DNA of 64,000 nucleotides from NCBI GenBank assembly GCA_017938155.1, contig JAGBCD010000036.1, positions 42,317-106,316 on the forward strand. Direction: 5' to 3'. Below the pieces are notes generated by a model. The model searched no databases. It saw nothing but the letters and a program-made list of their open reading frames with translations, and was not told where the DNA came from. This document shows, piece by piece, positions 1 to 64,000 of the stretch. This stretch comes from Paludibacteraceae bacterium (GTDB lineage: Bacteria; Bacteroidota; Bacteroidia; Bacteroidales; Paludibacteraceae). Both the position numbers and the translations under genes were made by a program. Numbering within the stretch: the first letter of the stretch is position 1; each line of letters opens with the position of its first letter.

Positions 1-662
1 GGTACTTCCTGTTCGAACAAACGTTGCAAGAACAAAGGACTGGTACGGCTAAGAATGATTTTAGGGTTTTGATTTTTGTTATCTACTTGTACAACGACAG
101 CACGCACGGTATCCCCCTTGCGATAGAAGTCAGTAGGTATTTGATTTTGTTTTGGCAAGTATAGTTCGTTACCATCTTCGTCCAACAACAACATTTCTTT
201 CTTCCACACTTGATACAACTCCCCACTAACGATTTCGCCGAGCATATCTGAATAACGAATATACAAGTTCTCCTTTTGCAATTCCAAAATCTTGCTTGCA
301 AGTGTTTGGCGTAGATTAAGAATCATTCTACGACCAAAAGACATAAAGTTAACCTTGTCAGTTACTTCGTCTCCTATTTGCGCTTCATCATCGATTTGCA
401 ATGCCTCTGTGAGTCCTATTTGTGTGTTTTCATTTGCCACATCATCATCTTCCATCACAAGACGATTGCGATATATCTCCAAGTCTCCTTTGTCAGGGTT
501 GATGATTACATCGTAGTTAGCATCGGTGCCATACATTTTGGCGATTACATTACGGAACGAGTCCTCTAATACATTGATAAACGTTTGACGATCAATGTTT
601 TTAAGTTCTTTAAACTCTGAAAAAATCTCAATCAAGTTGATTGTTTCTTGGTTCTTTGCCAT
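1..662 (-). CDS. nusA: Transcription termination/antitermination factor NusA (N-terminal part; 3' end beyond window)
   Basis: Reading from an ATG at 662 on the minus strand, the frame stays open to the window edge, giving about 220 residues. It starts MAKNQETINLIEIFSEF and continues with the NusA N-terminal RNA-polymerase-binding domain (EDSFRNVIAKMYG; INPDKGDLEIYR), then an S1 domain beginning near GEIVSGELYQ and running through VRAVVVQVDNK to ILSRTSP. The KH domains would lie beyond base 1. NusA binds RNA polymerase and modulates pausing, termination and antitermination. It follows rimP by only 6 bp, the classic rimP-nusA(-infB) operon order. The truncation is a window artefact, not a broken gene. 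Confidence 0.95.
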   Translation of the reverse strand, partial: MAKNQETINLIEIFSEFKELKNIDRQTFINVLEDSFRNVIAKMYGTDANYDVIINPDKGDLEIYRNRLVMEDDDVANENTQIGLTEALQIDDEAQIGDEVTDKVNFMSFGRRMILNLRQTLASKILELQKENLYIRYSDMLGEIVSGELYQVWKKEMLLLDEDGNELYLPKQNQIPTDFYRKGDTVRAVVVQVDNKNQNPKIILSRTSPLFLQRLFEQEV

Positions 663-668
663 TGTATA

Positions 669-1187
669 TTAGAATGTTAAATTATATTTCGTATATTGTA
701 CGTCATCGTAATTAAATGAGACAGTAATCATTTGTTTTTGCTTTCTCTTTTTCCCCTCTAAAAGCACTTTCACTTCCATTTCGATTGAGAAGAAATTGTC
801 CTCCACATTGACCAACTGCCCACGTAGTTTAAGGTTTTGAGTTTCTTCTCTGAAGAAAGGTTGCACATCAAGCGGCAATTTATCCGCCTCAACCATCACC
901 TCAACTGAATGTCCCAAATGCTTTTGGTATTGTAACTTAGACTTGAAATTGTCGGTCAAACTAACAGAACCCACCTCAAAAGAGTAATTGTGTTGAGGGT
1001 ATTGCTTTTCTATTTGTTCGCACAGGTGGCGATTCAGTTCTGCACAAAAGTCCACATCCACCACTCCCAAACGGTCTATCTCAACCAGTATATTATCTTC
1101 CTCGTCCATTTGCAAGGAAATCAACTGATAATCTGTATCTTTGAGATAAGCATTTATTATCTCGCGCAAGTAATCTAATGTCAGCAT
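669..1187 (-). CDS. rimP: Ribosome maturation factor RimP
   Basis: 172-residue protein of the RimP (YhbC/DUF150) family, which assists late 30S subunit assembly. Visible features are the N-terminal alpha/beta domain with VEIDRLGVVDVDFCAELN (the usual position of the conserved DCxxxSR-like segment) and the EVGSVSLTDNFKS segment, which corresponds to the family's EVSSPGLDRPL motif, followed by an SH3-like C-terminal half. The motif is more diverged than in Proteobacteria but typical of Bacteroidales. Position directly ahead of nusA confirms the call. A promoter lies at 1326-1357 and the leader carries a 9-bp hairpin. Confidence 0.92.
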   Translation of the reverse strand: MLTLDYLREIINAYLKDTDYQLISLQMDEEDNILVEIDRLGVVDVDFCAELNRHLCEQIEKQYPQHNYSFEVGSVSLTDNFKSKLQYQKHLGHSVEVMVEADKLPLDVQPFFREETQNLKLRGQLVNVEDNFFSIEMEVKVLLEGKKRKQKQMITVSFNYDDVQYTKYNLTF

Positions 1188-1287
1188 AACAATATTGTAT
1201 GTAGATATAAAACGTTAATTCATATTCAAGGTCATTCATAGTATTCGCAAATACTCTCGTAGAAACCCTTTCTTCTTTCCACGAAAG

Positions 1288-1311
1288 GAGGGAACCTAAA
1301 TCGGTCCCCTC
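1288..1311 (-). promoter_or_regulatory. Leader hairpin of the rimP-nusA transcript
   Basis: Inverted repeat GAGGGAACC (1288-1296) / GGTCCCCTC (1303-1311) with a 6-nt loop, between the predicted start of transcription and rimP. In the minus-strand RNA the stem is 9 bp with one G-U pair. There is no U-tract, so it is not an obvious terminator. Role unknown. Confidence 0.5.
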
Positions 1312-1325
1312 TCTCAATGACGTTG

Positions 1326-1357
1326 CAAAGATAATACATTTATTTTGATTACACAAA
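1326..1357 (-). promoter_or_regulatory. Promoter for rimP-nusA
   Basis: On the minus strand TTTG (1357-1354) is followed after 20 bp by TATCTTTG (1333-1326). This matches the Bacteroidetes primary sigma promoter (TTTG, ~20 bp, TAnnTTTG). Predicted leader about 130 nt. Confidence 0.8.
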
Positions 1358-1431
1358 TTTTCTCTCATTTTTAGCAAATTTTATTCAACTCGAATCATTT
1401 GCAAGTCCCGATGCATAACACTACCTATATA

Positions 1432-1460
1432 AAAACAAGCGGGTGTTGCCCGCTTGTTTT
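1432..1460 (-). terminator. Rho-independent terminator of the DUF2723 gene
   Basis: Perfect 12-bp inverted repeat AAAACAAGCGGG / CCCGCTTGTTTT with a 5-nt loop, 17 bp past the stop codon of the DUF2723 gene. A T-rich run follows in the minus-strand sense. A symmetrical stem with A- and T-rich ends could act in both directions. Confidence 0.85.
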
Positions 1461-1477
1461 GAATAGAATGTATGTCA

Positions 1478-4400
1478 TTATCTTTTTTTGGATGCCACAT
1501 ATTGGACATACAATTCGTAGTAATGGTCAAACAATTCCTTTTGGTCGTATCGATCCAAGTTTTGTAATACAACACCCAATACAGCGCCATGATGCGAAAG
1601 GGTGGATTGAGCAGCAGGTCGTTGATTACGATTGAGACTTTCGCCCCATTGTAGATATTCAATGCTATTATCTGCCACAATCTTCATCATTTTGTTGGCT
1701 TTATCCACTTCTCCTAAAGCATAATATAATCCTGCCATAGAAGCTGAGGTATAGTCGTAAGGAACATTATATTCAGGCAGCACTTGTTCTGCAAAATCAA
1801 GGACTTGTTTGCAGCTATCAGCTTTGCCTTCATTATAAAGAGCTTCCGCCAATTGCATAAACATCATTCGGTGTGTTCGACACATACGCATAAGGTTCTC
1901 ATCTATGTAAATACCGGGTACATCCATGTTTCCATACTTGAACTTATTCATCATGTTATCATACATGAGTTCTGTATTTACTCTTGGATGTCCATCTGCA
2001 CTATGGGTTGGCGTGATTCGATAAGCCAAACCTGTCAATTCGAAATAAGGTTCCAATCCTAAGTAGTAATCATTACCTACGGTGACTGCGAAATAGATAG
2101 GTCGTTGCCAATTGTTTTGGCTCAACATTTCCATAATCATCATTTCTGATCTTGTGAAACGTCTTGCTTTTTTGATGTTCACTTTTTCGCCATTAGGTCC
2201 TTCTACATAGAGTTGATCGCTTGGTATATAGTTATCTCCATCTTTCTTGGTTCGTGGATCATCTGAACGCATAAATTGGAAAGCTTTTTCCACCTCAATA
2301 GGTGCATTTAATCGGTTATCCACCCACACCACTTCGTTGGTACCAGGCATAAAATCCTTGTATTCCCAAGAAATTGGTAGTGCTTTGCTTTCATAATATG
2401 GTCGTTTCATTTGCGCTATATACCAATCGGTTTGCAAGTAAGACAAGTTGCATACACGTAGATCGGTCCCCACTCCTTCTACTTCTTGGTTGTACCAAAG
2501 AGGGAAGGTATCGTTGTCACCATTAGAGAACAATATACCTTGTGTTTGGCACGATTTGAGGTAGTTAGCGCCAAAATCGCGACAAGCATATCGTTGTGAG
2601 CGGTCGTGATCGTCCCAGTTTTGTGACGCCATTTGTACTGGAACCAATAGGCATACAACAAGCACCAAAAGAGAAATCACCACTTTCATTTCTTCTCTCT
2701 TGACACTGCGTGAAATCCAATCATACAATGCCAACATACCCAAGCCAATCCATATTGAGAAAGCATAGAAAGAACCTGCATATGCATAGTCACGTTCACG
2801 AGGCTGGTATGGTGTTTGGTTGAGGTAAACCACAATAGCCAATCCTGTCAGGAAGAACAACAAGAATGTAATCGTGAATGAACGCACTCCTTCGTTAGGT
2901 GATGCAACAGAATGGTCGGTAGCAGTTCTTTTGCGATTGAATTGCCATACCATTCCTAATAATCCTAAAAGAAGCGGTAGCATATAATAGACATTGTGTC
3001 CCTTGTTTTCTTTGAGTTCGGAAGGCAATTTATCTTGGTCACCAAGCATTGCATTGTCTATAAAAGGAATACCAGTAATCCAATTACCCTTGGCCAAATC
3101 TCCATAACTTTGCAAATCGTTTTGTCGTCCAGAGAAGTTCCACATAAAGTATCTCCAATACATAAAATTGACTTGATACCTAAAGAAGAATCTCAAGTTC
3201 TCAATGAAGGTAGGGCAATATTCTGTTTTTTGTTGTCCACAATAGTCATATTTGACACGTTTGCCTTTTACATCTGCCCATTCTTTGTATGCATTGATAT
3301 GGTTAGGTTGTCCTGAGTACATACGTGGGAAGAGCATTTTGAACTCATCCATAAAGACGTAAGAAGTCTTATGTCCTGTCACAGCATAGCGATCTGGCTC
3401 GTTAGGATTTTGTTTTGGAGCAGGTGCATACTGTGCGTGTCCCACTTTCTCCACTGGGATACACATATTGCCCTTGATTTCCAATTTGACAGGAGCATTA
3501 TATGTTTGTCCGTAGAAGAGGGGTCTATCACCATACTGTTCACGATTGAGATAATACTTGAGAGAGAAGACATTATCTGGTGAGTTTTGGTCCATAGGTG
3601 TATCCGCATTGGAACGAATAACAATAGCTGCGTAACTACTATATCCAATAAGGATAACTGCAATCATAGTAGCTATCGTATTGAGCCATCTGGAGGAGAT
3701 AAGTTCTTTTTTCCAAAATAGCAATGCTGCCAATGCTATCGTTAGCACGATGCCAATAATAGCATTTTCGAATAAGAAAGCTGTTCCTGAGAATGCAAAT
3801 GCCAATACGAAGGCAATGATTTGGCGGAGTTTGGACTTGTCTTGATAGGTTTCAAATATAGCCCATGCCAAAATCAACACTGTCAGCACGATATAAACTG
3901 CCAATCCTGTATTGAATGGGCAATTGAGTCCATTTACAAAGAGGAGTTCGAACCATCCTGCAATGGTAGGGAAACCTGGTATGATGCCATAGAGAATAAA
4001 GGCCAAAATAGCAACGCTGGCCATGAACGCGCCAAACACTCCTTTCCATGTAAAAGTATATCTTCTAAAGTAATACACGAGCACAATGGCAGGGATGGTC
4101 AGAAGGTTAAGCAAGTGTACACCTATACTTAATCCCATCAAATACATGATGAGAATAAGCCACTTGTCGGAGCCTTCTTCATCTGCTTTCTCTTCCCATT
4201 TGAGGATAAGCCAAAATACCACTGCAGTAAACAATGATGAGAGTGCATACACTTCGCCTTCTACAGCAGAGAACCAGAATGTATCACTAAATGTGTAAGC
4301 CAATGCTCCCACAGCCGCAGCACCCAAAAGTGCTATACCTTTGGCGGTTGTATTTGGTTTGAGCAATTTGCGTCCCAAAGCAGTGATAGTCCAATAGAGG

Positions 4401-4675
4401 AATAAGATAGTAAATGCAGACGCGAGTGCAGACAACGCATTTACACACATAGCCACTTGACTTGGAGAAGATGCAAATAGTGAGCAGAAGCGTCCTACCA
4501 ACATAAAGAAAGGAGCTCCGGGTGGATGCCCAACATCTAATTTGTAGGCACTTGAAATAAACTCACCGCAATCCCAAAAAGACGCTGTAGGCTCAATCGT
4601 AAGTAAATACGTTGTGGCAGCGATAGCAAATACTATCCATCCACAAATCGCATTAAGCAACTTAAAATTTCGCAT
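1478..4675 (-). CDS. DUF2723 membrane protein, probable GT-C type protein O-mannosyltransferase-like enzyme
   Basis: 1065 residues. The N-terminal half is a multi-spanning membrane domain with the DUF2723 signature: EPTASFWDCGEF near residues 29-39, then KLDVGHPPGAPFF. The acidic WDxxE pair in the first periplasmic loop is what GT-C glycosyltransferases use for catalysis. A later membrane block contains TPYQPRERDYAYAG. The last ~250 residues are soluble and helical, TPR-like in look (ADSCKQVLDFAEQVLP, GLYYALGEVDKANKM). Human TMEM260, a DUF2723 homologue, is a protein O-mannosyltransferase, and Bacteroidetes O-glycosylate exported proteins, so a role in glycosylating secreted proteins is a reasonable inference. 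The gene stands alone with its own terminator; a possible -7 element TATCTTTG lies at 4750-4743. Confidence 0.85.
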   Translation of the reverse strand: MRNFKLLNAICGWIVFAIAATTYLLTIEPTASFWDCGEFISSAYKLDVGHPPGAPFFMLVGRFCSLFASSPSQVAMCVNALSALASAFTILFLYWTITALGRKLLKPNTTAKGIALLGAAAVGALAYTFSDTFWFSAVEGEVYALSSLFTAVVFWLILKWEEKADEEGSDKWLILIMYLMGLSIGVHLLNLLTIPAIVLVYYFRRYTFTWKGVFGAFMASVAILAFILYGIIPGFPTIAGWFELLFVNGLNCPFNTGLAVYIVLTVLILAWAIFETYQDKSKLRQIIAFVLAFAFSGTAFLFENAIIGIVLTIALAALLFWKKELISSRWLNTIATMIAVILIGYSSYAAIVIRSNADTPMDQNSPDNVFSLKYYLNREQYGDRPLFYGQTYNAPVKLEIKGNMCIPVEKVGHAQYAPAPKQNPNEPDRYAVTGHKTSYVFMDEFKMLFPRMYSGQPNHINAYKEWADVKGKRVKYDYCGQQKTEYCPTFIENLRFFFRYQVNFMYWRYFMWNFSGRQNDLQSYGDLAKGNWITGIPFIDNAMLGDQDKLPSELKENKGHNVYYMLPLLLGLLGMVWQFNRKRTATDHSVASPNEGVRSFTITFLLFFLTGLAIVVYLNQTPYQPRERDYAYAGSFYAFSIWIGLGMLALYDWISRSVKREEMKVVISLLVLVVCLLVPVQMASQNWDDHDRSQRYACRDFGANYLKSCQTQGILFSNGDNDTFPLWYNQEVEGVGTDLRVCNLSYLQTDWYIAQMKRPYYESKALPISWEYKDFMPGTNEVVWVDNRLNAPIEVEKAFQFMRSDDPRTKKDGDNYIPSDQLYVEGPNGEKVNIKKARRFTRSEMMIMEMLSQNNWQRPIYFAVTVGNDYYLGLEPYFELTGLAYRITPTHSADGHPRVNTELMYDNMMNKFKYGNMDVPGIYIDENLMRMCRTHRMMFMQLAEALYNEGKADSCKQVLDFAEQVLPEYNVPYDYTSASMAGLYYALGEVDKANKMMKIVADNSIEYLQWGESLNRNQRPAAQSTLSHHGAVLGVVLQNLDRYDQKELFDHYYELYVQYVASKKR

Positions 4676-4841
4676 GTTTGATAATTATTAAATGATTTTA
4701 TGATTTTTTAAGAAATGGCACGCAATTAACCAATTTAGGCCACAAAGATACTAAAAATACTCATATAATCCTATAGAACATGAAATATCTTTCATTTTTT
4801 AGAAACAAAAGACACTTTTTATTGCTAAAAGCAATCAAAAT

Positions 4842-4873
4842 CTTGCATGAATCTATAATTTATAGTAACTTTG
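4842..4873 (+). promoter_or_regulatory. Promoter upstream of the first nucleotide-sugar dehydrogenase
   Basis: CTTG at 4842-4845, 20 bp, TAACTTTG at 4866-4873: Bacteroidetes-type promoter. The predicted ~75-nt leader carries the three-unit 11-bp tandem array at 4889-4921. Confidence 0.7.
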
Positions 4874-4888
4874 CGCGCTTAGTATAGT

Positions 4889-4921
4889 ATATCTACAGGA
4901 TATCTATAGGATATCTACAGG
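4889..4921 (+). repeat. 11-bp tandem array, three units
   Basis: Units ATATCTACAGG, ATATCTATAGG, ATATCTACAGG in perfect register, lying in the leader of the dehydrogenase gene. The middle unit is the exact reverse complement of the type repeated at 51446-51478. Confidence 0.9.
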
Positions 4922-4950
4922 TAAAATATTTTGAAAAAAATCTAAAAATT

Positions 4951-6252
4951 ATGAATATGAAACTTTCAGACAGAAGTATAGCCGTAATTGGTTTAGGCTA
5001 TGTAGGATTGCCTTTGGCAATTGAATTTGGCAAAAAGTACCGTGTAATAGGTTTTGATGTAAACAAAGCACGTGTTGAAGAATTGGAACGTGGTGAAGAT
5101 CACACGTTAGAAGCCGACTTGGTAGGCATGAAAGAAGCATGTACCACTTGGCAAAGTACTCAAAAAATAGGTTTGTCGTTCAGTTGCAATGCAGAGGATT
5201 TGCATCAGGTGAACACTTACATAGTAACTGTTCCTACGCCAATTGATGACTTCAACAATCCCGATTTGCTTCCTTTGCTCAAAGCGAGTGAGACAATTGG
5301 TAAGACGTTGCACAAGGGTGATATAGTGATTTATGAATCGACTGTATATCCTGGATGTACCGAAGAGGATTGTGTTCCTGTATTGGAGAAACACTCTGGT
5401 TTGACCTTCAATGTTGATTTCTTCTGTGGTTATAGTCCTGAGCGTATCAATCCAGGAGATAAGATCAATACATTAACAAAGATTAAAAAGATCACATCAG
5501 GTTCAACACCTGAGATTGCAGACTTGGTAGATGCCTTGTACAATTCTATTCTTTTGAATGGTACCCACAAGGCTCCTAACATGAAAGTGGCGGAGGCAGC
5601 TAAAGCCGTAGAGAATAGTCAACGTGACGTGAACATCTCTTTCATGAACGAGTTGGCTCTAATATGTGACCGTGTGGGTATTGACACCAATGATGTGATA
5701 GAGGCAGCAGGTACGAAATGGAACTTCCTCAAGTACCGTCCAGGTTTGGTAGGTGGTCATTGCATATCTGTCGATCCATACTATTTGGCACACAAAGCAA
5801 AGGCATTGGGATATGATCCTCAAGTCATCTTGTCGGGTCGTGCAGTAAACAACTCCATTGCTAAGTTTATCGCAGACAAGACATTGAAGTTGATGATTCA
5901 AAAGGACCATAAGATCAAAGACTCGAACGTTTTGATTTTGGGTGTCACCTTCAAGGAGAATTGTCCAGACTGCCGTAACACGAAAGTCGTCGATATAGCC
6001 AACGAGTTGGAAGATTTTGGTTGTTTGGTTGACATATACGACCCATGGGCAAGTCCTGAGGTTGTAAAGCATGAGTATGGTAAGGAATTGCTGAGTGCTA
6101 TTGACCCAGAGAAATCCTACGCAGCTATTATTGCCTGTGTGAGTCATGAGCAATTTTTGACATTTGACTTTAAGAAATACAAAGCGCAAGGTGCTGTCAT
6201 CTTTGACGTCAAGAATTTTGTTGACCGCAGCGTAGTAGATAGCAGACTGTAG
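4951..6252 (+). CDS. UDP-N-acetylhexosamine 6-dehydrogenase (TviB/WbpA-like nucleotide sugar dehydrogenase)
   Basis: 433 residues. An NAD-binding Rossmann motif sits at residues 12-19 (VIGLGYVG), VTVPTP near 92-97, and the catalytic cysteine is Cys271 in GGHCISVDPYYL. The central and C-terminal domains (VAEAAKAVENSQRDVNI; GVTFKENCPDCRNTK) are complete. These features place it in the UDP-glucose/GDP-mannose dehydrogenase superfamily, in the TviB/WbpA-like group that oxidises UDP-GlcNAc or UDP-GalNAc to the uronic acid; the exact substrate cannot be read from sequence. It is separated from the rest of the polysaccharide cluster by a 206-bp repeat-bearing gap and has its own promoter. ATG 4951 is used; a second ATG two codons later is also possible. 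Confidence 0.9.
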   Translation: MNMKLSDRSIAVIGLGYVGLPLAIEFGKKYRVIGFDVNKARVEELERGEDHTLEADLVGMKEACTTWQSTQKIGLSFSCNAEDLHQVNTYIVTVPTPIDDFNNPDLLPLLKASETIGKTLHKGDIVIYESTVYPGCTEEDCVPVLEKHSGLTFNVDFFCGYSPERINPGDKINTLTKIKKITSGSTPEIADLVDALYNSILLNGTHKAPNMKVAEAAKAVENSQRDVNISFMNELALICDRVGIDTNDVIEAAGTKWNFLKYRPGLVGGHCISVDPYYLAHKAKALGYDPQVILSGRAVNNSIAKFIADKTLKLMIQKDHKIKDSNVLILGVTFKENCPDCRNTKVVDIANELEDFGCLVDIYDPWASPEVVKHEYGKELLSAIDPEKSYAAIIACVSHEQFLTFDFKKYKAQGAVIFDVKNFVDRSVVDSRL

Positions 6253-6445
6253 GGAATTAAGAATTTTGTAAATTCGCTCAGCGAATAATCGTTCAAGCGA
6301 ATGCGAGATAAGAATTAAGATTTACCAATTACCAATAACCAATAACGACCTTGCCGCGTGAAACAGCGAAGCGGTGAAACAAGCATCTTTGATGCGTGAA
6401 ACCCTGAAACTTTGTTACAGCGCCACAGGTGCGATGAAACTTTAG
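6253..6445 (+). repeat. Composite intergenic repeat, copy A (short form)
   Basis: Contains an ATTGG-type low-complexity stretch (6323-6350) and the GAAAC module (about 6357-6441): GTGAAAC-spaced units around two small hairpins, GCATC(TTT)GATGC and GCGCCACAGGTGC. It lacks the AGCAAAC hairpin modules found in copies B-F. It separates the two dehydrogenase genes. No open frame of note. Confidence 0.85.
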
Positions 6446-6458
6446 AATTGAAAATAAG

Positions 6459-7697
6459 ATGACTATAGCAGTAGCAGGAACAGGTTATGTAGGTTTATCA
6501 ATAGCCACATTGTTGTCACAGCATCATCGTGTATTGGCTGTGGATATTCTGCCTGAAAAGGTAGAGATGATTAATCATCGTGAGTCTCCTATACAAGATG
6601 AGTATATAGAGCGATATTTTGCGGAGAAGTCATTAGACTTGACAGCCACCATAGATGCAGAATGGGCATATCGTGAGGCATCATACGTCGTCATAGCGAC
6701 TCCAACCAATTATGATAGTCAAAAGAATTATTTTGACACATCTGCTGTTGAATCGGTCATTCAGACGGTGATGCGTGTCAATCCCGATGCTATTATGATT
6801 ATCAAATCAACTATTCCAGTTGGTTATACTCATTCCATCCGTCAGAAGTTTGAGACAGAGAACATATTATTTTCTCCAGAATTTTTGCGTGAGTCGAAAG
6901 CTTTGTATGACAATCTATACCCTTCTCGCATCATTGTAGGAACGGATGTCAACAATCCTCGTTTGTTGGAGGCTGCTCATATTTTTGCCGACATGCTTCA
7001 AGAAGGAGCATTGAAAGAAGACATTGACACTTTGTTTATGGGATTTACCGAAGCAGAAGCGGTGAAGTTGTTTGCGAATACCTATTTGGCTCTTCGCGTG
7101 AGTTATTTCAACGAATTGGATACTTATGCAGAGATGAAAGGTTTGGATACTCAGTCTATCATCAATGGTGTATGTCTTGATCCTCGCATTGGTACTCACT
7201 ATAATAACCCTTCATTCGGTTATGGTGGATATTGTCTGCCCAAAGACACGAAGCAGTTGTTAGCCAACTATCAAGATGTACCTGAAAACTTGATTGAAGC
7301 GATAGTGGAGAGCAATCGTACACGTAAGGACTTCATAGCCGATCGTGTATTGGCTAAGGCGGGTTATTATGACTATTACAACAACGGTACTTTTGATGCT
7401 CGTGAAGAACACGCATGTACCATAGGTGTTTATCGTTTGACGATGAAATCCAATTCCGACAATTTCCGCCAATCGAGTATCCAAGGTATTATGAAACGTG
7501 TCAAGGCCAAAGGTGCTCAAGCGATTATATACGAGCCCACCTTGCCTGATGGTTCTACTTTCTTCGGTTCACTGGTGGTAAATGATTTGGAGAAATTCAA
7601 GCATTCTTCTCAAGCTATTATCGCAAATCGTTATGATAATTGTTTGGAAGATGTGAAAGACAAAGTGTACACACGTGATATTTTTAGGCGTGATTAG
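6459..7697 (+). CDS. ugd: UDP-glucose 6-dehydrogenase (Ugd family)
   Basis: 412 residues. NAD-binding motif AGTGYVG at residues 6-12, [10 protein letters not shown] near 115-124 and catalytic Cys259 in [11 protein letters not shown]. This is the short Ugd type resembling enteric Ugd (about 390 residues), which makes UDP-glucuronate for capsule or exopolysaccharide. It differs clearly from the dehydrogenase just upstream (GYGGYC rather than GGHC), so two different uronic acid donors are probably supplied. It is the first gene of a tight run reaching 17052, and the 206-bp gap in front carries repeat copy A. The first 20-30 bases of that gap give no obvious TAnnTTTG promoter. Confidence 0.9.
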
Positions 7698-7713
7698 TTT
7701 TTAGGGTATAGTG

Positions 7714-9069
7714 ATGCCGCAAGGAGTAGAACAAATAGGAAAGAAAGATATCATTTGGAGTTATGCTGCTACCATCTTCATGGTAGGTGCAGGTGTATTG
7801 TTGCTTCCATTTATCTTGAATCAGATGTCTGCAGAGACTGTGGGTATCTGGAATATTTTTCAGACGATTACCTCTCTGGTTATGCTGTTGGATTTTGGTT
7901 TTCGTCCTTCTTTTGGTCGTAATATCAGTTATATCTTTTCGGGTGTGAAGAGTCTTCAGGTGGATGGAGTGGATGTCACGCAGTCCAGTGATGTGGATTA
8001 TTCGCTATTGAAAGGGACCTTGAAGGCGATGCGCACTTTTTATCGCAGGATAGCCTTGGTGGTATTGTTGCTACTTGCCAGTGCAGGAAGTGTATATTAT
8101 GCATATATCTTGCGCAAGTACACTGGTGATATTGTTGATGCATGGATAGCGTGGGTTCTATTGATAGGAATCAATTGTTATAACCTATACACGATGTATT
8201 ATGAGGCATTGTTGTTAGGTAAGGGGTATGTGAAACGTAGCCAACAAATAACGATTGTTGCTCAAGTGATTTATTTATTGGTTGCCATCGGTATGATTTA
8301 TTCGGGTTGTGGTTTGACTGCTATTGTAGGAGCTCAGTTATTGGCAACCATTATCCGTCGGATTTTGACTTATCGTGTTTTCTTTACTAAGGAGTTGTGC
8401 AAACAATTGGAGCGTGTTGATGAACAAGACTGGCGGATGGTATTACGTGCGATTTATCCGAATGCGGTCAAAGTGGGTTTGACTCACATCGGAGGATTTT
8501 TGATAAATAAATCGTCTATTCTATGCGGTACCTTGTTTTTGTCTTTGGAGCAGGTAGCATGTTATGGCATCACTTTGCAAGTAATGGAAGTATTAGCGCG
8601 TTGTGGTGCGGTTACGTATCAATCCTATACTCCCCGACTGGCCCAATGTCGTGCAGCAGCAGACCTCAAACAGTTGACGCGTTATTATGGATACAGTATT
8701 GCCAGTTTGTTTGTAGTCTTTTTGGTAGGGGGAAGTTTGTGGTTAGGGATTGGTAATGAGTTGTTGCAATGGATAGGCAGTGAGACGCGTTTTGTTCCCA
8801 ACATCATGTTGTGTGCGATGTTATTGTTCAGTTTATTGGAGCAAAACCATGCCATATCAGCAGGTTTTATTATGGCAGACAATAAGATACCGTTTTTCAT
8901 ACCATCTTTGTTGAGTGGAGCGGGGACAATCATTTTGTTGGTTATCTTTGTTGTGGTATTGGATTGGGGTATGTGGGGAATGATTTTGGCCCCAGGTTTG
9001 ACTCAATTGGTATATCAAAACTGGAAATGGCCGAGTATGATTATTAAAGAATTGCGCAGTGCAAGATGA
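7714..9069 (+). CDS. Polysaccharide flippase-like membrane protein (Wzx/MATE-like)
   Basis: About 451 residues, hydrophobic throughout with roughly 12-14 predicted membrane segments (for example AATIFMVGAGVLLLPFIL, LLFSLLEQNHAISAGFIM, AGTIILLVIFVVVLDWG). The N-terminal IIWSYAATIF...LPFIL segment and overall length fit the O-antigen/teichoic-acid exporter family, which flips lipid-linked repeat units across the inner membrane. ATG 7714 is preferred over the in-frame GTG at 7711. The stop overlaps the next start by 4 bp (ATGA), indicating coupled translation. Substrate cannot be read from sequence. Confidence 0.8.
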   Translation: MPQGVEQIGKKDIIWSYAATIFMVGAGVLLLPFILNQMSAETVGIWNIFQTITSLVMLLDFGFRPSFGRNISYIFSGVKSLQVDGVDVTQSSDVDYSLLKGTLKAMRTFYRRIALVVLLLLASAGSVYYAYILRKYTGDIVDAWIAWVLLIGINCYNLYTMYYEALLLGKGYVKRSQQITIVAQVIYLLVAIGMIYSGCGLTAIVGAQLLATIIRRILTYRVFFTKELCKQLERVDEQDWRMVLRAIYPNAVKVGLTHIGGFLINKSSILCGTLFLSLEQVACYGITLQVMEVLARCGAVTYQSYTPRLAQCRAAADLKQLTRYYGYSIASLFVVFLVGGSLWLGIGNELLQWIGSETRFVPNIMLCAMLLFSLLEQNHAISAGFIMADNKIPFFIPSLLSGAGTIILLVIFVVVLDWGMWGMILAPGLTQLVYQNWKWPSMIIKELRSAR

Positions 9070-10052
9070 AGCAAAAGATACCATATGTGATATTGGGTTC
9101 TACTGATTACTATTCAGTAGCATATTGTGATGTACTGGGGATGGAGGATGTCATCTATTGTTCTCGTTTTACGGACAGACAGACTTCGTTTTGGAGTCGT
9201 TTATTGACTCGTTTGACTTTTCATCCGTTGGTAAATCGTTATATAAAGACACCCTTCAAATCATGGGTGTACCCAAGGATGCTGGAGTTGCCGTATGATA
9301 GCGATGCGCCTATTTGCTTTTTGTTTTTTGAGTGTTGGTATTCGATTTTCACCACTTCTTATATGGAGTACTTGCGTTCAAAATATCCCAAGGCAACGTT
9401 TGTTTTGTATCTACAAGATTTGGTTCGTACCAATCCCGCTTTTGATATATCGGTTTTGCGTCACACGTTTGACCATATCTTGTCCTATGACCCCACTGAT
9501 AGCAAGAGGTATGGATTGCATTACTACCCTACACCTTATTCACGTTTTCCTATAGCAAACGCGCCTATTGAATATGACATCTGTTTTGTGGGTCATGCCA
9601 AAGATCGTTTGCATGAGTTGTTGCATGTTTATGAACAATGTACCGCCGTTGGTTTGCGTTGTGCCTTTTATATACAGGGTGTTCGTGAGGAAGATAAGCA
9701 ATACCAAGATACGATTGTGTACAACCATCCTATTCGTTATGTGGACAACCTGTCTTTGGTCGTTCGTTCGCGTTGTGTGTTGGAGATAGGACAACATGGA
9801 GGTACCAGCAATAGTTTACGTCAATGGGAAGCTATCATGTACGATAAGCATCTGCTAACCAATCATCGTGGTGTAGTGACTGCCCTATGGTACAACGAGC
9901 GTTACGTTCATCTGTTGGATGACTTGCATGGCAAAGACGATTATATGAGGTTGAAAGAATCGTTGCAGATACATGTGGACTATTCCAATGAGATAAAAGA
10001 TAGTTTATCACCCAAGCACTTGCTTGCATATATAGATGGATTGATAAAATGA
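9066..10052 (+). CDS. Putative glycosyltransferase (GT-B-like, CgeB/capsule type)
   Basis: 328 residues, soluble, no signal peptide. The N-terminus IPYVILGSTDYYSVAY and a central DICFVGHAKDRLHELL followed by a conserved C-terminal LEIGQHGGTSNSLRQWEA resemble the nucleotide-sugar-binding half of CgeB-like or LPS-core-type GT-B enzymes: strand, GxxxxR, and later a G-x-x-xRxxEA-like element. I do not recognise it with certainty. Overlaps its neighbours by 4 bp on both sides (ATGA), so it is a bona fide member of the polysaccharide operon, and transfer of one sugar of the repeat unit is the likely job. Confidence 0.6.
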   Translation: MKQKIPYVILGSTDYYSVAYCDVLGMEDVIYCSRFTDRQTSFWSRLLTRLTFHPLVNRYIKTPFKSWVYPRMLELPYDSDAPICFLFFECWYSIFTTSYMEYLRSKYPKATFVLYLQDLVRTNPAFDISVLRHTFDHILSYDPTDSKRYGLHYYPTPYSRFPIANAPIEYDICFVGHAKDRLHELLHVYEQCTAVGLRCAFYIQGVREEDKQYQDTIVYNHPIRYVDNLSLVVRSRCVLEIGQHGGTSNSLRQWEAIMYDKHLLTNHRGVVTALWYNERYVHLLDDLHGKDDYMRLKESLQIHVDYSNEIKDSLSPKHLLAYIDGLIK

Positions 10053-11344
10053 TGTTGTATTTGCCTTTCATATATTATAGTTTGTTGTTGCTTTATATCC
10101 TTCGCAAGCAGGGATTGAGTATCGCTGCATGTATGGTTGGTGTATATATGGTGACATCGTTTTTGTCTATCTTTTTGTATCATTTCACCGACTCGTTTGA
10201 GGACCTAACTATTTCTGTGGCTCCTGCTATCATGTACTGCATTGTGCCGACATTGGTAATATGGCCTTTTTATCGATTTAACAGCAATATCAAGCGTGAG
10301 ATTTCGTGCAACAACACCAGAGTTTTTGATATCCTATCGTATATCATGATTGGTTGTTTTGTGTTCAGTGTCTTGTTTTATGCTTCCGACTTGCTATACC
10401 TTCGTAACGTAGGTTTGGATATAGGTTCCCTTCGTGGTGATGAGGACTATTTGGCACGAGGTTCTCAGTCCCAGTCATCGGGTATCCTGCGCATGATAAG
10501 TAGTATATGCAATGCTATCGGTAGCATGTCGTCTATATCGTTGATATTATGTTTTTATAGTATCTGTTTTATGAAACGTAAGGCATGGTTCAATGCATTA
10601 TTGTTTTTGAGTTCCATGTCTTGTATTATCGTAGGTATCGTATCCATTGACCGTTCTATTATATTCTATTGGATCATTCGATTGATATTTATATTTGTCA
10701 TGTTCATTCCCTATTTTTCCAAACAAACACGGCGCATCATTACCATCAGTTCGCTGGGTATTTTGGGTATTGTAGGTATTTATTTGATAGTGCTTACCCT
10801 ATCGCGTTTTGGTAGCGAATCCATCAACTCGATCTTGTACTATTTTGGTCAAAACTATTTATATTTTTGTTGGTATTGGGACAATTATGTTCCTCCTGTA
10901 ACGAACTATGGTTTTTTCTGTCCTATTATCAGTCACTTCTTTTTGGACTGGGGATATCCTGTAGATGCGGTACCATTTGGTTTGTTGGTAAGTGATTCGG
11001 TAGGATATTTTGTGAACGTGTTCTATACCTTCATGGGTAGTATCATGTTATATTTAGGCAAAAGTTGGATTGTTCCATTGAGTATGGTGTTTATTGTATT
11101 GACCTTGTTGTTTATACGTAAAGATAACAAGATTACATTATATGATTTGATTTTTGTCTTTTTGTGGGCTCAGATTCCTTATTGCGGTGTTATTCTATAC
11201 TTGTACACGGAATATGTGTATGCCATGGGCTTCATGTTTGTGTTGTTGTACTGCATATGGGCACGTAGACGTGAGGGAGCACAAGGTTTGAAGGAATCGT
11301 CGGGTCCGTTTGTATATCATATCATCGAAGAAAAGAAAGAATGA
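10049..11344 (+). CDS. Repeat-unit polymerase-like membrane protein (Wzy-like)
   Basis: 431 residues with about 10-12 hydrophobic segments and a large periplasmic loop region near the middle (YYFGQNYLYFCWYWDNY onward), the general layout of O-antigen polymerases. Wzy proteins have little conserved sequence, so the call rests on topology and on context between a flippase-like gene and glycosyltransferases in a 4-bp-overlapping operon. The loop carries RFGSESINSILYY, typical of the oligosaccharide repeat unit polymerase group in Bacteroidetes. It would join lipid-linked repeat units in the periplasm. Confidence 0.7.
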   Translation: MMLYLPFIYYSLLLLYILRKQGLSIAACMVGVYMVTSFLSIFLYHFTDSFEDLTISVAPAIMYCIVPTLVIWPFYRFNSNIKREISCNNTRVFDILSYIMIGCFVFSVLFYASDLLYLRNVGLDIGSLRGDEDYLARGSQSQSSGILRMISSICNAIGSMSSISLILCFYSICFMKRKAWFNALLFLSSMSCIIVGIVSIDRSIIFYWIIRLIFIFVMFIPYFSKQTRRIITISSLGILGIVGIYLIVLTLSRFGSESINSILYYFGQNYLYFCWYWDNYVPPVTNYGFFCPIISHFFLDWGYPVDAVPFGLLVSDSVGYFVNVFYTFMGSIMLYLGKSWIVPLSMVFIVLTLLFIRKDNKITLYDLIFVFLWAQIPYCGVILYLYTEYVYAMGFMFVLLYCIWARRREGAQGLKESSGPFVYHIIEEKKE

Positions 11345-12471
11345 AACGTATACTTCATATAGCGCCTGGTATGGATTATGGCGGTATAGCATCGTTCATA
11401 CTGAACTACTATTCTCATTTTCCAGTAGGAAGTGTTCAGATGGATGTGTTGGGTGTATTTTCCGCGGATGCACCTCGTCGTGAGCAATTGGAAAAATTGG
11501 GCGGTCGGTATTCCTATGTAGGCACGTTCAGCAATATGCATCTATTGCGCAATATTATCGCATGGACTCGTTTTATCCGTCAAGGTAAGTATGATGTTGT
11601 GCACAGTCATTGCAATTTGGTGGGTGCTTGGATCGTGTTGGCAGCATGGATAGCTGGTGTACCAATCCGCGTGACTCATTCTCATAGTACGGGTTTGCTC
11701 AGTGGTAGTTTTATACAGCGCTGTTATGTAGGGCTGCGTCGTTGGATGATAAAGTGCCTTTCTACGCATTGTTTGGCATGTAGTCATGATGCTGGAATTG
11801 TTATGTATGGAAAGAATTTGAGTTTTGATGTACTCAACAATGGCATTGAAGTAGAAGAGTTTATAGACTCAGAAACGATAGATTTGAGTGATTTGCGTCA
11901 AGAATTGTCTATTCCTGTTGGGCATCGAGTATATACGTTGGTTGCTCGCATTAGTGAAGTAAAGAATCATGATTTTGCAGTAGATATTTTTCGATGGATA
12001 CATCAGATGGACCCCTCTGCAATTTTGTTGATTGGCGGTGCAGGTGGTGAGAATGATCCCACCGAGCGTCATTCTCCTACAGGTCCAGCAATGCATCGTA
12101 AGATACATGACTATGGTTTGGAATCACATGTTCGTATTGTAGGTCCTCGTAAGGATATGAAAGCCATCTACGCATTGACTGACTGCTGGTTGTTTCCTTC
12201 GTTGTACGAAGGTTTTTCGATAGCCTTATTGGAGTTGCAAGCATCGAGTATTCCAACTATCGTTTCGGATCGTGTAACGCGAGATTCTGATATAGGATTG
12301 GATTTGCTAACGTTTGTGTCATTGGATGAGTCGCCACAGGTTTGGGCTCAATTGGCATGCGCTACTCACAAAAGCATGTTGGGACATGAGACTATCTTAT
12401 CTGCCTTCAAGAAACGTTCATTGGATGTAGAATCCAACGTATCACAACTGGCACATATTTATGGAATTTAA
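11341..12471 (+). CDS. Glycosyltransferase family 4-like (EpsF-type)
   Basis: 376 residues, GT-B fold. N-terminal acceptor domain: ILHIAPGMDYGGIASFIL (the GG-x-x loop) and VVHSHCNLVG. C-terminal donor domain: VGPRKDMKAIYALTDCW then LFPSLYEGFSIALLELQA, the E-x7-E signature of GT1/GT4 retaining enzymes. Similar to EpsF-like enzymes of exopolysaccharide clusters. The start overlaps the polymerase-like gene by 4 bp. Sugar and acceptor cannot be assigned. Confidence 0.88.
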   Translation: MKRILHIAPGMDYGGIASFILNYYSHFPVGSVQMDVLGVFSADAPRREQLEKLGGRYSYVGTFSNMHLLRNIIAWTRFIRQGKYDVVHSHCNLVGAWIVLAAWIAGVPIRVTHSHSTGLLSGSFIQRCYVGLRRWMIKCLSTHCLACSHDAGIVMYGKNLSFDVLNNGIEVEEFIDSETIDLSDLRQELSIPVGHRVYTLVARISEVKNHDFAVDIFRWIHQMDPSAILLIGGAGGENDPTERHSPTGPAMHRKIHDYGLESHVRIVGPRKDMKAIYALTDCWLFPSLYEGFSIALLELQASSIPTIVSDRVTRDSDIGLDLLTFVSLDESPQVWAQLACATHKSMLGHETILSAFKKRSLDVESNVSQLAHIYGI

Positions 12472-12484
12472 GAAAATATAGTAT

Positions 12485-13471
12485 ATGCTCATTAGTTTTA
12501 TCATACCCGTTTATAATGCCTTGCCTTATTTGGAGCATTGTGTTCGTAGTATCTTGCAGCAAAGTTATCGCAAGATAGAAGTCATCTTGATAGATGATGG
12601 TTCTACGGATGATTCTGGTTTGTTGTGCGATCGTCTTGCACAGGAAGATGCGCGCATCCGCGTTCTACATCAAGCTAACCAAGGATTGTCTGCCACACGT
12701 AATAATGGAATCAAAGCAGCTCAAGGAGATTACGTTGTATGCGTGGACAGCGATGACTACTGGTGGGCTAATGATGATTTGGCTTATTTGGTTTCAATGG
12801 TTCAGTCCAATCCTTTGTTGGAAGTGATTGGATTCAATTGCCGTTATTACTATTCCGAATCCTCTCGTGTAGTAGATTGGCAACCTTACGATGCTCAATT
12901 GGCATTGGAGAGCAGCATGCAAAAAGCCTTTTGTCTGTTGAATGCTTCAGGTACAGTCCCCATGTCTGCGTGTATGAAACTGATTAAACGAGAGACGTTG
13001 TTGAAACATAACCTATTTTTCCCTATTGGTTTGATAGGAGAAGATATTCCTTGGTTTGTTGATTTGGTAGAGCATATTCAATCCTGTTGCTTTGTCAATC
13101 GTTATGTGTATGTCTATCGTCAAAATGTTTCCAATTCTATCACGCAGTCGCATGTAGATAAACGTTTTGAGCATTTGATGTACATTATTGAGAGCGAAGT
13201 AGAGAAAGTTGGCAAGCGGAATATAGAATCCGCCACAAAAGATTCTCTCTATTCATTCTTGGCCTATGAGTTGAGTATTCTCTACTCCATCGTGGCAGAC
13301 ACGAAAGATGCAGAGAACAACCGTAAGCGATTGGGTAGATATGCATGGTTGTTGCAATACACGACCAATCCCAAAGTAAAGAAGGCATCTTATGTCCATC
13401 GTTTGATAGGTTTGCGTGGCATGGAATGGGTGCTTCGCATATATAATAAAATGCGTGAACGCATCAAATAA
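12485..13471 (+). CDS. Glycosyltransferase family 2
   Basis: 328 residues, GT-A fold. Starts MLISFIIPVYNALPYLEHC, then EVILIDDGSTDDSG near residues 36-49, NQGLSATRNNGIKAA and the catalytic metal-binding CVDSDDYW near residues 82-89. All are classic inverting GT2 motifs, complete and in order. Typical enzymes add one hexose or N-acetylhexosamine from a UDP-sugar at the cytoplasmic face of the membrane. The gap to the preceding gene is 13 bp. Confidence 0.92.
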   Translation: MLISFIIPVYNALPYLEHCVRSILQQSYRKIEVILIDDGSTDDSGLLCDRLAQEDARIRVLHQANQGLSATRNNGIKAAQGDYVVCVDSDDYWWANDDLAYLVSMVQSNPLLEVIGFNCRYYYSESSRVVDWQPYDAQLALESSMQKAFCLLNASGTVPMSACMKLIKRETLLKHNLFFPIGLIGEDIPWFVDLVEHIQSCCFVNRYVYVYRQNVSNSITQSHVDKRFEHLMYIIESEVEKVGKRNIESATKDSLYSFLAYELSILYSIVADTKDAENNRKRLGRYAWLLQYTTNPKVKKASYVHRLIGLRGMEWVLRIYNKMRERIK

Positions 13472-13484
13472 TAGTTAGGAATAT

Positions 13485-14636
13485 ATGTCGAAATTGAAAC
13501 TGATACGTTGTTCTACCATTCCCCTTTCGTTGAATATCTTCTGCAAGGGGCTTTTGGAGCATTTATCTCAAGACTATGAAGTGGTAGCCTTATCGTCTCC
13601 GGGTAAGGATTTGGACGAGGTACGTATTCGTGAAGGCGTTCGTACCATTGGGGTAGCAATGGAACGCAAGATATCGTTGTGGCGTGACCTTCTTTCGTTG
13701 TTGCGTTTGATAGCTGTCTTTCGCCGCGAGCGTCCTGATGTGGTGCATAGTATGACTCCTAAGGCAGGTCTATTGTGCATGTTGGCAAGCAAACTGACCG
13801 GAGTACCAGTACGTATTCACACGTTTACGGGTTTGGTCTTTCCTACTGTTTCGGGTTGGAAGCAAAAAATATTGATAGCCACCGACCGCATCACATGTGG
13901 GTGTGCGACCCATGTCATTCCCGAGGGCGAAGGAGTGAAAAATGATTTATTGAAGTATGGCATCACCAGCAAGCCGCTACAGGTGCTGGGATATGGTAAT
14001 ATACGTGGTATAGATTTGAATTATTATCGTTGTGATGAATCAATACAAGGACAAGCGCAAGAGATACGGCAACGTTATGATAATGCTTTTATTTTTTTGT
14101 ATGTAGGGCGTATTTTGGATGAGAAAGGCATTAGAGAATTGGCTACTGCCTACAAACGTTTTGACGAGGCGCATGCACATAGTCGATTGTTATTGGTAGG
14201 TCCAATTGATACACAAGGGGGCTTGGATTCCGAGACCTTATCCATGATATTAGAGCACCCACATATTGAGCAGATAGGTTTCCTACCAGATGTTCGAGCC
14301 TATTATGCAGCCAGTGATTGTTTTGTTTTTCCAAGTTATCGTGAAGGATTTCCAAATGTAGTAATCGAAGCGGGCGCTATGTCATTGCCTTGTATAGTAA
14401 CCGACATCAATGGCTCGAGAGAGATTATACAACATAACAAGACCGGTTTAGTGGTAGAAGTGAAAAATGAGACAGCATTGTATGAAGCAATGGAGTATAT
14501 GTACACACATCCTATAGAAGCAAAGCAAATGAGTGCACAAGCTTGTACATGGGTCAAAGAGCACTATGAACAGTCATATGTATGGAGTTGTTTGGAGACG
14601 TACTATAAACAAGTCATAAAAGAAAAAATGAAATAA
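13485..14636 (+). CDS. Glycosyltransferase family 4
   Basis: 383 residues, GT-B fold. DVVHSMTPKAGLLCMLAS near residues 87-104, RIHTFTGLVFPT, then donor-domain features IFLYVGRILDEKGIRELA and CFVFPSYREGFPNVVIEAGA with the E-x7-E pair. Closest by eye to the WbpT/PglA-like group that adds the second sugar to an undecaprenyl-PP-linked bacillosamine-type sugar. That would fit the PglC-type initiating enzyme encoded 0.6 kb downstream, but the substrate is inference. Confidence 0.88.
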   Translation: MSKLKLIRCSTIPLSLNIFCKGLLEHLSQDYEVVALSSPGKDLDEVRIREGVRTIGVAMERKISLWRDLLSLLRLIAVFRRERPDVVHSMTPKAGLLCMLASKLTGVPVRIHTFTGLVFPTVSGWKQKILIATDRITCGCATHVIPEGEGVKNDLLKYGITSKPLQVLGYGNIRGIDLNYYRCDESIQGQAQEIRQRYDNAFIFLYVGRILDEKGIRELATAYKRFDEAHAHSRLLLVGPIDTQGGLDSETLSMILEHPHIEQIGFLPDVRAYYAASDCFVFPSYREGFPNVVIEAGAMSLPCIVTDINGSREIIQHNKTGLVVEVKNETALYEAMEYMYTHPIEAKQMSAQACTWVKEHYEQSYVWSCLETYYKQVIKEKMK

Positions 14637-14643
14637 AAGTCAG

Positions 14644-15228
14644 ATGCTATATACACTTGCACATAAAATTCAGCACCATTTGCCATGGTTATGGGAGATG
14701 ATTGAGGATATCAACTCGTGGCTTTTTTCTATACGCTATGGTCATCGCCTAAAGGGGCATGAAAAGATGTTTGAAGGATTGCACGATGATTATATCGTTC
14801 GGGCAGCCACTATTGACGATGCCAAAATGATGGAGCATTTTTTTGACCAACAAAGCGAGTATAATCTTCGTTTTTTCCATCCACACAAGTTTGACGCAAC
14901 CAGTTTGTTGAAATTGTTGAAGAGGCGTTCGATGTTGATGTACTTGGTGTGTGATAAAGAAGGAGGTATGGTGGGTTACTTTTTCATACGTTGTTTTTTC
15001 ATAAGCAAAGGCTTTAGGGGGTATATAGTAGATGAAAGGCAGCAAAAACGTGGAATAGGCAAGTTGATGGGCAAAGGATTTGCTGTCGTATGCCAAGCAT
15101 TGCAGTTTCCCACATACAAGACCATATCCAAAGACAATCCTGCATCACTGGCATTGGCACACGCGGTATGCAAAGTGGAGGTATTGGAAGAATTGCCAAA
15201 TAATGAACTCTATATACGTTGCAATTGA
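14644..15228 (+). CDS. GNAT-family N-acetyltransferase
   Basis: 194 residues. The acetyl-CoA pyrophosphate-binding signature appears as ERQQKRGIGKLMGKG (R/Q-x-x-G-x-G/A), preceded by the usual beta-strands (GGMVGYFFIRCFF, YIVDER) and followed by TISKDNPASLALAHAV, where family members carry the Asn after the last strand. About 50 N-terminal residues precede the fold. Placed between a GT4 and the initiating sugar transferase, it probably acetylates an amino-sugar nucleotide made by the neighbouring aminotransferase, in place of the left-handed-helix PglD acetyltransferase usual in bacillosamine-type clusters. That substitution is inference. Confidence 0.8.
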   Translation: MLYTLAHKIQHHLPWLWEMIEDINSWLFSIRYGHRLKGHEKMFEGLHDDYIVRAATIDDAKMMEHFFDQQSEYNLRFFHPHKFDATSLLKLLKRRSMLMYLVCDKEGGMVGYFFIRCFFISKGFRGYIVDERQQKRGIGKLMGKGFAVVCQALQFPTYKTISKDNPASLALAHAVCKVEVLEELPNNELYIRCN

Positions 15229-15230
15229 TT

Positions 15231-15842
15231 ATGTGGATAAAATATATATTTGATCGTGTAGTATCGTTGGTTGGCTTGTTGTTGATATGGCCATTGTTGT
15301 TGGTGTTGGTGTTGATGATTCGTCGTTCGATGCCAGGTGCTCCAGCTATTTTTAAGCAACAGCGCGTGGGCAAAGATGGCCGTTTGTTTACAATGTACAA
15401 GTTTAGAACGATGGTACCCCATCATGGTGGTAGTAGTGTGAGTGTGGCAGGCGAGAATCGTATTACCCCATTAGGGGAGAAACTTCGTCGTTACAAATTG
15501 GATGAACTCCCCGAATTGTGGAATATATTGATTGGCGATATGTCGTTTGTCGGTCCTCGTCCAGATGTTCCTGGTTATGCGGACTGTTTGGAGGGAGAGG
15601 ATCGAGAAATTTTGAATCTCCGTCCCGGTATCACAGGTCCAGCGTCATTGAAGTATAGGAATGAGGAAGAATTGTTGGCCAAAGTGGAAGATCCTATTGC
15701 CTATAATGATGAAGTTATTTACCCAGACAAGGTTCGACTGAATCGCTATTATTACCATCATTATTCCTTTGTGATGGATCTTCGCATGATTTTTGCTACG
15801 GTATTGGGAAAAAAGATTTTGTATAATAATGAATGGATATAA
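15231..15842 (+). CDS. Polyprenyl-phosphate sugar-1-phosphate transferase (PglC/WcaJ type initiating enzyme)
   Basis: 203 residues from the ATG at 15231 (an upstream TTG at 15219 would overlap the GNAT gene). Single N-terminal re-entrant membrane helix (VSLVGLLLIWPLLLVLVLM), then FKQQRVGKDGRLF, YKFRTM, and the catalytic region DELPELWNILIGDMSFVGPR. This is the minimal monotopic phosphoglycosyl transferase fold, as in PglC, without the large N-terminal membrane domain of WbaP/WcaJ. It transfers a sugar-1-phosphate to undecaprenyl phosphate and so starts repeat-unit synthesis. Confidence 0.92.
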   Translation: MWIKYIFDRVVSLVGLLLIWPLLLVLVLMIRRSMPGAPAIFKQQRVGKDGRLFTMYKFRTMVPHHGGSSVSVAGENRITPLGEKLRRYKLDELPELWNILIGDMSFVGPRPDVPGYADCLEGEDREILNLRPGITGPASLKYRNEEELLAKVEDPIAYNDEVIYPDKVRLNRYYYHHYSFVMDLRMIFATVLGKKILYNNEWI

Positions 15843-15846
15843 GATT

Positions 15847-17052
15847 ATGAACAAACGAATATATTTATGCTTGGCCCATATGTCAGGGAATGAGCAAAAG
15901 TACATTGATGAAGCCTTTGAAAGTAATTGGGTAGTACCATTGGGGCCTAATGTAGATGGTTTTGAAGCAGACTTGCATCATTTTATGTTGAAGGATCATC
16001 CACAATTGGAGCACAAACAGGTAGTTGCTCTCAGTTCGGGAACAGCTGCCATCCATCTGGCTTTGTTGGGATGCGGTGTCGGTCCTGGTGATGAGGTATG
16101 CGTACAATCGTTCACTTTCTGTGCCAGTTGCAATCCTGTTCGTTATGTAGGTGGAGTACCAATCCTGATTGATTCAGAGCCTGATACCTGGAACATGGAC
16201 CCTACCCTTTTGGAGCAAGCTATCGTGGAGCGCAAATCTGTCACAGGTCGTTATCCTAAAGCTATTATCGTGGTAGCATTGTATGGTATGCCATATAATA
16301 TAGAAGCGATTATGGATATTGCCAATCGTTATGGTATCCCTGTGATTGAGGATGCCGCTGAAGGATTAGGTAGTCGTTTTGAAGGACAAGCCTTAGGCAC
16401 TTTTGGAGCGTATGGTGTATTGTCTTTTAATGGTAATAAGATGATTACCACCTCTGGCGGAGGAGCATTGATTTGTCCAGATATGGATAGCAAGACCCGT
16501 ACACTATTCTATGCTACACAAGCAAGGGATAATTATCCTTATTACGAACACACGCATATTGGTTATAACTACCGATTGAGTAATATCTGTGCGGGTATTG
16601 GTCGTGGTCAAATGACCATATTGAATGAACATATTGCTCACCATCAACGTTTGGCGAAGATGTATGAAAAAGCGTTGGATGGTATTTCGGGTCTTTCATA
16701 TCACACGAACCCAGATTCCCGTTATGAGAGCAACTATTGGTTGAGTTGTATCACCTTGGATGAGCAGGTACATGTAGTGGGAGAAGAAGAGGTAACTATA
16801 GCACCGCAACCCATAGCACCGAATAGAAACATAGAAGCATTGCGTATATACATGGACAAAGCTGGTATAGAGACACGTCCTTTGTGGAAACCAATGCACT
16901 TGCAGCCTATATATGCAGATGCTCCAGCATATTTGAATGGAGTAAGCGAACATTTGTTTAGAATCGGCTTATGTTTACCTTCCGGTCCTATGGTGACAGA
17001 TGAAGATTTTGAGTACATCATCAAGACTCTTAAACAAGCTATTATACAATAA
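15847..17052 (+). CDS. DegT/DnrJ/EryC1 (PglE-type) sugar aminotransferase
   Basis: 401 residues from ATG 15847; an in-frame upstream start would overlap the sugar transferase and is unlikely. N-terminus RIYLCLAHMSGNEQKYI, the PLP-phosphate-binding SSGTAAIHLALL near residues 63-74, the aspartate in VIEDAAEGLGSR and the internal aldimine Lys198 in SFNGNKMITTSGGG. Closest to UDP-4-keto-6-deoxy-GlcNAc 4-aminotransferases (PglE type). With the PglC-type transferase and the acetyltransferase it suggests a diacetamido- or acetamido-trideoxyhexose as first sugar. The matching 4,6-dehydratase (PglF) is not in the window. Confidence 0.88.
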   Translation: MNKRIYLCLAHMSGNEQKYIDEAFESNWVVPLGPNVDGFEADLHHFMLKDHPQLEHKQVVALSSGTAAIHLALLGCGVGPGDEVCVQSFTFCASCNPVRYVGGVPILIDSEPDTWNMDPTLLEQAIVERKSVTGRYPKAIIVVALYGMPYNIEAIMDIANRYGIPVIEDAAEGLGSRFEGQALGTFGAYGVLSFNGNKMITTSGGGALICPDMDSKTRTLFYATQARDNYPYYEHTHIGYNYRLSNICAGIGRGQMTILNEHIAHHQRLAKMYEKALDGISGLSYHTNPDSRYESNYWLSCITLDEQVHVVGEEEVTIAPQPIAPNRNIEALRIYMDKAGIETRPLWKPMHLQPIYADAPAYLNGVSEHLFRIGLCLPSGPMVTDEDFEYIIKTLKQAIIQ

Positions 17053-17077
17053 AGTAACTATATAAATCGAACAAGAT

Positions 17078-18043
17078 ATGGCATTTTTTGGATTATTCAA
17101 GAGCAAAGAAGCTCAAAAAGAGACGTTAGATAAAGGTTTAGAAAAGAGCAAGACATCCGTTTTGGGTAAGATAGGTCGAGCAATAGCCGGCAAATCTACT
17201 GTTGATGACGATGTATTGGACGAATTGGAAGAGGCACTGATTACCTCAGACGTTGGTGTAGAGACTACCTTGCGCATCATAGAACGTGTACAACAACGCG
17301 TAGCGAAAGATAAGTATCTCAATACAGCAGAGTTGAACAGAATATTGGTAGAAGAAACTTCCTCTCTACTGGCAGAGAATGAGTTGTCCGATGGTATGAA
17401 GGGGAGCTATGGTGAAGGCAGTGATGGCAATCCTTATGTAATCATGGTAGTGGGTGTGAATGGTGTGGGCAAGACTACAACGATAGGCAAACTGGCTCAT
17501 CAATTCAAATCTGCAGGCAAGAAAGTCTATTTGGGTGCAGCCGATACCTTCCGAGCAGCAGCAGTAGAGCAATTATGTATATGGGGTGAACGTGTAGGCG
17601 TCCCTGTAATTAAGCAACAGCAAGGCTCCGACCCTGCTTCTGTAGCATACGATACGTTAGCCTCAGCCAAAGCCAATGGCGCAGATGTCGTCATCATAGA
17701 CACAGCAGGTCGATTGCATAACAAGATCAACTTGATGAATGAGTTGAGCAAGATAAAGAACGTGATGCAAAAGATCGTTCCTAATGCTCCTCATGATGTG
17801 ATGTTGGTATTGGATGGCAGTACGGGTCAAAATGCTTTTGAGCAAGCTAAACAATTCACCAAAGCTACACAAGTCACTTCGTTAGCAGTAACCAAATTGG
17901 ATGGTACAGCCAAAGGAGGTGTAGTAATTGGCATTAGTGACCAATTCCATATTCCAGTTCGTTTTATCGGTTTAGGCGAACAAATGGATGACTTGCAAGT
18001 ATTCAATCGTGAAGATTTTGTAAGTAGTTTGTTAGGAGTATAG
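17078..18043 (+). CDS. ftsY: Signal recognition particle receptor FtsY
   Basis: 321 residues, NG domains only, without the long acidic A domain of enteric FtsY; short N-terminal FFGLFKSK helix as in many Bacteroidetes. N domain about residues 20-105; GTPase motifs GVNGVGKTT (126-134), DTFRAAAVEQL, DTAGRLHNK, TKLDGTAKGG, and the C-terminal GEQMDDLQVF. It docks SRP-ribosome complexes at the inner membrane. It lies 25 bp after the aminotransferase with no TAnnTTTG element in the gap, so it appears to be transcribed with the polysaccharide operon. Confidence 0.96.
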   Translation: MAFFGLFKSKEAQKETLDKGLEKSKTSVLGKIGRAIAGKSTVDDDVLDELEEALITSDVGVETTLRIIERVQQRVAKDKYLNTAELNRILVEETSSLLAENELSDGMKGSYGEGSDGNPYVIMVVGVNGVGKTTTIGKLAHQFKSAGKKVYLGAADTFRAAAVEQLCIWGERVGVPVIKQQQGSDPASVAYDTLASAKANGADVVIIDTAGRLHNKINLMNELSKIKNVMQKIVPNAPHDVMLVLDGSTGQNAFEQAKQFTKATQVTSLAVTKLDGTAKGGVVIGISDQFHIPVRFIGLGEQMDDLQVFNREDFVSSLLGV

Positions 18044-18480
18044 CGCGTTCGGTAACGAGGTTGCACGAATGATATCGCTCTGCTCGCGCGTTCGACAATA
18101 AGGTCGCATTGACCGATGACCTCGTCATCGTTGGGGCGACTTATGTCTCCGCTTCTCCCAAAAGCAAACAGATAAATCTTGGTTTACTTTTGGGTACCCA
18201 GATTGGGGCGACTCGTACCTCCGCTTCTCCTTCTCCCCATAACAAACAGACGATGTCTTGGTTTGTTATGGGGGACCCCGATTTGAAAGCAAACAGACAC
18301 AGTCTTGGTTTGCTTTGGGGGTGACAGACCCCTCCGCCCTGCGGGCACCTCCCCTAACTTAGGGGAGGAGTTGTGAGTGATGAAACCTTGAAACAGCGAA
18401 GCGGTGAAACAAGCATCTCTGATGCGTGAAACTTTGAAACTTTGTAGCAATCGTTTGAGCGAATTTACAAAATTCTTAAT
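18044..18480 (+). repeat. Composite intergenic repeat, copy B (full length)
   Basis: Modules in order: a GCGTTCGGTAACGAGGTTGC-type arm; a TTGACCGATGACCTCGTCAT arm; three AGCAAAC-type hairpins (18157-18194, 18235-18273, 18287-18316); a stretch with the inverted repeat CTCCCCTAACTTAGGGGAG (18351-18369); and the GAAAC module (18381-18453) in plus orientation. It fills the gap between the convergent ftsY and the 2861-residue protein gene. Open frames crossing it have no family features and are treated as spurious. Confidence 0.9.
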
Positions 18481-18505
18481 TCATCAATCTCAATTATCAT
18501 CGTCT

Positions 18506-18554
18506 ATACACAACACATCCCCGAAAGTTTTTCTTTCGGGGATGTGTTGTGTAT
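18506..18554 (-). terminator. 22-bp perfect hairpin at the 3' end of the 2861-residue protein gene
   Basis: Left arm 18506-18527 and right arm 18533-18554 pair perfectly over 22 bp around a 5-T loop (GAAAG TTTTT CTTTC at the tip). It begins 15 bp beyond the stop codon. No U-run follows on either strand, so it may work as an unusual terminator or as a 3'-end stabiliser. Confidence 0.65.
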
Positions 18555-18568
18555 TGGATTCTTTACTC

Positions 18569-21500
18569 TTACTTAGTAATCATATACATGAACGTTTCGT
18601 TGCTTGATTGTGTTGTAACGTGCAAGAAGTAAGTTCCAGCAGGTCCATGTGGATGAATGGTAAAGATAGAACTACCTGTAACTGTTTCTACTCCCATTAA
18701 GTGGCCAACAGCGTCATACATCTTAAGAGTAGTAGTCTCTTCAGGATTGAGTTCAATCACCTTGATAGGTTCACCTGATTCGATTTGTGTTGGTTGGATG
18801 GATATCTTATGTTGTGGCAACATCGACATGATATAATCCGAACGGAAGATAATATCGCATCCATTGTTGACAGGAGTAATCATTGTAACGATAGCATAGT
18901 ATCCACCTGTCAATCGGTCGTTCTCTGAATAGTAGAATCCATAGCCTACAGGCACGTCATCCACTATGTTTGCGATTGGGTCAGGTTCACCAACGATACG
19001 ATACCATACGACATCTTCTGGTTTTGGATTGTATCCCATGTTTTGGATAGCGTTGATATCCAACATGATCATCCAACCATCGTACTTGCTAAGTGCAGGT
19101 AATTGTTTGTATGTATCTGTATTATCGGTAGAAGGCATCTCTACATGTATGGTGGTAGGTTGTGAATAATATACGCCACACGATGTCTCAATCTTGAGTC
19201 TAATAACGATGCCTTCATCATTTGCTTTCACCTTATGGTCAACAGCAAGTGGTTTGAAGTTACCCACAGAGTCTTGTTGTTCCCATTCGAATGATTCGAT
19301 CAGCATGATGTTATCGTTGTTCATATTGCTGATATAGTCTTGTACAGCAGCATCAGCCTCAATGAGTCGAACAGTCTCACCGCATACCAATTGTGGCAAG
19401 GCATCGAGTTCTTGTAGGTCAGGCATTTGAGGCACTTGCGCATGAACAGGATGGTGTTCGATGATACTATCACAACCTAAGACGGATTGTAGTGTATCGT
19501 AGTAGAACAACAAGGATTCATCTGGACAAACGGTATCAAAGACGATGGTATGTGTGGTATCAATTACTGATACGTGTAGGGTAATGATACTATCACATCC
19601 AGTCACAGCAGACTTAACTTTGGTTTGGTAGTCACCAGCTTTGGTGATGGATTGTCCATACCATTGATAGGTCTCGTTAGCACAGATGGTAGCGAAGTCT
19701 TCACCTGTAAGTTGTGGTAATTGATTAACCTTGAGGGTCACAACACTATCACATCCTAATTGAGAGGTAAGAATAACGGTGTGTGTACCAGCGGTAAACC
19801 ATTCGTTGTTGTACATAACGCTATCACCCACGCATACATCCAATTCTTGTTTGCCATAACGTTTTGGTGTAACGTTGAGCTTGAGTACATATACATCGTC
19901 GCAACCTGATTGTGTAGCTACCTTGTCGGTATATGTACCAGCTTTGGTATAGTCTTTTCCTCTCCAGTTGAAGGTTTCGCCTTCGCAAATAGTAGCAGAA
20001 TCTTCTTGATAGATGCTGTTATGTACTACGAGTTTCAATGCATAGACACTATCACATCCTGTCGTTGTGGTAAGTGAATCCACATAATAACCAGTTTGTG
20101 TGAGTTGCTTACCTCTCCAAGTGTGTGTCTCTCCGTTGCATATTTGTGCTGAATCGACAAACTCATACTTAGGAGTGATGGTAAGATTGAGTGTCATGAT
20201 ACTATCGCAACCAGTAACCAAAGAAGTGATGGTGTCGTAATAAACGCCAGTCTTGGTATAGGTAGTTCCATGCCATTGATAAGGTGTTCCGTTGCACAAG
20301 TTGATTACTTCTTGTGGTCCATAGACTGGTTGAATAACATTGAGTACTTGCAAGGTAATGATGGAGTCACAACCATTGACTGCAACGAGTGTATCGACAT
20401 ACACACCTGCTGAGGTGATGGTATGTTGACCGAAGGTAATGGTTTCACCTTGGCAGATATCTCTGGTGTAGGTAGTTGCAAAGTCTCTTAGCATGGTTAC
20501 GTTCCATGTCACGATAGAGTCACAGCCATAGATAGATGAGAGTGTTTTGGTGTAAACGCCGCTGCTCTTGATCCATTCGTCAGCAAACCACAAACTATCA
20601 CCACGACATATTTCCATATCAAAGGTATTGTTGTACACAGGATGATAGGTAAGGTGCAACTCGTAGATACTATCACAACCGTTAATGGTCGTTAGTGAAT
20701 CATAGTAGATACCCTCTTTGCTGTAGTTCTTTCCGTGCCATCCATAAAGGTCACCTGGGCAAATAGCCACTTGGAGTACCTCTTTGAAAGTAGGATTGAC
20801 TGTCAATTGGAGTGTTTGTATTGAGTCACATTCTTGGTCGTTCAATGCAGGCAAGGTGTCGTAGTAAGTACCTTGGATATTATAAGGTTTGCCTTTCCAC
20901 ATGAACACTTCTCCTTGGCATATCGCACCCTTGGTGGTATCTCGATAGAGAGGTTTCACTGTGAGGTGTACCGTTACAACGGAGTCACATCCATGGATGG
21001 TCTTGAGTGTTGCAGCATAATCTCCAGTGGTTTTGTACCATGAGATGGAGTCGATGGTCATACTATCGCCTTCGCACATGGTGTAATCAAACTCAGATGC
21101 AGCAGTTGGATACACGGTCAAGTTGAGTACACATATACTATCGCAATTGGTAGATGCTGCTGTCAATGTATCGGCATAGATACCCGCTTGTGTAAAGGTG
21201 AGGTTGTGCCCTACCCATTCGTAAGGTTGGTTGTCACAAGTGGTAGCATAGAGTGTATCGCGATAGATAGGTAGGACTGTCAATTGGATATGTTCTACAC
21301 TATCGCATCCTAAGATAGTTGTGGTATAATAGGAATAGGTATGTACTCCCACCGTATTGAAGGTTGTATCTGCAAAGAGGTAAGGTAGTTCAGATTCGCA
21401 GATAGTCTTAACGGTGGTCTTGTTGTATGTTGGGTTTTCTGTCAACACGAGTTCATAGTAAACGCTATCGCAACCGAAACTATTGTATGCTGTATCTTTG

Positions 21501-24500
21501 TAAGTACCTGCTTGTGATAGTACAATATCTTTATAGGTATGCCATGTGTATGTAGTACCTTTGCAGAATGCATCTGTTTGTGTCATAACCAATGGTTGGT
21601 CAGCCACCAAAAGGTTGAGGTAAACGATGGAGTCACCTTGGGTCTCGTTGGTGAGTGAATCGATATACAAACCTGAGGTATAGAGATACTCATCACCGAA
21701 CCATATGCTATCGCCGTAACAGAGCGTATCGTATAGCACTACGGAATCGTTGTAAACGAGACGGAGTGAATAGTAAACGCTATCGCAGTTGAAGCTATTG
21801 TAAGCGGTATCGTAGTGCAAGCCTGCTTGGTTGATGGTCACATCTTGCCATGTATGCCATACATAGGTCTCGCCACGCATGAGGGCTACACTGTCGGTTG
21901 GCATCGTTACAGGTTGGTCAGCCACCAAGAGGTTGAGGTAAACGATGGAGTCACCTTGAGTCTCGTTGGTGAGTGAATCGATATACAAACCTGAGGTATA
22001 GAGGTACTCATCACCGAACCATATACTATCGCCATAGCAGAGCGTATCGTATAGCACTACGGAATCGTTGTAAACGAGGTGGAGTGAATAGTAAACGCTA
22101 TCACAGTTGAAGCTATTGTAAGCGGTATCGTAGTGCAAACCTGCTTGGTTGATGGTCACATCTTGCCATGTATGCCATACATAGGTCTCGCCACGCATGA
22201 GGGCTACACTGTCGGTCGGCATCGTTACAGGTTGGTCAGCCACCAAGAGGTTGAGGTAAACGATGGAGTCACCTTGTGTCTCGTTGGTGAGTGAATCGAT
22301 ATACAAACCTGAGGTATAGAGGTACTCATTACCGAACCATAGGCTATCGCCATAGCAGAGTGTATCGTATAGCACTACCGAGTCGTTGTAGAGAAGTTGG
22401 AGTGCATAGTAAACGCTATCGCAGTTGAAGCTATTGTAAGCGGTGTCGTAATGCAAGCCAGCTTGGTTGATAGTCACATCTTGCCATGTATGCCATAGGT
22501 AGGATTCACCGCGCATCACGGCTACGGTATCTATTGGCATTTGGATGGTTGGATTGGCCACCATTAGGTGCATATAAACGATGGAATCACCGGTGGTTAG
22601 GTTGGTAAGTGTATCCACATAGGTTCCTGTAGTGTAGAGGGCTTTTGAGCCAAACATAATGCTATCGCCGTAGCATATAGAGTCATACACGTGTACGGTA
22701 TCTATTCTTGGATCATGCCAATCTACGCGTAGTATAACGTCACCTTCGGTGTATAGGCGTACGAACATCGTATCCACACTACTATCAAGCGATTCGATGA
22801 GGTCTTTTGAAATAGTCTTGATAGCGGTATCACCTGCTTGTACTTCACCTGATTGCACCATGAGTGACATACCTGATGGGCATTCGAATGCAAATGAACC
22901 TTTGAGTTCAGTTACCACATTTTCTTGGTTAGCCACCTTGATGCGTGGTAAGATATTGCTAATGGTGAGTGAATCGCGGAATTGTTGTACATCAAACTTG
23001 TACCATTGCGTTGTACCTGCAGCTTGTGGGTAGTCGGTATTTGGTACTACGTATATAGCATCAATACATGCTGAATCTTTCTCCGCCTCTCCCAATGGAA
23101 TCAATACGGCATAGATTCTCAAATCTTGGTTGGAGTTGATACGCAACAATGCAGTATCGATAGCCACACTGGCGAGGTCAGTTGTAGCAAACTCGGATAT
23201 TTGTCCAGCAGGTATATCGATGTATTGGTTGATAAACAATCCATCTTCGCAGGTCCATCTTGCCAAAGAAGCTTTGACGGTAGCAGAATCTGTTTGTGAG
23301 AGGTTTTCGATGAATATTTTCACGCCATCGTAGTTAGGATCTTTCATTGGATCCAATGCTACTTCCCACCAAGTTTGTTGATTGGCTTGTTGGAAGTTAT
23401 CTCCATACCAGTTGAACATATTCGCTTCGGTGCATGATTCGCCTTCATTCTCTGATATCCAATCCACTCTAAAGACGATGTTTTGTTCGCTCAATAGTCT
23501 GAAATAAACCGTATCAGCGCCAATAGCATCGATCATCTCTTGGGTGCCCATGTAGGTCCAAGTAGCCATTGAATCGATGGTTTGTTCTTTGGTTACCATC
23601 TTATAATCAACTGGGCACATAGGAGCATAAGCCAATTCGATATGGGTAGCTATATTGCCTCTATTGTTGATGGTCAGTTTAGGAAGTTCGCCTACTGCCA
23701 AGTGTTGTCTGAATTGTTCGATACCTATCTTGTACCATTGTGATACGAAAGCATTGAGTTTGATATCGGTTTCAGCCTCAGCCACGATGGCTTGCAAGCA
23801 AGCGTCGTCTGGTGTGATGATTTCTCTTGGCACCAACTCAGCATAGATATTGATCTTCTTGTCGGAGGTTATATATATATATATAATGTCTGAAGCCAAC
23901 GTAGCATAAGAAGAATAGCTGAGTACTTGTTCGATTTGTGAACCTGCAGCCAAAGTGATTGGTCGTTGCAAGACTGGTTCTTGTTCGCAATCGAACTTCA
24001 TCGTAGCATTGATATGAGCGGATGCTACAGGGTCGAGATTCTCAATGTGAATCTTGAGGTCATATTTGGTACTATCTTTGATTCCTTCTATAGGTATTTG
24101 CCACCATGTAGGGAAGCCTGCTTCTTGGATATTGTTGCCGTACCAATTGAAGTAACGTGCATGCTTGCAATCTTGTCCTTCATTAGGATTGACCCAATCT
24201 ACAATGAAAGTAATCTCAGCATCCGCTTGTATTTGGAGATAGATGGTGTCAATATCATTCTTGAGTGAAGTGATAAGGTCTTCTGGCACCATTTTGGTAT
24301 ATTCGCTATTTGGTTGGAGTGAAATAGTAGCATCTTGCAATACTCCATCCGTAGGACAAACGAACGAAAGTTTACCTTGAATCTTGTTGGTTTGATTGGA
24401 CTTGTTGGTGAGAATCACTCGAGGTAGCAGGTTGCTGATTTGCAATGAGTCACGGAATGGTTGTACACCTATTTTGTACCAAGCGGTTGGTTGTGTATGT

Positions 24501-27154
24501 GTTACCAATTGTTTTGGTTGCACCAAGATGGCTTGCAAGCAAGCGGAATCAGCAGGTTCTACTGGTCTATCCACCAAGGTGGTATAGATATTGATTTGTT
24601 GGTTGGTAGCCAAGCAGATGTATGCGAAGTCACCGTCCAAGTATGCGTACATGGAGTAATCCAATTCGAAGCCTGAGGTAGTGTGGGCAGGGATGGTCAA
24701 TGTTCTTGCCATAGCTCCGTCGCTTGGACAAGTAAAGCCTATAGTGCCAGACACTTGTGCTGCAGCATCTCCCAAGTTCTCTACATGAATTTGTATGTTA
24801 TGGAGGTTATCTTGTTTGAGTTCTGCCAATGGCACTTTCCACCATAGTACGGTGTTTTGTTCTTGGATATTGTTGCCATGCATGTTGAACCATTTCGCTG
24901 TAGAGCAATCTTGTCCTTCGTTAGGGTCAACAAAGTCAACACGCACGATGAGTGAATCGGTAGATTTGATACGCAAGTATGCCCATTGAGCATCGTAAGC
25001 TTCCACCAAGTCTCTGGTGATGGTCTTGGTATAAGCTTCTTTAGGTTGGATGCTTAGTGTTTGTTCTGTTAGTTCTTGTGGAGCAGGGCATTCAAAGGTA
25101 TAAGCACCTGTAACATTAGCAACGTTGTTGCTTAGGTTGGTGATGGTAATACGTGGTAATACACGGGTAGAGTCTTTGAACTGTTGCAAGTTGACCTTGA
25201 ACCATTGTTCTGCCATGGCTCCTTTGATTGACAGGTCGGTATCCACTTGTGCTACGATAGCGGTAAGGCATGCATCGTCAGTAGGAACGGCTGGTCTATC
25301 CACGAGGGTAGCAGTAATCTTGATGTTTTGTTGTGTATTCACCAAGAGGTAAACGGTATCGTTTGCCAAGTAAGCGTAGTTAGGATAATCCAATACGCGT
25401 TGTATTTGTTGTCCTGCAGGGATGGTAAGGGTTTGTCCCATAGGGTCACTATTGGCGCAATCGAAGGTAAAGGATACGGCTACGTTATTGGTTTGTGCTG
25501 CAAGGTTTTGTACCGTGATTTGTACATCCTTGGTATTGTTGGCTTTGGCATTTGCGATAGGCACTTTCCACCAAGTCTCAGTACCTGCTTGTTGTAGGTT
25601 TTCGTTGTTCCAGTCGAACACGCGTCCACTCATGCATGATTGGTTTTCCTTCTTACCCATCAAGCGTGCTTGGAAGTGGATATTTTGTGTAGGTTGGATT
25701 TGTACGAAGAGTGTATCGCTGCTCATGGAGCTGATGAGGTTGGCTCCTATCTCTTTGACCAAGACCTGTTTTGCATAGAGGCTGAGTGCTTTGCTGATTG
25801 GTTCTCCGCCCACGCGTTGAAGCAATGCATTTCCTTCAATATTAGCATTGGTATTGGTTAGGTTCTCGATGGTCAATACAGGTTTGTATCCAGTCTTCAC
25901 GAAATCGGCTTTTGCGATAGCGAACCATTTGGTTTCGTTAGCATTGATGCTGTACCATGTACCATCCACCACGTTGATTACTGTACCTGTAACGTTCAAT
26001 GTTTGTGGTGTATATGCTTCGGTCTCAAGTGTTAGTTTGAGAGGTTGGTTGGTAGTCACTTTGATCCAAGCCACTGAGTCGTTGAGCATAGCGATGAGAG
26101 CGTTGTCCAACGTCTTGGTGATGAGATCGCCTTTTTGTAGTGATACTTTGGTAGTAGTTAGACCGGTTGAAGGGCAGTTGAGTGAAAGTGCAAGGTCCAC
26201 GTTAGCCATTGCATTGCCCACGTTTTGTCCTATGATCTTGAGTGCTTGGTTGGCTGCCAACTTTCCATTCAGGTCGATGCGATACCATTTGGTGCCAGCA
26301 GGTACATTAGTAGTAGGCCAATTGATCTCAGCTGCATTGAGGCAGTCGATATCTTCGGTATCGGCTGTCACTTCAGCTGTAGTACATTCAACAGGTTGAT
26401 TGGCTTTGAGTCGGATATAGACTTTCGCGCCGCTATTCTTGGCCATCGTTACCATGTCAGCATCCAGCAAGAAGTTTCTCTTTTGCTTTGCGTTTAGGAA
26501 CATATCTTCGGTCATCGTGTAGGTCGCCTTACCTCCACTTACCAAGAAGCCTTCTATATAGAGGGTTGTGCTTTGGGTTTGTGACAAGTTTTGCATGAAA
26601 AGGATGAGTCCTTTTCCGCTCTCCACTTGTTGTAGGTCAACATGGAAGAGTTTCTTGCTGTTGTCACCAGGATATTGGTTGGCATTATCGAAATCAAACT
26701 CTACAGCTTGGTTCCAATCAATCACCTCTTGCACTGGTTCGTTCTCTACTATTTCCACTTTGAGCACACCTTTCTTAGCGGTGAGCATACGGAAATAGAT
26801 CTTACCCTCGGCATCAGTTTTTGAGGTCAGTTTATCCCAATCCTTTGGTGCAATGGTATAACCTACACCATTTTGCAGGGTGACTGCTCCAACGATGTTA
26901 GGATCACTTTGGGAAGGTAAGAAATTACATGAATTACCCATCAACATATTCAGAGCGCTGTCGCCTGTCCATGTAAATTTGGTAGATAATTCTTTCCACT
27001 GACTCAATTCGATGTGGAATATTCCCGCATCATTCGCTTCTACGTTCAACACGGTAGGGACATTTAGTGCCTGAGTGTTGCAAGTTGGAACTTGTGCTTG
27101 TACCATACAAGCAGCGGAAATCCACAAACTGATTAACAAATAAATTTTACGCAT
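18569..27154 (-). CDS. Giant secreted repeat protein with T9SS-type C-terminal sorting domain (2861 aa)
   Basis: Signal peptide (MRKIYLLISLWISAACMVQA). Residues ~25-1500 hold about twelve ~130-residue modules, each opening with Cys-x-x-A and a short aromatic patch such as FNWYGNNIQ...WWKVP and containing an I-x-x-L/N-xN-L strand. Residues ~1500-2500 hold about 21 units of 45-55 residues of the form C-x-G-(D/E)...G-x-Y-x-D-x-L...GCDSI-x-x-L-x-L-x-V, with one cysteine at each end. A ~250-residue globular region and a terminus resembling the type A sorting domain (KMYDAVGHLMG, then PAGTYFLHVTT and a basic end) complete it. Three unit pairs are near-identical at DNA level (318-bp period, 21590-22545). 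Likely an outer-surface fibre or adhesin; the function is not known. It has its own promoter and is the same architecture as the 2165-residue protein. Confidence 0.9.
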   Translation of the reverse strand: MRKIYLLISLWISAACMVQAQVPTCNTQALNVPTVLNVEANDAGIFHIELSQWKELSTKFTWTGDSALNMLMGNSCNFLPSQSDPNIVGAVTLQNGVGYTIAPKDWDKLTSKTDAEGKIYFRMLTAKKGVLKVEIVENEPVQEVIDWNQAVEFDFDNANQYPGDNSKKLFHVDLQQVESGKGLILFMQNLSQTQSTTLYIEGFLVSGGKATYTMTEDMFLNAKQKRNFLLDADMVTMAKNSGAKVYIRLKANQPVECTTAEVTADTEDIDCLNAAEINWPTTNVPAGTKWYRIDLNGKLAANQALKIIGQNVGNAMANVDLALSLNCPSTGLTTTKVSLQKGDLITKTLDNALIAMLNDSVAWIKVTTNQPLKLTLETEAYTPQTLNVTGTVINVVDGTWYSINANETKWFAIAKADFVKTGYKPVLTIENLTNTNANIEGNALLQRVGGEPISKALSLYAKQVLVKEIGANLISSMSSDTLFVQIQPTQNIHFQARLMGKKENQSCMSGRVFDWNNENLQQAGTETWWKVPIANAKANNTKDVQITVQNLAAQTNNVAVSFTFDCANSDPMGQTLTIPAGQQIQRVLDYPNYAYLANDTVYLLVNTQQNIKITATLVDRPAVPTDDACLTAIVAQVDTDLSIKGAMAEQWFKVNLQQFKDSTRVLPRITITNLSNNVANVTGAYTFECPAPQELTEQTLSIQPKEAYTKTITRDLVEAYDAQWAYLRIKSTDSLIVRVDFVDPNEGQDCSTAKWFNMHGNNIQEQNTVLWWKVPLAELKQDNLHNIQIHVENLGDAAAQVSGTIGFTCPSDGAMARTLTIPAHTTSGFELDYSMYAYLDGDFAYICLATNQQINIYTTLVDRPVEPADSACLQAILVQPKQLVTHTQPTAWYKIGVQPFRDSLQISNLLPRVILTNKSNQTNKIQGKLSFVCPTDGVLQDATISLQPNSEYTKMVPEDLITSLKNDIDTIYLQIQADAEITFIVDWVNPNEGQDCKHARYFNWYGNNIQEAGFPTWWQIPIEGIKDSTKYDLKIHIENLDPVASAHINATMKFDCEQEPVLQRPITLAAGSQIEQVLSYSSYATLASDIIYIYITSDKKINIYAELVPREIITPDDACLQAIVAEAETDIKLNAFVSQWYKIGIEQFRQHLAVGELPKLTINNRGNIATHIELAYAPMCPVDYKMVTKEQTIDSMATWTYMGTQEMIDAIGADTVYFRLLSEQNIVFRVDWISENEGESCTEANMFNWYGDNFQQANQQTWWEVALDPMKDPNYDGVKIFIENLSQTDSATVKASLARWTCEDGLFINQYIDIPAGQISEFATTDLASVAIDTALLRINSNQDLRIYAVLIPLGEAEKDSACIDAIYVVPNTDYPQAAGTTQWYKFDVQQFRDSLTISNILPRIKVANQENVVTELKGSFAFECPSGMSLMVQSGEVQAGDTAIKTISKDLIESLDSSVDTMFVRLYTEGDVILRVDWHDPRIDTVHVYDSICYGDSIMFGSKALYTTGTYVDTLTNLTTGDSIVYMHLMVANPTIQMPIDTVAVMRGESYLWHTWQDVTINQAGLHYDTAYNSFNCDSVYYALQLLYNDSVVLYDTLCYGDSLWFGNEYLYTSGLYIDSLTNETQGDSIVYLNLLVADQPVTMPTDSVALMRGETYVWHTWQDVTINQAGLHYDTAYNSFNCDSVYYSLHLVYNDSVVLYDTLCYGDSIWFGDEYLYTSGLYIDSLTNETQGDSIVYLNLLVADQPVTMPTDSVALMRGETYVWHTWQDVTINQAGLHYDTAYNSFNCDSVYYSLRLVYNDSVVLYDTLCYGDSIWFGDEYLYTSGLYIDSLTNETQGDSIVYLNLLVADQPLVMTQTDAFCKGTTYTWHTYKDIVLSQAGTYKDTAYNSFGCDSVYYELVLTENPTYNKTTVKTICESELPYLFADTTFNTVGVHTYSYYTTTILGCDSVEHIQLTVLPIYRDTLYATTCDNQPYEWVGHNLTFTQAGIYADTLTAASTNCDSICVLNLTVYPTAASEFDYTMCEGDSMTIDSISWYKTTGDYAATLKTIHGCDSVVTVHLTVKPLYRDTTKGAICQGEVFMWKGKPYNIQGTYYDTLPALNDQECDSIQTLQLTVNPTFKEVLQVAICPGDLYGWHGKNYSKEGIYYDSLTTINGCDSIYELHLTYHPVYNNTFDMEICRGDSLWFADEWIKSSGVYTKTLSSIYGCDSIVTWNVTMLRDFATTYTRDICQGETITFGQHTITSAGVYVDTLVAVNGCDSIITLQVLNVIQPVYGPQEVINLCNGTPYQWHGTTYTKTGVYYDTITSLVTGCDSIMTLNLTITPKYEFVDSAQICNGETHTWRGKQLTQTGYYVDSLTTTTGCDSVYALKLVVHNSIYQEDSATICEGETFNWRGKDYTKAGTYTDKVATQSGCDDVYVLKLNVTPKRYGKQELDVCVGDSVMYNNEWFTAGTHTVILTSQLGCDSVVTLKVNQLPQLTGEDFATICANETYQWYGQSITKAGDYQTKVKSAVTGCDSIITLHVSVIDTTHTIVFDTVCPDESLLFYYDTLQSVLGCDSIIEHHPVHAQVPQMPDLQELDALPQLVCGETVRLIEADAAVQDYISNMNNDNIMLIESFEWEQQDSVGNFKPLAVDHKVKANDEGIVIRLKIETSCGVYYSQPTTIHVEMPSTDNTDTYKQLPALSKYDGWMIMLDINAIQNMGYNPKPEDVVWYRIVGEPDPIANIVDDVPVGYGFYYSENDRLTGGYYAIVTMITPVNNGCDIIFRSDYIMSMLPQHKISIQPTQIESGEPIKVIELNPEETTTLKMYDAVGHLMGVETVTGSSIFTIHPHGPAGTYFLHVTTQSSNETFMYMITK
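21590..22545 (-). repeat. Coding tandem repeat, 318-bp period, three copies
   Basis: The word GTTGAGGTAAACGATGG recurs at 21614, 21932 and 22250, exactly 318 bp (106 codons) apart, with only scattered differences between copies. Each copy encodes two ~50-residue units (one MRGETYVWHTWQDV type, one LCYGDSIWFGDEY type). A more diverged partial copy follows toward 22700. Confidence 0.92.
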
Positions 27155-27191
27155 CTTATTTTTGTTTTGATATTATACTAAGTTTCATTTA

Positions 27192-27224
27192 TGTGTATGT
27201 GACGCGTGCACCCGCGCATACACA
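27192..27224 (-). promoter_or_regulatory. 5' leader hairpin of the 2861-residue protein gene
   Basis: Outer stem TGTGTATG (27192-27199) / CATACACA (27217-27224), inner stem CGCG (27203-27206) / CGCG (27213-27216), 6-nt loop, between the predicted transcription start and the ATG. The GC-rich core stands out in an AT-rich leader. Role unknown. Confidence 0.55.
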
Positions 27225-27236
27225 CAAATTAGTCCG

Positions 27237-27267
27237 CAAAGTTACTATTTTTCTTCGGTACTCACAA
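27237..27267 (-). promoter_or_regulatory. Promoter of the 2861-residue protein gene
   Basis: Minus strand: CTTG (27267-27264), 19 bp, TAACTTTG (27244-27237). The leader of about 80 nt contains the 27192-27224 hairpin. This makes the gene independent of the upstream six-gene array. Confidence 0.72.
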
Positions 27268-27386
27268 GTATTTTTACAAAAACTTTGCTTTTGCACCTAA
27301 GAATAGTCACTTTTGCTACAATAGTTATTACTATTCGCAACACATTCCTTCTACAAACATCAAAGGAAAGTTTGTTTACGTAAGTT

Positions 27387-27418
27387 CCACAAACGGAGTA
27401 TGCCTACCCCATTTGTGG
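27387..27418 (-). terminator. Hairpin terminator of the secreted-protein operon
   Basis: CCACAAA (27387-27393) pairs with TTTGTGG (27412-27418), extended inward by a G-U and two G-C pairs on the minus-strand RNA. It lies about 20 bp past the stop codon of the last gene of the array (27440). No strong U-run follows. Confidence 0.55.
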
Positions 27419-27439
27419 ATATATTTTCATCTGTATAGA

Positions 27440-28780
27440 TTATTTTTGTGGGAAGTTGAAGTGGTAAACCAATTTCACTCCACCATCAAAATAGCCTAAT
27501 TTGTTAGCGTATGCATCCGTTAGTGATAGGATATCAACAGTAGCATTGCCATGCGCTGTAGGAGGTGTTACAGCGATGAAACTTTCTTTGTTGAGGTCAT
27601 TGGTATAGAGTGAATACACGCCATAGTTGGCATAGGCACCCAATCCCAATGAGGTATTGTTTTTGAAGTTCCATTCCTTGCCCAGTTCTATTCCTACCAA
27701 TACATTGAGTTTGCTGGAATTGAACTTGTCTTTGTTGTCCATATTCTTCACGGCACCTGTAATCTGTTCGTTGGTTACGGTAACGTCCATTTCTGGGAAA
27801 TAGGCATGGATGTTTGCATTTTGCATGTTTTGGTTGAAATGTGTGAAGACGGGCAATGACACTTTAGGTCCTACATTTAGAAAGAACCCTTTGTCTGTAA
27901 TCATAGTAAACATGATCGGTATCTCCACCATTATTTGTCCATCTTTCTCATTGACATCAGTAGCTTGAATGCTGTAGTCAATTGGATTGCCATCAGCCAC
28001 TACGGAATAGGTAGAGTCAAGAGATGCAGACAGTTTGTTTTGCACATAGCCCACAGAAATACCGGTCAATATACCCATCGTAGGTTGGTGCAATGCTTTC
28101 TTGCCTCCTCTATTGCCAAAGTAGTATGCATATTGGATATCCAACCACGTATCAAATCCGCAGTGCCATTTGCCATCAATAGTCGTTTGTTGCATGAGTG
28201 ATGCGGCACCACCTCTCAGGCCGATAGAGATGCGGTTGAAACATTTATGCTTAACGTCTTTTATTTCTGGCATTTGTTCATCCCCCCATTCGTACTTGGT
28301 AGTATCGGGTATTTGTGGGGTAGAAGGTTTGGGCTGAGGAGCGGGTTCTATCTGTTTGGGTGTAGTATCAACAGGCAAGGGTTGTACGGGTGTCGTATCC
28401 TGTACTTGCTCCAGTTTCTCTTGCACTGCTTGTTCGATGGTTTGTCCGCTTTGCAGTTCCTTCATTATTTCCTCTGCCACCAATCCGTTAGGAATGAGGG
28501 CTTGTGGAATAACCCATGAGTTGATTCCTTGCAATAGGACGCCGTTGGGGAAGCGTTTACCACCAGCTTGTTTGACGATATGGTTCACTTTGTACACCCA
28601 TGTGGACATACGTTCTCCTGTGAGGTATCGTGTTTGTGTTGAGTCGATGCTCACGGTGTCACCCGGTTGGATATTGACATGTGAGCCGTCATAGTAGATA
28701 TCTTTGGTATTGGTATTGTTTTGTGCTACAGCAGTTAATGAGCAAATGGCAGCAACGATAGTTATGATATATTTTTTCAT
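27440..28780 (-). CDS. Outer-membrane beta-barrel protein with N-terminal SH3-like segment
   Basis: 446 residues. Signal peptide MKKYIITIVAAICSLTAVAQ. Residues ~25-90 (VNIQPGDTVSIDSTQTRYLT, then STWVYKVNHIVKQAGGKRF and INSWVIP) resemble the small SH3-like wall-binding segments with a TG..IPSWVKG..Y.V.QV....I.SWV pattern seen in lysins and amidases. A ~90-residue linker rich in Pro, Gln and Thr follows (for example APQPKPSTPQIPDTTK), then a C-terminal barrel of the Bacteroidetes OMP_b-brl kind (ISIGLRGGAASL, VEIPIMFTMITDKGFFLNVG, SLGLGAYANYG, FDGGVKLVYHFNF ending in aromatic-rich strands). It is the last gene of the secreted-protein array and 15 bp after the 2165-residue protein. Inference: an outer-membrane partner or anchor that may also bind peptidoglycan. 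Confidence 0.75.
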   Translation of the reverse strand: MKKYIITIVAAICSLTAVAQNNTNTKDIYYDGSHVNIQPGDTVSIDSTQTRYLTGERMSTWVYKVNHIVKQAGGKRFPNGVLLQGINSWVIPQALIPNGLVAEEIMKELQSGQTIEQAVQEKLEQVQDTTPVQPLPVDTTPKQIEPAPQPKPSTPQIPDTTKYEWGDEQMPEIKDVKHKCFNRISIGLRGGAASLMQQTTIDGKWHCGFDTWLDIQYAYYFGNRGGKKALHQPTMGILTGISVGYVQNKLSASLDSTYSVVADGNPIDYSIQATDVNEKDGQIMVEIPIMFTMITDKGFFLNVGPKVSLPVFTHFNQNMQNANIHAYFPEMDVTVTNEQITGAVKNMDNKDKFNSSKLNVLVGIELGKEWNFKNNTSLGLGAYANYGVYSLYTNDLNKESFIAVTPPTAHGNATVDILSLTDAYANKLGYFDGGVKLVYHFNFPQK

Positions 28781-28795
28781 TGTTCAGTCCTCCAA

Positions 28796-31700
28796 TTATT
28801 TCACGATGTATTTAAAGGTATATACCTGTTCACCCATCCATAGTTCGATCAGGTAGCATCCTGGTGTATTTTGTGCTTTTATTTGGATGGTTTGAGCCTT
28901 TTGCACAGTATGTATTTGCTGTACTTGCAATCCTTGTCCGTTGTATGTCTTCACGTCGCATACCTCTTGTGGATTGAGGCCTTGTATTTCTAAGGTTTGT
29001 CCTGGTGATGCGATAGAAGGGGTAATAGTAGGAGCGTATTGTACAGGAGTGCATGTGATGATATTGGTACGTGCTGTGATGCCGCAAGGATGTTGTTCGG
29101 ACTCACTGTATAGGAGTCGAGCATAGTACATACCCACGAGTGGTTCTCCTGTGGTGTAGTAGTATCCTGTTCCGACTTTCTTGTCGTTGCCCACTTCTGG
29201 TAGTAGGGTCAAGTCGTCTATCTCTCCATCCTCAGCGAGGTACCATTCGACAGAGTCTTGTGTTATCTCGCTAAATCCGAGTGTATCTTTGATGTAGCGG
29301 TAGTTGATCATCAGCATTCTGTTCCCGAACATTGCTTCTGCTGGCAGTTGGTCAAAATCGGTCGTATTGTCGGCACTTGGTAGTTCAACCAATTGTGTGA
29401 TGCTATCTTGTACGGTAGCGCAATCGCTTGTGAGTTGGCACATGATTTGTATCATCTCGCCGCCGTTCAAGAGTTGTTGTATTTGTCCAATAGGTTGCCA
29501 CTCGTCTTGTAGTTTGGCAAACCATTCTACTTGGGTATTAGGAGCATAGAGTATGTCGTTGTCTATTTTGTCCATTATCCGTTCGTTAGGCACCTCTACA
29601 TTGATTGGTTCGCCGCAGACGGTTCTGACGCCTTGCATCCAATCATTTTCCCACAACATATGGTACTTGATGAGGTTATGTTTCACTACGGAGTCGCATC
29701 CCAATACGGTGGTTAGGGTATCGTAGTAGTACTCACGAGTATCTGCAGGGCAGATGGTGTCATATACCTCGGTGTATTGGGTTGGATTGACTGTGAGTGA
29801 GAGTGTCACGATGCTGTCACATCCAGTAATGAAAGATGTCAAGGTCACTTTGTATTCACCTGTCTTGTTTAGACTTTGTCCATTCCATTCATATACTTGA
29901 TTGTCGCAGTTGGTGTCAGCCATTTGGTAGGTTAGTATTGGTAGTTCGGTCACGGTGAGGGTCACGATACTATCGCATCCTGTCACAAGGGAAGTGAGGG
30001 TATCTACAAAGGTACCTACAGGATAGGAGTTGCCTTCCCATTGTACTTGTTCGTTAGGACATACAAAGAGTTCTTGTGTGCCTGTGAGGATAGGCAGTTC
30101 GGTCACGGTGAGGGTCACGATACTGTCGCATCCAGTAACGAGGGATGTGAGGGTATCTACGTGTGTACCTACAGGATAGGAGTTGCCTTCCCATTGCACT
30201 TGTTCGTTAGGACATACAAAGAGTTCTTGTGTGCCTGTGAGTGTAGGCAATGCAATGACGGTGAGGGTCACAATACTGTCGCAACCATGGATGGTATTGA
30301 GGGTATCTATCCATTCACCTGCTTGGTAAGGATGGCCCTCCCACATATATGGGAGATCGTGTTCACATACATAGACGGTGTCTTTGATATCTTTATACAC
30401 AGGCAACACGTTGATGTCGTAGGTATAGATAGAGTCGTATTGGTATGTGAGTGCTTGTCCGTTGTAGGTCTCTGATGCGGTGAGGCATAGGGTATCACTC
30501 CATGTCGTGTCGCTGGTTATCGTGAGGGTTGTCAAGCGTGTGTTGTAGGTCTCTTCGTAGCATACAGATGCTTCTGTAGGTTGAACGAGACGTGTATAAG
30601 CCTCTGCCTCTAAGGTAAAGTCGTTGCTATAAAGTGTGTCTTGGCATGAGGTCACTACGGCGTAGCGTAGTTGTACTGTTTGTGTCAAGCTATCGAGCAA
30701 TGATACCGTATCTATAGGCAAATAGGTTTGCGTTGCGGTGTCTTTGGATTGCCAGAAGATGCTCTCCACGTGCATGTACTCGTTGTCGTCTTGTGGGTAG
30801 TCGTAGGTAAAGTCTGCCCAGAGTACTTGGGTGGCAAGTCCTACTTGTAGGGTCTTGCCAGCAGCCACGCGTGGTTTGGACTTCAAGGTGGTGTAGAGCT
30901 CTGGTTGCTTATACACACGGAAGTTGTATATATATACGCTATCGATGAGTCGTGTGAGTGACAAGGTATCCGTGGTAGCGATATTGAATACGGTATCTCG
31001 CACTATGGTATCGTTGGTTACCATTAGACTTGGATTGTTTCTTGTCTGTACGATAGTGTTTTGGCATAGTACAGAGTCTTGTACCACTACCAAAGAGTCG
31101 TAACGCCAAGGTTGTGCAACGATATTGATAACGTTGCTTTCCACCATGTTTTCGCAGCTATCCAAGAGGACGTATTGCAATGCCAATGTTTTTTGTTCTT
31201 TGGTCAGTGGAGCAGGATAAGCCTCAGCAATGGATTTGCCATCCAATGTTTGCCAATAGATACTATCCACTTTGGCCAACGTATCTTGTGCTATGCGTTG
31301 GTAGTAAGCAGCTATGGAGTCGAGTGATGGTTGCACTTCGATTTGCATACCTTGTACTACCAATGGGAGTGCATGCAAAGAATCGAGTTGATGTGTAGTG
31401 AGTGCTTGGTGTGGCATGATAGGTCTTACGTGGAAGTCTTTGATATATTCGATCAACCATGTATTTTCTATCACTTGGGTAGTATCGCTCCAGTACCATG
31501 TCTCTTCGTCGAAGGATAGTATTTCGCGCACGATATCTTTTTGTCCGATGGTATCGCTGAAGGTATAGAAAGCTCCGTCGCATACTACATCGTAGATGGT
31601 GTCTCGAACGATAGAGTCGGCTCTCTCTGGGATGAACTCAATATAGATGCGTGTAGTTGCACTATCGGAACGGTAGCCTAAGATGATATCCACCCATCCT

Positions 31701-34700
31701 AAGTGTTTGACTAAGTCACGGTCAATATCTTTGCTCTTTGCCTCGTATGGAGCAAATCCTTGTTCTACTGTCATGAGTATTTCTGAGTCACATTCACCCA
31801 TACGGATGTCTGTACCCGCTGTGGTAGAGTCGTTTTCTTCGTTGACAACCCATAGTCGGAGGTCTTTACCTTCTGGGAAGATGGTTGAGTCCATCTTGAT
31901 TTGGTAGAATAGGTATTTACCACCACCTGGGTGCACATTACCTTTTTCCCAATCGAAGACAATAGGTTCCAAGCAGTCTTCACCTTTGCTGAGTTGTGCT
32001 TCGAACTGGAAGGTGATGTCAGCATTAGGAATGATGCGTAGGTAAGCTACAGGTTTTTCTACCGACTGCATGTTGGCACGAGTAATGGTTTTCAAGAGGG
32101 TATCTTGTGGGTTAAGCACTTCGGTGCGTTTTGCCATGGTGTGTGCCACTGGGCATTCCCATGATACTTCTACTTGTACGTGAGTAGTGGTGTCGGCATG
32201 GTTGAACACTTTGAGCATTGCATCGCCTTTGGTATTGAGTTGCAGGTTAGAGATGTCCAACTCGTACCATACGGTATCGCCTGCTGCTTGATGGTAATCA
32301 ATGTTTGGTGCGAGGGCGATAGCCTCTTGGCAAGCAAAGATGGTATCGGTAAGTAGGTCATCAATATACTTGATATAGATGCTATCATCCACTTTGGTTT
32401 CCACGTATACGTATAGGTAATCCATTGCCATACCTTGTATGGTAGCAGATGCTATTTGTTTGGTAACCAATTGTTTTGCACCGATATTGGCGGATTGGCT
32501 TGTAATGATAGTGGAGTCACAATGTTCGTATAGTGAAGCATGTATATATCCTGTTTTGGTATCGATGTTCTTGACACCTATTTCAATGCCTTTGTTATTC
32601 GTTTTGAGTTCATTGACATTGATTCTGTACCATTTCTCTTCGTTGGCCAACTGTATATGTGAAGATAGTGTATCCAAGATGATGGCGTGTGAACAGTCCA
32701 CACCGTCGTTAGGGTCTTGTAGGTTGAATGAGAAGTTGAGCTTGTGGTCGGATTGTAGTTTGACATAGGCAGTCTTGCCCGCTCCGAGTAGTGCCACTTC
32801 ACGTTCGATGAGTTGGTGCAGTTCTTGTCCTGGTTGCAAGGTGATGCTGTTGGTCAGCATGGTTTGGTTGACAGGGCAATCAAAAGCCACTTGTACAGTG
32901 AGTGTATTGATTTGGTCACTGTTGTAGAGGGAAATATTGGAGGTATATTCGGTGTTGTTGAGTGTATCGGTATTGATGGTGTACCATGCCGTTCCCTCAT
33001 GTTTGTATTTGTATCCCCACTCCACTTCTTGATGGGTTGAGCAACTTGCGTCTGTGAATGGCGTTGGGTCAAGCAATTCGGCTTGCATGTGAATAGGTTG
33101 TTCACAAGCCACTCTATAGTAGATGAACGTATCTACCAGTTCAACTGCCGCATAAGGATGCAAGACTTGTTTGGTCTCTCCTGGGTTGAGCTCAAGTATT
33201 CTACGTTGTGGTTGGTTGCAAGGGCAGTTAGGTGCAAAGTCTAATATCACTTGGTTTTGTTTGGTATTGGACTTGTTGGTATAGGTCACCATTACATCTT
33301 TGTGTAGTAGTTTGGCTTGTGTTAGGTCCACACTATACCATAGGGCACCTTGTTCAGGTTTTTGGTGATTGCCGCTGGTCCAGTTGAACGGAATAGCTTT
33401 TTGGCAATCAGTACCTTCGTCAGGTGTCACAAAATTGATATGGAAGTCAATCGGTTGATTGGTGGTCAGTTTGACATAGAGGAAAGATATGGTCTTGTCA
33501 AAGTTACGCATAAAGTCCTTGGATGCCGTCTCTTGTGCTGTACCGTTGGCATCGAGTATAAGTTCTCTCGTTTGGTTAGGCAAGGAGTCTGGACATTCGG
33601 TGGACACCTCTATTTGTACGGTAGCATTTTGTGCAGCACGGTTGTTGATAATAGCGGAAGGTAGCAGTTCTGTGTTTTTGAGTGGTGTCATATCCACGAT
33701 AAACCATGCGGTAGTATCTTTGGGCAGGGTATGTCCTTCTTCCCAGTTGAAGTGTGTACCATTGACGCACGCACTATCTGCAGGTAGTACGGCGGTTGGC
33801 ACCCATTCTGCAAATAGCTCGAGTGGTTGTTCGGACTTTACTCCCATATAGATGGTGCTGGTACCCAACATTTGCAGTGTAGAGTTGTTGACTATTTTGT
33901 CGAACTCACCTTTGGGTCCTACAGCTTTCTCCAAAGTCTGTAGGTCAAGGTATGGGCACTCGAGTGCCATTTGTAGCAATAGATTGGTTGTTTGTGTCGT
34001 ACTTAGGTTTTTACCTACGAGTCGTAGGTCGTATAGTTGTCCTCCTTGCTTTTGTTTGGACAGGTCCACTGCATACCAGAAGTTACCTGGCTCTTGCATC
34101 ACGTTCTTGCCAAACTCAAATGGTGCTGCGCTTTTGCAGGCATCACCTTCTCTGACGTGTTTGAGTCGCACGTAAGCGTTGATGTCTTGTGAGTTCACCA
34201 CCTTGATAAAGAGGGTGTCGTAGTTGGCTGCTATCGCTTCTATTTGGTTGCGTTGCATGGTAACGACACTGATGCCATCAGGTTGGAGCGATGCGTCAAG
34301 TGTTTTCGTGGCTGATGTCTTAGATTGATATGCCAATACTTCAGTGATGTTGAGCACCTCTGTAGTTGAGAGGTTTTGAATGGTCATCTCTGGCATCATT
34401 TTCTTGCCCCTCAACGAATCGATGGGAATGTAGTAGTAGTGTTCTCCTGCGGGGATGATAGTCTCTTGGTAGAGATTGAACTGTGTTGCAGCGGAGAAGT
34501 CCACTACAGGCATAGCAGGCATCGTAATAAGTTCTGGATGTATCTTGATGTTTTGACTGGCTTGCACTTGCAAGTACGTCTCATCCATAGCTTTGGCATC
34601 GATGTCCATACGAAGGATGGTGTCATATACAGTGGCATAGGCAGGTATATGAACAGTCTTGGTTGTGATACCTGTACTTGGGCAGTCAGGGCTCTCTTGT

Positions 34701-35293
34701 AGGAGTACTTGTGCCTCTTGTGCTGAAGTGTTTTGTAGCACGTAGCGAATAGTCTTGGCAGCATCATTTTTCGCATCAGCTATATTAAGTTTGTACCAAG
34801 CTTCGCCTTTGTTTTGTGTCGTAGGGATGTTGTAGGTTAGGTAAGGTGCGTCCACACAACCATTGTCCATCTCCACGTAGTCGGTCACAGAAGCGGCGAG
34901 GCGGAGATCATGGCTGCATCGTAGTTTGAGATAAACCAGTTTTTGGTTCATCTTCACCAACTGTGCCACACTTTTGGAAAGCAACACATTGCTATGCGGT
35001 GCAATGGTTTTGTCATACTCCATGCTATTGCTTAGCAGTGTAGCTTCGGCCATTACCTCATTGGGAACGTCTGCCATGTTGATAAGGTAGAGGGTTAGGT
35101 ACGGATCATCCTCGTCGTAGAGGGGGTCTAAGCTAATTTTGTACCATACGTCTGTAGCCGTTGCAGGTTGCAGGTTTCCTTTTTCCCAGTCGAAGGGGAT
35201 GGCATTTTCTTTGCTTGTTCCATCTGCTACAGCTGCAATGCCCAGCATGCATGTAGCGATCAGTGTTAGGGTAGTTAAAACGAAACGTTTCAT
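28796..35293 (-). CDS. Giant secreted repeat protein, paralogue of the 2861-residue protein (2165 aa)
   Basis: Signal peptide (MKRFVLTTLTLIATCMLGIA). About ten N-terminal modules of ~125-130 residues share the Cys-x-x-A...FNW...W-Y-x-V/I-D-L pattern with the 2861-residue protein. A middle region (~1280-1750) holds other repeats; then four to five ~50-residue GCDSIVTLTV units (two nearly identical at DNA level, 153-bp period). The pre-terminal region (TDFDQLPAEAMFGNRMLMIN, VGTGYYYTTGEPLVGMYYA) aligns by eye with its counterpart in the 2861-residue protein, and the last ~75 residues look like a T9SS sorting domain (LEIQGLNPQEVCDVKTYNG...YTFKYIVK). Fourth gene after the 1534-residue protein's start in a close-spaced array. 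Surface localisation is likely; function unknown. Confidence 0.88.
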   Translation of the reverse strand: MKRFVLTTLTLIATCMLGIAAVADGTSKENAIPFDWEKGNLQPATATDVWYKISLDPLYDEDDPYLTLYLINMADVPNEVMAEATLLSNSMEYDKTIAPHSNVLLSKSVAQLVKMNQKLVYLKLRCSHDLRLAASVTDYVEMDNGCVDAPYLTYNIPTTQNKGEAWYKLNIADAKNDAAKTIRYVLQNTSAQEAQVLLQESPDCPSTGITTKTVHIPAYATVYDTILRMDIDAKAMDETYLQVQASQNIKIHPELITMPAMPVVDFSAATQFNLYQETIIPAGEHYYYIPIDSLRGKKMMPEMTIQNLSTTEVLNITEVLAYQSKTSATKTLDASLQPDGISVVTMQRNQIEAIAANYDTLFIKVVNSQDINAYVRLKHVREGDACKSAAPFEFGKNVMQEPGNFWYAVDLSKQKQGGQLYDLRLVGKNLSTTQTTNLLLQMALECPYLDLQTLEKAVGPKGEFDKIVNNSTLQMLGTSTIYMGVKSEQPLELFAEWVPTAVLPADSACVNGTHFNWEEGHTLPKDTTAWFIVDMTPLKNTELLPSAIINNRAAQNATVQIEVSTECPDSLPNQTRELILDANGTAQETASKDFMRNFDKTISFLYVKLTTNQPIDFHINFVTPDEGTDCQKAIPFNWTSGNHQKPEQGALWYSVDLTQAKLLHKDVMVTYTNKSNTKQNQVILDFAPNCPCNQPQRRILELNPGETKQVLHPYAAVELVDTFIYYRVACEQPIHMQAELLDPTPFTDASCSTHQEVEWGYKYKHEGTAWYTINTDTLNNTEYTSNISLYNSDQINTLTVQVAFDCPVNQTMLTNSITLQPGQELHQLIEREVALLGAGKTAYVKLQSDHKLNFSFNLQDPNDGVDCSHAIILDTLSSHIQLANEEKWYRINVNELKTNNKGIEIGVKNIDTKTGYIHASLYEHCDSTIITSQSANIGAKQLVTKQIASATIQGMAMDYLYVYVETKVDDSIYIKYIDDLLTDTIFACQEAIALAPNIDYHQAAGDTVWYELDISNLQLNTKGDAMLKVFNHADTTTHVQVEVSWECPVAHTMAKRTEVLNPQDTLLKTITRANMQSVEKPVAYLRIIPNADITFQFEAQLSKGEDCLEPIVFDWEKGNVHPGGGKYLFYQIKMDSTIFPEGKDLRLWVVNEENDSTTAGTDIRMGECDSEILMTVEQGFAPYEAKSKDIDRDLVKHLGWVDIILGYRSDSATTRIYIEFIPERADSIVRDTIYDVVCDGAFYTFSDTIGQKDIVREILSFDEETWYWSDTTQVIENTWLIEYIKDFHVRPIMPHQALTTHQLDSLHALPLVVQGMQIEVQPSLDSIAAYYQRIAQDTLAKVDSIYWQTLDGKSIAEAYPAPLTKEQKTLALQYVLLDSCENMVESNVINIVAQPWRYDSLVVVQDSVLCQNTIVQTRNNPSLMVTNDTIVRDTVFNIATTDTLSLTRLIDSVYIYNFRVYKQPELYTTLKSKPRVAAGKTLQVGLATQVLWADFTYDYPQDDNEYMHVESIFWQSKDTATQTYLPIDTVSLLDSLTQTVQLRYAVVTSCQDTLYSNDFTLEAEAYTRLVQPTEASVCYEETYNTRLTTLTITSDTTWSDTLCLTASETYNGQALTYQYDSIYTYDINVLPVYKDIKDTVYVCEHDLPYMWEGHPYQAGEWIDTLNTIHGCDSIVTLTVIALPTLTGTQELFVCPNEQVQWEGNSYPVGTHVDTLTSLVTGCDSIVTLTVTELPILTGTQELFVCPNEQVQWEGNSYPVGTFVDTLTSLVTGCDSIVTLTVTELPILTYQMADTNCDNQVYEWNGQSLNKTGEYKVTLTSFITGCDSIVTLSLTVNPTQYTEVYDTICPADTREYYYDTLTTVLGCDSVVKHNLIKYHMLWENDWMQGVRTVCGEPINVEVPNERIMDKIDNDILYAPNTQVEWFAKLQDEWQPIGQIQQLLNGGEMIQIMCQLTSDCATVQDSITQLVELPSADNTTDFDQLPAEAMFGNRMLMINYRYIKDTLGFSEITQDSVEWYLAEDGEIDDLTLLPEVGNDKKVGTGYYYTTGEPLVGMYYARLLYSESEQHPCGITARTNIITCTPVQYAPTITPSIASPGQTLEIQGLNPQEVCDVKTYNGQGLQVQQIHTVQKAQTIQIKAQNTPGCYLIELWMGEQVYTFKYIVK
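29941..30246 (-). repeat. Coding tandem repeat, 153-bp period, two copies
   Basis: Two near-identical copies (29941-30093 and 30094-30246) encode 51-residue units containing QELFVCPNEQVQWEGNSY and ending GCDSIVTLTVTELP. A third, more diverged unit follows. Same unit type as in the 2861-residue protein. Confidence 0.88.
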
Positions 35294-35328
35294 CGTTTAT
35301 GTAATCTTTTTATATCTATATATAGTGT

Positions 35329-37290
35329 TTATTTACAATGTTGTCCTGTTAGGGTATATTTTTGGTTATCTCTGATAATGTATAGGTTGCCATTTTCGTC
35401 ACGTTGCAGGTAATAAGGCAGGTTGTTATCAGCCTGATTGTCTTGCAAGTGTGTAGGTTCATCGAGTTGTGTAAGGGTCAGGGTAACCTTGTAGGTACAT
35501 CCGTTAGGGTCTTTGGCAGTGATGATATGTGTACCAAAATCGGTTATCACTTCTCCCGTAGCGACATGAGTATAAGGTAGTTGTGATGCAGGCAATTGTA
35601 CGGACTCGGTTAGCACCTCTGGTTTGAGGATGGTCACGTTGTATTGGTTTATTTGCTTTGCATCCTGACTGACGATAATGGTGTCCACCAACACTGCTGA
35701 ATGGTCGGTCTTGAGTCCTTTAGGTGTAGTAAAGGTCTTGCCCGCGCAGAGGGTCGTATCGATGGTTGTTTGTGTGATATCCATCAGTTGAGTCACAGTG
35801 AGTTCTACGGTGCGGGTACAGGTGTTTCTACCTTCCACTTTGATGGTTTGTGTACCGAAGTTCTCCACTACATGTCTTAGGCTTGTCTCGTAGTAAGGCA
35901 GTTGTGACGCATAGAGTGATAGGTTCATGTACTCGGTTTCGAGTAAGGTATATTGTACGTTATATGTCGTGATGAGTTGTGTATCGGCATCGGGCATGGT
36001 GGTCACCTTGAAGGTGGTATCGTTGGGATAGGTCTTGCCGCCCATGGCAAAGGTCTTACCGGTACAGATGGTAGTGTCCACGTATTGTTGTAGTGTAGTC
36101 ATGCCGTGTACGACGTGTAGTAGGATACGTTCGTCACACTGTCCTGGTGTATGGATTACGAAATCGTAGTCACCAAAGTGGTCAATTAGCTTCTCCTTGC
36201 GATAGAGCGTAGGAAGTTGTGATGCAGACAAGGTGATGGTGTCGTATATTGTCTCTGGCGGTGTGATGGTCAGGTTGTAGGTAGTCACATTGATTTGGTT
36301 GGATGTAACCCATGCCGTATCCACGTAGCCTGTCACTGATTGTGTAAGCAATGTATCTGCCAACTGCAATCCCATACCTTGACACAGGGTCGTATCGATG
36401 GTGATTGCGTTGTAGATAGGTTTGGTATATACGCGTACTCTGCCCACATAAGTAGAGTCGTGGCGTAGGTGTACGAAGATTGGTTGTGCTTGTGCTTTCG
36501 CGTTCGCAATGGTTTGTTTGGATAGTACCAATACTTTGGTGGAGTCTGCCAATTGCGTTTGTAGGAAAGGCGTAGCATCGCAAGTAGCCAACGAGAGCTC
36601 AAAGTCGCAAGGCAGGTTGTTTTTTTGTTGCCATTGGATAAACACGTCGCTATTGGATGGCATCTGCGCGGGGTTGAACTTATACACATCATAAGGGGAT
36701 GATGAGATAAAGGTCATTCCGTTGTACATAGGCAGTGGGTCCTCGCAGGTAGAGTTGGGTCCTTGGTCAAAAGGCGTACATATCACTCTACCCTCTCCAT
36801 CTCCTATAGGGTACGCGCGCATGTGAGGAGTAACGGCTTGTTGGAATACCTCTCCCAGTTTACCCATCTCGTCCAGTTTTTTGTTGATGTCGGTCACGTC
36901 CATATCTTTCATTTGGTTGGGCGACACGCGTAGGGAGAAGGTGGGTTCTTTGGATGAGCAGAAAGCATATACCTCAAGTTGTATTTGGCAGTCTGCAAAC
37001 CAATAGGCAGTAAGTCCTTTGCGCAACTCGCTAATTGGTGCGGAAAACCATGTAGTGTCGCTGATGGTCATATCCATGCCAAATTCGAAAGGAATGGATG
37101 TTTCCTTGCAGTCACAGAAGTAATATTTGTAGCCAAATATTTTTCTTTCGAGTTCGCAGGACCAAGAGCCTTCTGCTATTTCTTCATCGGAAGGCAGTTG
37201 CTCTACATAATTCTCTGTTTGTGCATTTAGACTGACGGTGACGGTCGCACCGAAAAGGGCTAAAGATAGCGCAAAGTGACGTAGTTTCAT
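35329..37290 (-). CDS. Secreted protein with three ASQLPY repeats (653 aa)
   Basis: Signal peptide at the N-terminus (LRHFALSLALFGATVTVSLNA). Residues ~25-290 are a cysteine-containing domain related in pattern to the modules of the giant proteins (IPFEFGMDMTISDTTWFSAP). Residues ~290-610 hold three ~105-residue repeats, each with IDTTLC-x-G-K, then YNVTI, then L-x-ASQLPY and a final FGTH/FGTQ-I...C-T-x-x-V-x-LTVTQL. The end, GNLYIIRDNQKYTLTGQHCK, is a short motif of the kind found at the C-termini of many Bacteroidetes exported proteins, rather than a full ~70-residue T9SS domain. It lies 19 bp after the 593-residue protein and 35 bp before the 2165-residue protein. Function unknown. Confidence 0.82.
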   Translation of the reverse strand: MKLRHFALSLALFGATVTVSLNAQTENYVEQLPSDEEIAEGSWSCELERKIFGYKYYFCDCKETSIPFEFGMDMTISDTTWFSAPISELRKGLTAYWFADCQIQLEVYAFCSSKEPTFSLRVSPNQMKDMDVTDINKKLDEMGKLGEVFQQAVTPHMRAYPIGDGEGRVICTPFDQGPNSTCEDPLPMYNGMTFISSSPYDVYKFNPAQMPSNSDVFIQWQQKNNLPCDFELSLATCDATPFLQTQLADSTKVLVLSKQTIANAKAQAQPIFVHLRHDSTYVGRVRVYTKPIYNAITIDTTLCQGMGLQLADTLLTQSVTGYVDTAWVTSNQINVTTYNLTITPPETIYDTITLSASQLPTLYRKEKLIDHFGDYDFVIHTPGQCDERILLHVVHGMTTLQQYVDTTICTGKTFAMGGKTYPNDTTFKVTTMPDADTQLITTYNVQYTLLETEYMNLSLYASQLPYYETSLRHVVENFGTQTIKVEGRNTCTRTVELTVTQLMDITQTTIDTTLCAGKTFTTPKGLKTDHSAVLVDTIIVSQDAKQINQYNVTILKPEVLTESVQLPASQLPYTHVATGEVITDFGTHIITAKDPNGCTYKVTLTLTQLDEPTHLQDNQADNNLPYYLQRDENGNLYIIRDNQKYTLTGQHCK

Positions 37291-37309
37291 ATGTTCGATT
37301 GTTTAGATA

Positions 37310-39091
37310 TTACTGTATTTTGTTTCCCATCAAGTCGTATAGGTAGGTATGGTCTTGTTCGATAACTTGGATGTAGATATGGTTGTCGATAAGTATAAGT
37401 TTGGTCGTTCTATTCTCCCAAGTAGCCTCTATCGGTTTGAGGTCGGTGGTCGTGCCAGGTATTTCGCTCATCGTTTTGGTAATGAGTTTACCTTTGGCAG
37501 CACTTCTGAGTCGTAGGTATATATTACCCAAACCGTCTGCTCGATTGAGGATAAGGTCATTGATTTTGTCCTTGTCTATTATGGTAGAGTCGTTGGAACC
37601 CACTTGTTTGTATAGTCCTACGTGCATATTGTTGGCAGCGAGTGAGAACTCACACGTGTCGGCTATGAAGATATAGGCTTGCTTGGTACCTTCCCATACA
37701 AGGCAGTGGATCGAGTCTTTCCATTCGTCTGCATTGAGTCGATAGATGGTGTTTTGGTTGTATGCAGGCATATCCACGGTGTCGTTGATAGCGAGTAGTG
37801 TACTCTTGGTGTTGCAGTCTATCACTGGAGGGATAAACTCGTCCCACCACAGGGTACCCTCTTCGATGCGGTTGATTTGTAGGAACACCCATCCGTCTGT
37901 ATGCTTGGCAGCAATGTCGTTGACACGCTCCTTGAGCAGGTCGGCATACATAAAACCGTCTTGCTCGTTGTAGTAGAAATGAACGGTATCGATCACGTCT
38001 GGGTCTTTGGGTGTAAACTCAAATCCGCAGAACTTAGCGAAGATAGCGGTAGCATCTTCGTGGTTGGCTGATTGCCATTTGAGGCGTATGTTCTTGTCCT
38101 TGACATCATCAGCTTTGAATCGGAAAGATTTAGATGCCGAAGTCACATTCTTGGTCAAGGCCAATCCTGCTTCTGATGTAGGGAAAGTAATAGCCGTTGT
38201 TTTGTAGTTCATCGCACAAGTGTTGATAGTGACAACTCCATGCTCTTTGTAGTCGTCCACATAGAGTTTGCCATCTTCTTGCGCATAGAACTTGACGTAC
38301 ATATTACCATCTTCGGTATAGCGTACATACTGGTTAATCTGCACGTCTGAAAGTACTTGTGCAGGTAGTCCATTGTTGCTACTGCTGAAGGTATAGCGAT
38401 CGTAAGCATTGGCAGTGTCTATCACGCATGTGTTGTCAAGGTAAGCCAAGAGTGGTGTCTCTCCTGTCCAAGTAAAGCGCAGTTTGCTACCCACCCACTC
38501 GGTCACAGGGAAATAGTAGGTGCGAGAGGTATCGTTGGCAAGGAGGTTGAGTGTATCTTGCATATCGGCACGAATGGACAGTTCCTCGCAATTTTGTATC
38601 ACCTTGTAGTTATCTATTTGCGCAGTACCCGCCACATCGGTACGCAAAGAAACATAGGCTGGGATGCTATAGTCGATATTGAACGCCGCAAAAGCATCCA
38701 AGATATCACGCTCGTAGTGTAGTTTGTAGGTCTTCTTGCCGTCCACCATCACGACTTCCAAATCCATTTCTGCTGGGAAATATGCTTCGTAATTCGCTAA
38801 GTCTGCTACCATGCTGGCTACATTGGGGTCGCTATACACACCAGGTGTACAAGTTAGGTCCACATACACCTGAGGGTCGTTTTCCGATTCCTCATTCGGG
38901 AAGAAATAGACAATCAGTGGTAGGTCTTCCGAATTGGCAGTGTACCAATAGGTTCGGTTAGGTTCGATGTTTTGTGAGAAAGTCGAATCCACATAGATAG
39001 CATTCTCGCAAGCGGTACCAGGAGTAGTCGCATGCAATAGAGTAGCCATAGCTACGCATAGTAAAGATAAGAGTGTTTTTTTCATTTTCAT
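37310..39091 (-). CDS. Secreted protein, modular (593 aa)
   Basis: Signal peptide MKKTLLSLLCVAMATLLHA. About four ~130-residue units follow, each beginning with a cysteine near N/E-A-I-Y/T-W-Y and carrying RFTWTGETPLLAYLDNTC-like or LVWEGTKQAYIFIADTC segments, again the general pattern of the giant proteins' N-terminal modules. The C-terminus (KLILIDNHIYIQVIEQDHTY, then LYDLMGNKIQ) is a short terminal motif like that of the 653-residue neighbour. Product and partner unknown. The repeated WTG/WEG-x-x-x-x-x-A-Y-I/L-D-x-C signature suggests a family of beta-sandwich surface modules. Gaps of 25 and 19 bp to its neighbours place it in the operon. Confidence 0.8.
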   Translation of the reverse strand: MKMKKTLLSLLCVAMATLLHATTPGTACENAIYVDSTFSQNIEPNRTYWYTANSEDLPLIVYFFPNEESENDPQVYVDLTCTPGVYSDPNVASMVADLANYEAYFPAEMDLEVVMVDGKKTYKLHYERDILDAFAAFNIDYSIPAYVSLRTDVAGTAQIDNYKVIQNCEELSIRADMQDTLNLLANDTSRTYYFPVTEWVGSKLRFTWTGETPLLAYLDNTCVIDTANAYDRYTFSSSNNGLPAQVLSDVQINQYVRYTEDGNMYVKFYAQEDGKLYVDDYKEHGVVTINTCAMNYKTTAITFPTSEAGLALTKNVTSASKSFRFKADDVKDKNIRLKWQSANHEDATAIFAKFCGFEFTPKDPDVIDTVHFYYNEQDGFMYADLLKERVNDIAAKHTDGWVFLQINRIEEGTLWWDEFIPPVIDCNTKSTLLAINDTVDMPAYNQNTIYRLNADEWKDSIHCLVWEGTKQAYIFIADTCEFSLAANNMHVGLYKQVGSNDSTIIDKDKINDLILNRADGLGNIYLRLRSAAKGKLITKTMSEIPGTTTDLKPIEATWENRTTKLILIDNHIYIQVIEQDHTYLYDLMGNKIQ

Positions 39092-39116
39092 TGGGGTACC
39101 ATTCGGTACATTATAT

Positions 39117-42100
39117 TTAATCCACTATAAGTTTGATAATTTCGTATGTTCCTTTGACGATATAGATGCCTTGTGGGGCTGATATACTCATTTGTTCGCC
39201 TTCTGTTAGTTGTCCCTCAAAGAGCGCTTGACCGTGCATATCATAGATCACCGCATGTTGTGCTTGCAATGCTGTCAGATGTATTTGCATGTTGTTGGCA
39301 TACGCATTGAGAGTCGTTCTATCCCCGATGGTAGGCAATCCTGTAGCCGTTTGCTCCTCGTATATCACTTTACCTGCACGAGATATGGCTTTTGGCATAC
39401 GAGCAGTGAGCGGGTTATAGAGCATAAATGTCTCCATGGGTTTCACTGAGTATTCGGATGTTTTCAACTCGTAATAATCGTTGGATGTATTGTGAATATA
39501 TCCTGTACTTGCTGGCAAAGTCAATGCATTGAGAGAAATATTACCTTTTAATATTGCAGAACCCACATTGGATAAAGGATTGGCTAATACAGAGGTATGC
39601 ACATTCGTTCCATCCACCTCTTGAGGACCTTTTCCATGTAGAAGGAGGTACTTTCCTGTCCAATAATCATATTTTGTTCGGGTAGCCGCATCTCCACATA
39701 ATGGACAATAAGGGAACTGCATTGCATAGACATGCCCCTTCTTGAGTATCGCTTCGTTTTCCAATGGGGTGGCTACTGGTTTCCAAACAATATTTAGTTC
39801 TTCACCTGTTGCATTGGTAGAGAAAGAACCATCAACATCGAGATTATCCAACTCGTACAAATAGTAGTTTGCCTCACGGATATTGGCACCATTGTAGTGA
39901 ATCAATTCATAAGGCTTTACGCCATACCATTCCATCAATGTCGTTAGCGGATGAGAAGTAGTACGTCCATCAGCAGACGGAATAACAAAGCCACTTATTT
40001 CATTGAAGAATTTCAAAAATGCAGTAGCTTGCGCTCGATGCGCATCTTCTCGCGTCATGGCTTCAAGTTCTGTTTCCTTTGCTCCTTCCAATACAGAAAT
40101 ATCATGCACATCAAATGGAGCCACTATAGTTATCCATTGGTCCGCCTCAATGGATTTAAATATATTCAAATCCTTTTGAATCCTATAATTCTCTGCATTG
40201 GTAATATTGGAACGGTTTGTCGTACATTTGATATGCATTTCACCATCCACTATTTCTACTTGTTTTTGCATTTCGTCCACTTCAAGGTATAACAAATAGT
40301 TTGTTTCTACAGCTGTACCATCCACTTGTTTTTCTACATCTATATCTCCACCTACACCTACACCTGTTCCTGAATTTGACACATTAATCGTAGGAATGCA
40401 TGTGGCCCATTGGCGTGATAGTGTATTATTGAATGGTTGACACCAAGTATTTCCACCAGTTGTAGCCACTGCTGGTAACAATAGATTAAGTTTTCCCTCT
40501 TCATCAGGGTTAAGTGATTGCGCGCCATATAGCACATTCGAGATCACACTTTGCATTGTGGAAGAGTTTCTTAAGTCAGTTGCTATCGCATTGGATGTAC
40601 CATAAAAATCTCCTGCAAATCGGATTCCATCAAAGGAAGGGTCATCAAAACTGAATGTCTTGGTGCCGTATGCTGTTTCTCCATTAGGATCTGCACCATT
40701 GAATAAGCACAACTCAACCCCTACCCCATTCACAGGACTTTTACCTCGTGTCGTTGCTTCAACACATGTTACTACATTGGTTATTCCGTTGAACGTACCT
40801 CCATTAACAACCGATTTGCCAGGAAGGCGCAAGTCCATAAAATTAACATCGTCACGATAATAAGCTTGTCCTGCACCTGGATTGGTATTTTTCTCCAATG
40901 TAAATGTGCCTGAATTGATCGTCACTTGACAATTACCTGGTATATCTCCTCCAAATCCATACAAGTAGATGGTAAAGCCAGCAGCAGTTTTAGAATAGCG
41001 TCTATAACTTGCCATAACATTGGTCGTGTAGTTACCATCGGCGGCAGCATTACGCAAGCAATATTGTCCGCCATTGAATGTAGCCTGTCCTGCATCAGAA
41101 CCTAAATCCAATGAACCAATTTGAGACATGGCTGCAGTCAATTTAAGGAAACCATTGGTAATGGTACCATCTGCCCAGTTATCATCAAATATCAGGTTAG
41201 TCTTTCCTGAACTTTTATCAGCACGTATAGTAATAGGGGCACTTGCTTGTGAAATATTCGTAATACCTGTTTCTATAGTAATTACCACCTTACCCACTAC
41301 GCTTTTGATAAACATACCATATTGCCCCTGCAAGAAGTTATCTCCTTTGATATGGAAATTAGGACGATACGAAGTACCATCTGCCGTTGCTGAAGAATAG
41401 AACACAAATGGCGATGAACAACCCTTGATATAGTTGTCACCCAATCCAAGTTCAAGCGTAAAGTCCGCATAATCAACACCACTCGATCTATTGCATCCGT
41501 TTTCTGTTTTGTATCGGCCACGTATTTCACAATCTTCCAAATAGATATCTACAGAGGTATTACCACCTTTGAAATACATCCACCCCTCCTCGTCTGCCGT
41601 AGTACCCATATACGCAAATGGACAATATCCTGTAAGATAGATTTTCTTACCACTCATTGAGGTATCATGGTTAAAACGTGTCTTGGTCGCATCCAACGTT
41701 TGTTCCAGTTGATAACCACCTTGCACCTTATTATATACGTACAAAGGTGTTGTAGCATTGAAACAAGTAGTTTCTTTGTCTGGGTTGGTAGGCGTATTGA
41801 TACGAGGATAAATTTGTCCTTTGTAAGTATAAGTTGCATCGTTGGTATTGGATGTGAGACCAAAGATATAGAGTTTATCAAACAATGGTTCTCCGTTCGA
41901 ATCAAAGCATGCTGATAAATTAATTTTCCTTTTGGGCTTATAAGGGAATGTCTCACTTGGACACTCTGTACCAGTATAAACATCGTAAAAATCAACAATA
42001 TTACTGTTCAAAGTATTCAATGTAAGAGAAATTTGATTAGACCATGCTGTATAAGAAATACTATTGTATTCAACCAAGGCTTCAACTATATACACTTTTG

Positions 42101-43721
42101 ACGCCGCTGTTGATGCTATTTTCACTCCCATATGCTTCTCGTCGATGTCCAAAGGTACAGCATCATTTATTTCCACTTTGTCCGTCCCATTCGTCACCTC
42201 ATAGAGTTTGTATTCAACAGCACCATAATCTTCGCCTAATCGAATTTTGTCCCATACCAGAAAATACGTATCCCGAGAATTGGAAGAACCTTTGAGAGTA
42301 GGCGCTGCCAATCCTACATTGACTTGTATCGGCAAGGATGCCTCAGTAGTTTCACCGCTATGCCCATCACGACTATCCTTACCAGAAGCCGTCAAAATAG
42401 CATTAAAATTGCCTGGATATGTGGATAGAACGGACACACGTACCAAACCATCAGATACCTCATAACTAAACACACCCGAAGCATTAGTTGAACCAAATGA
42501 ATAAGTCACATCAGACGTATTTTGTATAGACACCGTTACATCTTCAAATTTTTCTTGATGAGTAACCGATGCAAAATTAACTGATGCAGGTGTAAATTCT
42601 ATTTTGGATTCAAGAGGTTTTTTGGCAGTACCTGTAAGCGTCGTTTGGACTACTGTGGATTTTATTGCTGTCCCCTTGCTATCTGTGTACGTAGCATACA
42701 ATTTCAGAGTAGCAGTATGCGTACCCTCTGCTTGCGGTTTATACGTGACTACGCATTGTCCTTTTGTCGGGTTTGATGAAGTGGTAAAATACGACGCATT
42801 TGTTCCCTCTATGGTAGCAGTCCATGTCGTCTTATTATTGCTGGCGACAGCATTAGGAGAAGTCATAAATAAACTTGTACCAGACCCTTTGCTATCCATC
42901 GAATAAATCTCACCAAAATCAAAAGAACTCGGCATCGTAAATGTAGGAGTCAAATCTGAATGTGCACCTATAGTAGCCGTTTGAGAACTTTGCTCCCCTT
43001 TATTATCTTTTCCTTTGGATGTTAGCGTGACGGTTGCATTAGAAATATCTCCATGAATATCTTGGTCAGTATATCTTACCGTCACGGTGACAATTTTATT
43101 TGTCACATTACAAGACGTACTTTCAACACTATAACCCAAACCACTAACAGTTGCAATAAAGTCTTGCCCTTCTGCACTATTTGCTGCGTTAACATTGAAC
43201 GTCACCGTACCAGTCCCTATTCCACCCAAGTCCTCCGTTTGAATTCGAGTATTATTACTATTGCCTTGAGTAACTAAAATAGGAAGGAAATATGCACCCA
43301 TTTCAGCAATAGGAGCTTCCTTTGCATCCTGCGCCGTCGTTTCTATCCTCATTTTACGTGGATTATCCGTGTAAACACCTTTTGCGTCCTCCCATTTTTC
43401 AAAGTAATAACCTAAAGATGGATTGGCAAAGATATACATATCCACATTCATTGATTCAGCATCCCAACTCAAATATTGTGTTTTTGAACCAGTCCACTCC
43501 CCATTATCTTTCCAGTCAGCAGAAGTATTTTCTGGTTTATTATTCTCAGTACTTGCGTACACTTTACCTGCTCCTGCTGGAGAAGTAGTAGCACTAACTT
43601 TCACATAACCCGTAAAATCACCTCCCCACATATAATTTGCACACGAAAACATTATGCACAAAACGACTGCAAAGCGCTTAATAAGAGAAGTCTGTTTTGT
43701 ATTTATTACACGATTTTTCAT
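39117..43721 (-). CDS. Large secreted protein with Ig-like/FN3-type and beta-helix-like regions (1534 aa)
   Basis: An N-terminal hydrophobic stretch (RFAVVLCIMFSCANYMWGG) acts as signal peptide after a basic start. Next, ~150 residues with VSATTSPAGAGKVYAS and YYFEKWEDAKGVY, the InlB-B/bacterial repeat-like pattern; then Ig-type domains (FTMPSSFDFGEIYSM, IEFTPASVNFASVTH); an FN3-like unit (LVWDKIRLGEDYGAVEYKLY); a long run of short beta segments naming glycine turns (GNCQVTINSGTFTL, VVNGGTFNG), suggestive of a right-handed beta-helix; and a C-terminal T9SS-like end (AVIYDMHGQALFEG, PQGIYIVKGTYEIIKL). It is the second gene of the secreted array. Probably exposed on the cell surface; function unknown. 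Confidence 0.82.
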   Translation of the reverse strand: MKNRVINTKQTSLIKRFAVVLCIMFSCANYMWGGDFTGYVKVSATTSPAGAGKVYASTENNKPENTSADWKDNGEWTGSKTQYLSWDAESMNVDMYIFANPSLGYYFEKWEDAKGVYTDNPRKMRIETTAQDAKEAPIAEMGAYFLPILVTQGNSNNTRIQTEDLGGIGTGTVTFNVNAANSAEGQDFIATVSGLGYSVESTSCNVTNKIVTVTVRYTDQDIHGDISNATVTLTSKGKDNKGEQSSQTATIGAHSDLTPTFTMPSSFDFGEIYSMDSKGSGTSLFMTSPNAVASNNKTTWTATIEGTNASYFTTSSNPTKGQCVVTYKPQAEGTHTATLKLYATYTDSKGTAIKSTVVQTTLTGTAKKPLESKIEFTPASVNFASVTHQEKFEDVTVSIQNTSDVTYSFGSTNASGVFSYEVSDGLVRVSVLSTYPGNFNAILTASGKDSRDGHSGETTEASLPIQVNVGLAAPTLKGSSNSRDTYFLVWDKIRLGEDYGAVEYKLYEVTNGTDKVEINDAVPLDIDEKHMGVKIASTAASKVYIVEALVEYNSISYTAWSNQISLTLNTLNSNIVDFYDVYTGTECPSETFPYKPKRKINLSACFDSNGEPLFDKLYIFGLTSNTNDATYTYKGQIYPRINTPTNPDKETTCFNATTPLYVYNKVQGGYQLEQTLDATKTRFNHDTSMSGKKIYLTGYCPFAYMGTTADEEGWMYFKGGNTSVDIYLEDCEIRGRYKTENGCNRSSGVDYADFTLELGLGDNYIKGCSSPFVFYSSATADGTSYRPNFHIKGDNFLQGQYGMFIKSVVGKVVITIETGITNISQASAPITIRADKSSGKTNLIFDDNWADGTITNGFLKLTAAMSQIGSLDLGSDAGQATFNGGQYCLRNAAADGNYTTNVMASYRRYSKTAAGFTIYLYGFGGDIPGNCQVTINSGTFTLEKNTNPGAGQAYYRDDVNFMDLRLPGKSVVNGGTFNGITNVVTCVEATTRGKSPVNGVGVELCLFNGADPNGETAYGTKTFSFDDPSFDGIRFAGDFYGTSNAIATDLRNSSTMQSVISNVLYGAQSLNPDEEGKLNLLLPAVATTGGNTWCQPFNNTLSRQWATCIPTINVSNSGTGVGVGGDIDVEKQVDGTAVETNYLLYLEVDEMQKQVEIVDGEMHIKCTTNRSNITNAENYRIQKDLNIFKSIEADQWITIVAPFDVHDISVLEGAKETELEAMTREDAHRAQATAFLKFFNEISGFVIPSADGRTTSHPLTTLMEWYGVKPYELIHYNGANIREANYYLYELDNLDVDGSFSTNATGEELNIVWKPVATPLENEAILKKGHVYAMQFPYCPLCGDAATRTKYDYWTGKYLLLHGKGPQEVDGTNVHTSVLANPLSNVGSAILKGNISLNALTLPASTGYIHNTSNDYYELKTSEYSVKPMETFMLYNPLTARMPKAISRAGKVIYEEQTATGLPTIGDRTTLNAYANNMQIHLTALQAQHAVIYDMHGQALFEGQLTEGEQMSISAPQGIYIVKGTYEIIKLIVD

Positions 43722-43781
43722 ATGATTATCGTTTTATAGATTCAAACAATTTTATTTTCAATCAAGTACATATTTGTGTTA

Positions 43782-44663
43782 CTACAACTTCACGACAAAC
43801 CTTTTTCTTTTTCTCACCACCCATAAGGCATATAGCATCACCAATACAAGTAGTGGCCAAATATCTCCAATAGGGAATGCATATTGAGGAGTTTCACCTT
43901 GGGTATTGAACCACGCAAGGAACTGCTCCCATGTCAAACCTGGCATATTTCCACTCTTGATAGCTTCTTCAAAAGCAGCACGCAGTAGTTCTTGATCATA
44001 ATAACGAACACCACCTGACTCAAACAAGAACGCATCGCCCTCAATGCCCCGCAACCACATATCAAAACCATTATCCGTTCCTCCACCTATCGTACCCGGT
44101 GCTCGCAACAACGGACTATTGGTGCTATGTTCAAACTTAGCCAAGGTCAAATCCGCTGTAGTACCTATAGCACGATACTGACCACCCCTCGGACGGACAA
44201 TAACGGCGGTTGCAGAGGAAGCCGAAGGAACAGCCGTTCCATATTGGAGAGCCGTAGGAATAGCAACACCATTAGTAGAAGAACCCGCAGTGGGTTTCAC
44301 CGTACTTACAGAAGTATTGATTTCATACATATTGTAATATGCCCCACTCTCTGTCGAAGAAGACTCCATCGATGAGGTCATCGTAGTAAACACACCTCCG
44401 TTATACGAAGCGGCAGGCACCGCACTCGAAGAACGGAAATCACGACGTACCACATGAGACGTTGGTTGAATAACAATACGAGATGGCTCAATAAGCGAAT
44501 TCACTGAGCGCATCTGGATACGATTAGGCGCAGAAACGGGATTTGCCGAAAGCAAGGACGAGAAGAGCAACAATGCCCCTAACATCACCCCTCTGCACAG
44601 CACACCCTTTCTATTGAAAAATGGTATATCTGCTCGTATCACACGAAAGAATGAACAAACCAT
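43782..44663 (-). CDS. Small exported protein with C-terminal GD-W / hydrophobic / Arg-Lys tail
   Basis: 293 residues from the ATG at 44663 (a TTG nine bases upstream is less likely). An N-terminal signal sequence has a long basic n-region and core GVMLGALLLFSSLLSA. A low-complexity middle is rich in Ser, Thr and Ala (MTSSMESSSTESGAYYNMYE) and includes MRSVNSLIEPSRIVI. The C-terminus is tripartite: PIGDIW, a hydrophobic helix PLLVLVMLYALWVV, then RKRKRF. This resembles sortase/exosortase-style sorting tails in form but has no LPXTG or PEP motif. First gene of the secreted array, 60 bp before the 1534-residue protein gene, so it likely acts with those proteins. Could also be a plain inner-membrane anchor. 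Confidence 0.72.
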   Translation of the reverse strand: MVCSFFRVIRADIPFFNRKGVLCRGVMLGALLLFSSLLSANPVSAPNRIQMRSVNSLIEPSRIVIQPTSHVVRRDFRSSSAVPAASYNGGVFTTMTSSMESSSTESGAYYNMYEINTSVSTVKPTAGSSTNGVAIPTALQYGTAVPSASSATAVIVRPRGGQYRAIGTTADLTLAKFEHSTNSPLLRAPGTIGGGTDNGFDMWLRGIEGDAFLFESGGVRYYDQELLRAAFEEAIKSGNMPGLTWEQFLAWFNTQGETPQYAFPIGDIWPLLVLVMLYALWVVRKRKRFVVKL

Positions 44664-44870
44664 AATTAACAAATAATCTTTTTCTTAAACATAGTCAAGC
44701 AAGTCCAATAACATCAAAAAATCTCAATCAAAACACAATACAAAGTATTGATAATCAAATTTATTAATCTTATCAAAACTTTTTTGACAAAACTCAAAGG
44801 CCAACAGTTATTTTGACCTCCACCTTAGAAAACATACTTATTTTGATATGCATAGTAAGGATTTTCGCCA

Positions 44871-44902
44871 CAAAGGTACTACAAATACTTAAAATATGCA
44901 AA
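44871..44902 (-). promoter_or_regulatory. Promoter of the six-gene secreted-protein operon
   Basis: Minus strand: TTTG (44902-44899), 20 bp, TACCTTTG (44878-44871): an exact match to the Bacteroidetes consensus. The leader before the first ATG (44663) is about 200 nt. Confidence 0.82.
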
Positions 44903-45138
44903 TATATTCCAAAAAATATTCCATTTTTGCATAAAAATGTGCAGATGAATTAAAAAACTAGAAACGTTAAGAACAACAAAAATTAGACAAAATTAAACCA
45001 AAAATTATCGAAGATTAGATCATCACTTCCAAAACTTCATAGCATTTTATAAATTCACAAACTGCTCCTTTAAGATAGGGGAGCAGTTTAATTGGTAATT
45101 GGTAATTGGTAATTACCTATATCGTAATTGTAATCTAA

Positions 45139-45190
45139 CGTATATCTATCGTATATCTATCGTATATCTATCGTGTATCTATCGTGTATG
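45139..45190 (+). repeat. 11-bp tandem array, 4.7 units
   Basis: Units CGTATATCTAT (three), CGTGTATCTAT, then a partial CGTGTATG, in exact 11-bp register. Shares the ATATCTAT core with the array at 4889-4921. Confidence 0.92.
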
Positions 45191-45234
45191 TTTCGTCTTT
45201 GTCTGCAAATAATCTGCATTTTAGGCAAATATGC

Positions 45235-45510
45235 GTAAAATCGCAAAATCGCGTTCAACAATAAGGTCGCATTGACCGATGACCTCGTCATCGTTGGGGC
45301 GACTTATGTCTCCGCTTCTCCCCATAGCAAACAGACAGAGTCTTGGTTTACTATGGAGGCCCCGATTTGAAAGCAAACAGATAAATCTTGGTTTGCTTTG
45401 GGGAGGAGTTGTGAGTGATGAAACCTTGAAACAGCGAAGCGGTGAAACAAGCATCTTTGATGCGTGAAACTTTGAAACTTTGCAGCAATTGTTCGAGCAA
45501 ATTTACAAAA
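45235..45510 (+). repeat. Composite intergenic repeat, copy C
   Basis: CATTGACCGATGACCTCGTC arm, AGCAAAC-type hairpins at 45320-45356 and 45370-45399, GAAAC module at 45417-45487, plus orientation. Lies just upstream of the RelA/SpoT-like gene; copy D lies downstream in reverse orientation. Confidence 0.9.
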
Positions 45511-45580
45511 TTCTCTCTGCCGCAGTCGCATGACATAGAGTCACAAAATCATGAAGTCTGCTTTAGAACATACAATTTTA

Positions 45581-45612
45581 TTTGCGTAGATGGCAGATTT
45601 TTTGTACCTTTG
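45581..45612 (+). promoter_or_regulatory. Promoter of the RelA/SpoT-domain gene
   Basis: TTTG (45581-45584), 20 bp, TACCTTTG (45605-45612). The predicted transcription start is only a few bases before the ATG at 45622, so the mRNA should be leaderless or nearly so. Confidence 0.8.
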
Positions 45613-45621
45613 CAGTTCGAT

Positions 45622-46647
45622 ATGATATACTCAAGAAAATCGTTAGACAAGGCAGGCACTGCCCTATTAGACCCATTCACACGAGCAGAAGCCGTTGAGA
45701 AAGTAAGTAATTGGCGTTCGACACACTTGCCTGTACTCCGTGAGTTTGTAGAAGAACTTGCGAAGTATCTTGCTGTATCTAATATACATTATGCCTTCTA
45801 TTCACAACGAATCAAGCGTATGACATCTATAATTGATAAAATACGCAACAACCCAACAATGGGACTCGGAGGCTTGCAAGATATTGGTGGTGTAAGATTT
45901 GTATTTGACTCAATGAGCGATCTGCAAATGTGCCAAGAAGCTTTAACCACTTTTTCTCCGAAAGGATTTTCTTTTGTAAGAACAACAGACTATATCAAGA
46001 ATCCAAAGCAAAGTGGATATAGAAGTATTCACTATATCTACAAATATCATAGCGATGATGCAACATACGATGGTTTGAAGATAGAGTTGCAGATACGTAC
46101 ACGATTGGAGCATAGTTGGGCAATGGCAGTAGAAACGGCTAGTCTAATTTCTCGCACATCACTAAAAGCAAATATAGAAGATGGCAGTGTATGGAGAGAG
46201 TTTTTCAAACTTGTGAGTGCTATCTTTGCACAAAAAGAAAATTGCACTGTCCCTTGCACTTTCAAGGATTACGACCATAAGAAGTACTGCGATGAGTATT
46301 TAGTTTATCATGACACACACAAACTATTAGACCAATTGAGAGCGTTGCGCGTGACTGTAAATTCTAATGTTATTTCAGATGCAAAAGATGGGTATATCGT
46401 TTTAAGCATTAACTTTAGAGAAAAAACTGTTCAATATAGGACATTTCTCTCGGAGGAAGAAGAAAAAGCCACAAACTTATTTTCGCAGATTGAGCAAAAC
46501 ATTGAATCTGAAGAAGCTGCTTTGTTGGTTTCTATTGCCAAAATGCAAGAAATACGGAACGCTTACCCAAGTTACTTCTTGGACACAAGTGAATTTTTGC
46601 AAGCACTCATAGAGTTTAACGATAGTTGCTCAATATATAGAAATTAA
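45622..46647 (+). CDS. Stand-alone RelA/SpoT synthetase-domain protein
   Basis: 341 residues from ATG 45622; the frame is open for 60 more codons upstream but that stretch is repeat DNA and contains the promoter. Synthetase motifs in order: RIKRMTSIIDKI (63-74), LQDIGGVRFVF (85-95), DYIKNPKQSGYRSIH (123-137), ELQIRTRLEHSWAMAVE (155-171). No HD hydrolase domain, TGS or ACT domains; about 160 C-terminal residues of unknown fold follow. It could be a small alarmone synthetase ((p)ppGpp) or a toxic relative that pyrophosphorylates tRNA or makes (p)ppApp; no antitoxin-like neighbour is visible. Flanked on both sides by inverted copies of the composite repeat; followed by a clear terminator. Confidence 0.85.
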   Translation: MIYSRKSLDKAGTALLDPFTRAEAVEKVSNWRSTHLPVLREFVEELAKYLAVSNIHYAFYSQRIKRMTSIIDKIRNNPTMGLGGLQDIGGVRFVFDSMSDLQMCQEALTTFSPKGFSFVRTTDYIKNPKQSGYRSIHYIYKYHSDDATYDGLKIELQIRTRLEHSWAMAVETASLISRTSLKANIEDGSVWREFFKLVSAIFAQKENCTVPCTFKDYDHKKYCDEYLVYHDTHKLLDQLRALRVTVNSNVISDAKDGYIVLSINFREKTVQYRTFLSEEEEKATNLFSQIEQNIESEEAALLVSIAKMQEIRNAYPSYFLDTSEFLQALIEFNDSCSIYRN

Positions 46648-46671
46648 CATGAGTACCTATCGCAATACCAC

Positions 46672-46708
46672 AAGCGACTATCCATATTGAATAGTCGCTT
46701 ATTTTTTT
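46672..46708 (+). terminator. Rho-independent terminator of the RelA/SpoT-domain gene
   Basis: AAGCGACTAT (46672-46681) / ATAGTCGCTT (46691-46700), 9-nt loop, followed by ATTTTTTT. 25 bp past the stop codon. Confidence 0.9.
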
Positions 46709-46740
46709 CTAACATGGAAGACAGTTTTTAATTGATTGGT

Positions 46741-47180
46741 GTCGCGTTCGAATTTACAAAATTCTTATCTCCCCTTTGGGTCGAACGATTGCTACAAAGT
46801 TTCAAAGTTTCACGCATCAAAGATGCTTGTTTCACCGCTTCGCTGTTTCAAGGTTTTATCACTCACAACTTCTCCCCATAGCAAACCAAGACTATGTCTG
46901 TTTGCTATGGGGAGAAGCGGAGGTACGAGTTGCTTTCAATGATAGAGCAGAGCGATATCATTCGTGCAACCTCGTTACCGAACGCGAGGACTGAGGGGTC
47001 TGTCCACCCGAAAGCAAACCAAGATTTATCTGTTTGCTTTCAAATCGGGGTCCCCAGAGCAAACCAAGACTATGTCTGTTTGCTATGGGGAGAAGCGGAG
47101 GTACGAGTTGCCCCAACGATGACAAAGTCATCGGTCAATGCAATCTCGTTACCGAACGCGAGCAGAGCGAATTTACTTAA
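46741..47180 (-). repeat. Composite intergenic repeat, copy D (inverted)
   Basis: Reverse orientation: GAAAC module (46794-46863), hairpins at 46874-46912, 47011-47040 and 47052-47090, then the GCAATCTCGTTACCGAACGC arm. Sits between the convergent RelA/SpoT-domain gene and mltG. Confidence 0.9.
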
Positions 47181-47208
47181 TTCAAAATTCAAAATTCATA
47201 ATTAAAAA

Positions 47209-48243
47209 TTACCTTATGCGGCGTTGGTTGAGGGCACGTTGGTAGCGACGGGCTACCGCTGAATGTTCGGCATAAGTAGAAGAGAAAACATGCGTTCCAG
47301 AGAAATCGGGGTTGGCACACATGTACAGATACTTGGACGGCTTGTAATTAAGCACCGAATCCAAAACGGATGCCTCCACACAACGAATAGGACCAGGAGG
47401 CAAGCCTAAGTATTTATAAGTATTATAAGGAGAATCAAATTCTATATGTTTCTTCAACACACGTTTGAGAGCAAAATTTCCACTGGCATACACTGCCGTT
47501 GGACACGCTTGCAACAACATCCCCTTGCGCAAACGATTGATATACAAACCTGCTATCGTAGCATGCTCATCTACCCTATTGGTCTCCGACGCAACGATAC
47601 TGGCCAACGTATAGACCTCTGGAGGTGTTAACCCTATCGCCTTGGCCTTGGCCAAACGCTCTTCACTCCAGAACTTGGTATATTCGCGGTGAAAACGTTC
47701 GAACAACGCATCGACCGACATCGACCAATACACCTCATACGTATTGGGCAAGAAAAGGCACAAAGCAGTCTGAGGAGTCAAACCATATTGCGCCATATAA
47801 TCCGACGACTCCAGCTTAGTAACAATAGCCGTTGAGTCCAACAACAACTGCTTGGACAAACGGGATGCCAACTGTTGGTTGGTACGTATATTACGATTGA
47901 AGCTCAGTCGAACAGGTGTCTGTGCACCCGTGCGCATACGATAAACCAACGAACGACTACCCAACTGCGCAGGCAAACGATAATAACCCTCCTTGAACGT
48001 CTTAGCCTGCTGACGCTCGCACTCCGAACGGAACGATGATAACGATAGCACCTCATAGTCTGCCATCACCAACGCCAATACACTATCTACCGAAGCGCCT
48101 GGATACACATAATAACCATGCATTTCACCATCCATGCTACGGAAATTGCAGACACGAGAGAAGTAGTATCGGGATGCCAACCACCCAAACAATCCTAACA
48201 ACAAACAGACAATAGGAAGAATAATATATAAGTATCGACGCAC
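47209..48243 (-). CDS. mltG: Endolytic murein transglycosylase MltG
   Basis: YceG/MltG family, about 344 residues from a GTG at 48243. An in-frame ATG at 48318 is rejected because the promoter (48268-48298) lies inside that extension. One N-terminal membrane helix (IILPIVCLLLGLFGWLA), a LysM-like region, then the catalytic domain with YTLASIVASETNR (catalytic Glu220) and LQACPTAVYA, SPYNTYKYLGLPPGPI and LYMCANPDFSGTHVFSSTY. It cleaves nascent glycan strands at the inner membrane and helps set strand length. Transcribed divergently from tyrS. Confidence 0.93.
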   Translation of the reverse strand: MRRYLYIILPIVCLLLGLFGWLASRYYFSRVCNFRSMDGEMHGYYVYPGASVDSVLALVMADYEVLSLSSFRSECERQQAKTFKEGYYRLPAQLGSRSLVYRMRTGAQTPVRLSFNRNIRTNQQLASRLSKQLLLDSTAIVTKLESSDYMAQYGLTPQTALCLFLPNTYEVYWSMSVDALFERFHREYTKFWSEERLAKAKAIGLTPPEVYTLASIVASETNRVDEHATIAGLYINRLRKGMLLQACPTAVYASGNFALKRVLKKHIEFDSPYNTYKYLGLPPGPIRCVEASVLDSVLNYKPSKYLYMCANPDFSGTHVFSSTYAEHSAVARRYQRALNQRRIR

Positions 48244-48267
48244 TTGTACAAAGTTTTTAATGGACTG

Positions 48268-48298
48268 CAAAGGTACACAAATTTCATGAGAAGACAAA
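48268..48298 (-). promoter_or_regulatory. Promoter of mltG
   Basis: Minus strand: TTTG (48298-48295), 19 bp, TACCTTTG (48275-48268). It decides the mltG start: the CDS must begin at the GTG at 48243, leaving a leader of about 20 nt. Confidence 0.82.
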
Positions 48299-48303
48299 AA
48301 AAA

Positions 48304-48335
48304 TTTGCATACTTGCATAAAAAAATATACCTTTG
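48304..48335 (+). promoter_or_regulatory. Promoter of tyrS
   Basis: TTTG (48304-48307), 20 bp, TACCTTTG (48328-48335). Its -33 box is 5 bp from that of the divergent mltG promoter. Leader about 130 nt. Confidence 0.85.
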
Positions 48336-48469
48336 CAAGAAGTTTGACAATATATCACCAATATCGGTAATAACCATTTTAAAGATATTGACTTTAGTTT
48401 TTCACTTGAGCATATAAGCAACAAATAATAAAACTAAGACACTAAGAATACACATTAAATATATATAAG

Positions 48470-49768
48470 ATGAAGAACTTTGTTGAAGAACTACGTTGGA
48501 GAGGCATGCTACAAGACATCATGCCTGGCACAGAAGAACAACTCCAAAAAGAAATAACCTCTGCCTACCTCGGCATCGACCCTACTGCAGATAGTCTGCA
48601 CATCGGCCACCTATGCGGCATTATGATGCTTAGACACCTACAACGCTGCGGACACAAACCGATTGCACTAATCGGCGGCGCTACCGGTATGATAGGTGAC
48701 CCAAGCGGTAAATCTGCAGAGCGTAACCTATTGGACGAGAAGACCTTGCGCCACAACCAAGAGTGCATACAAAAACAATTGGAGAAGTTCTTGGACTTCC
48801 ACTCCGATGCACCCAACGCAGCCGAGTTGGTCAACAACTACGACTGGATGAAAGACTACACCTTCTTGGATTTTGCACGCAACGTCGGCAAACTAATCAC
48901 CGTCAACTACATGATGGCCAAAGATAGTGTCAAAAAACGCTTCAACGGCGAGTTTAGCCAAGGTATGTCCTTCACCGAGTTTACCTACCAACTACTACAA
49001 GGCTACGACTACGTACACCTCAACAAACACAAAAACTGCAAACTCCAAATGGGCGGTAGCGACCAATGGGGCAATATCACCACCGGTACTGAACTAATCA
49101 AGAAAATGGGTGGAGGCGATGCCTTTGCACTCACTTGCCCACTCATCACCAAAGCAGACGGCGGCAAGTTCGGCAAGACCGAAAGTGGAAACGTTTGGCT
49201 CGACAGACGATACACCAGCCCATACCACTTCTACCAATTCTGGCTCAACGTAAGCGACGAAGATGCCAAACGATATATCCGTATCTTTACCTCATTGGAA
49301 AAAGAGGTGATCGACGCACTCATCGCCGAACATGAACAAGCGCCTCACATGCGTACACTACAAAAACGTTTGGCTCAAGAAGTGACCATCATGGTGCATA
49401 GCGAAGAAGACTACAACGCAGCCGTAGAAGCCAGCAACATCCTATTTGGCAATGCCACTGCGGAAGCACTCAAGAAACTGGACGAAGAGACATTCTTGCA
49501 AGTGTTTGACGGAGTAGAACGCTACGAGATAAGCCGTGCTGAACTTGAAGCAGGTATCCCTCCACTCGACCTATTGGCTGAGAAAACAAAGATATTTGCA
49601 TCCAAAGGCGAAGCAAGAAAAATGATACAAGCCAACGGCTTCTCTATGAACAAAGAGAAACTCACCGACCCACAAACACCCATCACCACACAAGCACTAC
49701 TGAACAACAAATACCTACTCTTCCAAAAAGGCAAGAAGAATTATTATTTGGTAGTCGTGACACAATAA
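48470..49768 (+). CDS. tyrS: Tyrosyl-tRNA synthetase
   Basis: 432 residues, class Ic aminoacyl-tRNA synthetase. HIGH motif (SLHIGHLCG; His44-His47), KFGKTESGN as the KMSKS-equivalent near residue 228-236, tyrosine-pocket residues in [10 protein letters not shown], and a C-terminal S4 domain ([17 protein letters not shown]). Length is normal for bacterial TyrRS. It charges tRNA-Tyr. It stands in its own transcription unit. Confidence 0.97.
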
Positions 49769-49981
49769 GGCTCGCTGCGCTCACAATAGCGGCAGCAACG
49801 ATGATGGCTCACTGCGCTCAAGCAGAGTGACTTGATGCATGGTTGTTCACTTCGTTCATCCAACTCAGAACGAACCACGCACCCCTGCAACCTTCAGAAC
49901 AGCGCAGCAGGTGTACAAAGCAAGTACTTAAGGATACAAAACAACTTTTTTTGCTAAAAAATGCTTTTTTTTGTCAAAATA

Positions 49982-50013
49982 TTTGCACATATGCTTTTTT
50001 TGCCGTACCTTTG
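49982..50013 (+). promoter_or_regulatory. Promoter of tRNA-Gln
   Basis: TTTG (49982-49985), 20 bp, TACCTTTG (50006-50013). The tRNA 5' end is about 37 bp downstream. The 213 bp between tyrS and this promoter show only simple repeats of the GCTCACTGCGCTC kind. Confidence 0.85.
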
Positions 50014-50050
50014 CACTCGCTTTTGAAAACAAGTGTTTGAAATAGCACAT

Positions 50051-50122
50051 TGACCAATGGTATAAAGGCTATTACGTCAGATTTTGGTTCTGAAAATCTT
50101 GGTTCGATTCCAGGTTGGTCAA
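50051..50122 (+). tRNA. tRNA-Gln (anticodon UUG)
   Basis: 72 nt. Acceptor stem TGACCAA / TTGGTCA (7 bp), D-arm GTA...TAC, anticodon stem TCAGA / TCTGA around the loop TTTTGGT (anticodon TTG), 4-nt variable region, T-arm CTTGG TTCGATT CCAGG. Discriminator A; CCA not encoded. Stems are otherwise complete; the D-stem is short (3 bp). Flanked by its own promoter and terminator. Confidence 0.93.
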
Positions 50123-50127
50123 CAAAG

Positions 50128-50151
50128 AAGCCCGTTTGACGGGCTTTTTTT
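50128..50151 (+). terminator. Terminator after tRNA-Gln
   Basis: AAGCCCGT / ACGGGCTT, 3-nt loop, followed by six T residues. Confidence 0.9.
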
Positions 50152-50262
50152 GAGGGAAAACCCTCAAGTGTGATGGGATAAGGACTACCCATGGTTATCC
50201 TAACTACGATAACCGAAAGAAATAGTCCGAATATTGAGTAACACAAATAAATTTATTGAAAA

Positions 50263-50829
50263 ATGAAATCATTTGATTTGACCGGAACATTACGTTCTGA
50301 ATTCGGCAAGAAAGCTGCCAAGAACTTCCGTAAACAAGAATTGGTTCCTTGCAACCTCTATGGTTTGGGCGAAAACATCACTTTCACTGTTACAGTAGCT
50401 GACGTGCGCAAATTGATCTACACCCCTGACACTTTGGTAGTAAACCTCACCATCGGTGACGTTACCAAAAAAGCAGTGGTTAAAGAAATGCAATTCCACC
50501 CTATCACCGAAAACATCCTTCACATCGACTTCCTCGAAGTAAACGAAGAGAAGCCAGTTGTAGTGGCTATCCCTGTACAATTGACCGGTTTGGCTGAAGG
50601 TGTTAAGTCTGGTGGTAAACTCAGCCTCGAAATGCGTAAACTCAAAGTGAAAGGTATCTATACACAAATCCCTGAGCGTATCGTTGTGGACGTTACAACA
50701 CTCGGTCTTGGTAAGAAAATCGCTGTAGGCGATATCAATATCGAAGGATTGACCATGATGAACGTAAAAGATGCTTGCGTTGCTCAAGTGAAAGCTACCC
50801 GCGCAAGTGCAGCTGCTGCTAAAGCATAA
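50263..50829 (+). CDS. rplY: 50S ribosomal protein L25 (CTC-type, two-domain)
   Basis: 188 residues. The N-terminal L25 domain binds 5S rRNA (LRSEFGKKAAKNFRKQ, VPCNLYG), and a beta-rich C-terminal domain (VPVQLTGLAEGVKSGGKL) gives the long general-stress-protein CTC form. The Ala-rich end is typical. Followed 20 bp later by pth, a conserved order in Bacteroidales. Confidence 0.95.
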   Translation: MKSFDLTGTLRSEFGKKAAKNFRKQELVPCNLYGLGENITFTVTVADVRKLIYTPDTLVVNLTIGDVTKKAVVKEMQFHPITENILHIDFLEVNEEKPVVVAIPVQLTGLAEGVKSGGKLSLEMRKLKVKGIYTQIPERIVVDVTTLGLGKKIAVGDINIEGLTMMNVKDACVAQVKATRASAAAAKA

Positions 50830-50849
50830 TGAATCAGTAGAAAGATAGA

Positions 50850-51440
50850 ATGAAATATTTGATTGTTGGGTTGGGTAACATCGGTTACGAATACCAAAAC
50901 ACCCGCCATAACATAGGATTTATGATGTTGGACGCTTTTGTAGAAGCGTCCAACATTGCAAATGGAGGCAACAAACCACCCATCGTCTTCGAAGACAAAC
51001 GATACGGATGGGTGGCCAAATGCCGTGTCAAAAATGCTGAACTGGTACTACTCAAGCCCTCTACCTACATGAACCTGAGCGGCAACGCCGTTAGATACTG
51101 GCTTCAACAAGAGAAAATACCCATCGAGAACATGCTCGTACTTGTGGACGACCTCAACCTACCCTTCGGCACCATCCGACTACGCAAACAAGGTAGCGAC
51201 GGAGGACATAACGGACTGGGAAACATACAATCCGTCATGGGAACAACCAACTATTCTCGACTGCGATTTGGCATAGGCAACAATTTCAACCGAGGAGCAC
51301 AATGCAACTTCGTTCTCGGTGAGTGGACAGCAGAAGAGCAACAACAACTCAAAGAACGATTTGAACTTACCAAAAACATCATACAAGCCTTCTGCCTACA
51401 AGGTATCGACAGAACAATGAACCTATACAACGGAAAATAA
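50850..51440 (+). CDS. pth: Peptidyl-tRNA hydrolase
   Basis: 196 residues. [20 protein letters not shown] with the catalytic histidine near residue 21, [26 protein letters not shown] and [12 protein letters not shown]. Releases tRNA from peptidyl-tRNA that drops off ribosomes. Complete and of normal length. In an apparent operon after rplY. Confidence 0.96.
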
Positions 51441-51445
51441 CACAC

Positions 51446-51478
51446 ATCCTATACATATCCTATAGATATCCTATACAT
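51446..51478 (+). repeat. 11-bp tandem array, three units, abutting the start codon
   Basis: Units ATCCTATACAT, ATCCTATAGAT, ATCCTATACAT, ending exactly at the base before the ATG of the sulfatase-family gene. The reverse complement of this array has the same unit as 4889-4921, so it occupies the position where a ribosome-binding region would be. Confidence 0.93.
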
Positions 51479-53455
51479 ATGGCACAGACCAACCACACAT
51501 ACCTAACATCATTCTGGCGCCATCCATGGACTTGTGCCGCATGCAACTTACTAATAGTCTTGACACTATATTCAGCGTCAAGACTATTCTACTACTACAT
51601 CAGTCAAGACCTATATGCCGACATCACAACTACCCACCTAATGGAACTAATGAAAGGAGGCATACGATTTGACCTGACTGCCACACTCTACCTTAGCAGT
51701 GCCTACCTACTCATGCAACTGCTACCACTCAAAACCAGACATTCACGCACATACACAAAAATAGCCTACTACCTATTCCTTATCCCCAATGCCATCGGAT
51801 TGATAATCAACAGCATGGATATGGTCTATAGCCACTTCAGTGGCAAACGAACCACCCTCACATTCTTCACCGAGTTTGTACACGACGACAACCTACTGAA
51901 CATCCTACTACAAGCTATCGGACAGTATTGGTATGTGACCATCTTTGGAGTCATCATATTACTCCTTCTCATTTTCCTAACCCGCAAAAACGACCCTCGC
52001 ACACCCACCAGCACTCCACTATACTACTATACCCGTGAGACTATCATCCTACTGGTGAGCGTCTATTTGATTGTCATTGGCATTCGCGGAGGATTTGGCG
52101 CATACACTCGCCCCATCACCCTAAGCAATGCTTTGGAATATACCAACCGCCCCTTAGAAACCAACATCGTTCTCAATACCCCATTTAGCCTGATGCGCTC
52201 GGCTGAAGGAGGAACCTATACACGCCCCAACTACATGTCAACACAGGAAATGGAACAACTCTATTCCCCTGTACATATACCCGATACTACCTCTATACCC
52301 AACTACCACAACGTAGTAGTTCTCATCTTAGAATCCTTCTCCAAAGAGTATATCGGCTACTACAACCATCACTTGGACAATGGTACCTACACAGGATATA
52401 CACCATTCCTGGACTCACTGCTCACACACTGCATCACCTACGACCTATCCATCTCCTCGGGCAGAAAATCCATTGACGCCATGCCCTGTATCTTATCCGC
52501 GATACCACGCATAGGCGAACCCTATATCCTTACCCCCTACTCTACCAACCAAGTACAATCGATAGCATCCTGCTTGGGAGAGATAGGTTATCAAACGGCA
52601 TTCTTCCACGGAGCACCCAACGGCTCAATGGGATTCAAAGCCTACGCACGAGCATGCGGATTCGACCAATACTTCGGCATGGACGAGTACAATCAACTAT
52701 ACCCTAACAACAACGATTTTGACGGCACATGGGCTATTTGGGACGAAGAGTTTCTACAATACTATGCCCATACCATGCAAAGCATGCCAACACCCTTCAT
52801 GACTGCCATCTTCACAGCCAGTAGCCATCACCCCTTCCGCATACCCGAACGATACAAACAACGATTTACGCAAGGTACACTACCCATACACCCCTGCGTT
52901 GCATATACTGACTATGCCTTGAGACGATTCTTCGAGACAGCACAAAAACAAGATTGGTTCCACAACACACTCTTCGTCATCACTGCCGACCATACCAATG
53001 CACTCTATCATGACGAGTACAAAAACGACAAAGGACTATACGAAGTGCCTATCGCCTTTTATGACCCACAATGGACACAAGCAGAAATAGACCAACGCCT
53101 ACCTAATACACGCCAACCTGTCAGTCATACCGACATCATGCCTTCGGTATTATCTTACGTACAGTACAATAAACCTTATATAGCCTTCGGAGAAGATGTG
53201 CTCAACCAAACAAAAAAATACCCTATCGCCTTCGGCTACAACGACCCCGTAGTACAAGTGCTAACCAACGACCAACTCATACAATTTGATGGACAACATA
53301 TAAGCGCTGCCTACAACTACCTAACAGACCCTGACTTGCAACACAAAGATACACTTTCCAACGAAAACAGAAACATAGAAAAAATAATACAAGCATACGT
53401 ACAACAATACATGGAACGAATGATAGAGGATAGGTTGGTAATTGGGGATTGGTAA
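51479..53455 (+). CDS. LTA-synthase-like sulfatase-family phosphotransferase, membrane-bound
   Basis: 658 residues. Five N-terminal membrane segments (for example TCAACNLLIVLTLYSASRLF, ETIILLVSVYLIVIGIRGG), then an extracytoplasmic alkaline-phosphatase-superfamily domain: VVLILESFSKEYIGYY, the nucleophile region SSGRKSIDAMPCIL, TAIFTASSHHPFRIP, and metal ligands in FVITADHTN. Related to LtaS and to the Bacteroides phosphoglycerol or phosphoethanolamine transferases; the actual head group is not evident. Its final codons run into an ATTGG-type repeat, so the last residues (RLVIGDW) are likely repeat-derived. It sits between pth and hslR-like genes. Confidence 0.85.
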   Translation: MAQTNHTYLTSFWRHPWTCAACNLLIVLTLYSASRLFYYYISQDLYADITTTHLMELMKGGIRFDLTATLYLSSAYLLMQLLPLKTRHSRTYTKIAYYLFLIPNAIGLIINSMDMVYSHFSGKRTTLTFFTEFVHDDNLLNILLQAIGQYWYVTIFGVIILLLLIFLTRKNDPRTPTSTPLYYYTRETIILLVSVYLIVIGIRGGFGAYTRPITLSNALEYTNRPLETNIVLNTPFSLMRSAEGGTYTRPNYMSTQEMEQLYSPVHIPDTTSIPNYHNVVVLILESFSKEYIGYYNHHLDNGTYTGYTPFLDSLLTHCITYDLSISSGRKSIDAMPCILSAIPRIGEPYILTPYSTNQVQSIASCLGEIGYQTAFFHGAPNGSMGFKAYARACGFDQYFGMDEYNQLYPNNNDFDGTWAIWDEEFLQYYAHTMQSMPTPFMTAIFTASSHHPFRIPERYKQRFTQGTLPIHPCVAYTDYALRRFFETAQKQDWFHNTLFVITADHTNALYHDEYKNDKGLYEVPIAFYDPQWTQAEIDQRLPNTRQPVSHTDIMPSVLSYVQYNKPYIAFGEDVLNQTKKYPIAFGYNDPVVQVLTNDQLIQFDGQHISAAYNYLTDPDLQHKDTLSNENRNIEKIIQAYVQQYMERMIEDRLVIGDW

Positions 53456-53905
53456 TTGGTAATTGGTGAGCGCAAGCGCTCAGTTTAGAGGACGCGCCGC
53501 GTTCGGTAACGAGATTGCATGAATGATATCGCTCTGCTCTATCATTGAAAGCAACTCCTACCTCCGCTTTTCCCCATAGCAAACAGATAAATCTTGGTTT
53601 GCTCTGGGGGCCCCGATTTGAAAGCAAACAGACATTGTCTTAGTTTACTTTTGGGTACCCAAGGCTTGCTATTGTTTAGAGGACGGGATACAGTGCCTAC
53701 AGGGAGAATTGGGTGATTGGGGATTGGGGATTGGTGATTGGCAGACCCCTCTGCCCTACGGGCACCTCCCCTAACTTAGGGGGAGGAGTTGTGAGTGATG
53801 AAACCTTGAAACAGCGAAGCGGTGAAACAAGCATCTCTGATGCGTGAAACTTTGAAACTTTGCAGCAATCGTTTGAGCGAATGCGAGATAAGAATTTAGA
53901 ATTAA
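53456..53905 (+). repeat. Composite intergenic repeat, copy E
   Basis: ATTGG heptamer-like stretch, GCGTTCGGTAACGAGATTGC arm (from about 53509), hairpins 53572-53609 and 53621-53651, the CTCCCCTAACTTAGGGGGAG stretch and GAAAC module (53799-53872), plus orientation. Pairs with inverted copy F on the far side of hslR-DUF4924-nth. Confidence 0.88.
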
Positions 53906-53939
53906 CAGCCCTGCAGTTTAGAGGAAGCTTCGCTACTGG

Positions 53940-54052
53940 AACCCTTAGAACCTTTAGAACCCTTAGAACTCTTAGAACTCTTATAACTCATAACTCATAA
54001 CTCATAGCTCATAGCTCATAGCTCATAACTCATAACTCATAACTCATAACTC
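53940..54052 (+). repeat. Adjacent 9-mer and 7-mer tandem arrays
   Basis: Five nonamers of AACCCTTAG type (53940-53984) run without a gap into nine heptamers (53985-54047): three AACTCAT, three AGCTCAT, three AACTCAT, then AACTC. Six bases then separate the array from the ATG of the S4-domain gene. Confidence 0.93.
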
Positions 54053-54058
54053 TCTCAG

Positions 54059-54490
54059 ATGGAAGTACGCGTCGATAAATATCTTTTTGCCATGCGGATT
54101 TACAAAACCCGCTCTATCGCTACCGAAGCATGCAAAAAAGGCAGAATAACCATGAATGGGAGCGAAATAAAGCCTAGTAGGACATTCAAAATAGGAGATG
54201 TCTTTAGCGTCAGAAAAGGACCTATTACCTATACCTATCGCATACTCAAACTAAGCGAAAATAGATTAGGAGCCAAACTCGTACCAGACTACCTACAAGA
54301 TATCACCAGCCCAGAACAACTTGAACTACTCGAATTAGCAAGGCTCGCTGGACAAAGCGGAAGAAGCAGAGGAAGTGGAAGACCTACCAAAAAAGATCGA
54401 AGAGACTTAGAACAATTTATTAGCACCGATAACTACCTCCCTACGGATTGGGATGAAGATATAGATGATTGGGAAAACAATATAGAATAA
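54059..54490 (+). CDS. hslR: S4-domain RNA-binding protein (Hsp15/RqcP-like)
   Basis: 143 residues. S4 domain at residues 3-60 (VRVDKYLFAMRIYKTRSIAT, then CKKGRITMNGSEIKPSR), a basic linker and a charged tail (SGRSRGSGRPTKKDRRDLEQ). Hsp15 rescues stalled 50S subunits that carry nascent chains; homologues in other phyla work in ribosome quality control. Starts only 6 bp after the heptamer array, so translation must start from an AACTC-rich leader with no Shine-Dalgarno. Followed by DUF4924 6 bp later. Confidence 0.9.
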   Translation: MEVRVDKYLFAMRIYKTRSIATEACKKGRITMNGSEIKPSRTFKIGDVFSVRKGPITYTYRILKLSENRLGAKLVPDYLQDITSPEQLELLELARLAGQSGRSRGSGRPTKKDRRDLEQFISTDNYLPTDWDEDIDDWENNIE

Positions 54491-54496
54491 CAGCAT

Positions 54497-54955
54497 ATGA
54501 AATCAAAAAAAGAAAACATTGCCGAATATATTCTCTACCTATGGCAAATGGAAGACTACCTAAGAGCCTTTCCACAACAAGCAGATAACTACCAAGAACT
54601 ATATGACCTATACAACATGATGCACCAGGAAAACATCATGCAAAAAGGACACCTACAACTCGCTATCAATGCACTCAACGAGCTGGAAGAACTACACAGC
54701 GAACTGCTGGAAACAGAAGCACCATACAAAGCTACTATCCTACACATACAACCCAGCCTCAATATCTTCAAAGCCAAAACAGATAACCCCTGCATGAGCG
54801 ACATCGAAGCATGCTTGACACTACTATACCAAGTGATGATGCTACGACTACAACAAAAAGAAATATCCCAAGAAACACAAATAGTAGTGAACGACGCTAC
54901 ACAACTTCTACGCTTCTTAAGCCGAACCTATCATGACCAAGAAACAACGATATGA
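54497..54955 (+). CDS. DUF4924 family protein
   Basis: 152 residues, all-helical, no signal peptide. KENIAEYILYLWQMEDYLR at the start is the family's conserved opening, seen in Bacteroidetes proteins encoded near housekeeping genes. The function is not known. It overlaps nth by 23 bp and follows hslR by 6 bp, so it is translationally linked to both. Confidence 0.82.
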   Translation: MKSKKENIAEYILYLWQMEDYLRAFPQQADNYQELYDLYNMMHQENIMQKGHLQLAINALNELEELHSELLETEAPYKATILHIQPSLNIFKAKTDNPCMSDIEACLTLLYQVMMLRLQQKEISQETQIVVNDATQLLRFLSRTYHDQETTI

Positions 54956-55565
54956 TGCCGTACTTCAATGGTTTGAGCAGAACATGCCCATAGCTGAATC
55001 GGAGCTGGTATTTCATAACGAATATGAACTGCTGGTAGCCGTCATGCTATCCGCACAATGTACCGACAAACGCGTCAACATGGTCACACCCAAACTATTT
55101 GAACAATACCCTACACCACAAGCCCTGGCACAAGCAAGCGAACAAGAAATTTTCCAAATCATACGCTCCATCTCCTATCCCAACGCCAAAGCCAAACACC
55201 TCAAAGGTATGGCGGAGAAACTAATAAGTGACTACCAAGGACAAGTACCCAACACCGTAGAAGCACTACAAACACTTCCTGGAGTGGGACGCAAAACGGC
55301 TAACGTAGTATGCGCCGTAGCATGGAACCAACCTACGATGGCTGTTGATACCCATATATTCAGAGTGAGCGAGCGCATCGGACTAACAACCCATAGCAAA
55401 AACCCACTACAAACAGAAAAACAACTCATCCAATACATACCACAGCACCTCATCCCCAAAGCACACCATTGGCTACTACTACATGGTAGATACATCTGCC
55501 AAGCCAGAAAACCTAAGTGCGAACAATGTGGGATAAAAGAGTGGTGCGCGAGCGCTGAAGAATAA
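54933..55565 (+). CDS. nth: Endonuclease III (DNA glycosylase/AP lyase)
   Basis: 210 residues. Helix-hairpin-helix LQTLPGVGRKTANVV with the catalytic Lys, catalytic Asp in AVDTHIFRVSERIGL and the C-terminal [4Fe-4S] cluster loop CQARKPKCEQCGIKEWC. It removes oxidised pyrimidines in base-excision repair. Overlaps the DUF4924 gene by 23 bp. Its stop is followed at once by a nonamer array and repeat copy F. Confidence 0.96.
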   Translation: MTKKQRYDAVLQWFEQNMPIAESELVFHNEYELLVAVMLSAQCTDKRVNMVTPKLFEQYPTPQALAQASEQEIFQIIRSISYPNAKAKHLKGMAEKLISDYQGQVPNTVEALQTLPGVGRKTANVVCAVAWNQPTMAVDTHIFRVSERIGLTTHSKNPLQTEKQLIQYIPQHLIPKAHHWLLLHGRYICQARKPKCEQCGIKEWCASAEE

Positions 55566-55569
55566 GTTT

Positions 55570-55966
55570 CACGCACCTGTGGTGCTTGTTGTAAGGGTTC
55601 TAAGAGTTCTAAGGGTTCAAAGGTTAAACGTTTCACGCATCAGAGATGCTTGTTTCACCGCTTCGCTGTTTCAAGGTTTCATCACTCACAACTCCTCCCC
55701 ATAGCAAACCAAGATTTATCTGTTTGCTTTTTGGGGGAGCGGAGACATCATACCTTTAGATCGTGCCCCTTGTGGGCTAAGAAGTCGCCCCTTATCTGGG
55801 TACCCAAAAACAAACTAAGACTGTGTCTGTTTGCTTTCAAATCGGGGTCCCCATAGCAAACCAAGATTTATCTGTTTGCTATGGGGAAAAGCGGAGGTAC
55901 GAGTTGCTTTCAATGATAGAGCAGAGCGATATCATTCGCGCAACCTCGTTACCGAACGCGCAAGTA
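55570..55966 (-). repeat. Composite intergenic repeat, copy F (inverted)
   Basis: Starts with a GCACC(TGT)GGTGC hairpin, a 9-mer array TAAGGGTTC x3 (55592-55618), the GAAAC module (55629-55682, reverse), hairpins at 55697-55737 and 55849-55886 plus one near 55802-55836, and the GCAACCTCGTTACCGAACGC arm. Between convergent nth and glyS; the last codons of glyS touch it. Confidence 0.88.
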
Positions 55967-57520
55967 TTATGCTTGCGATACAATCTTTTTGAACAAGGTG
56001 GTTGGATTGACTGCTTTTGCTACCAAAGCATGCAAGTCTTCAATCTTAACGCGTTCTTGTAGCATGGTATCACGGTAGCGAACCGTCACGCATTGGTCGT
56101 TCAACGTATCATGATCCACCGTTACACAGAATGGCGTACCTATCGCATCCTGACGACGATAACGCTTGCCAATAGAGTCCTTCTCATCGTAATTGGTATG
56201 GAAGTCAAACTTAAGCATATCTACGATCTCACGTGCCTTCTCTGGCAGACCATCTTTCTTTACCAAAGGCATCACACATACCTTGACTGGAGCCAATACT
56301 GGTGGCAAGTTCAATACTACACGTGTATCCCCACCCTCAAGCTTCTCCTCTGTATATGCCGAACACATTACCGACAAGAACATACGATCCACACCGATAG
56401 ATGTCTCTATCACATATGGCGTGTAACTCTGATTCAACTCAGGATCAAAATACTCTATCTTCTTACCACTATACTTAGCATGTTGTGACAAGTCAAAATT
56501 GGTACGACTATGAATACCTTCTACCTCCTTGAAACCAAATGGCATTTGGAATTCAATATCAGTAGCAGCATTGGCATAGTGAGCCAATTTATCATGATCG
56601 TGGAAACGATACTTCTCATCTCCCAATCCCAACGCTTTGTGCCATTGCAAACGGAAGTTCTTCCAATGCTCAAACCACTTGAGTTCCTCACCTGGACGAA
56701 CAAAGAACTGCATCTCCATTTGCTCAAACTCACGCATACGGAACACAAACTGACGAGCCACAATCTCGTTACGGAATGCCTTACCTATTTGTGCTATACC
56801 AAAAGGTATCTTCATACGTCCTGTCTTCTGAACATTCAAGAAATTAACAAAAATACCTTGCGCTGTCTCAGGACGCAAATAAATCTTCATTGCACCATCG
56901 GCTGTAGAACCCATCTCTGTTTGAAACATAAGGTTGAACTGACGCACATCAGTCCAGTTACGCGTTCCTGAAATAGGACATACTATCTCCTCGTCCAGGA
57001 TTATCTGCTTGAGTTCTTCCAAGTTGTTGTCGTTCATTGCAGTTGCAAAACGCTCGTGCAAAGCATTACGTTTCTCTACATTAGCTTTGACACGTTCGTT
57101 CGTTTGCTTGAACATCTCTTCATCAAAACTATCACCAAAACGCTTGCGAGCCTTCGCTACTTCCTTCTCAATCTTCTCATCATACTTAGCCAATTGGTCC
57201 TCAATGAGTACATCGGCACGGTAACGTTTCTTGGAATCACGGTTGTCAATCAATGGATCATTGAACGCATCCACGTGTCCTGAAGCCTTCCATGTCATAG
57301 GATGCATAAACACCGCGGCGTCTATACCCACAATGTTCTCATGCAACAATGTCATTGAATCCCACCAATACTTCTTGATATTATTTTTGAGTTCTACACC
57401 GTTTTGTCCATAATCGTACACTGCTCCTAAGCCATCATAAATCTCGCTACTGGGAAATACAAAACCATATTCCTTGCAGTGTGCTACAATCTTTTTGAAT
57501 GTTTCTTCTTGTGTTGCCAT
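55967..57520 (-). CDS. glyS: Glycyl-tRNA synthetase (single-chain class II)
   Basis: 517 residues, homodimeric GlyRS type. Start region EYGFVFPSSEIYDGLGAVYD; motif 2 with KAFRNEIVARQFVFRMREFE; motif 3 with YVIETSIGVDRMFLSVM; C-terminal anticodon-binding domain (VKVCVMPLVKK, VTVRYRDTMLQERV). Complete and of normal length. Lies 33 bp downstream of the dipeptide epimerase gene on the same strand, so the two probably form one transcript. Confidence 0.97.
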   Translation of the reverse strand: MATQEETFKKIVAHCKEYGFVFPSSEIYDGLGAVYDYGQNGVELKNNIKKYWWDSMTLLHENIVGIDAAVFMHPMTWKASGHVDAFNDPLIDNRDSKKRYRADVLIEDQLAKYDEKIEKEVAKARKRFGDSFDEEMFKQTNERVKANVEKRNALHERFATAMNDNNLEELKQIILDEEIVCPISGTRNWTDVRQFNLMFQTEMGSTADGAMKIYLRPETAQGIFVNFLNVQKTGRMKIPFGIAQIGKAFRNEIVARQFVFRMREFEQMEMQFFVRPGEELKWFEHWKNFRLQWHKALGLGDEKYRFHDHDKLAHYANAATDIEFQMPFGFKEVEGIHSRTNFDLSQHAKYSGKKIEYFDPELNQSYTPYVIETSIGVDRMFLSVMCSAYTEEKLEGGDTRVVLNLPPVLAPVKVCVMPLVKKDGLPEKAREIVDMLKFDFHTNYDEKDSIGKRYRRQDAIGTPFCVTVDHDTLNDQCVTVRYRDTMLQERVKIEDLHALVAKAVNPTTLFKKIVSQA

Positions 57521-57553
57521 ATTACAATCTCAATTATATTCTATAAAAATCGT

Positions 57554-58579
57554 TTATTTACAAATTAGTCCCAAACCTGGTCTATTAGGCAAGGTCAAAC
57601 GACCATTCACCACCTTCACACCCTCGTATATATCGTTGGCTATCAACAAATTGCCATCCAAGTCCGCAAAGTCCACCGCAGGACTAAGATGGGCAGCAGC
57701 AGTCACAGCACACGAGGTCTCAGTCATACAACCCAACATCACTTTCATATCCAACTCACGTGCCAACTGCATCATACGCCATGCCTCGCGAATACCTGTG
57801 GACTTCATCAACTTGATATTGATACCACTAAATACACCCTTCAACGCTGCCACGTCGCACAAACGTTGCACACTCTCGTCTGCCATAATAGGAATAGGAC
57901 TATGCTGCGTGAGCCATGCAATATCATCATGTCGATCCTTCGGCATCGGTTGTTCTATCATGCGTACATCCTGTTCCTTGAGCCACAAGATACGGTCCAA
58001 TGCTTCTTCACGACATGTCCATCCTTGATTGGCATCAACTACCAAAGGTTTGTCGGTCACACTACGGATGGTCGTAATCATCGCCATATCACTCTCCTTG
58101 CTAACCCCCACCTTGACCTTGAGTATATTGAACAAGTCAGCATATTCGCGCGTCTTGGTGCGCACCATATCTTCCGTATCTATACCGATGGTATAAGTGG
58201 TGGATGGAGCCAAAGATGGATCCAACCCATACATTGCATACACAGGCTTGCCTGTAATCTTACCTACCAAATCATGCAATGCGATATCAATAGCGGCCTT
58301 GGCTGGAGCATCACCCGAACTGAGCGAATCAACATACGTCAGTATCTCATCTATCTGTGTAGGATCGTTGAACCCCGACAAATCAACACGCTCAAAAAAA
58401 TTGCATACGGACTCCACCGTATGTCCCAGATAAGGGGGCATTGACGCCTCACCATACCCAACTAAGCCTTCCCACTCTAAAGTCAATTGAACACCAGGAG
58501 TAGAAGTACGAGTACTCGTTGCAACACCAAAAGCATAACGCAATTGCAGTGGATAAGGACGAAAAGATAAGTGTATCAT
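57554..58579 (-). CDS. Dipeptide epimerase (L-Ala-D/L-Glu epimerase type), enolase superfamily
   Basis: 341 residues from the ATG at 58579. An upstream in-frame extension reaches 58684 but contains the promoter element and is rejected. N-terminal capping domain with LEWEGLVGYGEASMPPYLG; barrel with the acid/base pair LKVKVG and INIKLMKSTG, metal ligands in LVVDANQGW, MIEQPMP and IMADESV. Epimerises dipeptides released in murein recycling. It sits with glyS rather than with other recycling genes. A TATCTTTG element at 58608-58601 precedes it. Confidence 0.9.
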   Translation of the reverse strand: MIHLSFRPYPLQLRYAFGVATSTRTSTPGVQLTLEWEGLVGYGEASMPPYLGHTVESVCNFFERVDLSGFNDPTQIDEILTYVDSLSSGDAPAKAAIDIALHDLVGKITGKPVYAMYGLDPSLAPSTTYTIGIDTEDMVRTKTREYADLFNILKVKVGVSKESDMAMITTIRSVTDKPLVVDANQGWTCREEALDRILWLKEQDVRMIEQPMPKDRHDDIAWLTQHSPIPIMADESVQRLCDVAALKGVFSGINIKLMKSTGIREAWRMMQLARELDMKVMLGCMTETSCAVTAAAHLSPAVDFADLDGNLLIANDIYEGVKVVNGRLTLPNRPGLGLICK

Positions 58580-58600
58580 AGTATTTTCAATATTAGCACG

Positions 58601-58608
58601 CAAAGATA
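58601..58608 (-). promoter_or_regulatory. Probable -7 element of the epimerase-glyS transcript
   Basis: TATCTTTG on the minus strand, 21 bp before the ATG. No good TTTG -33 box 20 bp further up (an A-tract is there), so the promoter is partial. Confidence 0.5.
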
Positions 58609-58708
58609 ATATTTTTTTTTTACACACGAAAATTAAACACACCAAACATCCCCCTTTCAAACAAAAAAAATCCCTCTCGTCCAAATAATGAGAAAATGTA
58701 GGATGAGA

Positions 58709-58740
58709 TTTGCAAGTGTTGATAAAAATTATTAACTTTG
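58709..58740 (+). promoter_or_regulatory. Promoter of ftsQ-ftsA-ftsZ
   Basis: TTTG (58709-58712), 20 bp, TAACTTTG (58733-58740). It overlaps a possible TTG start at 58738, so the FtsQ start must be downstream, at TTG 58762. Confidence 0.82.
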
Positions 58741-58761
58741 CAAGCTTTTAATTTCCTCAAT

Positions 58762-59499
58762 TTGAAAAAAATCTATAGCATATTACTCTATCTTGTCTCT
58801 TGTTTGATATTGGTTTACCTTTGTCTAAGCGTAACCTATGCCAACAAGATGCAGGAGGATATTGCATGCAACGGGGTACTCGTTTCGATACGAGACAGTG
58901 CCTCGCAACAGTTGATTACCAAGAACGATGTTTTCAATCTCTTGGCCAACAAAGGCATTCAAGTCAAAGGAAAAGCAATAGCTCACCTCCCCATTGATGC
59001 GATTGAAGACATTGTGCAAGGGCATCCAATGGTACGTACCGCCACATGCTACCCTACTACTCAACACCACCTACAGATCGACATCACCCAACGTGTACCA
59101 CTACTGAAAGTGAACAACGGCGTAGAGAGTTACTACATCGACACCGACCACAAACGCATGCCCCTATCCAACAAAGTGGACCCCAAAGGAATGATAGTAG
59201 TATCCGGTAGTGTGGGACAACGCTCGGCACAAAATGAGATAGCAGAACTGGTAGAATGGGTCAAGAAACATCGGTATTGGAGAGACCGAATCATTGGTAT
59301 CAAAGTGGTTCATCCACGACTCTATAAACTCCAACAAGCCAACAACGAACCCTATATCGTAATGGAAGATATCAAACAATATGAAGTGTGTTTGAATCGT
59401 TTACAAAAATGGTACAAGGGTACACGAACATATACAGACATGCCGAAGTACAAAGAACTGGACCTGCGCTACAAGGATCAAGTCATCGGCAGAAAATAA
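58762..59499 (+). CDS. ftsQ: Cell division protein FtsQ
   Basis: 245 residues from TTG 58762. Short cytoplasmic N-terminus, one membrane helix (YSILLYLVSCLILVYLCLS), then a POTRA domain (ITKNDVFNLLANKGIQ, HPMVRTATCYPTTQHHLQID) and the beta domain (VNNGVESYYIDTDHKRMPL). FtsQ, with FtsL and FtsB, regulates septal peptidoglycan synthesis. Followed by ftsA after 21 bp. Here it begins a transcription unit; the usual mur/fts genes upstream are absent and the neighbour on the left is a divergent epimerase gene. Confidence 0.88.
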   Translation: MKKIYSILLYLVSCLILVYLCLSVTYANKMQEDIACNGVLVSIRDSASQQLITKNDVFNLLANKGIQVKGKAIAHLPIDAIEDIVQGHPMVRTATCYPTTQHHLQIDITQRVPLLKVNNGVESYYIDTDHKRMPLSNKVDPKGMIVVSGSVGQRSAQNEIAELVEWVKKHRYWRDRIIGIKVVHPRLYKLQQANNEPYIVMEDIKQYEVCLNRLQKWYKGTRTYTDMPKYKELDLRYKDQVIGRK

Positions 59500-59520
59500 A
59501 TAAACAACCTTAACACATTT

Positions 59521-60795
59521 ATGGCAAGAAGAACAAAACCAAAGCAGAAAAAAGCAGCAGAACTACCTCTCGTAGCCATCGATGCAGGTAGCCATTCCAT
59601 ACGCGCTATTGCTGCCGAACGAATCGACTGCGACACCCTCCGAATCTTAGGTGTGGAGTCCATTGATACGGAGCAATACATCGAAAAAGGAGTGGTGCTT
59701 CAGACGACCAAGATTGGCTACAAGATTAGAGAGATCTTGCGGCTGTTGGCTAACCGTATCAACATTGACGAACTACCCACGGCGTTTGTCACATTGGGAG
59801 GAAAAACAATGATGACAACATCGGTTTTCTCCAAAAGAAATCAAATTCGCAAAAAGGAAATCACCCAACAACTGTTGGACGAAATGCAAAGCGAATGCAA
59901 AACGAAGATTGAGAACAAAAATCCCAATATCGCCGTACTGGGACTGATACCCAAGTACTTTGTATTGGATGGAGAAGTGCAAGAAGAACCTCCTACACCA
60001 GACCAAAAAGCCATCATGATAGAAGCACACTACAATGTGTTTGCAGGCATGAAAGACTTGGAGTACAAACTACAACAAAGTTTCGACCGTGCTGGCACAT
60101 CCATCGAGCGTGCATTCGTTAGACCCGATGCTCTCGTGAGCGCCTTCGCATGCGAAGATGTGGACGTGCTCAAAAAAGGCTGCGCTGTGATTGACCTCGG
60201 TGCACAAACCACTACCCTCACCATCTTCAAAGGAAACCAATACCTGGTAAACAAGGTTATTCCTCTGGGAGGATATCACATCACACGTAATATCGAACAA
60301 AACGGATTCAATTTTTCTGGAGCAGAGAAACTCAAAAAGAGATTTGGTATAGCCTCCCCTACATTGATCAAAAACGATAGAGCCATTCGCATCACATCCA
60401 ACCAAATGGGAGAATTGGTTATCAAACTCAGCGAATTGGCTGAAGTGATTGAGATGAAACTCGAAGAGATGATCAACCCCATTATGGATATCATCAACCA
60501 GTCTTCCGAAGAGGTATCCGTCGTCTTTATCACAGGCGGTGCCAGCATGATGCAAGGTATGGTGGAATACATACAAAGCAAGACACACGTTCCTGTAATG
60601 TACGGAAGCCATGCAGGATTATTGGACCGCAATACCCCCGATGAACTATACTCACCTGAGTATGCATCATTGGTAGGCGCGCTCATTTTAGGTTCGGACC
60701 ATAGAGCCAGTCACCAAGACGAAGAAATCAAGGAACCCGGCTTTGTAGAACGAATCAAACAAGAAACAATCGATTTCTTTACCCAAAATCAATAG
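59521..60795 (+). CDS. ftsA: Cell division protein FtsA
   Basis: 424 residues, actin/HSP70 fold. VAIDAGSHSIRAIAAERID at the start, CAVIDLGAQTTTLTIFKGN (phosphate 1/2 region), VFITGGASMMQGM (adenosine motif) and a C-terminal amphipathic helix (FVERIKQETIDFFTQ) for membrane binding. Tethers FtsZ to the inner membrane. N-terminal ~20 residues are basic (RRTKPKQKKAAE), an extension not seen in enteric FtsA. Normal order ftsQ-ftsA-ftsZ. Confidence 0.95.
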   Translation: MARRTKPKQKKAAELPLVAIDAGSHSIRAIAAERIDCDTLRILGVESIDTEQYIEKGVVLQTTKIGYKIREILRLLANRINIDELPTAFVTLGGKTMMTTSVFSKRNQIRKKEITQQLLDEMQSECKTKIENKNPNIAVLGLIPKYFVLDGEVQEEPPTPDQKAIMIEAHYNVFAGMKDLEYKLQQSFDRAGTSIERAFVRPDALVSAFACEDVDVLKKGCAVIDLGAQTTTLTIFKGNQYLVNKVIPLGGYHITRNIEQNGFNFSGAEKLKKRFGIASPTLIKNDRAIRITSNQMGELVIKLSELAEVIEMKLEEMINPIMDIINQSSEEVSVVFITGGASMMQGMVEYIQSKTHVPVMYGSHAGLLDRNTPDELYSPEYASLVGALILGSDHRASHQDEEIKEPGFVERIKQETIDFFTQNQ

Positions 60796-60817
60796 TAGTA
60801 CCCTAAAACATATACAT

Positions 60818-62086
60818 ATGAACGAAACAGGTATTTTTCCAATATTGGATATAAAAGAAGATTCTATCATCAAAGTGATGGGCGTTGGAGGCGGCGGTTG
60901 CAATGCTGTCAACTATATGTATCGCCAAGGCATCAAAGATGTTACGTTCTTGGTTTGCAATACCGACAAACAATCCCTCAGCAAATCCAGTGTACCTGCC
61001 AAATTACAATTAGGTCCCGGTTGGGGAGCTGGTGGTAAACCTGAAAAAGCAAGACAGTATGCAGAAGAAAGCAGAGACCGCATTCGCGAAGCATTGGATG
61101 ACGGTACACAAATGCTCTTCATTGCCGCTGGTATGGGTGGTGGAACAGGAACGGGAGCCAGTAGCATCATAGCCGAAGAAGCACAGAAAATGGAAATCCT
61201 GACTATCGGTATCGTAACCATTCCTTTCGCTTTTGAAGGCATGCCCAAAATAAGAAAAGCGACCAAAGGCATAGCAGAACTGGCTGCACATGTAGATGCA
61301 ATTTTGGTTATCAACAATGAAAAACTAAAGCAAATATATCCTGACTTTGACTTTATCAATGCCTTCTCCAAATCGGATGATGTGGTATGCAACGCTGCTA
61401 AGTCGATCGCAGAGATTATTACCGTTTCAGGATATATCAATACGGACTTTGCCGATGTTTACAACACCTTGAAAGATGGTAATGTAGCCATTATGAACGT
61501 AGGTGTAGCCAACGGAGAAAATCGTATTACCAACGCTATCTACAACGCACTACAATCACCTATCGTCAATACCAACGATGTGAAAGGTGCCAAACGTATC
61601 TTGTTGCAATTCTATTGTTCTACAGCACATGCCATCAAGATGCAGGAAATAGACCAAATAAACGATTTCGTTAAGCAGGTAGGCGAAGATGTAGAAGTAC
61701 AATGGGGTGCTTCATTGGACGAGACATTGGAAGATAGCGTAAGAGTAACTATCATAGCAACGGGATATGAAATCAACGATATCATCGAATTGCGAGATGG
61801 AGCAGACTCGGATAAGTTTATAGAAAACAGTTACAAGGACAACGAGTCGAAAGAAGAACCAAAAGAAGAAACGCCCCATGTGGATGAGGAGGACAATAGT
61901 GAACTCACCTTCAATGAAGACGAAGATGACACCGACACTACCAAACAAACAGAGCAAACCTCTCGCTTCACTTCATCTAACGATGCTAACACCATTGAGA
62001 TAAACTTCGACGATGAAGAACCTGTAAGCAACGAATCGAACTCACGCAAACACTTCTTCGGCGATTGGATGAGAGGTAAAAGATAA
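60818..62086 (+). CDS. ftsZ: Cell division protein FtsZ
   Basis: 422 residues, tubulin-like GTPase. VGGGGCNAVNYM near residues 23-34, LQLGPGWGAGGKPEKARQ, tubulin signature GMGGGTGTGASS (105-116), VTIPFAFEG and FDFINAFSKSDDVVC. After residue ~335 comes a charged linker (DNESKEEPKEETPHVDEEDN) and a terminal SRKHFFGDWMRGKR. The conserved FtsA-binding end peptide is basic and aromatic here rather than the usual DIP-type. Polymerises into the Z-ring. It is followed after 28 bp by a Wzz-like protein gene. Confidence 0.96.
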   Translation: MNETGIFPILDIKEDSIIKVMGVGGGGCNAVNYMYRQGIKDVTFLVCNTDKQSLSKSSVPAKLQLGPGWGAGGKPEKARQYAEESRDRIREALDDGTQMLFIAAGMGGGTGTGASSIIAEEAQKMEILTIGIVTIPFAFEGMPKIRKATKGIAELAAHVDAILVINNEKLKQIYPDFDFINAFSKSDDVVCNAAKSIAEIITVSGYINTDFADVYNTLKDGNVAIMNVGVANGENRITNAIYNALQSPIVNTNDVKGAKRILLQFYCSTAHAIKMQEIDQINDFVKQVGEDVEVQWGASLDETLEDSVRVTIIATGYEINDIIELRDGADSDKFIENSYKDNESKEEPKEETPHVDEEDNSELTFNEDEDDTDTTKQTEQTSRFTSSNDANTIEINFDDEEPVSNESNSRKHFFGDWMRGKR

Positions 62087-62114
62087 TCACACATAAAAGT
62101 AATAAAAAAACATA

Positions 62115-63083
62115 ATGGAACAAGAAAGAGAAATGAACTTGTTTGATGTATGCAGAGCATGCATCAATGGAATAGTCAAATTCTTCAAGTGGATAGCCTA
62201 TTACATCGGATATGGCATCAAATTAAGCATCCGCAAATGGTGGATAGCAGTACCCTCAATAGCACTATTTCTCAGTTTGGCACTATACTATTCTAGACCT
62301 ACCAACTGGATATACGAAGTAGATGGTATCGTAGTATTGAATGGACCAAGCACCAGTGCAGTAAAAGATCGATTCGAAGCATTAGGCAAAGGTATGCTGT
62401 GGGAAAAGATGCCTACACAGACATTGATGCAAATGCTGGATATCACAGCAGAAGAAGCCATCAAACTCAGAGAGTTCAAGACCTACTATGTCATAGATGC
62501 CAAAGACGACCATACTGCAGACTTTGTGGACTATGACCAAGCCATACCTGCCGTGGATACATTGAACGTGAGAATGCCGAATATGTTGGCACTACAATTC
62601 CGAACCAAAGACCCTGCCAACATTCCTAATATCGAACAAAAAATAATGGCCTATATGAACGCCTCACAGGAGTTTCAAATGGCCTTCAAAGCGACTCAAA
62701 TGAACATGTTGCGCCAACATCAATTTGACTGCGCACACGTAGAAAAAATGGATAGCCTCATCAGCGCCTTCTATCTGGGAGCGGGTACCCCCCAAATACA
62801 AACCGACCGCTGGGGAGATGGTATCCTAATGGGTAAACGCGAGATACAACTCTTTTTGGACGATATAGAAGACCTATTCGAACAAAAAAGAGAGCGGGAT
62901 AATACTTTCGCATTATGCACCGCTCCTGTTGTAATTCAAACACATTTCACTGCCAATCCATTGCCTGTGAACAACCGTTTGAAATGGGGATGTATCGGAC
63001 TATTGGTAGGATGGCTGATGGGCTGCATTGTAGCCTGCATGGTAGAGCAACGTAAGCGAATTATCGCTTGGATAAAGCAATAA
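62115..63083 (+). CDS. Wzz-like (polysaccharide co-polymerase type) bitopic membrane protein
   Basis: 322 residues. Cytoplasmic N-terminus, first membrane helix near residues 43-62 (WWIAVPSIALFLSLALYY), a ~230-residue periplasmic region with two helical blocks (NIEQKIMAYMNASQEFQMAF; LFLDDIEDLFEQKRERDNTF), a proline-containing segment (PLPVNNRLKW) and a second helix (GCIGLLVGWLMGCIVACMVE) with a short basic tail. This is the Wzz/PCP topology, which sets polysaccharide chain length. Sequence similarity to Wzz is weak by eye. It is 28 bp after ftsZ and ends inside the opposite-strand dedA gene (23-bp tail overlap). Confidence 0.65.
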   Translation: MEQEREMNLFDVCRACINGIVKFFKWIAYYIGYGIKLSIRKWWIAVPSIALFLSLALYYSRPTNWIYEVDGIVVLNGPSTSAVKDRFEALGKGMLWEKMPTQTLMQMLDITAEEAIKLREFKTYYVIDAKDDHTADFVDYDQAIPAVDTLNVRMPNMLALQFRTKDPANIPNIEQKIMAYMNASQEFQMAFKATQMNMLRQHQFDCAHVEKMDSLISAFYLGAGTPQIQTDRWGDGILMGKREIQLFLDDIEDLFEQKRERDNTFALCTAPVVIQTHFTANPLPVNNRLKWGCIGLLVGWLMGCIVACMVEQRKRIIAWIKQ

Positions 63084-63711
63084 GTTTGCGCACCACAAAA
63101 TAGACTACTACAATTGCCAATATAGCAAGTATAGCCACGCTTAGTTCGTGGCTATATTTATTTATAAGGTCTGCTTGACCATGTGCCACGTAACCTAATA
63201 CTGCCAATACTATATTCCAAATAGACGCACCCAAGAATGTGTACAACATAAACTGACCAAAGTGCATCTTAGCCAAACCTGCAGGAATACTTATCAACTG
63301 GCGAATGCCTGGAATAAGGCGTCCTACAAACGTACTTACCTTTCCATGCTCATTGAAATAATCCTCTGCCTTCTTTACTTTCTCGCTATTCAACATACAC
63401 AAATGTCCCAACTTGCTATCTGCAAACTTATAAATAACGATTCTACCCAACCACATGGATAGTAAATAATTGATTATTGCGCCCAGCATAGCACCTATCG
63501 TTCCAAAAAGCACAATCAATGCCACATCAGCAATATAATTTCCTGTCACACAAAGAGGGCTGGTAGGTGTAGCAGCCACATAGACTGCTGGCGGTATAAC
63601 CACTTCACTGGGGAAAGGTATAAAGGACGATTCAATAGTCATCAAAGCCGTAATAGAAGCATGATTCATATTAGCGGCATACCAATTGGTAATAGTTTCG
63701 ATTAATGTCAT
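63061..63711 (-). CDS. DedA family membrane protein
   Basis: 216 residues with several membrane segments. LMTIESSFIPFPSEVVIPP near residues 24-42 holds the conserved E and PxP of the family, and FVGRLIPGIRQLISIPAGLA is the R-rich signature. Members act in lipid (undecaprenyl phosphate or phosphatidyl) transport or flipping and membrane homeostasis. Its 3' end overlaps the Wzz-like gene by 23 bp. A weak TAATTTTG element at 63758-63751 could be its promoter. Confidence 0.92.
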   Translation of the reverse strand: MTLIETITNWYAANMNHASITALMTIESSFIPFPSEVVIPPAVYVAATPTSPLCVTGNYIADVALIVLFGTIGAMLGAIINYLLSMWLGRIVIYKFADSKLGHLCMLNSEKVKKAEDYFNEHGKVSTFVGRLIPGIRQLISIPAGLAKMHFGQFMLYTFLGASIWNIVLAVLGYVAHGQADLINKYSHELSVAILAILAIVVVYFVVRKLIALSKR

Positions 63712-63769
63712 ATCAATTAGTTTATTGTATTATTAGACGAAGCGCAAGATCAAAATTAAGATTTATCCC

Positions 63770-63802
63770 AAGGGTATAGCAAGGGTATAGCAAGGGTATA
63801 CG
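63770..63802 (+). repeat. 11-bp tandem array, three units
   Basis: AAGGGTATAGC twice and AAGGGTATACG, in exact register, upstream of dedA. Different sequence from the other 11-bp arrays but the same period and a shared TATA core. Confidence 0.88.
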
Positions 63803-63839
63803 ATTGCACGTGCGGATTCACGAAACGATGTCGCGGGTT

Positions 63840-64000
63840 TCTTATCTCTGCCATGCCTTGAACGATTGCTACAAAGTTTCAAAGTTTCACGCATCAGAGA
63901 TGCTTGTTTCACCGCTTCGCTGTTTCAAGGTTTCATCACTCACAACTCCTCCCCTAAGTTAGGGGAGGTGCCCGCAGGGCGGAGGGGTCTGTCACCCCCA
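63840..64000 (-). repeat. Composite intergenic repeat, copy G (inverted, cut by window end)
   Basis: Contains the GAAAC module in reverse (63873-63937) and the CTCCCCTAAGTTAGGGGAG inverted repeat with GCCCGCAGGGCGGAGGGGTC; further hairpin modules would lie beyond base 64000. Confidence 0.85.

Follow-up and report, generated by a model that had tools for sequence, protein, structure and literature searches.

A candidate cognate outer-membrane barrel for a giant surface protein in a recurring three-gene core of Paludibacteraceae

Described routes for fixing T9SS cargo to the cell are PorV/PorU to LPS for type A, PorP/SprF for type B and, as a special case, PorZ-PorQ. PorV is stated to recognise every type A CTD (PMC12618676). 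Type B cargo is held by PorP/SprF barrels, and PorE links PorP to peptidoglycan (PMC9143113, PMC12618676). A type B cargo gene followed by a PorP/SprF gene is a known order, for example SprB-SprF (PMC12618676). PorV and the PorP-like proteins are 14-stranded barrels of the FadL family (PMC9143113). PorZ keeps its type A CTD, and this binds one particular barrel, PorQ, which is discussed together with PorV-like barrels; PorZ-PorQ is part of the T9SS attachment complex (PMC10202324). PorG is linked to the T9SS and is predicted to be an outer-membrane protein with 8 strands; its C-tails carry cysteines (PMC12635249).

The locus described here lies in a window (the whole analysed stretch of 64,000 nucleotides) from a 1.96-Mb draft genome, and it resembles each of these systems in part. 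With PorE-PorP-PG1035 and SprF-SprB it shares a cargo gene followed by a barrel gene, and the combination of cargo, barrel and wall-binding part. However, the cargo has a type A-like CTD without TIGR04131, the barrel is not of the PorP/SprF kind, the wall-binding-like module is fused to the barrel, and the cargo carries an extra domain in front of its CTD (the pre-CTD domain). PorZ-PorQ shows that type A cargo can sit on a cognate barrel, but that cargo is not a giant. The window barrel has no Pfam match at E<=0.1. Like PorG, the window protein is a putative small outer-membrane barrel with a T9SS connection; PorG belongs to the general T9SS machinery, whereas the window barrel ends at its last strand, without a periplasmic C-tail, and no conserved Cys column was found in 16 of its orthologues. 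OmpA-type barrels also combine a small barrel with a peptidoglycan-binding domain, but in the genus of the window the wall-binding-like module is N-terminal, of endolysin type and linked to T9SS cargo. Since there is no TIGR04131, no TIGR03519 and no PorG-type cysteine tail, the system is not PorP/SprF, type B or PorG. By analogy, we infer that it would work like the type B PorP/SprF and PorZ-PorQ pairs without being a member of either. Neither a small cognate barrel for type A cargo nor these Paludibacteraceae genes were found in the titles and abstract starts of open-licence PMC papers, which is weak evidence of absence.

Table 1. Features of the locus, in window coordinates.
Feature	Position	Strand	Basis and remarks
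Bacteroidota-type promoter motif TTG-N20-TAccTTTG before gene 1	44871..44901	-	Motif scan; sole full one on the minus strand ahead of the six genes
Small exported tail protein, 296 aa from TTG	43782..44672	-	ORF; C-terminal hydrophobic stretch
1534-aa protein	39117..43721	-	ORF; borderline T9SS CTD
593-aa exported protein	37310..39091	-	ORF
653-aa exported protein, third core member	35329..37290	-	ORF; matches neither a family over its cut-off nor a recognised sorting domain
Giant surface protein, 2165 aa	28796..35293	-	ORF; borderline T9SS type A cargo
Ten tandem ~120-aa modules of giant (aa 29-1233)	31595..35209	-	No known family over cut-off
Five ~51-aa repeats of giant (aa 1619-1870)	29684..30439	-	Repeat analysis
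Pre-CTD domain of giant (aa 1982-2087)	29033..29350	-	Proposed docking domain for barrel
T9SS type A sorting domain of giant (aa 2100-2165)	28799..28996	-	Borderline score
Barrel gene, 446 aa	27440..28780	-	ORF; signal peptide, wall-binding-like module, Pro/Gln linker, C-terminal outer-membrane beta-barrel
Endolysin-type wall-binding-like module of barrel protein (aa 38-99)	28484..28669	-	Phage homology
Second full promoter motif, ahead of 2861-aa paralogue	27267-27237	-	Motif scan
2861-aa giant paralogue	18569..27154	-	Pre-CTD domain and type A CTD; own promoter motif
Pre-CTD domain of 2861-aa paralogue	18809..19105	-	

ORFs were called mechanically, in draft genomes, and the signal peptides of the window proteins by eye. 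A preliminary description of this DNA had reported six minus-strand genes separated by 15-60 bp behind one consensus promoter. The ORF coordinates bear out the arrangement, with gaps of 15, 35, 19, 25 and 60 bp counted from the barrel gene; position 44663 is the next ATG after the TTG start of the tail protein at 44672. The promoter is less secure. A full motif does precede gene 1, but the motif TTG-N18..23-TAnnTTTG, which we take to be the Bacteroidota promoter consensus, is weak evidence by itself because five copies also occur on the plus strand of the same stretch (26900-45500), where the minus strand has two against 0.59 expected from 200 simulated sequences. A scan for sigma-70 promoters stayed at chance level (43 vs 43.1). 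No Pfam family exceeded its cut-off in the seven window proteins; matches below the cut-offs (MACPF on the 653-aa protein, 5_nucleotid_C on the 2861-aa paralogue, DUFs) were set aside. Elsewhere in the window, a plus-strand gene run at 4951-17052 resembles, by eye, a surface polysaccharide cluster of what are presumably sugar-nucleotide dehydrogenase and glycosyltransferase genes.

Conservation of the gene order was assayed in named genomes scanned with the barrel alignment, taking the best 80 of 123 relatives. Most of their records carry the title Paludibacteraceae bacterium or Bacteroidales bacterium, and many come from the guts of herbivores; Paludibacter, Alistipes and Candidatus Colicola each appear as the title of one record. 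The barrel ORF was called in 79 of the 80 loci; in the exception, L082, a longer minus-strand ORF (10004-11509) on the opposite strand overlaps the barrel match, and the mechanical call missed the barrel. In 76 of the 79 loci the next gene upstream, on the same strand, is giant-like; the other three loci lie at contig edges. Where the giant is complete (59 loci), the 653-aa gene precedes it in 47, is absent in 10, and the sequence ends in 2. Further upstream, the 43 testable loci are those of the 47 with at least 400 bp more sequence, and the 10-kb flanks often end there: a 593-aa-like gene was found in 24 of them, a relative of the 1534-aa protein in four and, by BLAST, the tail protein in none. 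The recurring core is three genes, encoding the 653-aa protein, the giant and the barrel. Conserved synteny, which the preliminary description had set as a test for the six genes, thus holds for the core order and is not general for the six. Cargo and barrel are also found without the rest, as small cargo with ~300-aa barrels within the genus and as other type A cargo with barrels in other genera.

The large proteins had also been described, from their termini, as T9SS-type cargo. On TIGR04183 (cut-off 23 bits) the 2165-aa giant scored 22.8 bits alone, 23.0 with its neighbours and 15.3 in hmmscan; the corresponding values for the 1534-aa protein were 22.6, 23.1 and 18.8, and the 2861-aa paralogue reached 25.6 bits (20.8 in hmmscan). 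For the 593-aa, 653-aa and tail proteins, hmmscan reported no TIGR04183 match at E<=0.1. Cargo status thus has borderline profile support for the 2165-aa and 1534-aa proteins and none for these others. The type B sorting domain TIGR04131 was absent from the NCBIfam matches at E<=0.1 in the seven proteins scanned. The translocon SprA (2670 bits) and the sortase PorU (1041 bits) are encoded elsewhere in the same genome, and the single genome match to TIGR03519 (PorP/SprF) at E<=0.01 lies on contig C18 and is not the window barrel. This genome has 21 TIGR04183 matches at E<=1 vs three pre-CTD matches. A short C-terminal tail like 'NGQxxIxxxGxxYNxLGxxI' was seen on many ORFs of loci L010-L016 and L050-L149. 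The regular expression for its 'YNxLGx' part matched 74 of 780 ORFs that were complete and at least 250 aa long (some occurring repeatedly in the set), and neither the 653-aa nor the 593-aa protein; such tails are possibly a further or truncated T9SS signal.

The giant and its 2861-aa paralogue are built alike, with 10 and 11 ~120-aa modules and 5 and 21 ~51-aa repeats, respectively. Because they are tandemly repeated, modules and repeats would be expected to form a long rod; a PDB profile search with the 120-aa module gave matches at E 0.3 or worse only. The paralogue lies beyond the six-gene stretch (27440..44663) and has no barrel gene directly downstream. It may share the barrel encoded upstream of it.

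The last ~180 residues of 74 giants comprise a conserved ~100-aa domain, the pre-CTD domain, followed by the CTD. Searches with this domain gave weak or chance matches only in Pfam, and E 0.3 or worse only in PDB profiles. A profile was made from 20 sequences, 19 of them from barrel neighbours, so that diverged pre-CTD copies unlinked to a barrel may be missed in the counts that follow. It had 35 matches in 31 genomes of the genus, and in 30 of the 35 a barrel match lies at most 1600 bp downstream. In two more (G019:C97 and G407:C54) the contig stops within the next gene, and the gene end matches the start of another, barrel-encoding contig. The three without an adjoining barrel are the window's 2861-aa paralogue, G007:C16 and G427:C38. 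Counted by genome, 22 have both pre-CTD domain and barrel, one the domain alone (G007), one the barrel alone (G008) and seven neither (Fisher p=2.3e-5, overstated since the genomes are related); in G008 the upstream cargo carries a weaker pre-CTD match, below the threshold of that search.

Seen from the barrel side, 65 matches in the genus were reduced to 58 by merging second pieces (7 dropped). At E<=1e-30, 28 of 36 have a pre-CTD match upstream. The other eight are G008, five contig-edge or fragmented-genome pieces (three in G428, G019:C19 and G407:C15), G407:C34, whose length and match range equal those of the contig-edge copy G407:C15, and G424:C13. Among weaker barrel relatives (E>1e-30) a pre-CTD match lies upstream in 2 of 22; the wider barrel family is therefore not tied to the domain. 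One barrel relative on contig C2 of the window's own genome (L166) was rejected as a cargo locus, as its 1181-aa neighbour has no T9SS-like end by eye.

Barrel length also varies with the cargo. Short barrels, defined as under 380 aa, make up 14 of the 94 non-redundant cargo-barrel pairs among the loci examined, and their complete cargo proteins measure 223-308 aa. Those of 223-271 aa, adjoining ~300-aa barrels, consist of a signal peptide, a short stretch, the pre-CTD domain and the CTD, with little else. In L177, for example, a cargo of 265 aa is paired with a barrel of 320 aa. On a tree of cargo C-termini (a quick tree, 36 of 91 inner branches being open), barrel length class changes 3 times; the mean of shuffled assignments was 13.3, and 0 of 500 were as low. 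A mirror-tree comparison was not discriminating: barrel-cargo distances correlated at 0.58 and 0.61 vs 0.56 for the stretch upstream, so that strict co-evolution is not shown.

The barrel part of the 446-aa protein (aa 182-446) measures ~265 aa. At E<=0.5, PF13568 was found in 4 of the 17 members aligned (best 1.6e-6) but not in the window copy, for which Pfam as a whole gave no match at E<=0.1; a PDB profile search with the barrel gave no matches. A small barrel has both its termini on the periplasmic side. The N-terminal module (~62 aa), which has invariant W/Y/G positions, is present as a single copy in 72 of 80 long barrels, as two copies in 5 and not at all in 3, and all 14 short barrels are without it. 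The wall-binding-like N-terminus named in the preliminary description does resemble phage endolysin wall-binding domains. A tblastn search with two module copies against 50,697 phage records gave best E values of 8e-4 and 2e-4, and most of the matches listed are endolysins or cell wall hydrolases from phages of Enterococcus, Lactococcus and Streptococcus; the search with the second copy also counts 127 Klebsiella phage records, outside the matches listed. The module profile matched four phage proteins over nearly the full length of the module. Their best domains scored 35.8-38.6 bits, with E from 3e-8 to 2.5e-7 at a nominal database size of one million sequences; three of the proteins bear the annotation endolysin, lysin or cell wall hydrolase, and the fourth is hypothetical. 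In PHROGs, 12 of 20 copies matched a 'tail assembly protein' family (best 2.1e-4), hence the module is not confined to lytic enzymes. A PDB profile search with the module gave E 0.3 or worse only, and four Pfam families that each matched one of 20 members were taken as chance. On this homology, the module would bind peptidoglycan.

Outside the genus, the barrel profile at E<=1e-6 found 17 of 393 genomes of the order, three of the genus and 14 from nine other genera; three genomes from other genera of the same family, among the 393, had no match. All 16 loci of the 14 genomes, found by barrel sequence alone, form the distant set. A type A CTD gene lies directly upstream of the barrel in 14 of these 16 loci, or 8 of 9 by genus. 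Twelve of the 14 cargo genes were recognised by TIGR04183 (L155 and L162 below its cut-off), and those of L157 and L165 by a local CTD profile made from the giants and searched in loci only; NCBIfam gave no match on the L157 cargo. The pre-CTD domain was found outside the genus in L150 and, weakly, L165 only. Ten of the 16 distant barrels were scanned for domains. The OmpA domain PF00691 is present in seven, namely 5 of 8 cargo-linked barrels and both barrels without cargo (L158 and L164), and PF13568 was over its cut-off in five and just under it in one more. Given the short barrels without module and the OmpA domain on cargo-free barrels, tether and cargo do not strictly go together.

Altogether, we regard the core as probably, though with modest confidence, a surface-fibre system whose barrel provides the giant with a cognate, often wall-tethered anchor in the outer membrane. 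Export of the giant would be by the T9SS, whose machinery genes are in the genome, and the modules and repeats of the giant would extend as a rod. Its C-terminal part (the pre-CTD domain, with or without the CTD) would dock on the barrel encoded directly downstream, as their linkage and co-occurrence suggest. The N-terminal module of the barrel, judged by its homologues, would grip peptidoglycan below the membrane and so fix the fibre to the cell wall, not to LPS only, although attachment to LPS is also possible because PorU is present in the genome. The 653-aa protein may be a further exported subunit. More tentatively, and here we stop short of calling it probable, Bacteroidales may possess a further T9SS anchoring route, in which type A-like cargo with a docking domain before the CTD has its own small barrel, often tethered to the wall via an OmpA or endolysin-type module. 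If so, type A-like cargo would have a further mode of attachment to the cell, through a cognate barrel that includes a wall-binding part. The view that PorV serves all type A CTD cargo would then need to be extended for this class, and there would be a mechanical coupling between giant fibres and the cell wall. A module of the kind found in phage endolysins is, moreover, present in an outer-membrane protein. The anchor idea can be tested directly on the small pairs, whose cargo and barrel measure ~260 and ~300 aa.

The barrel might instead be a dedicated shuttle, like PorV for type A or SprF for type B, that takes the giant from the SprA translocon, anchoring being secondary. Its gene does follow the cargo gene directly, in the order of type B cargo and PorP/SprF (PMC12618676), and cargo C-termini sort by barrel length class. 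However, PorV and PorP-like proteins are 14-stranded members of the FadL family (PMC9143113), against a barrel part of ~265 aa here. The PorP/SprF model does not match the window barrel, some relatives match PF13568, and the wall-binding-like modules suggest an anchor; we consider the shuttle unlikely. It is also quite unlikely, in our view, that PorU binds the giant to LPS like other type A cargo while the barrel, an OmpA-like envelope stabiliser, merely shares the transcript. The PorU gene and the type A-like CTD of the giant agree with such a scheme, as do the two distant OmpA-bearing barrels without cargo and the uninformative distance correlation, but it leaves unexplained both the co-occurrence of barrel and pre-CTD domain and the 14 of 16 loci of other genera that join a type A CTD gene to a barrel.

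That all six genes build one surface structure, as the preliminary description expected, is very unlikely. Short gaps and a promoter motif in front fit this idea, and all six genes occur in order in G011 (L052), with one more small gene in front, and five of them, without the 593-aa gene, in G024 and G023 (L050 and L051). However, the tail protein and a related large neighbour stand apart from the core in the window's own genome (contigs C25 and C3) and elsewhere, so that the tail and 1534-aa proteins are separable from it, and most genomes of the genus with the barrel have no tail protein. The tail-domain profile matched 11 places in 7 of the 31 genus genomes; the tail protein is in the core operon in three of those seven (G000, G011 and G024), and also in G023, outside the 31-genome set. 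The tail protein and the 1534-aa protein would be a second, separable module on what is probably the same transcript, and the six genes two modules plus the 593-aa gene.

Ten of the 11 tail-domain matches were read in their context, G024:C107 being left out. The tail proteins (window 43782-44672; L010 9709-10653; L011; L050-L053; L184-L187) form a family whose members are small, exported and hydrophobic over a C-terminal stretch; their genes directly precede that of a large exported protein, mostly T9SS-like by eye. A Lnb_N/TM-type protein is encoded between the tail gene and the large neighbour in L010, L011 and L185, with a Pfam match in L010. In L011 (6346-7407, on C3 of the window's own genome), the tail-protein copy is divided between two ORFs, and the match contains a stop, which may reflect a sequencing error or a pseudogene.
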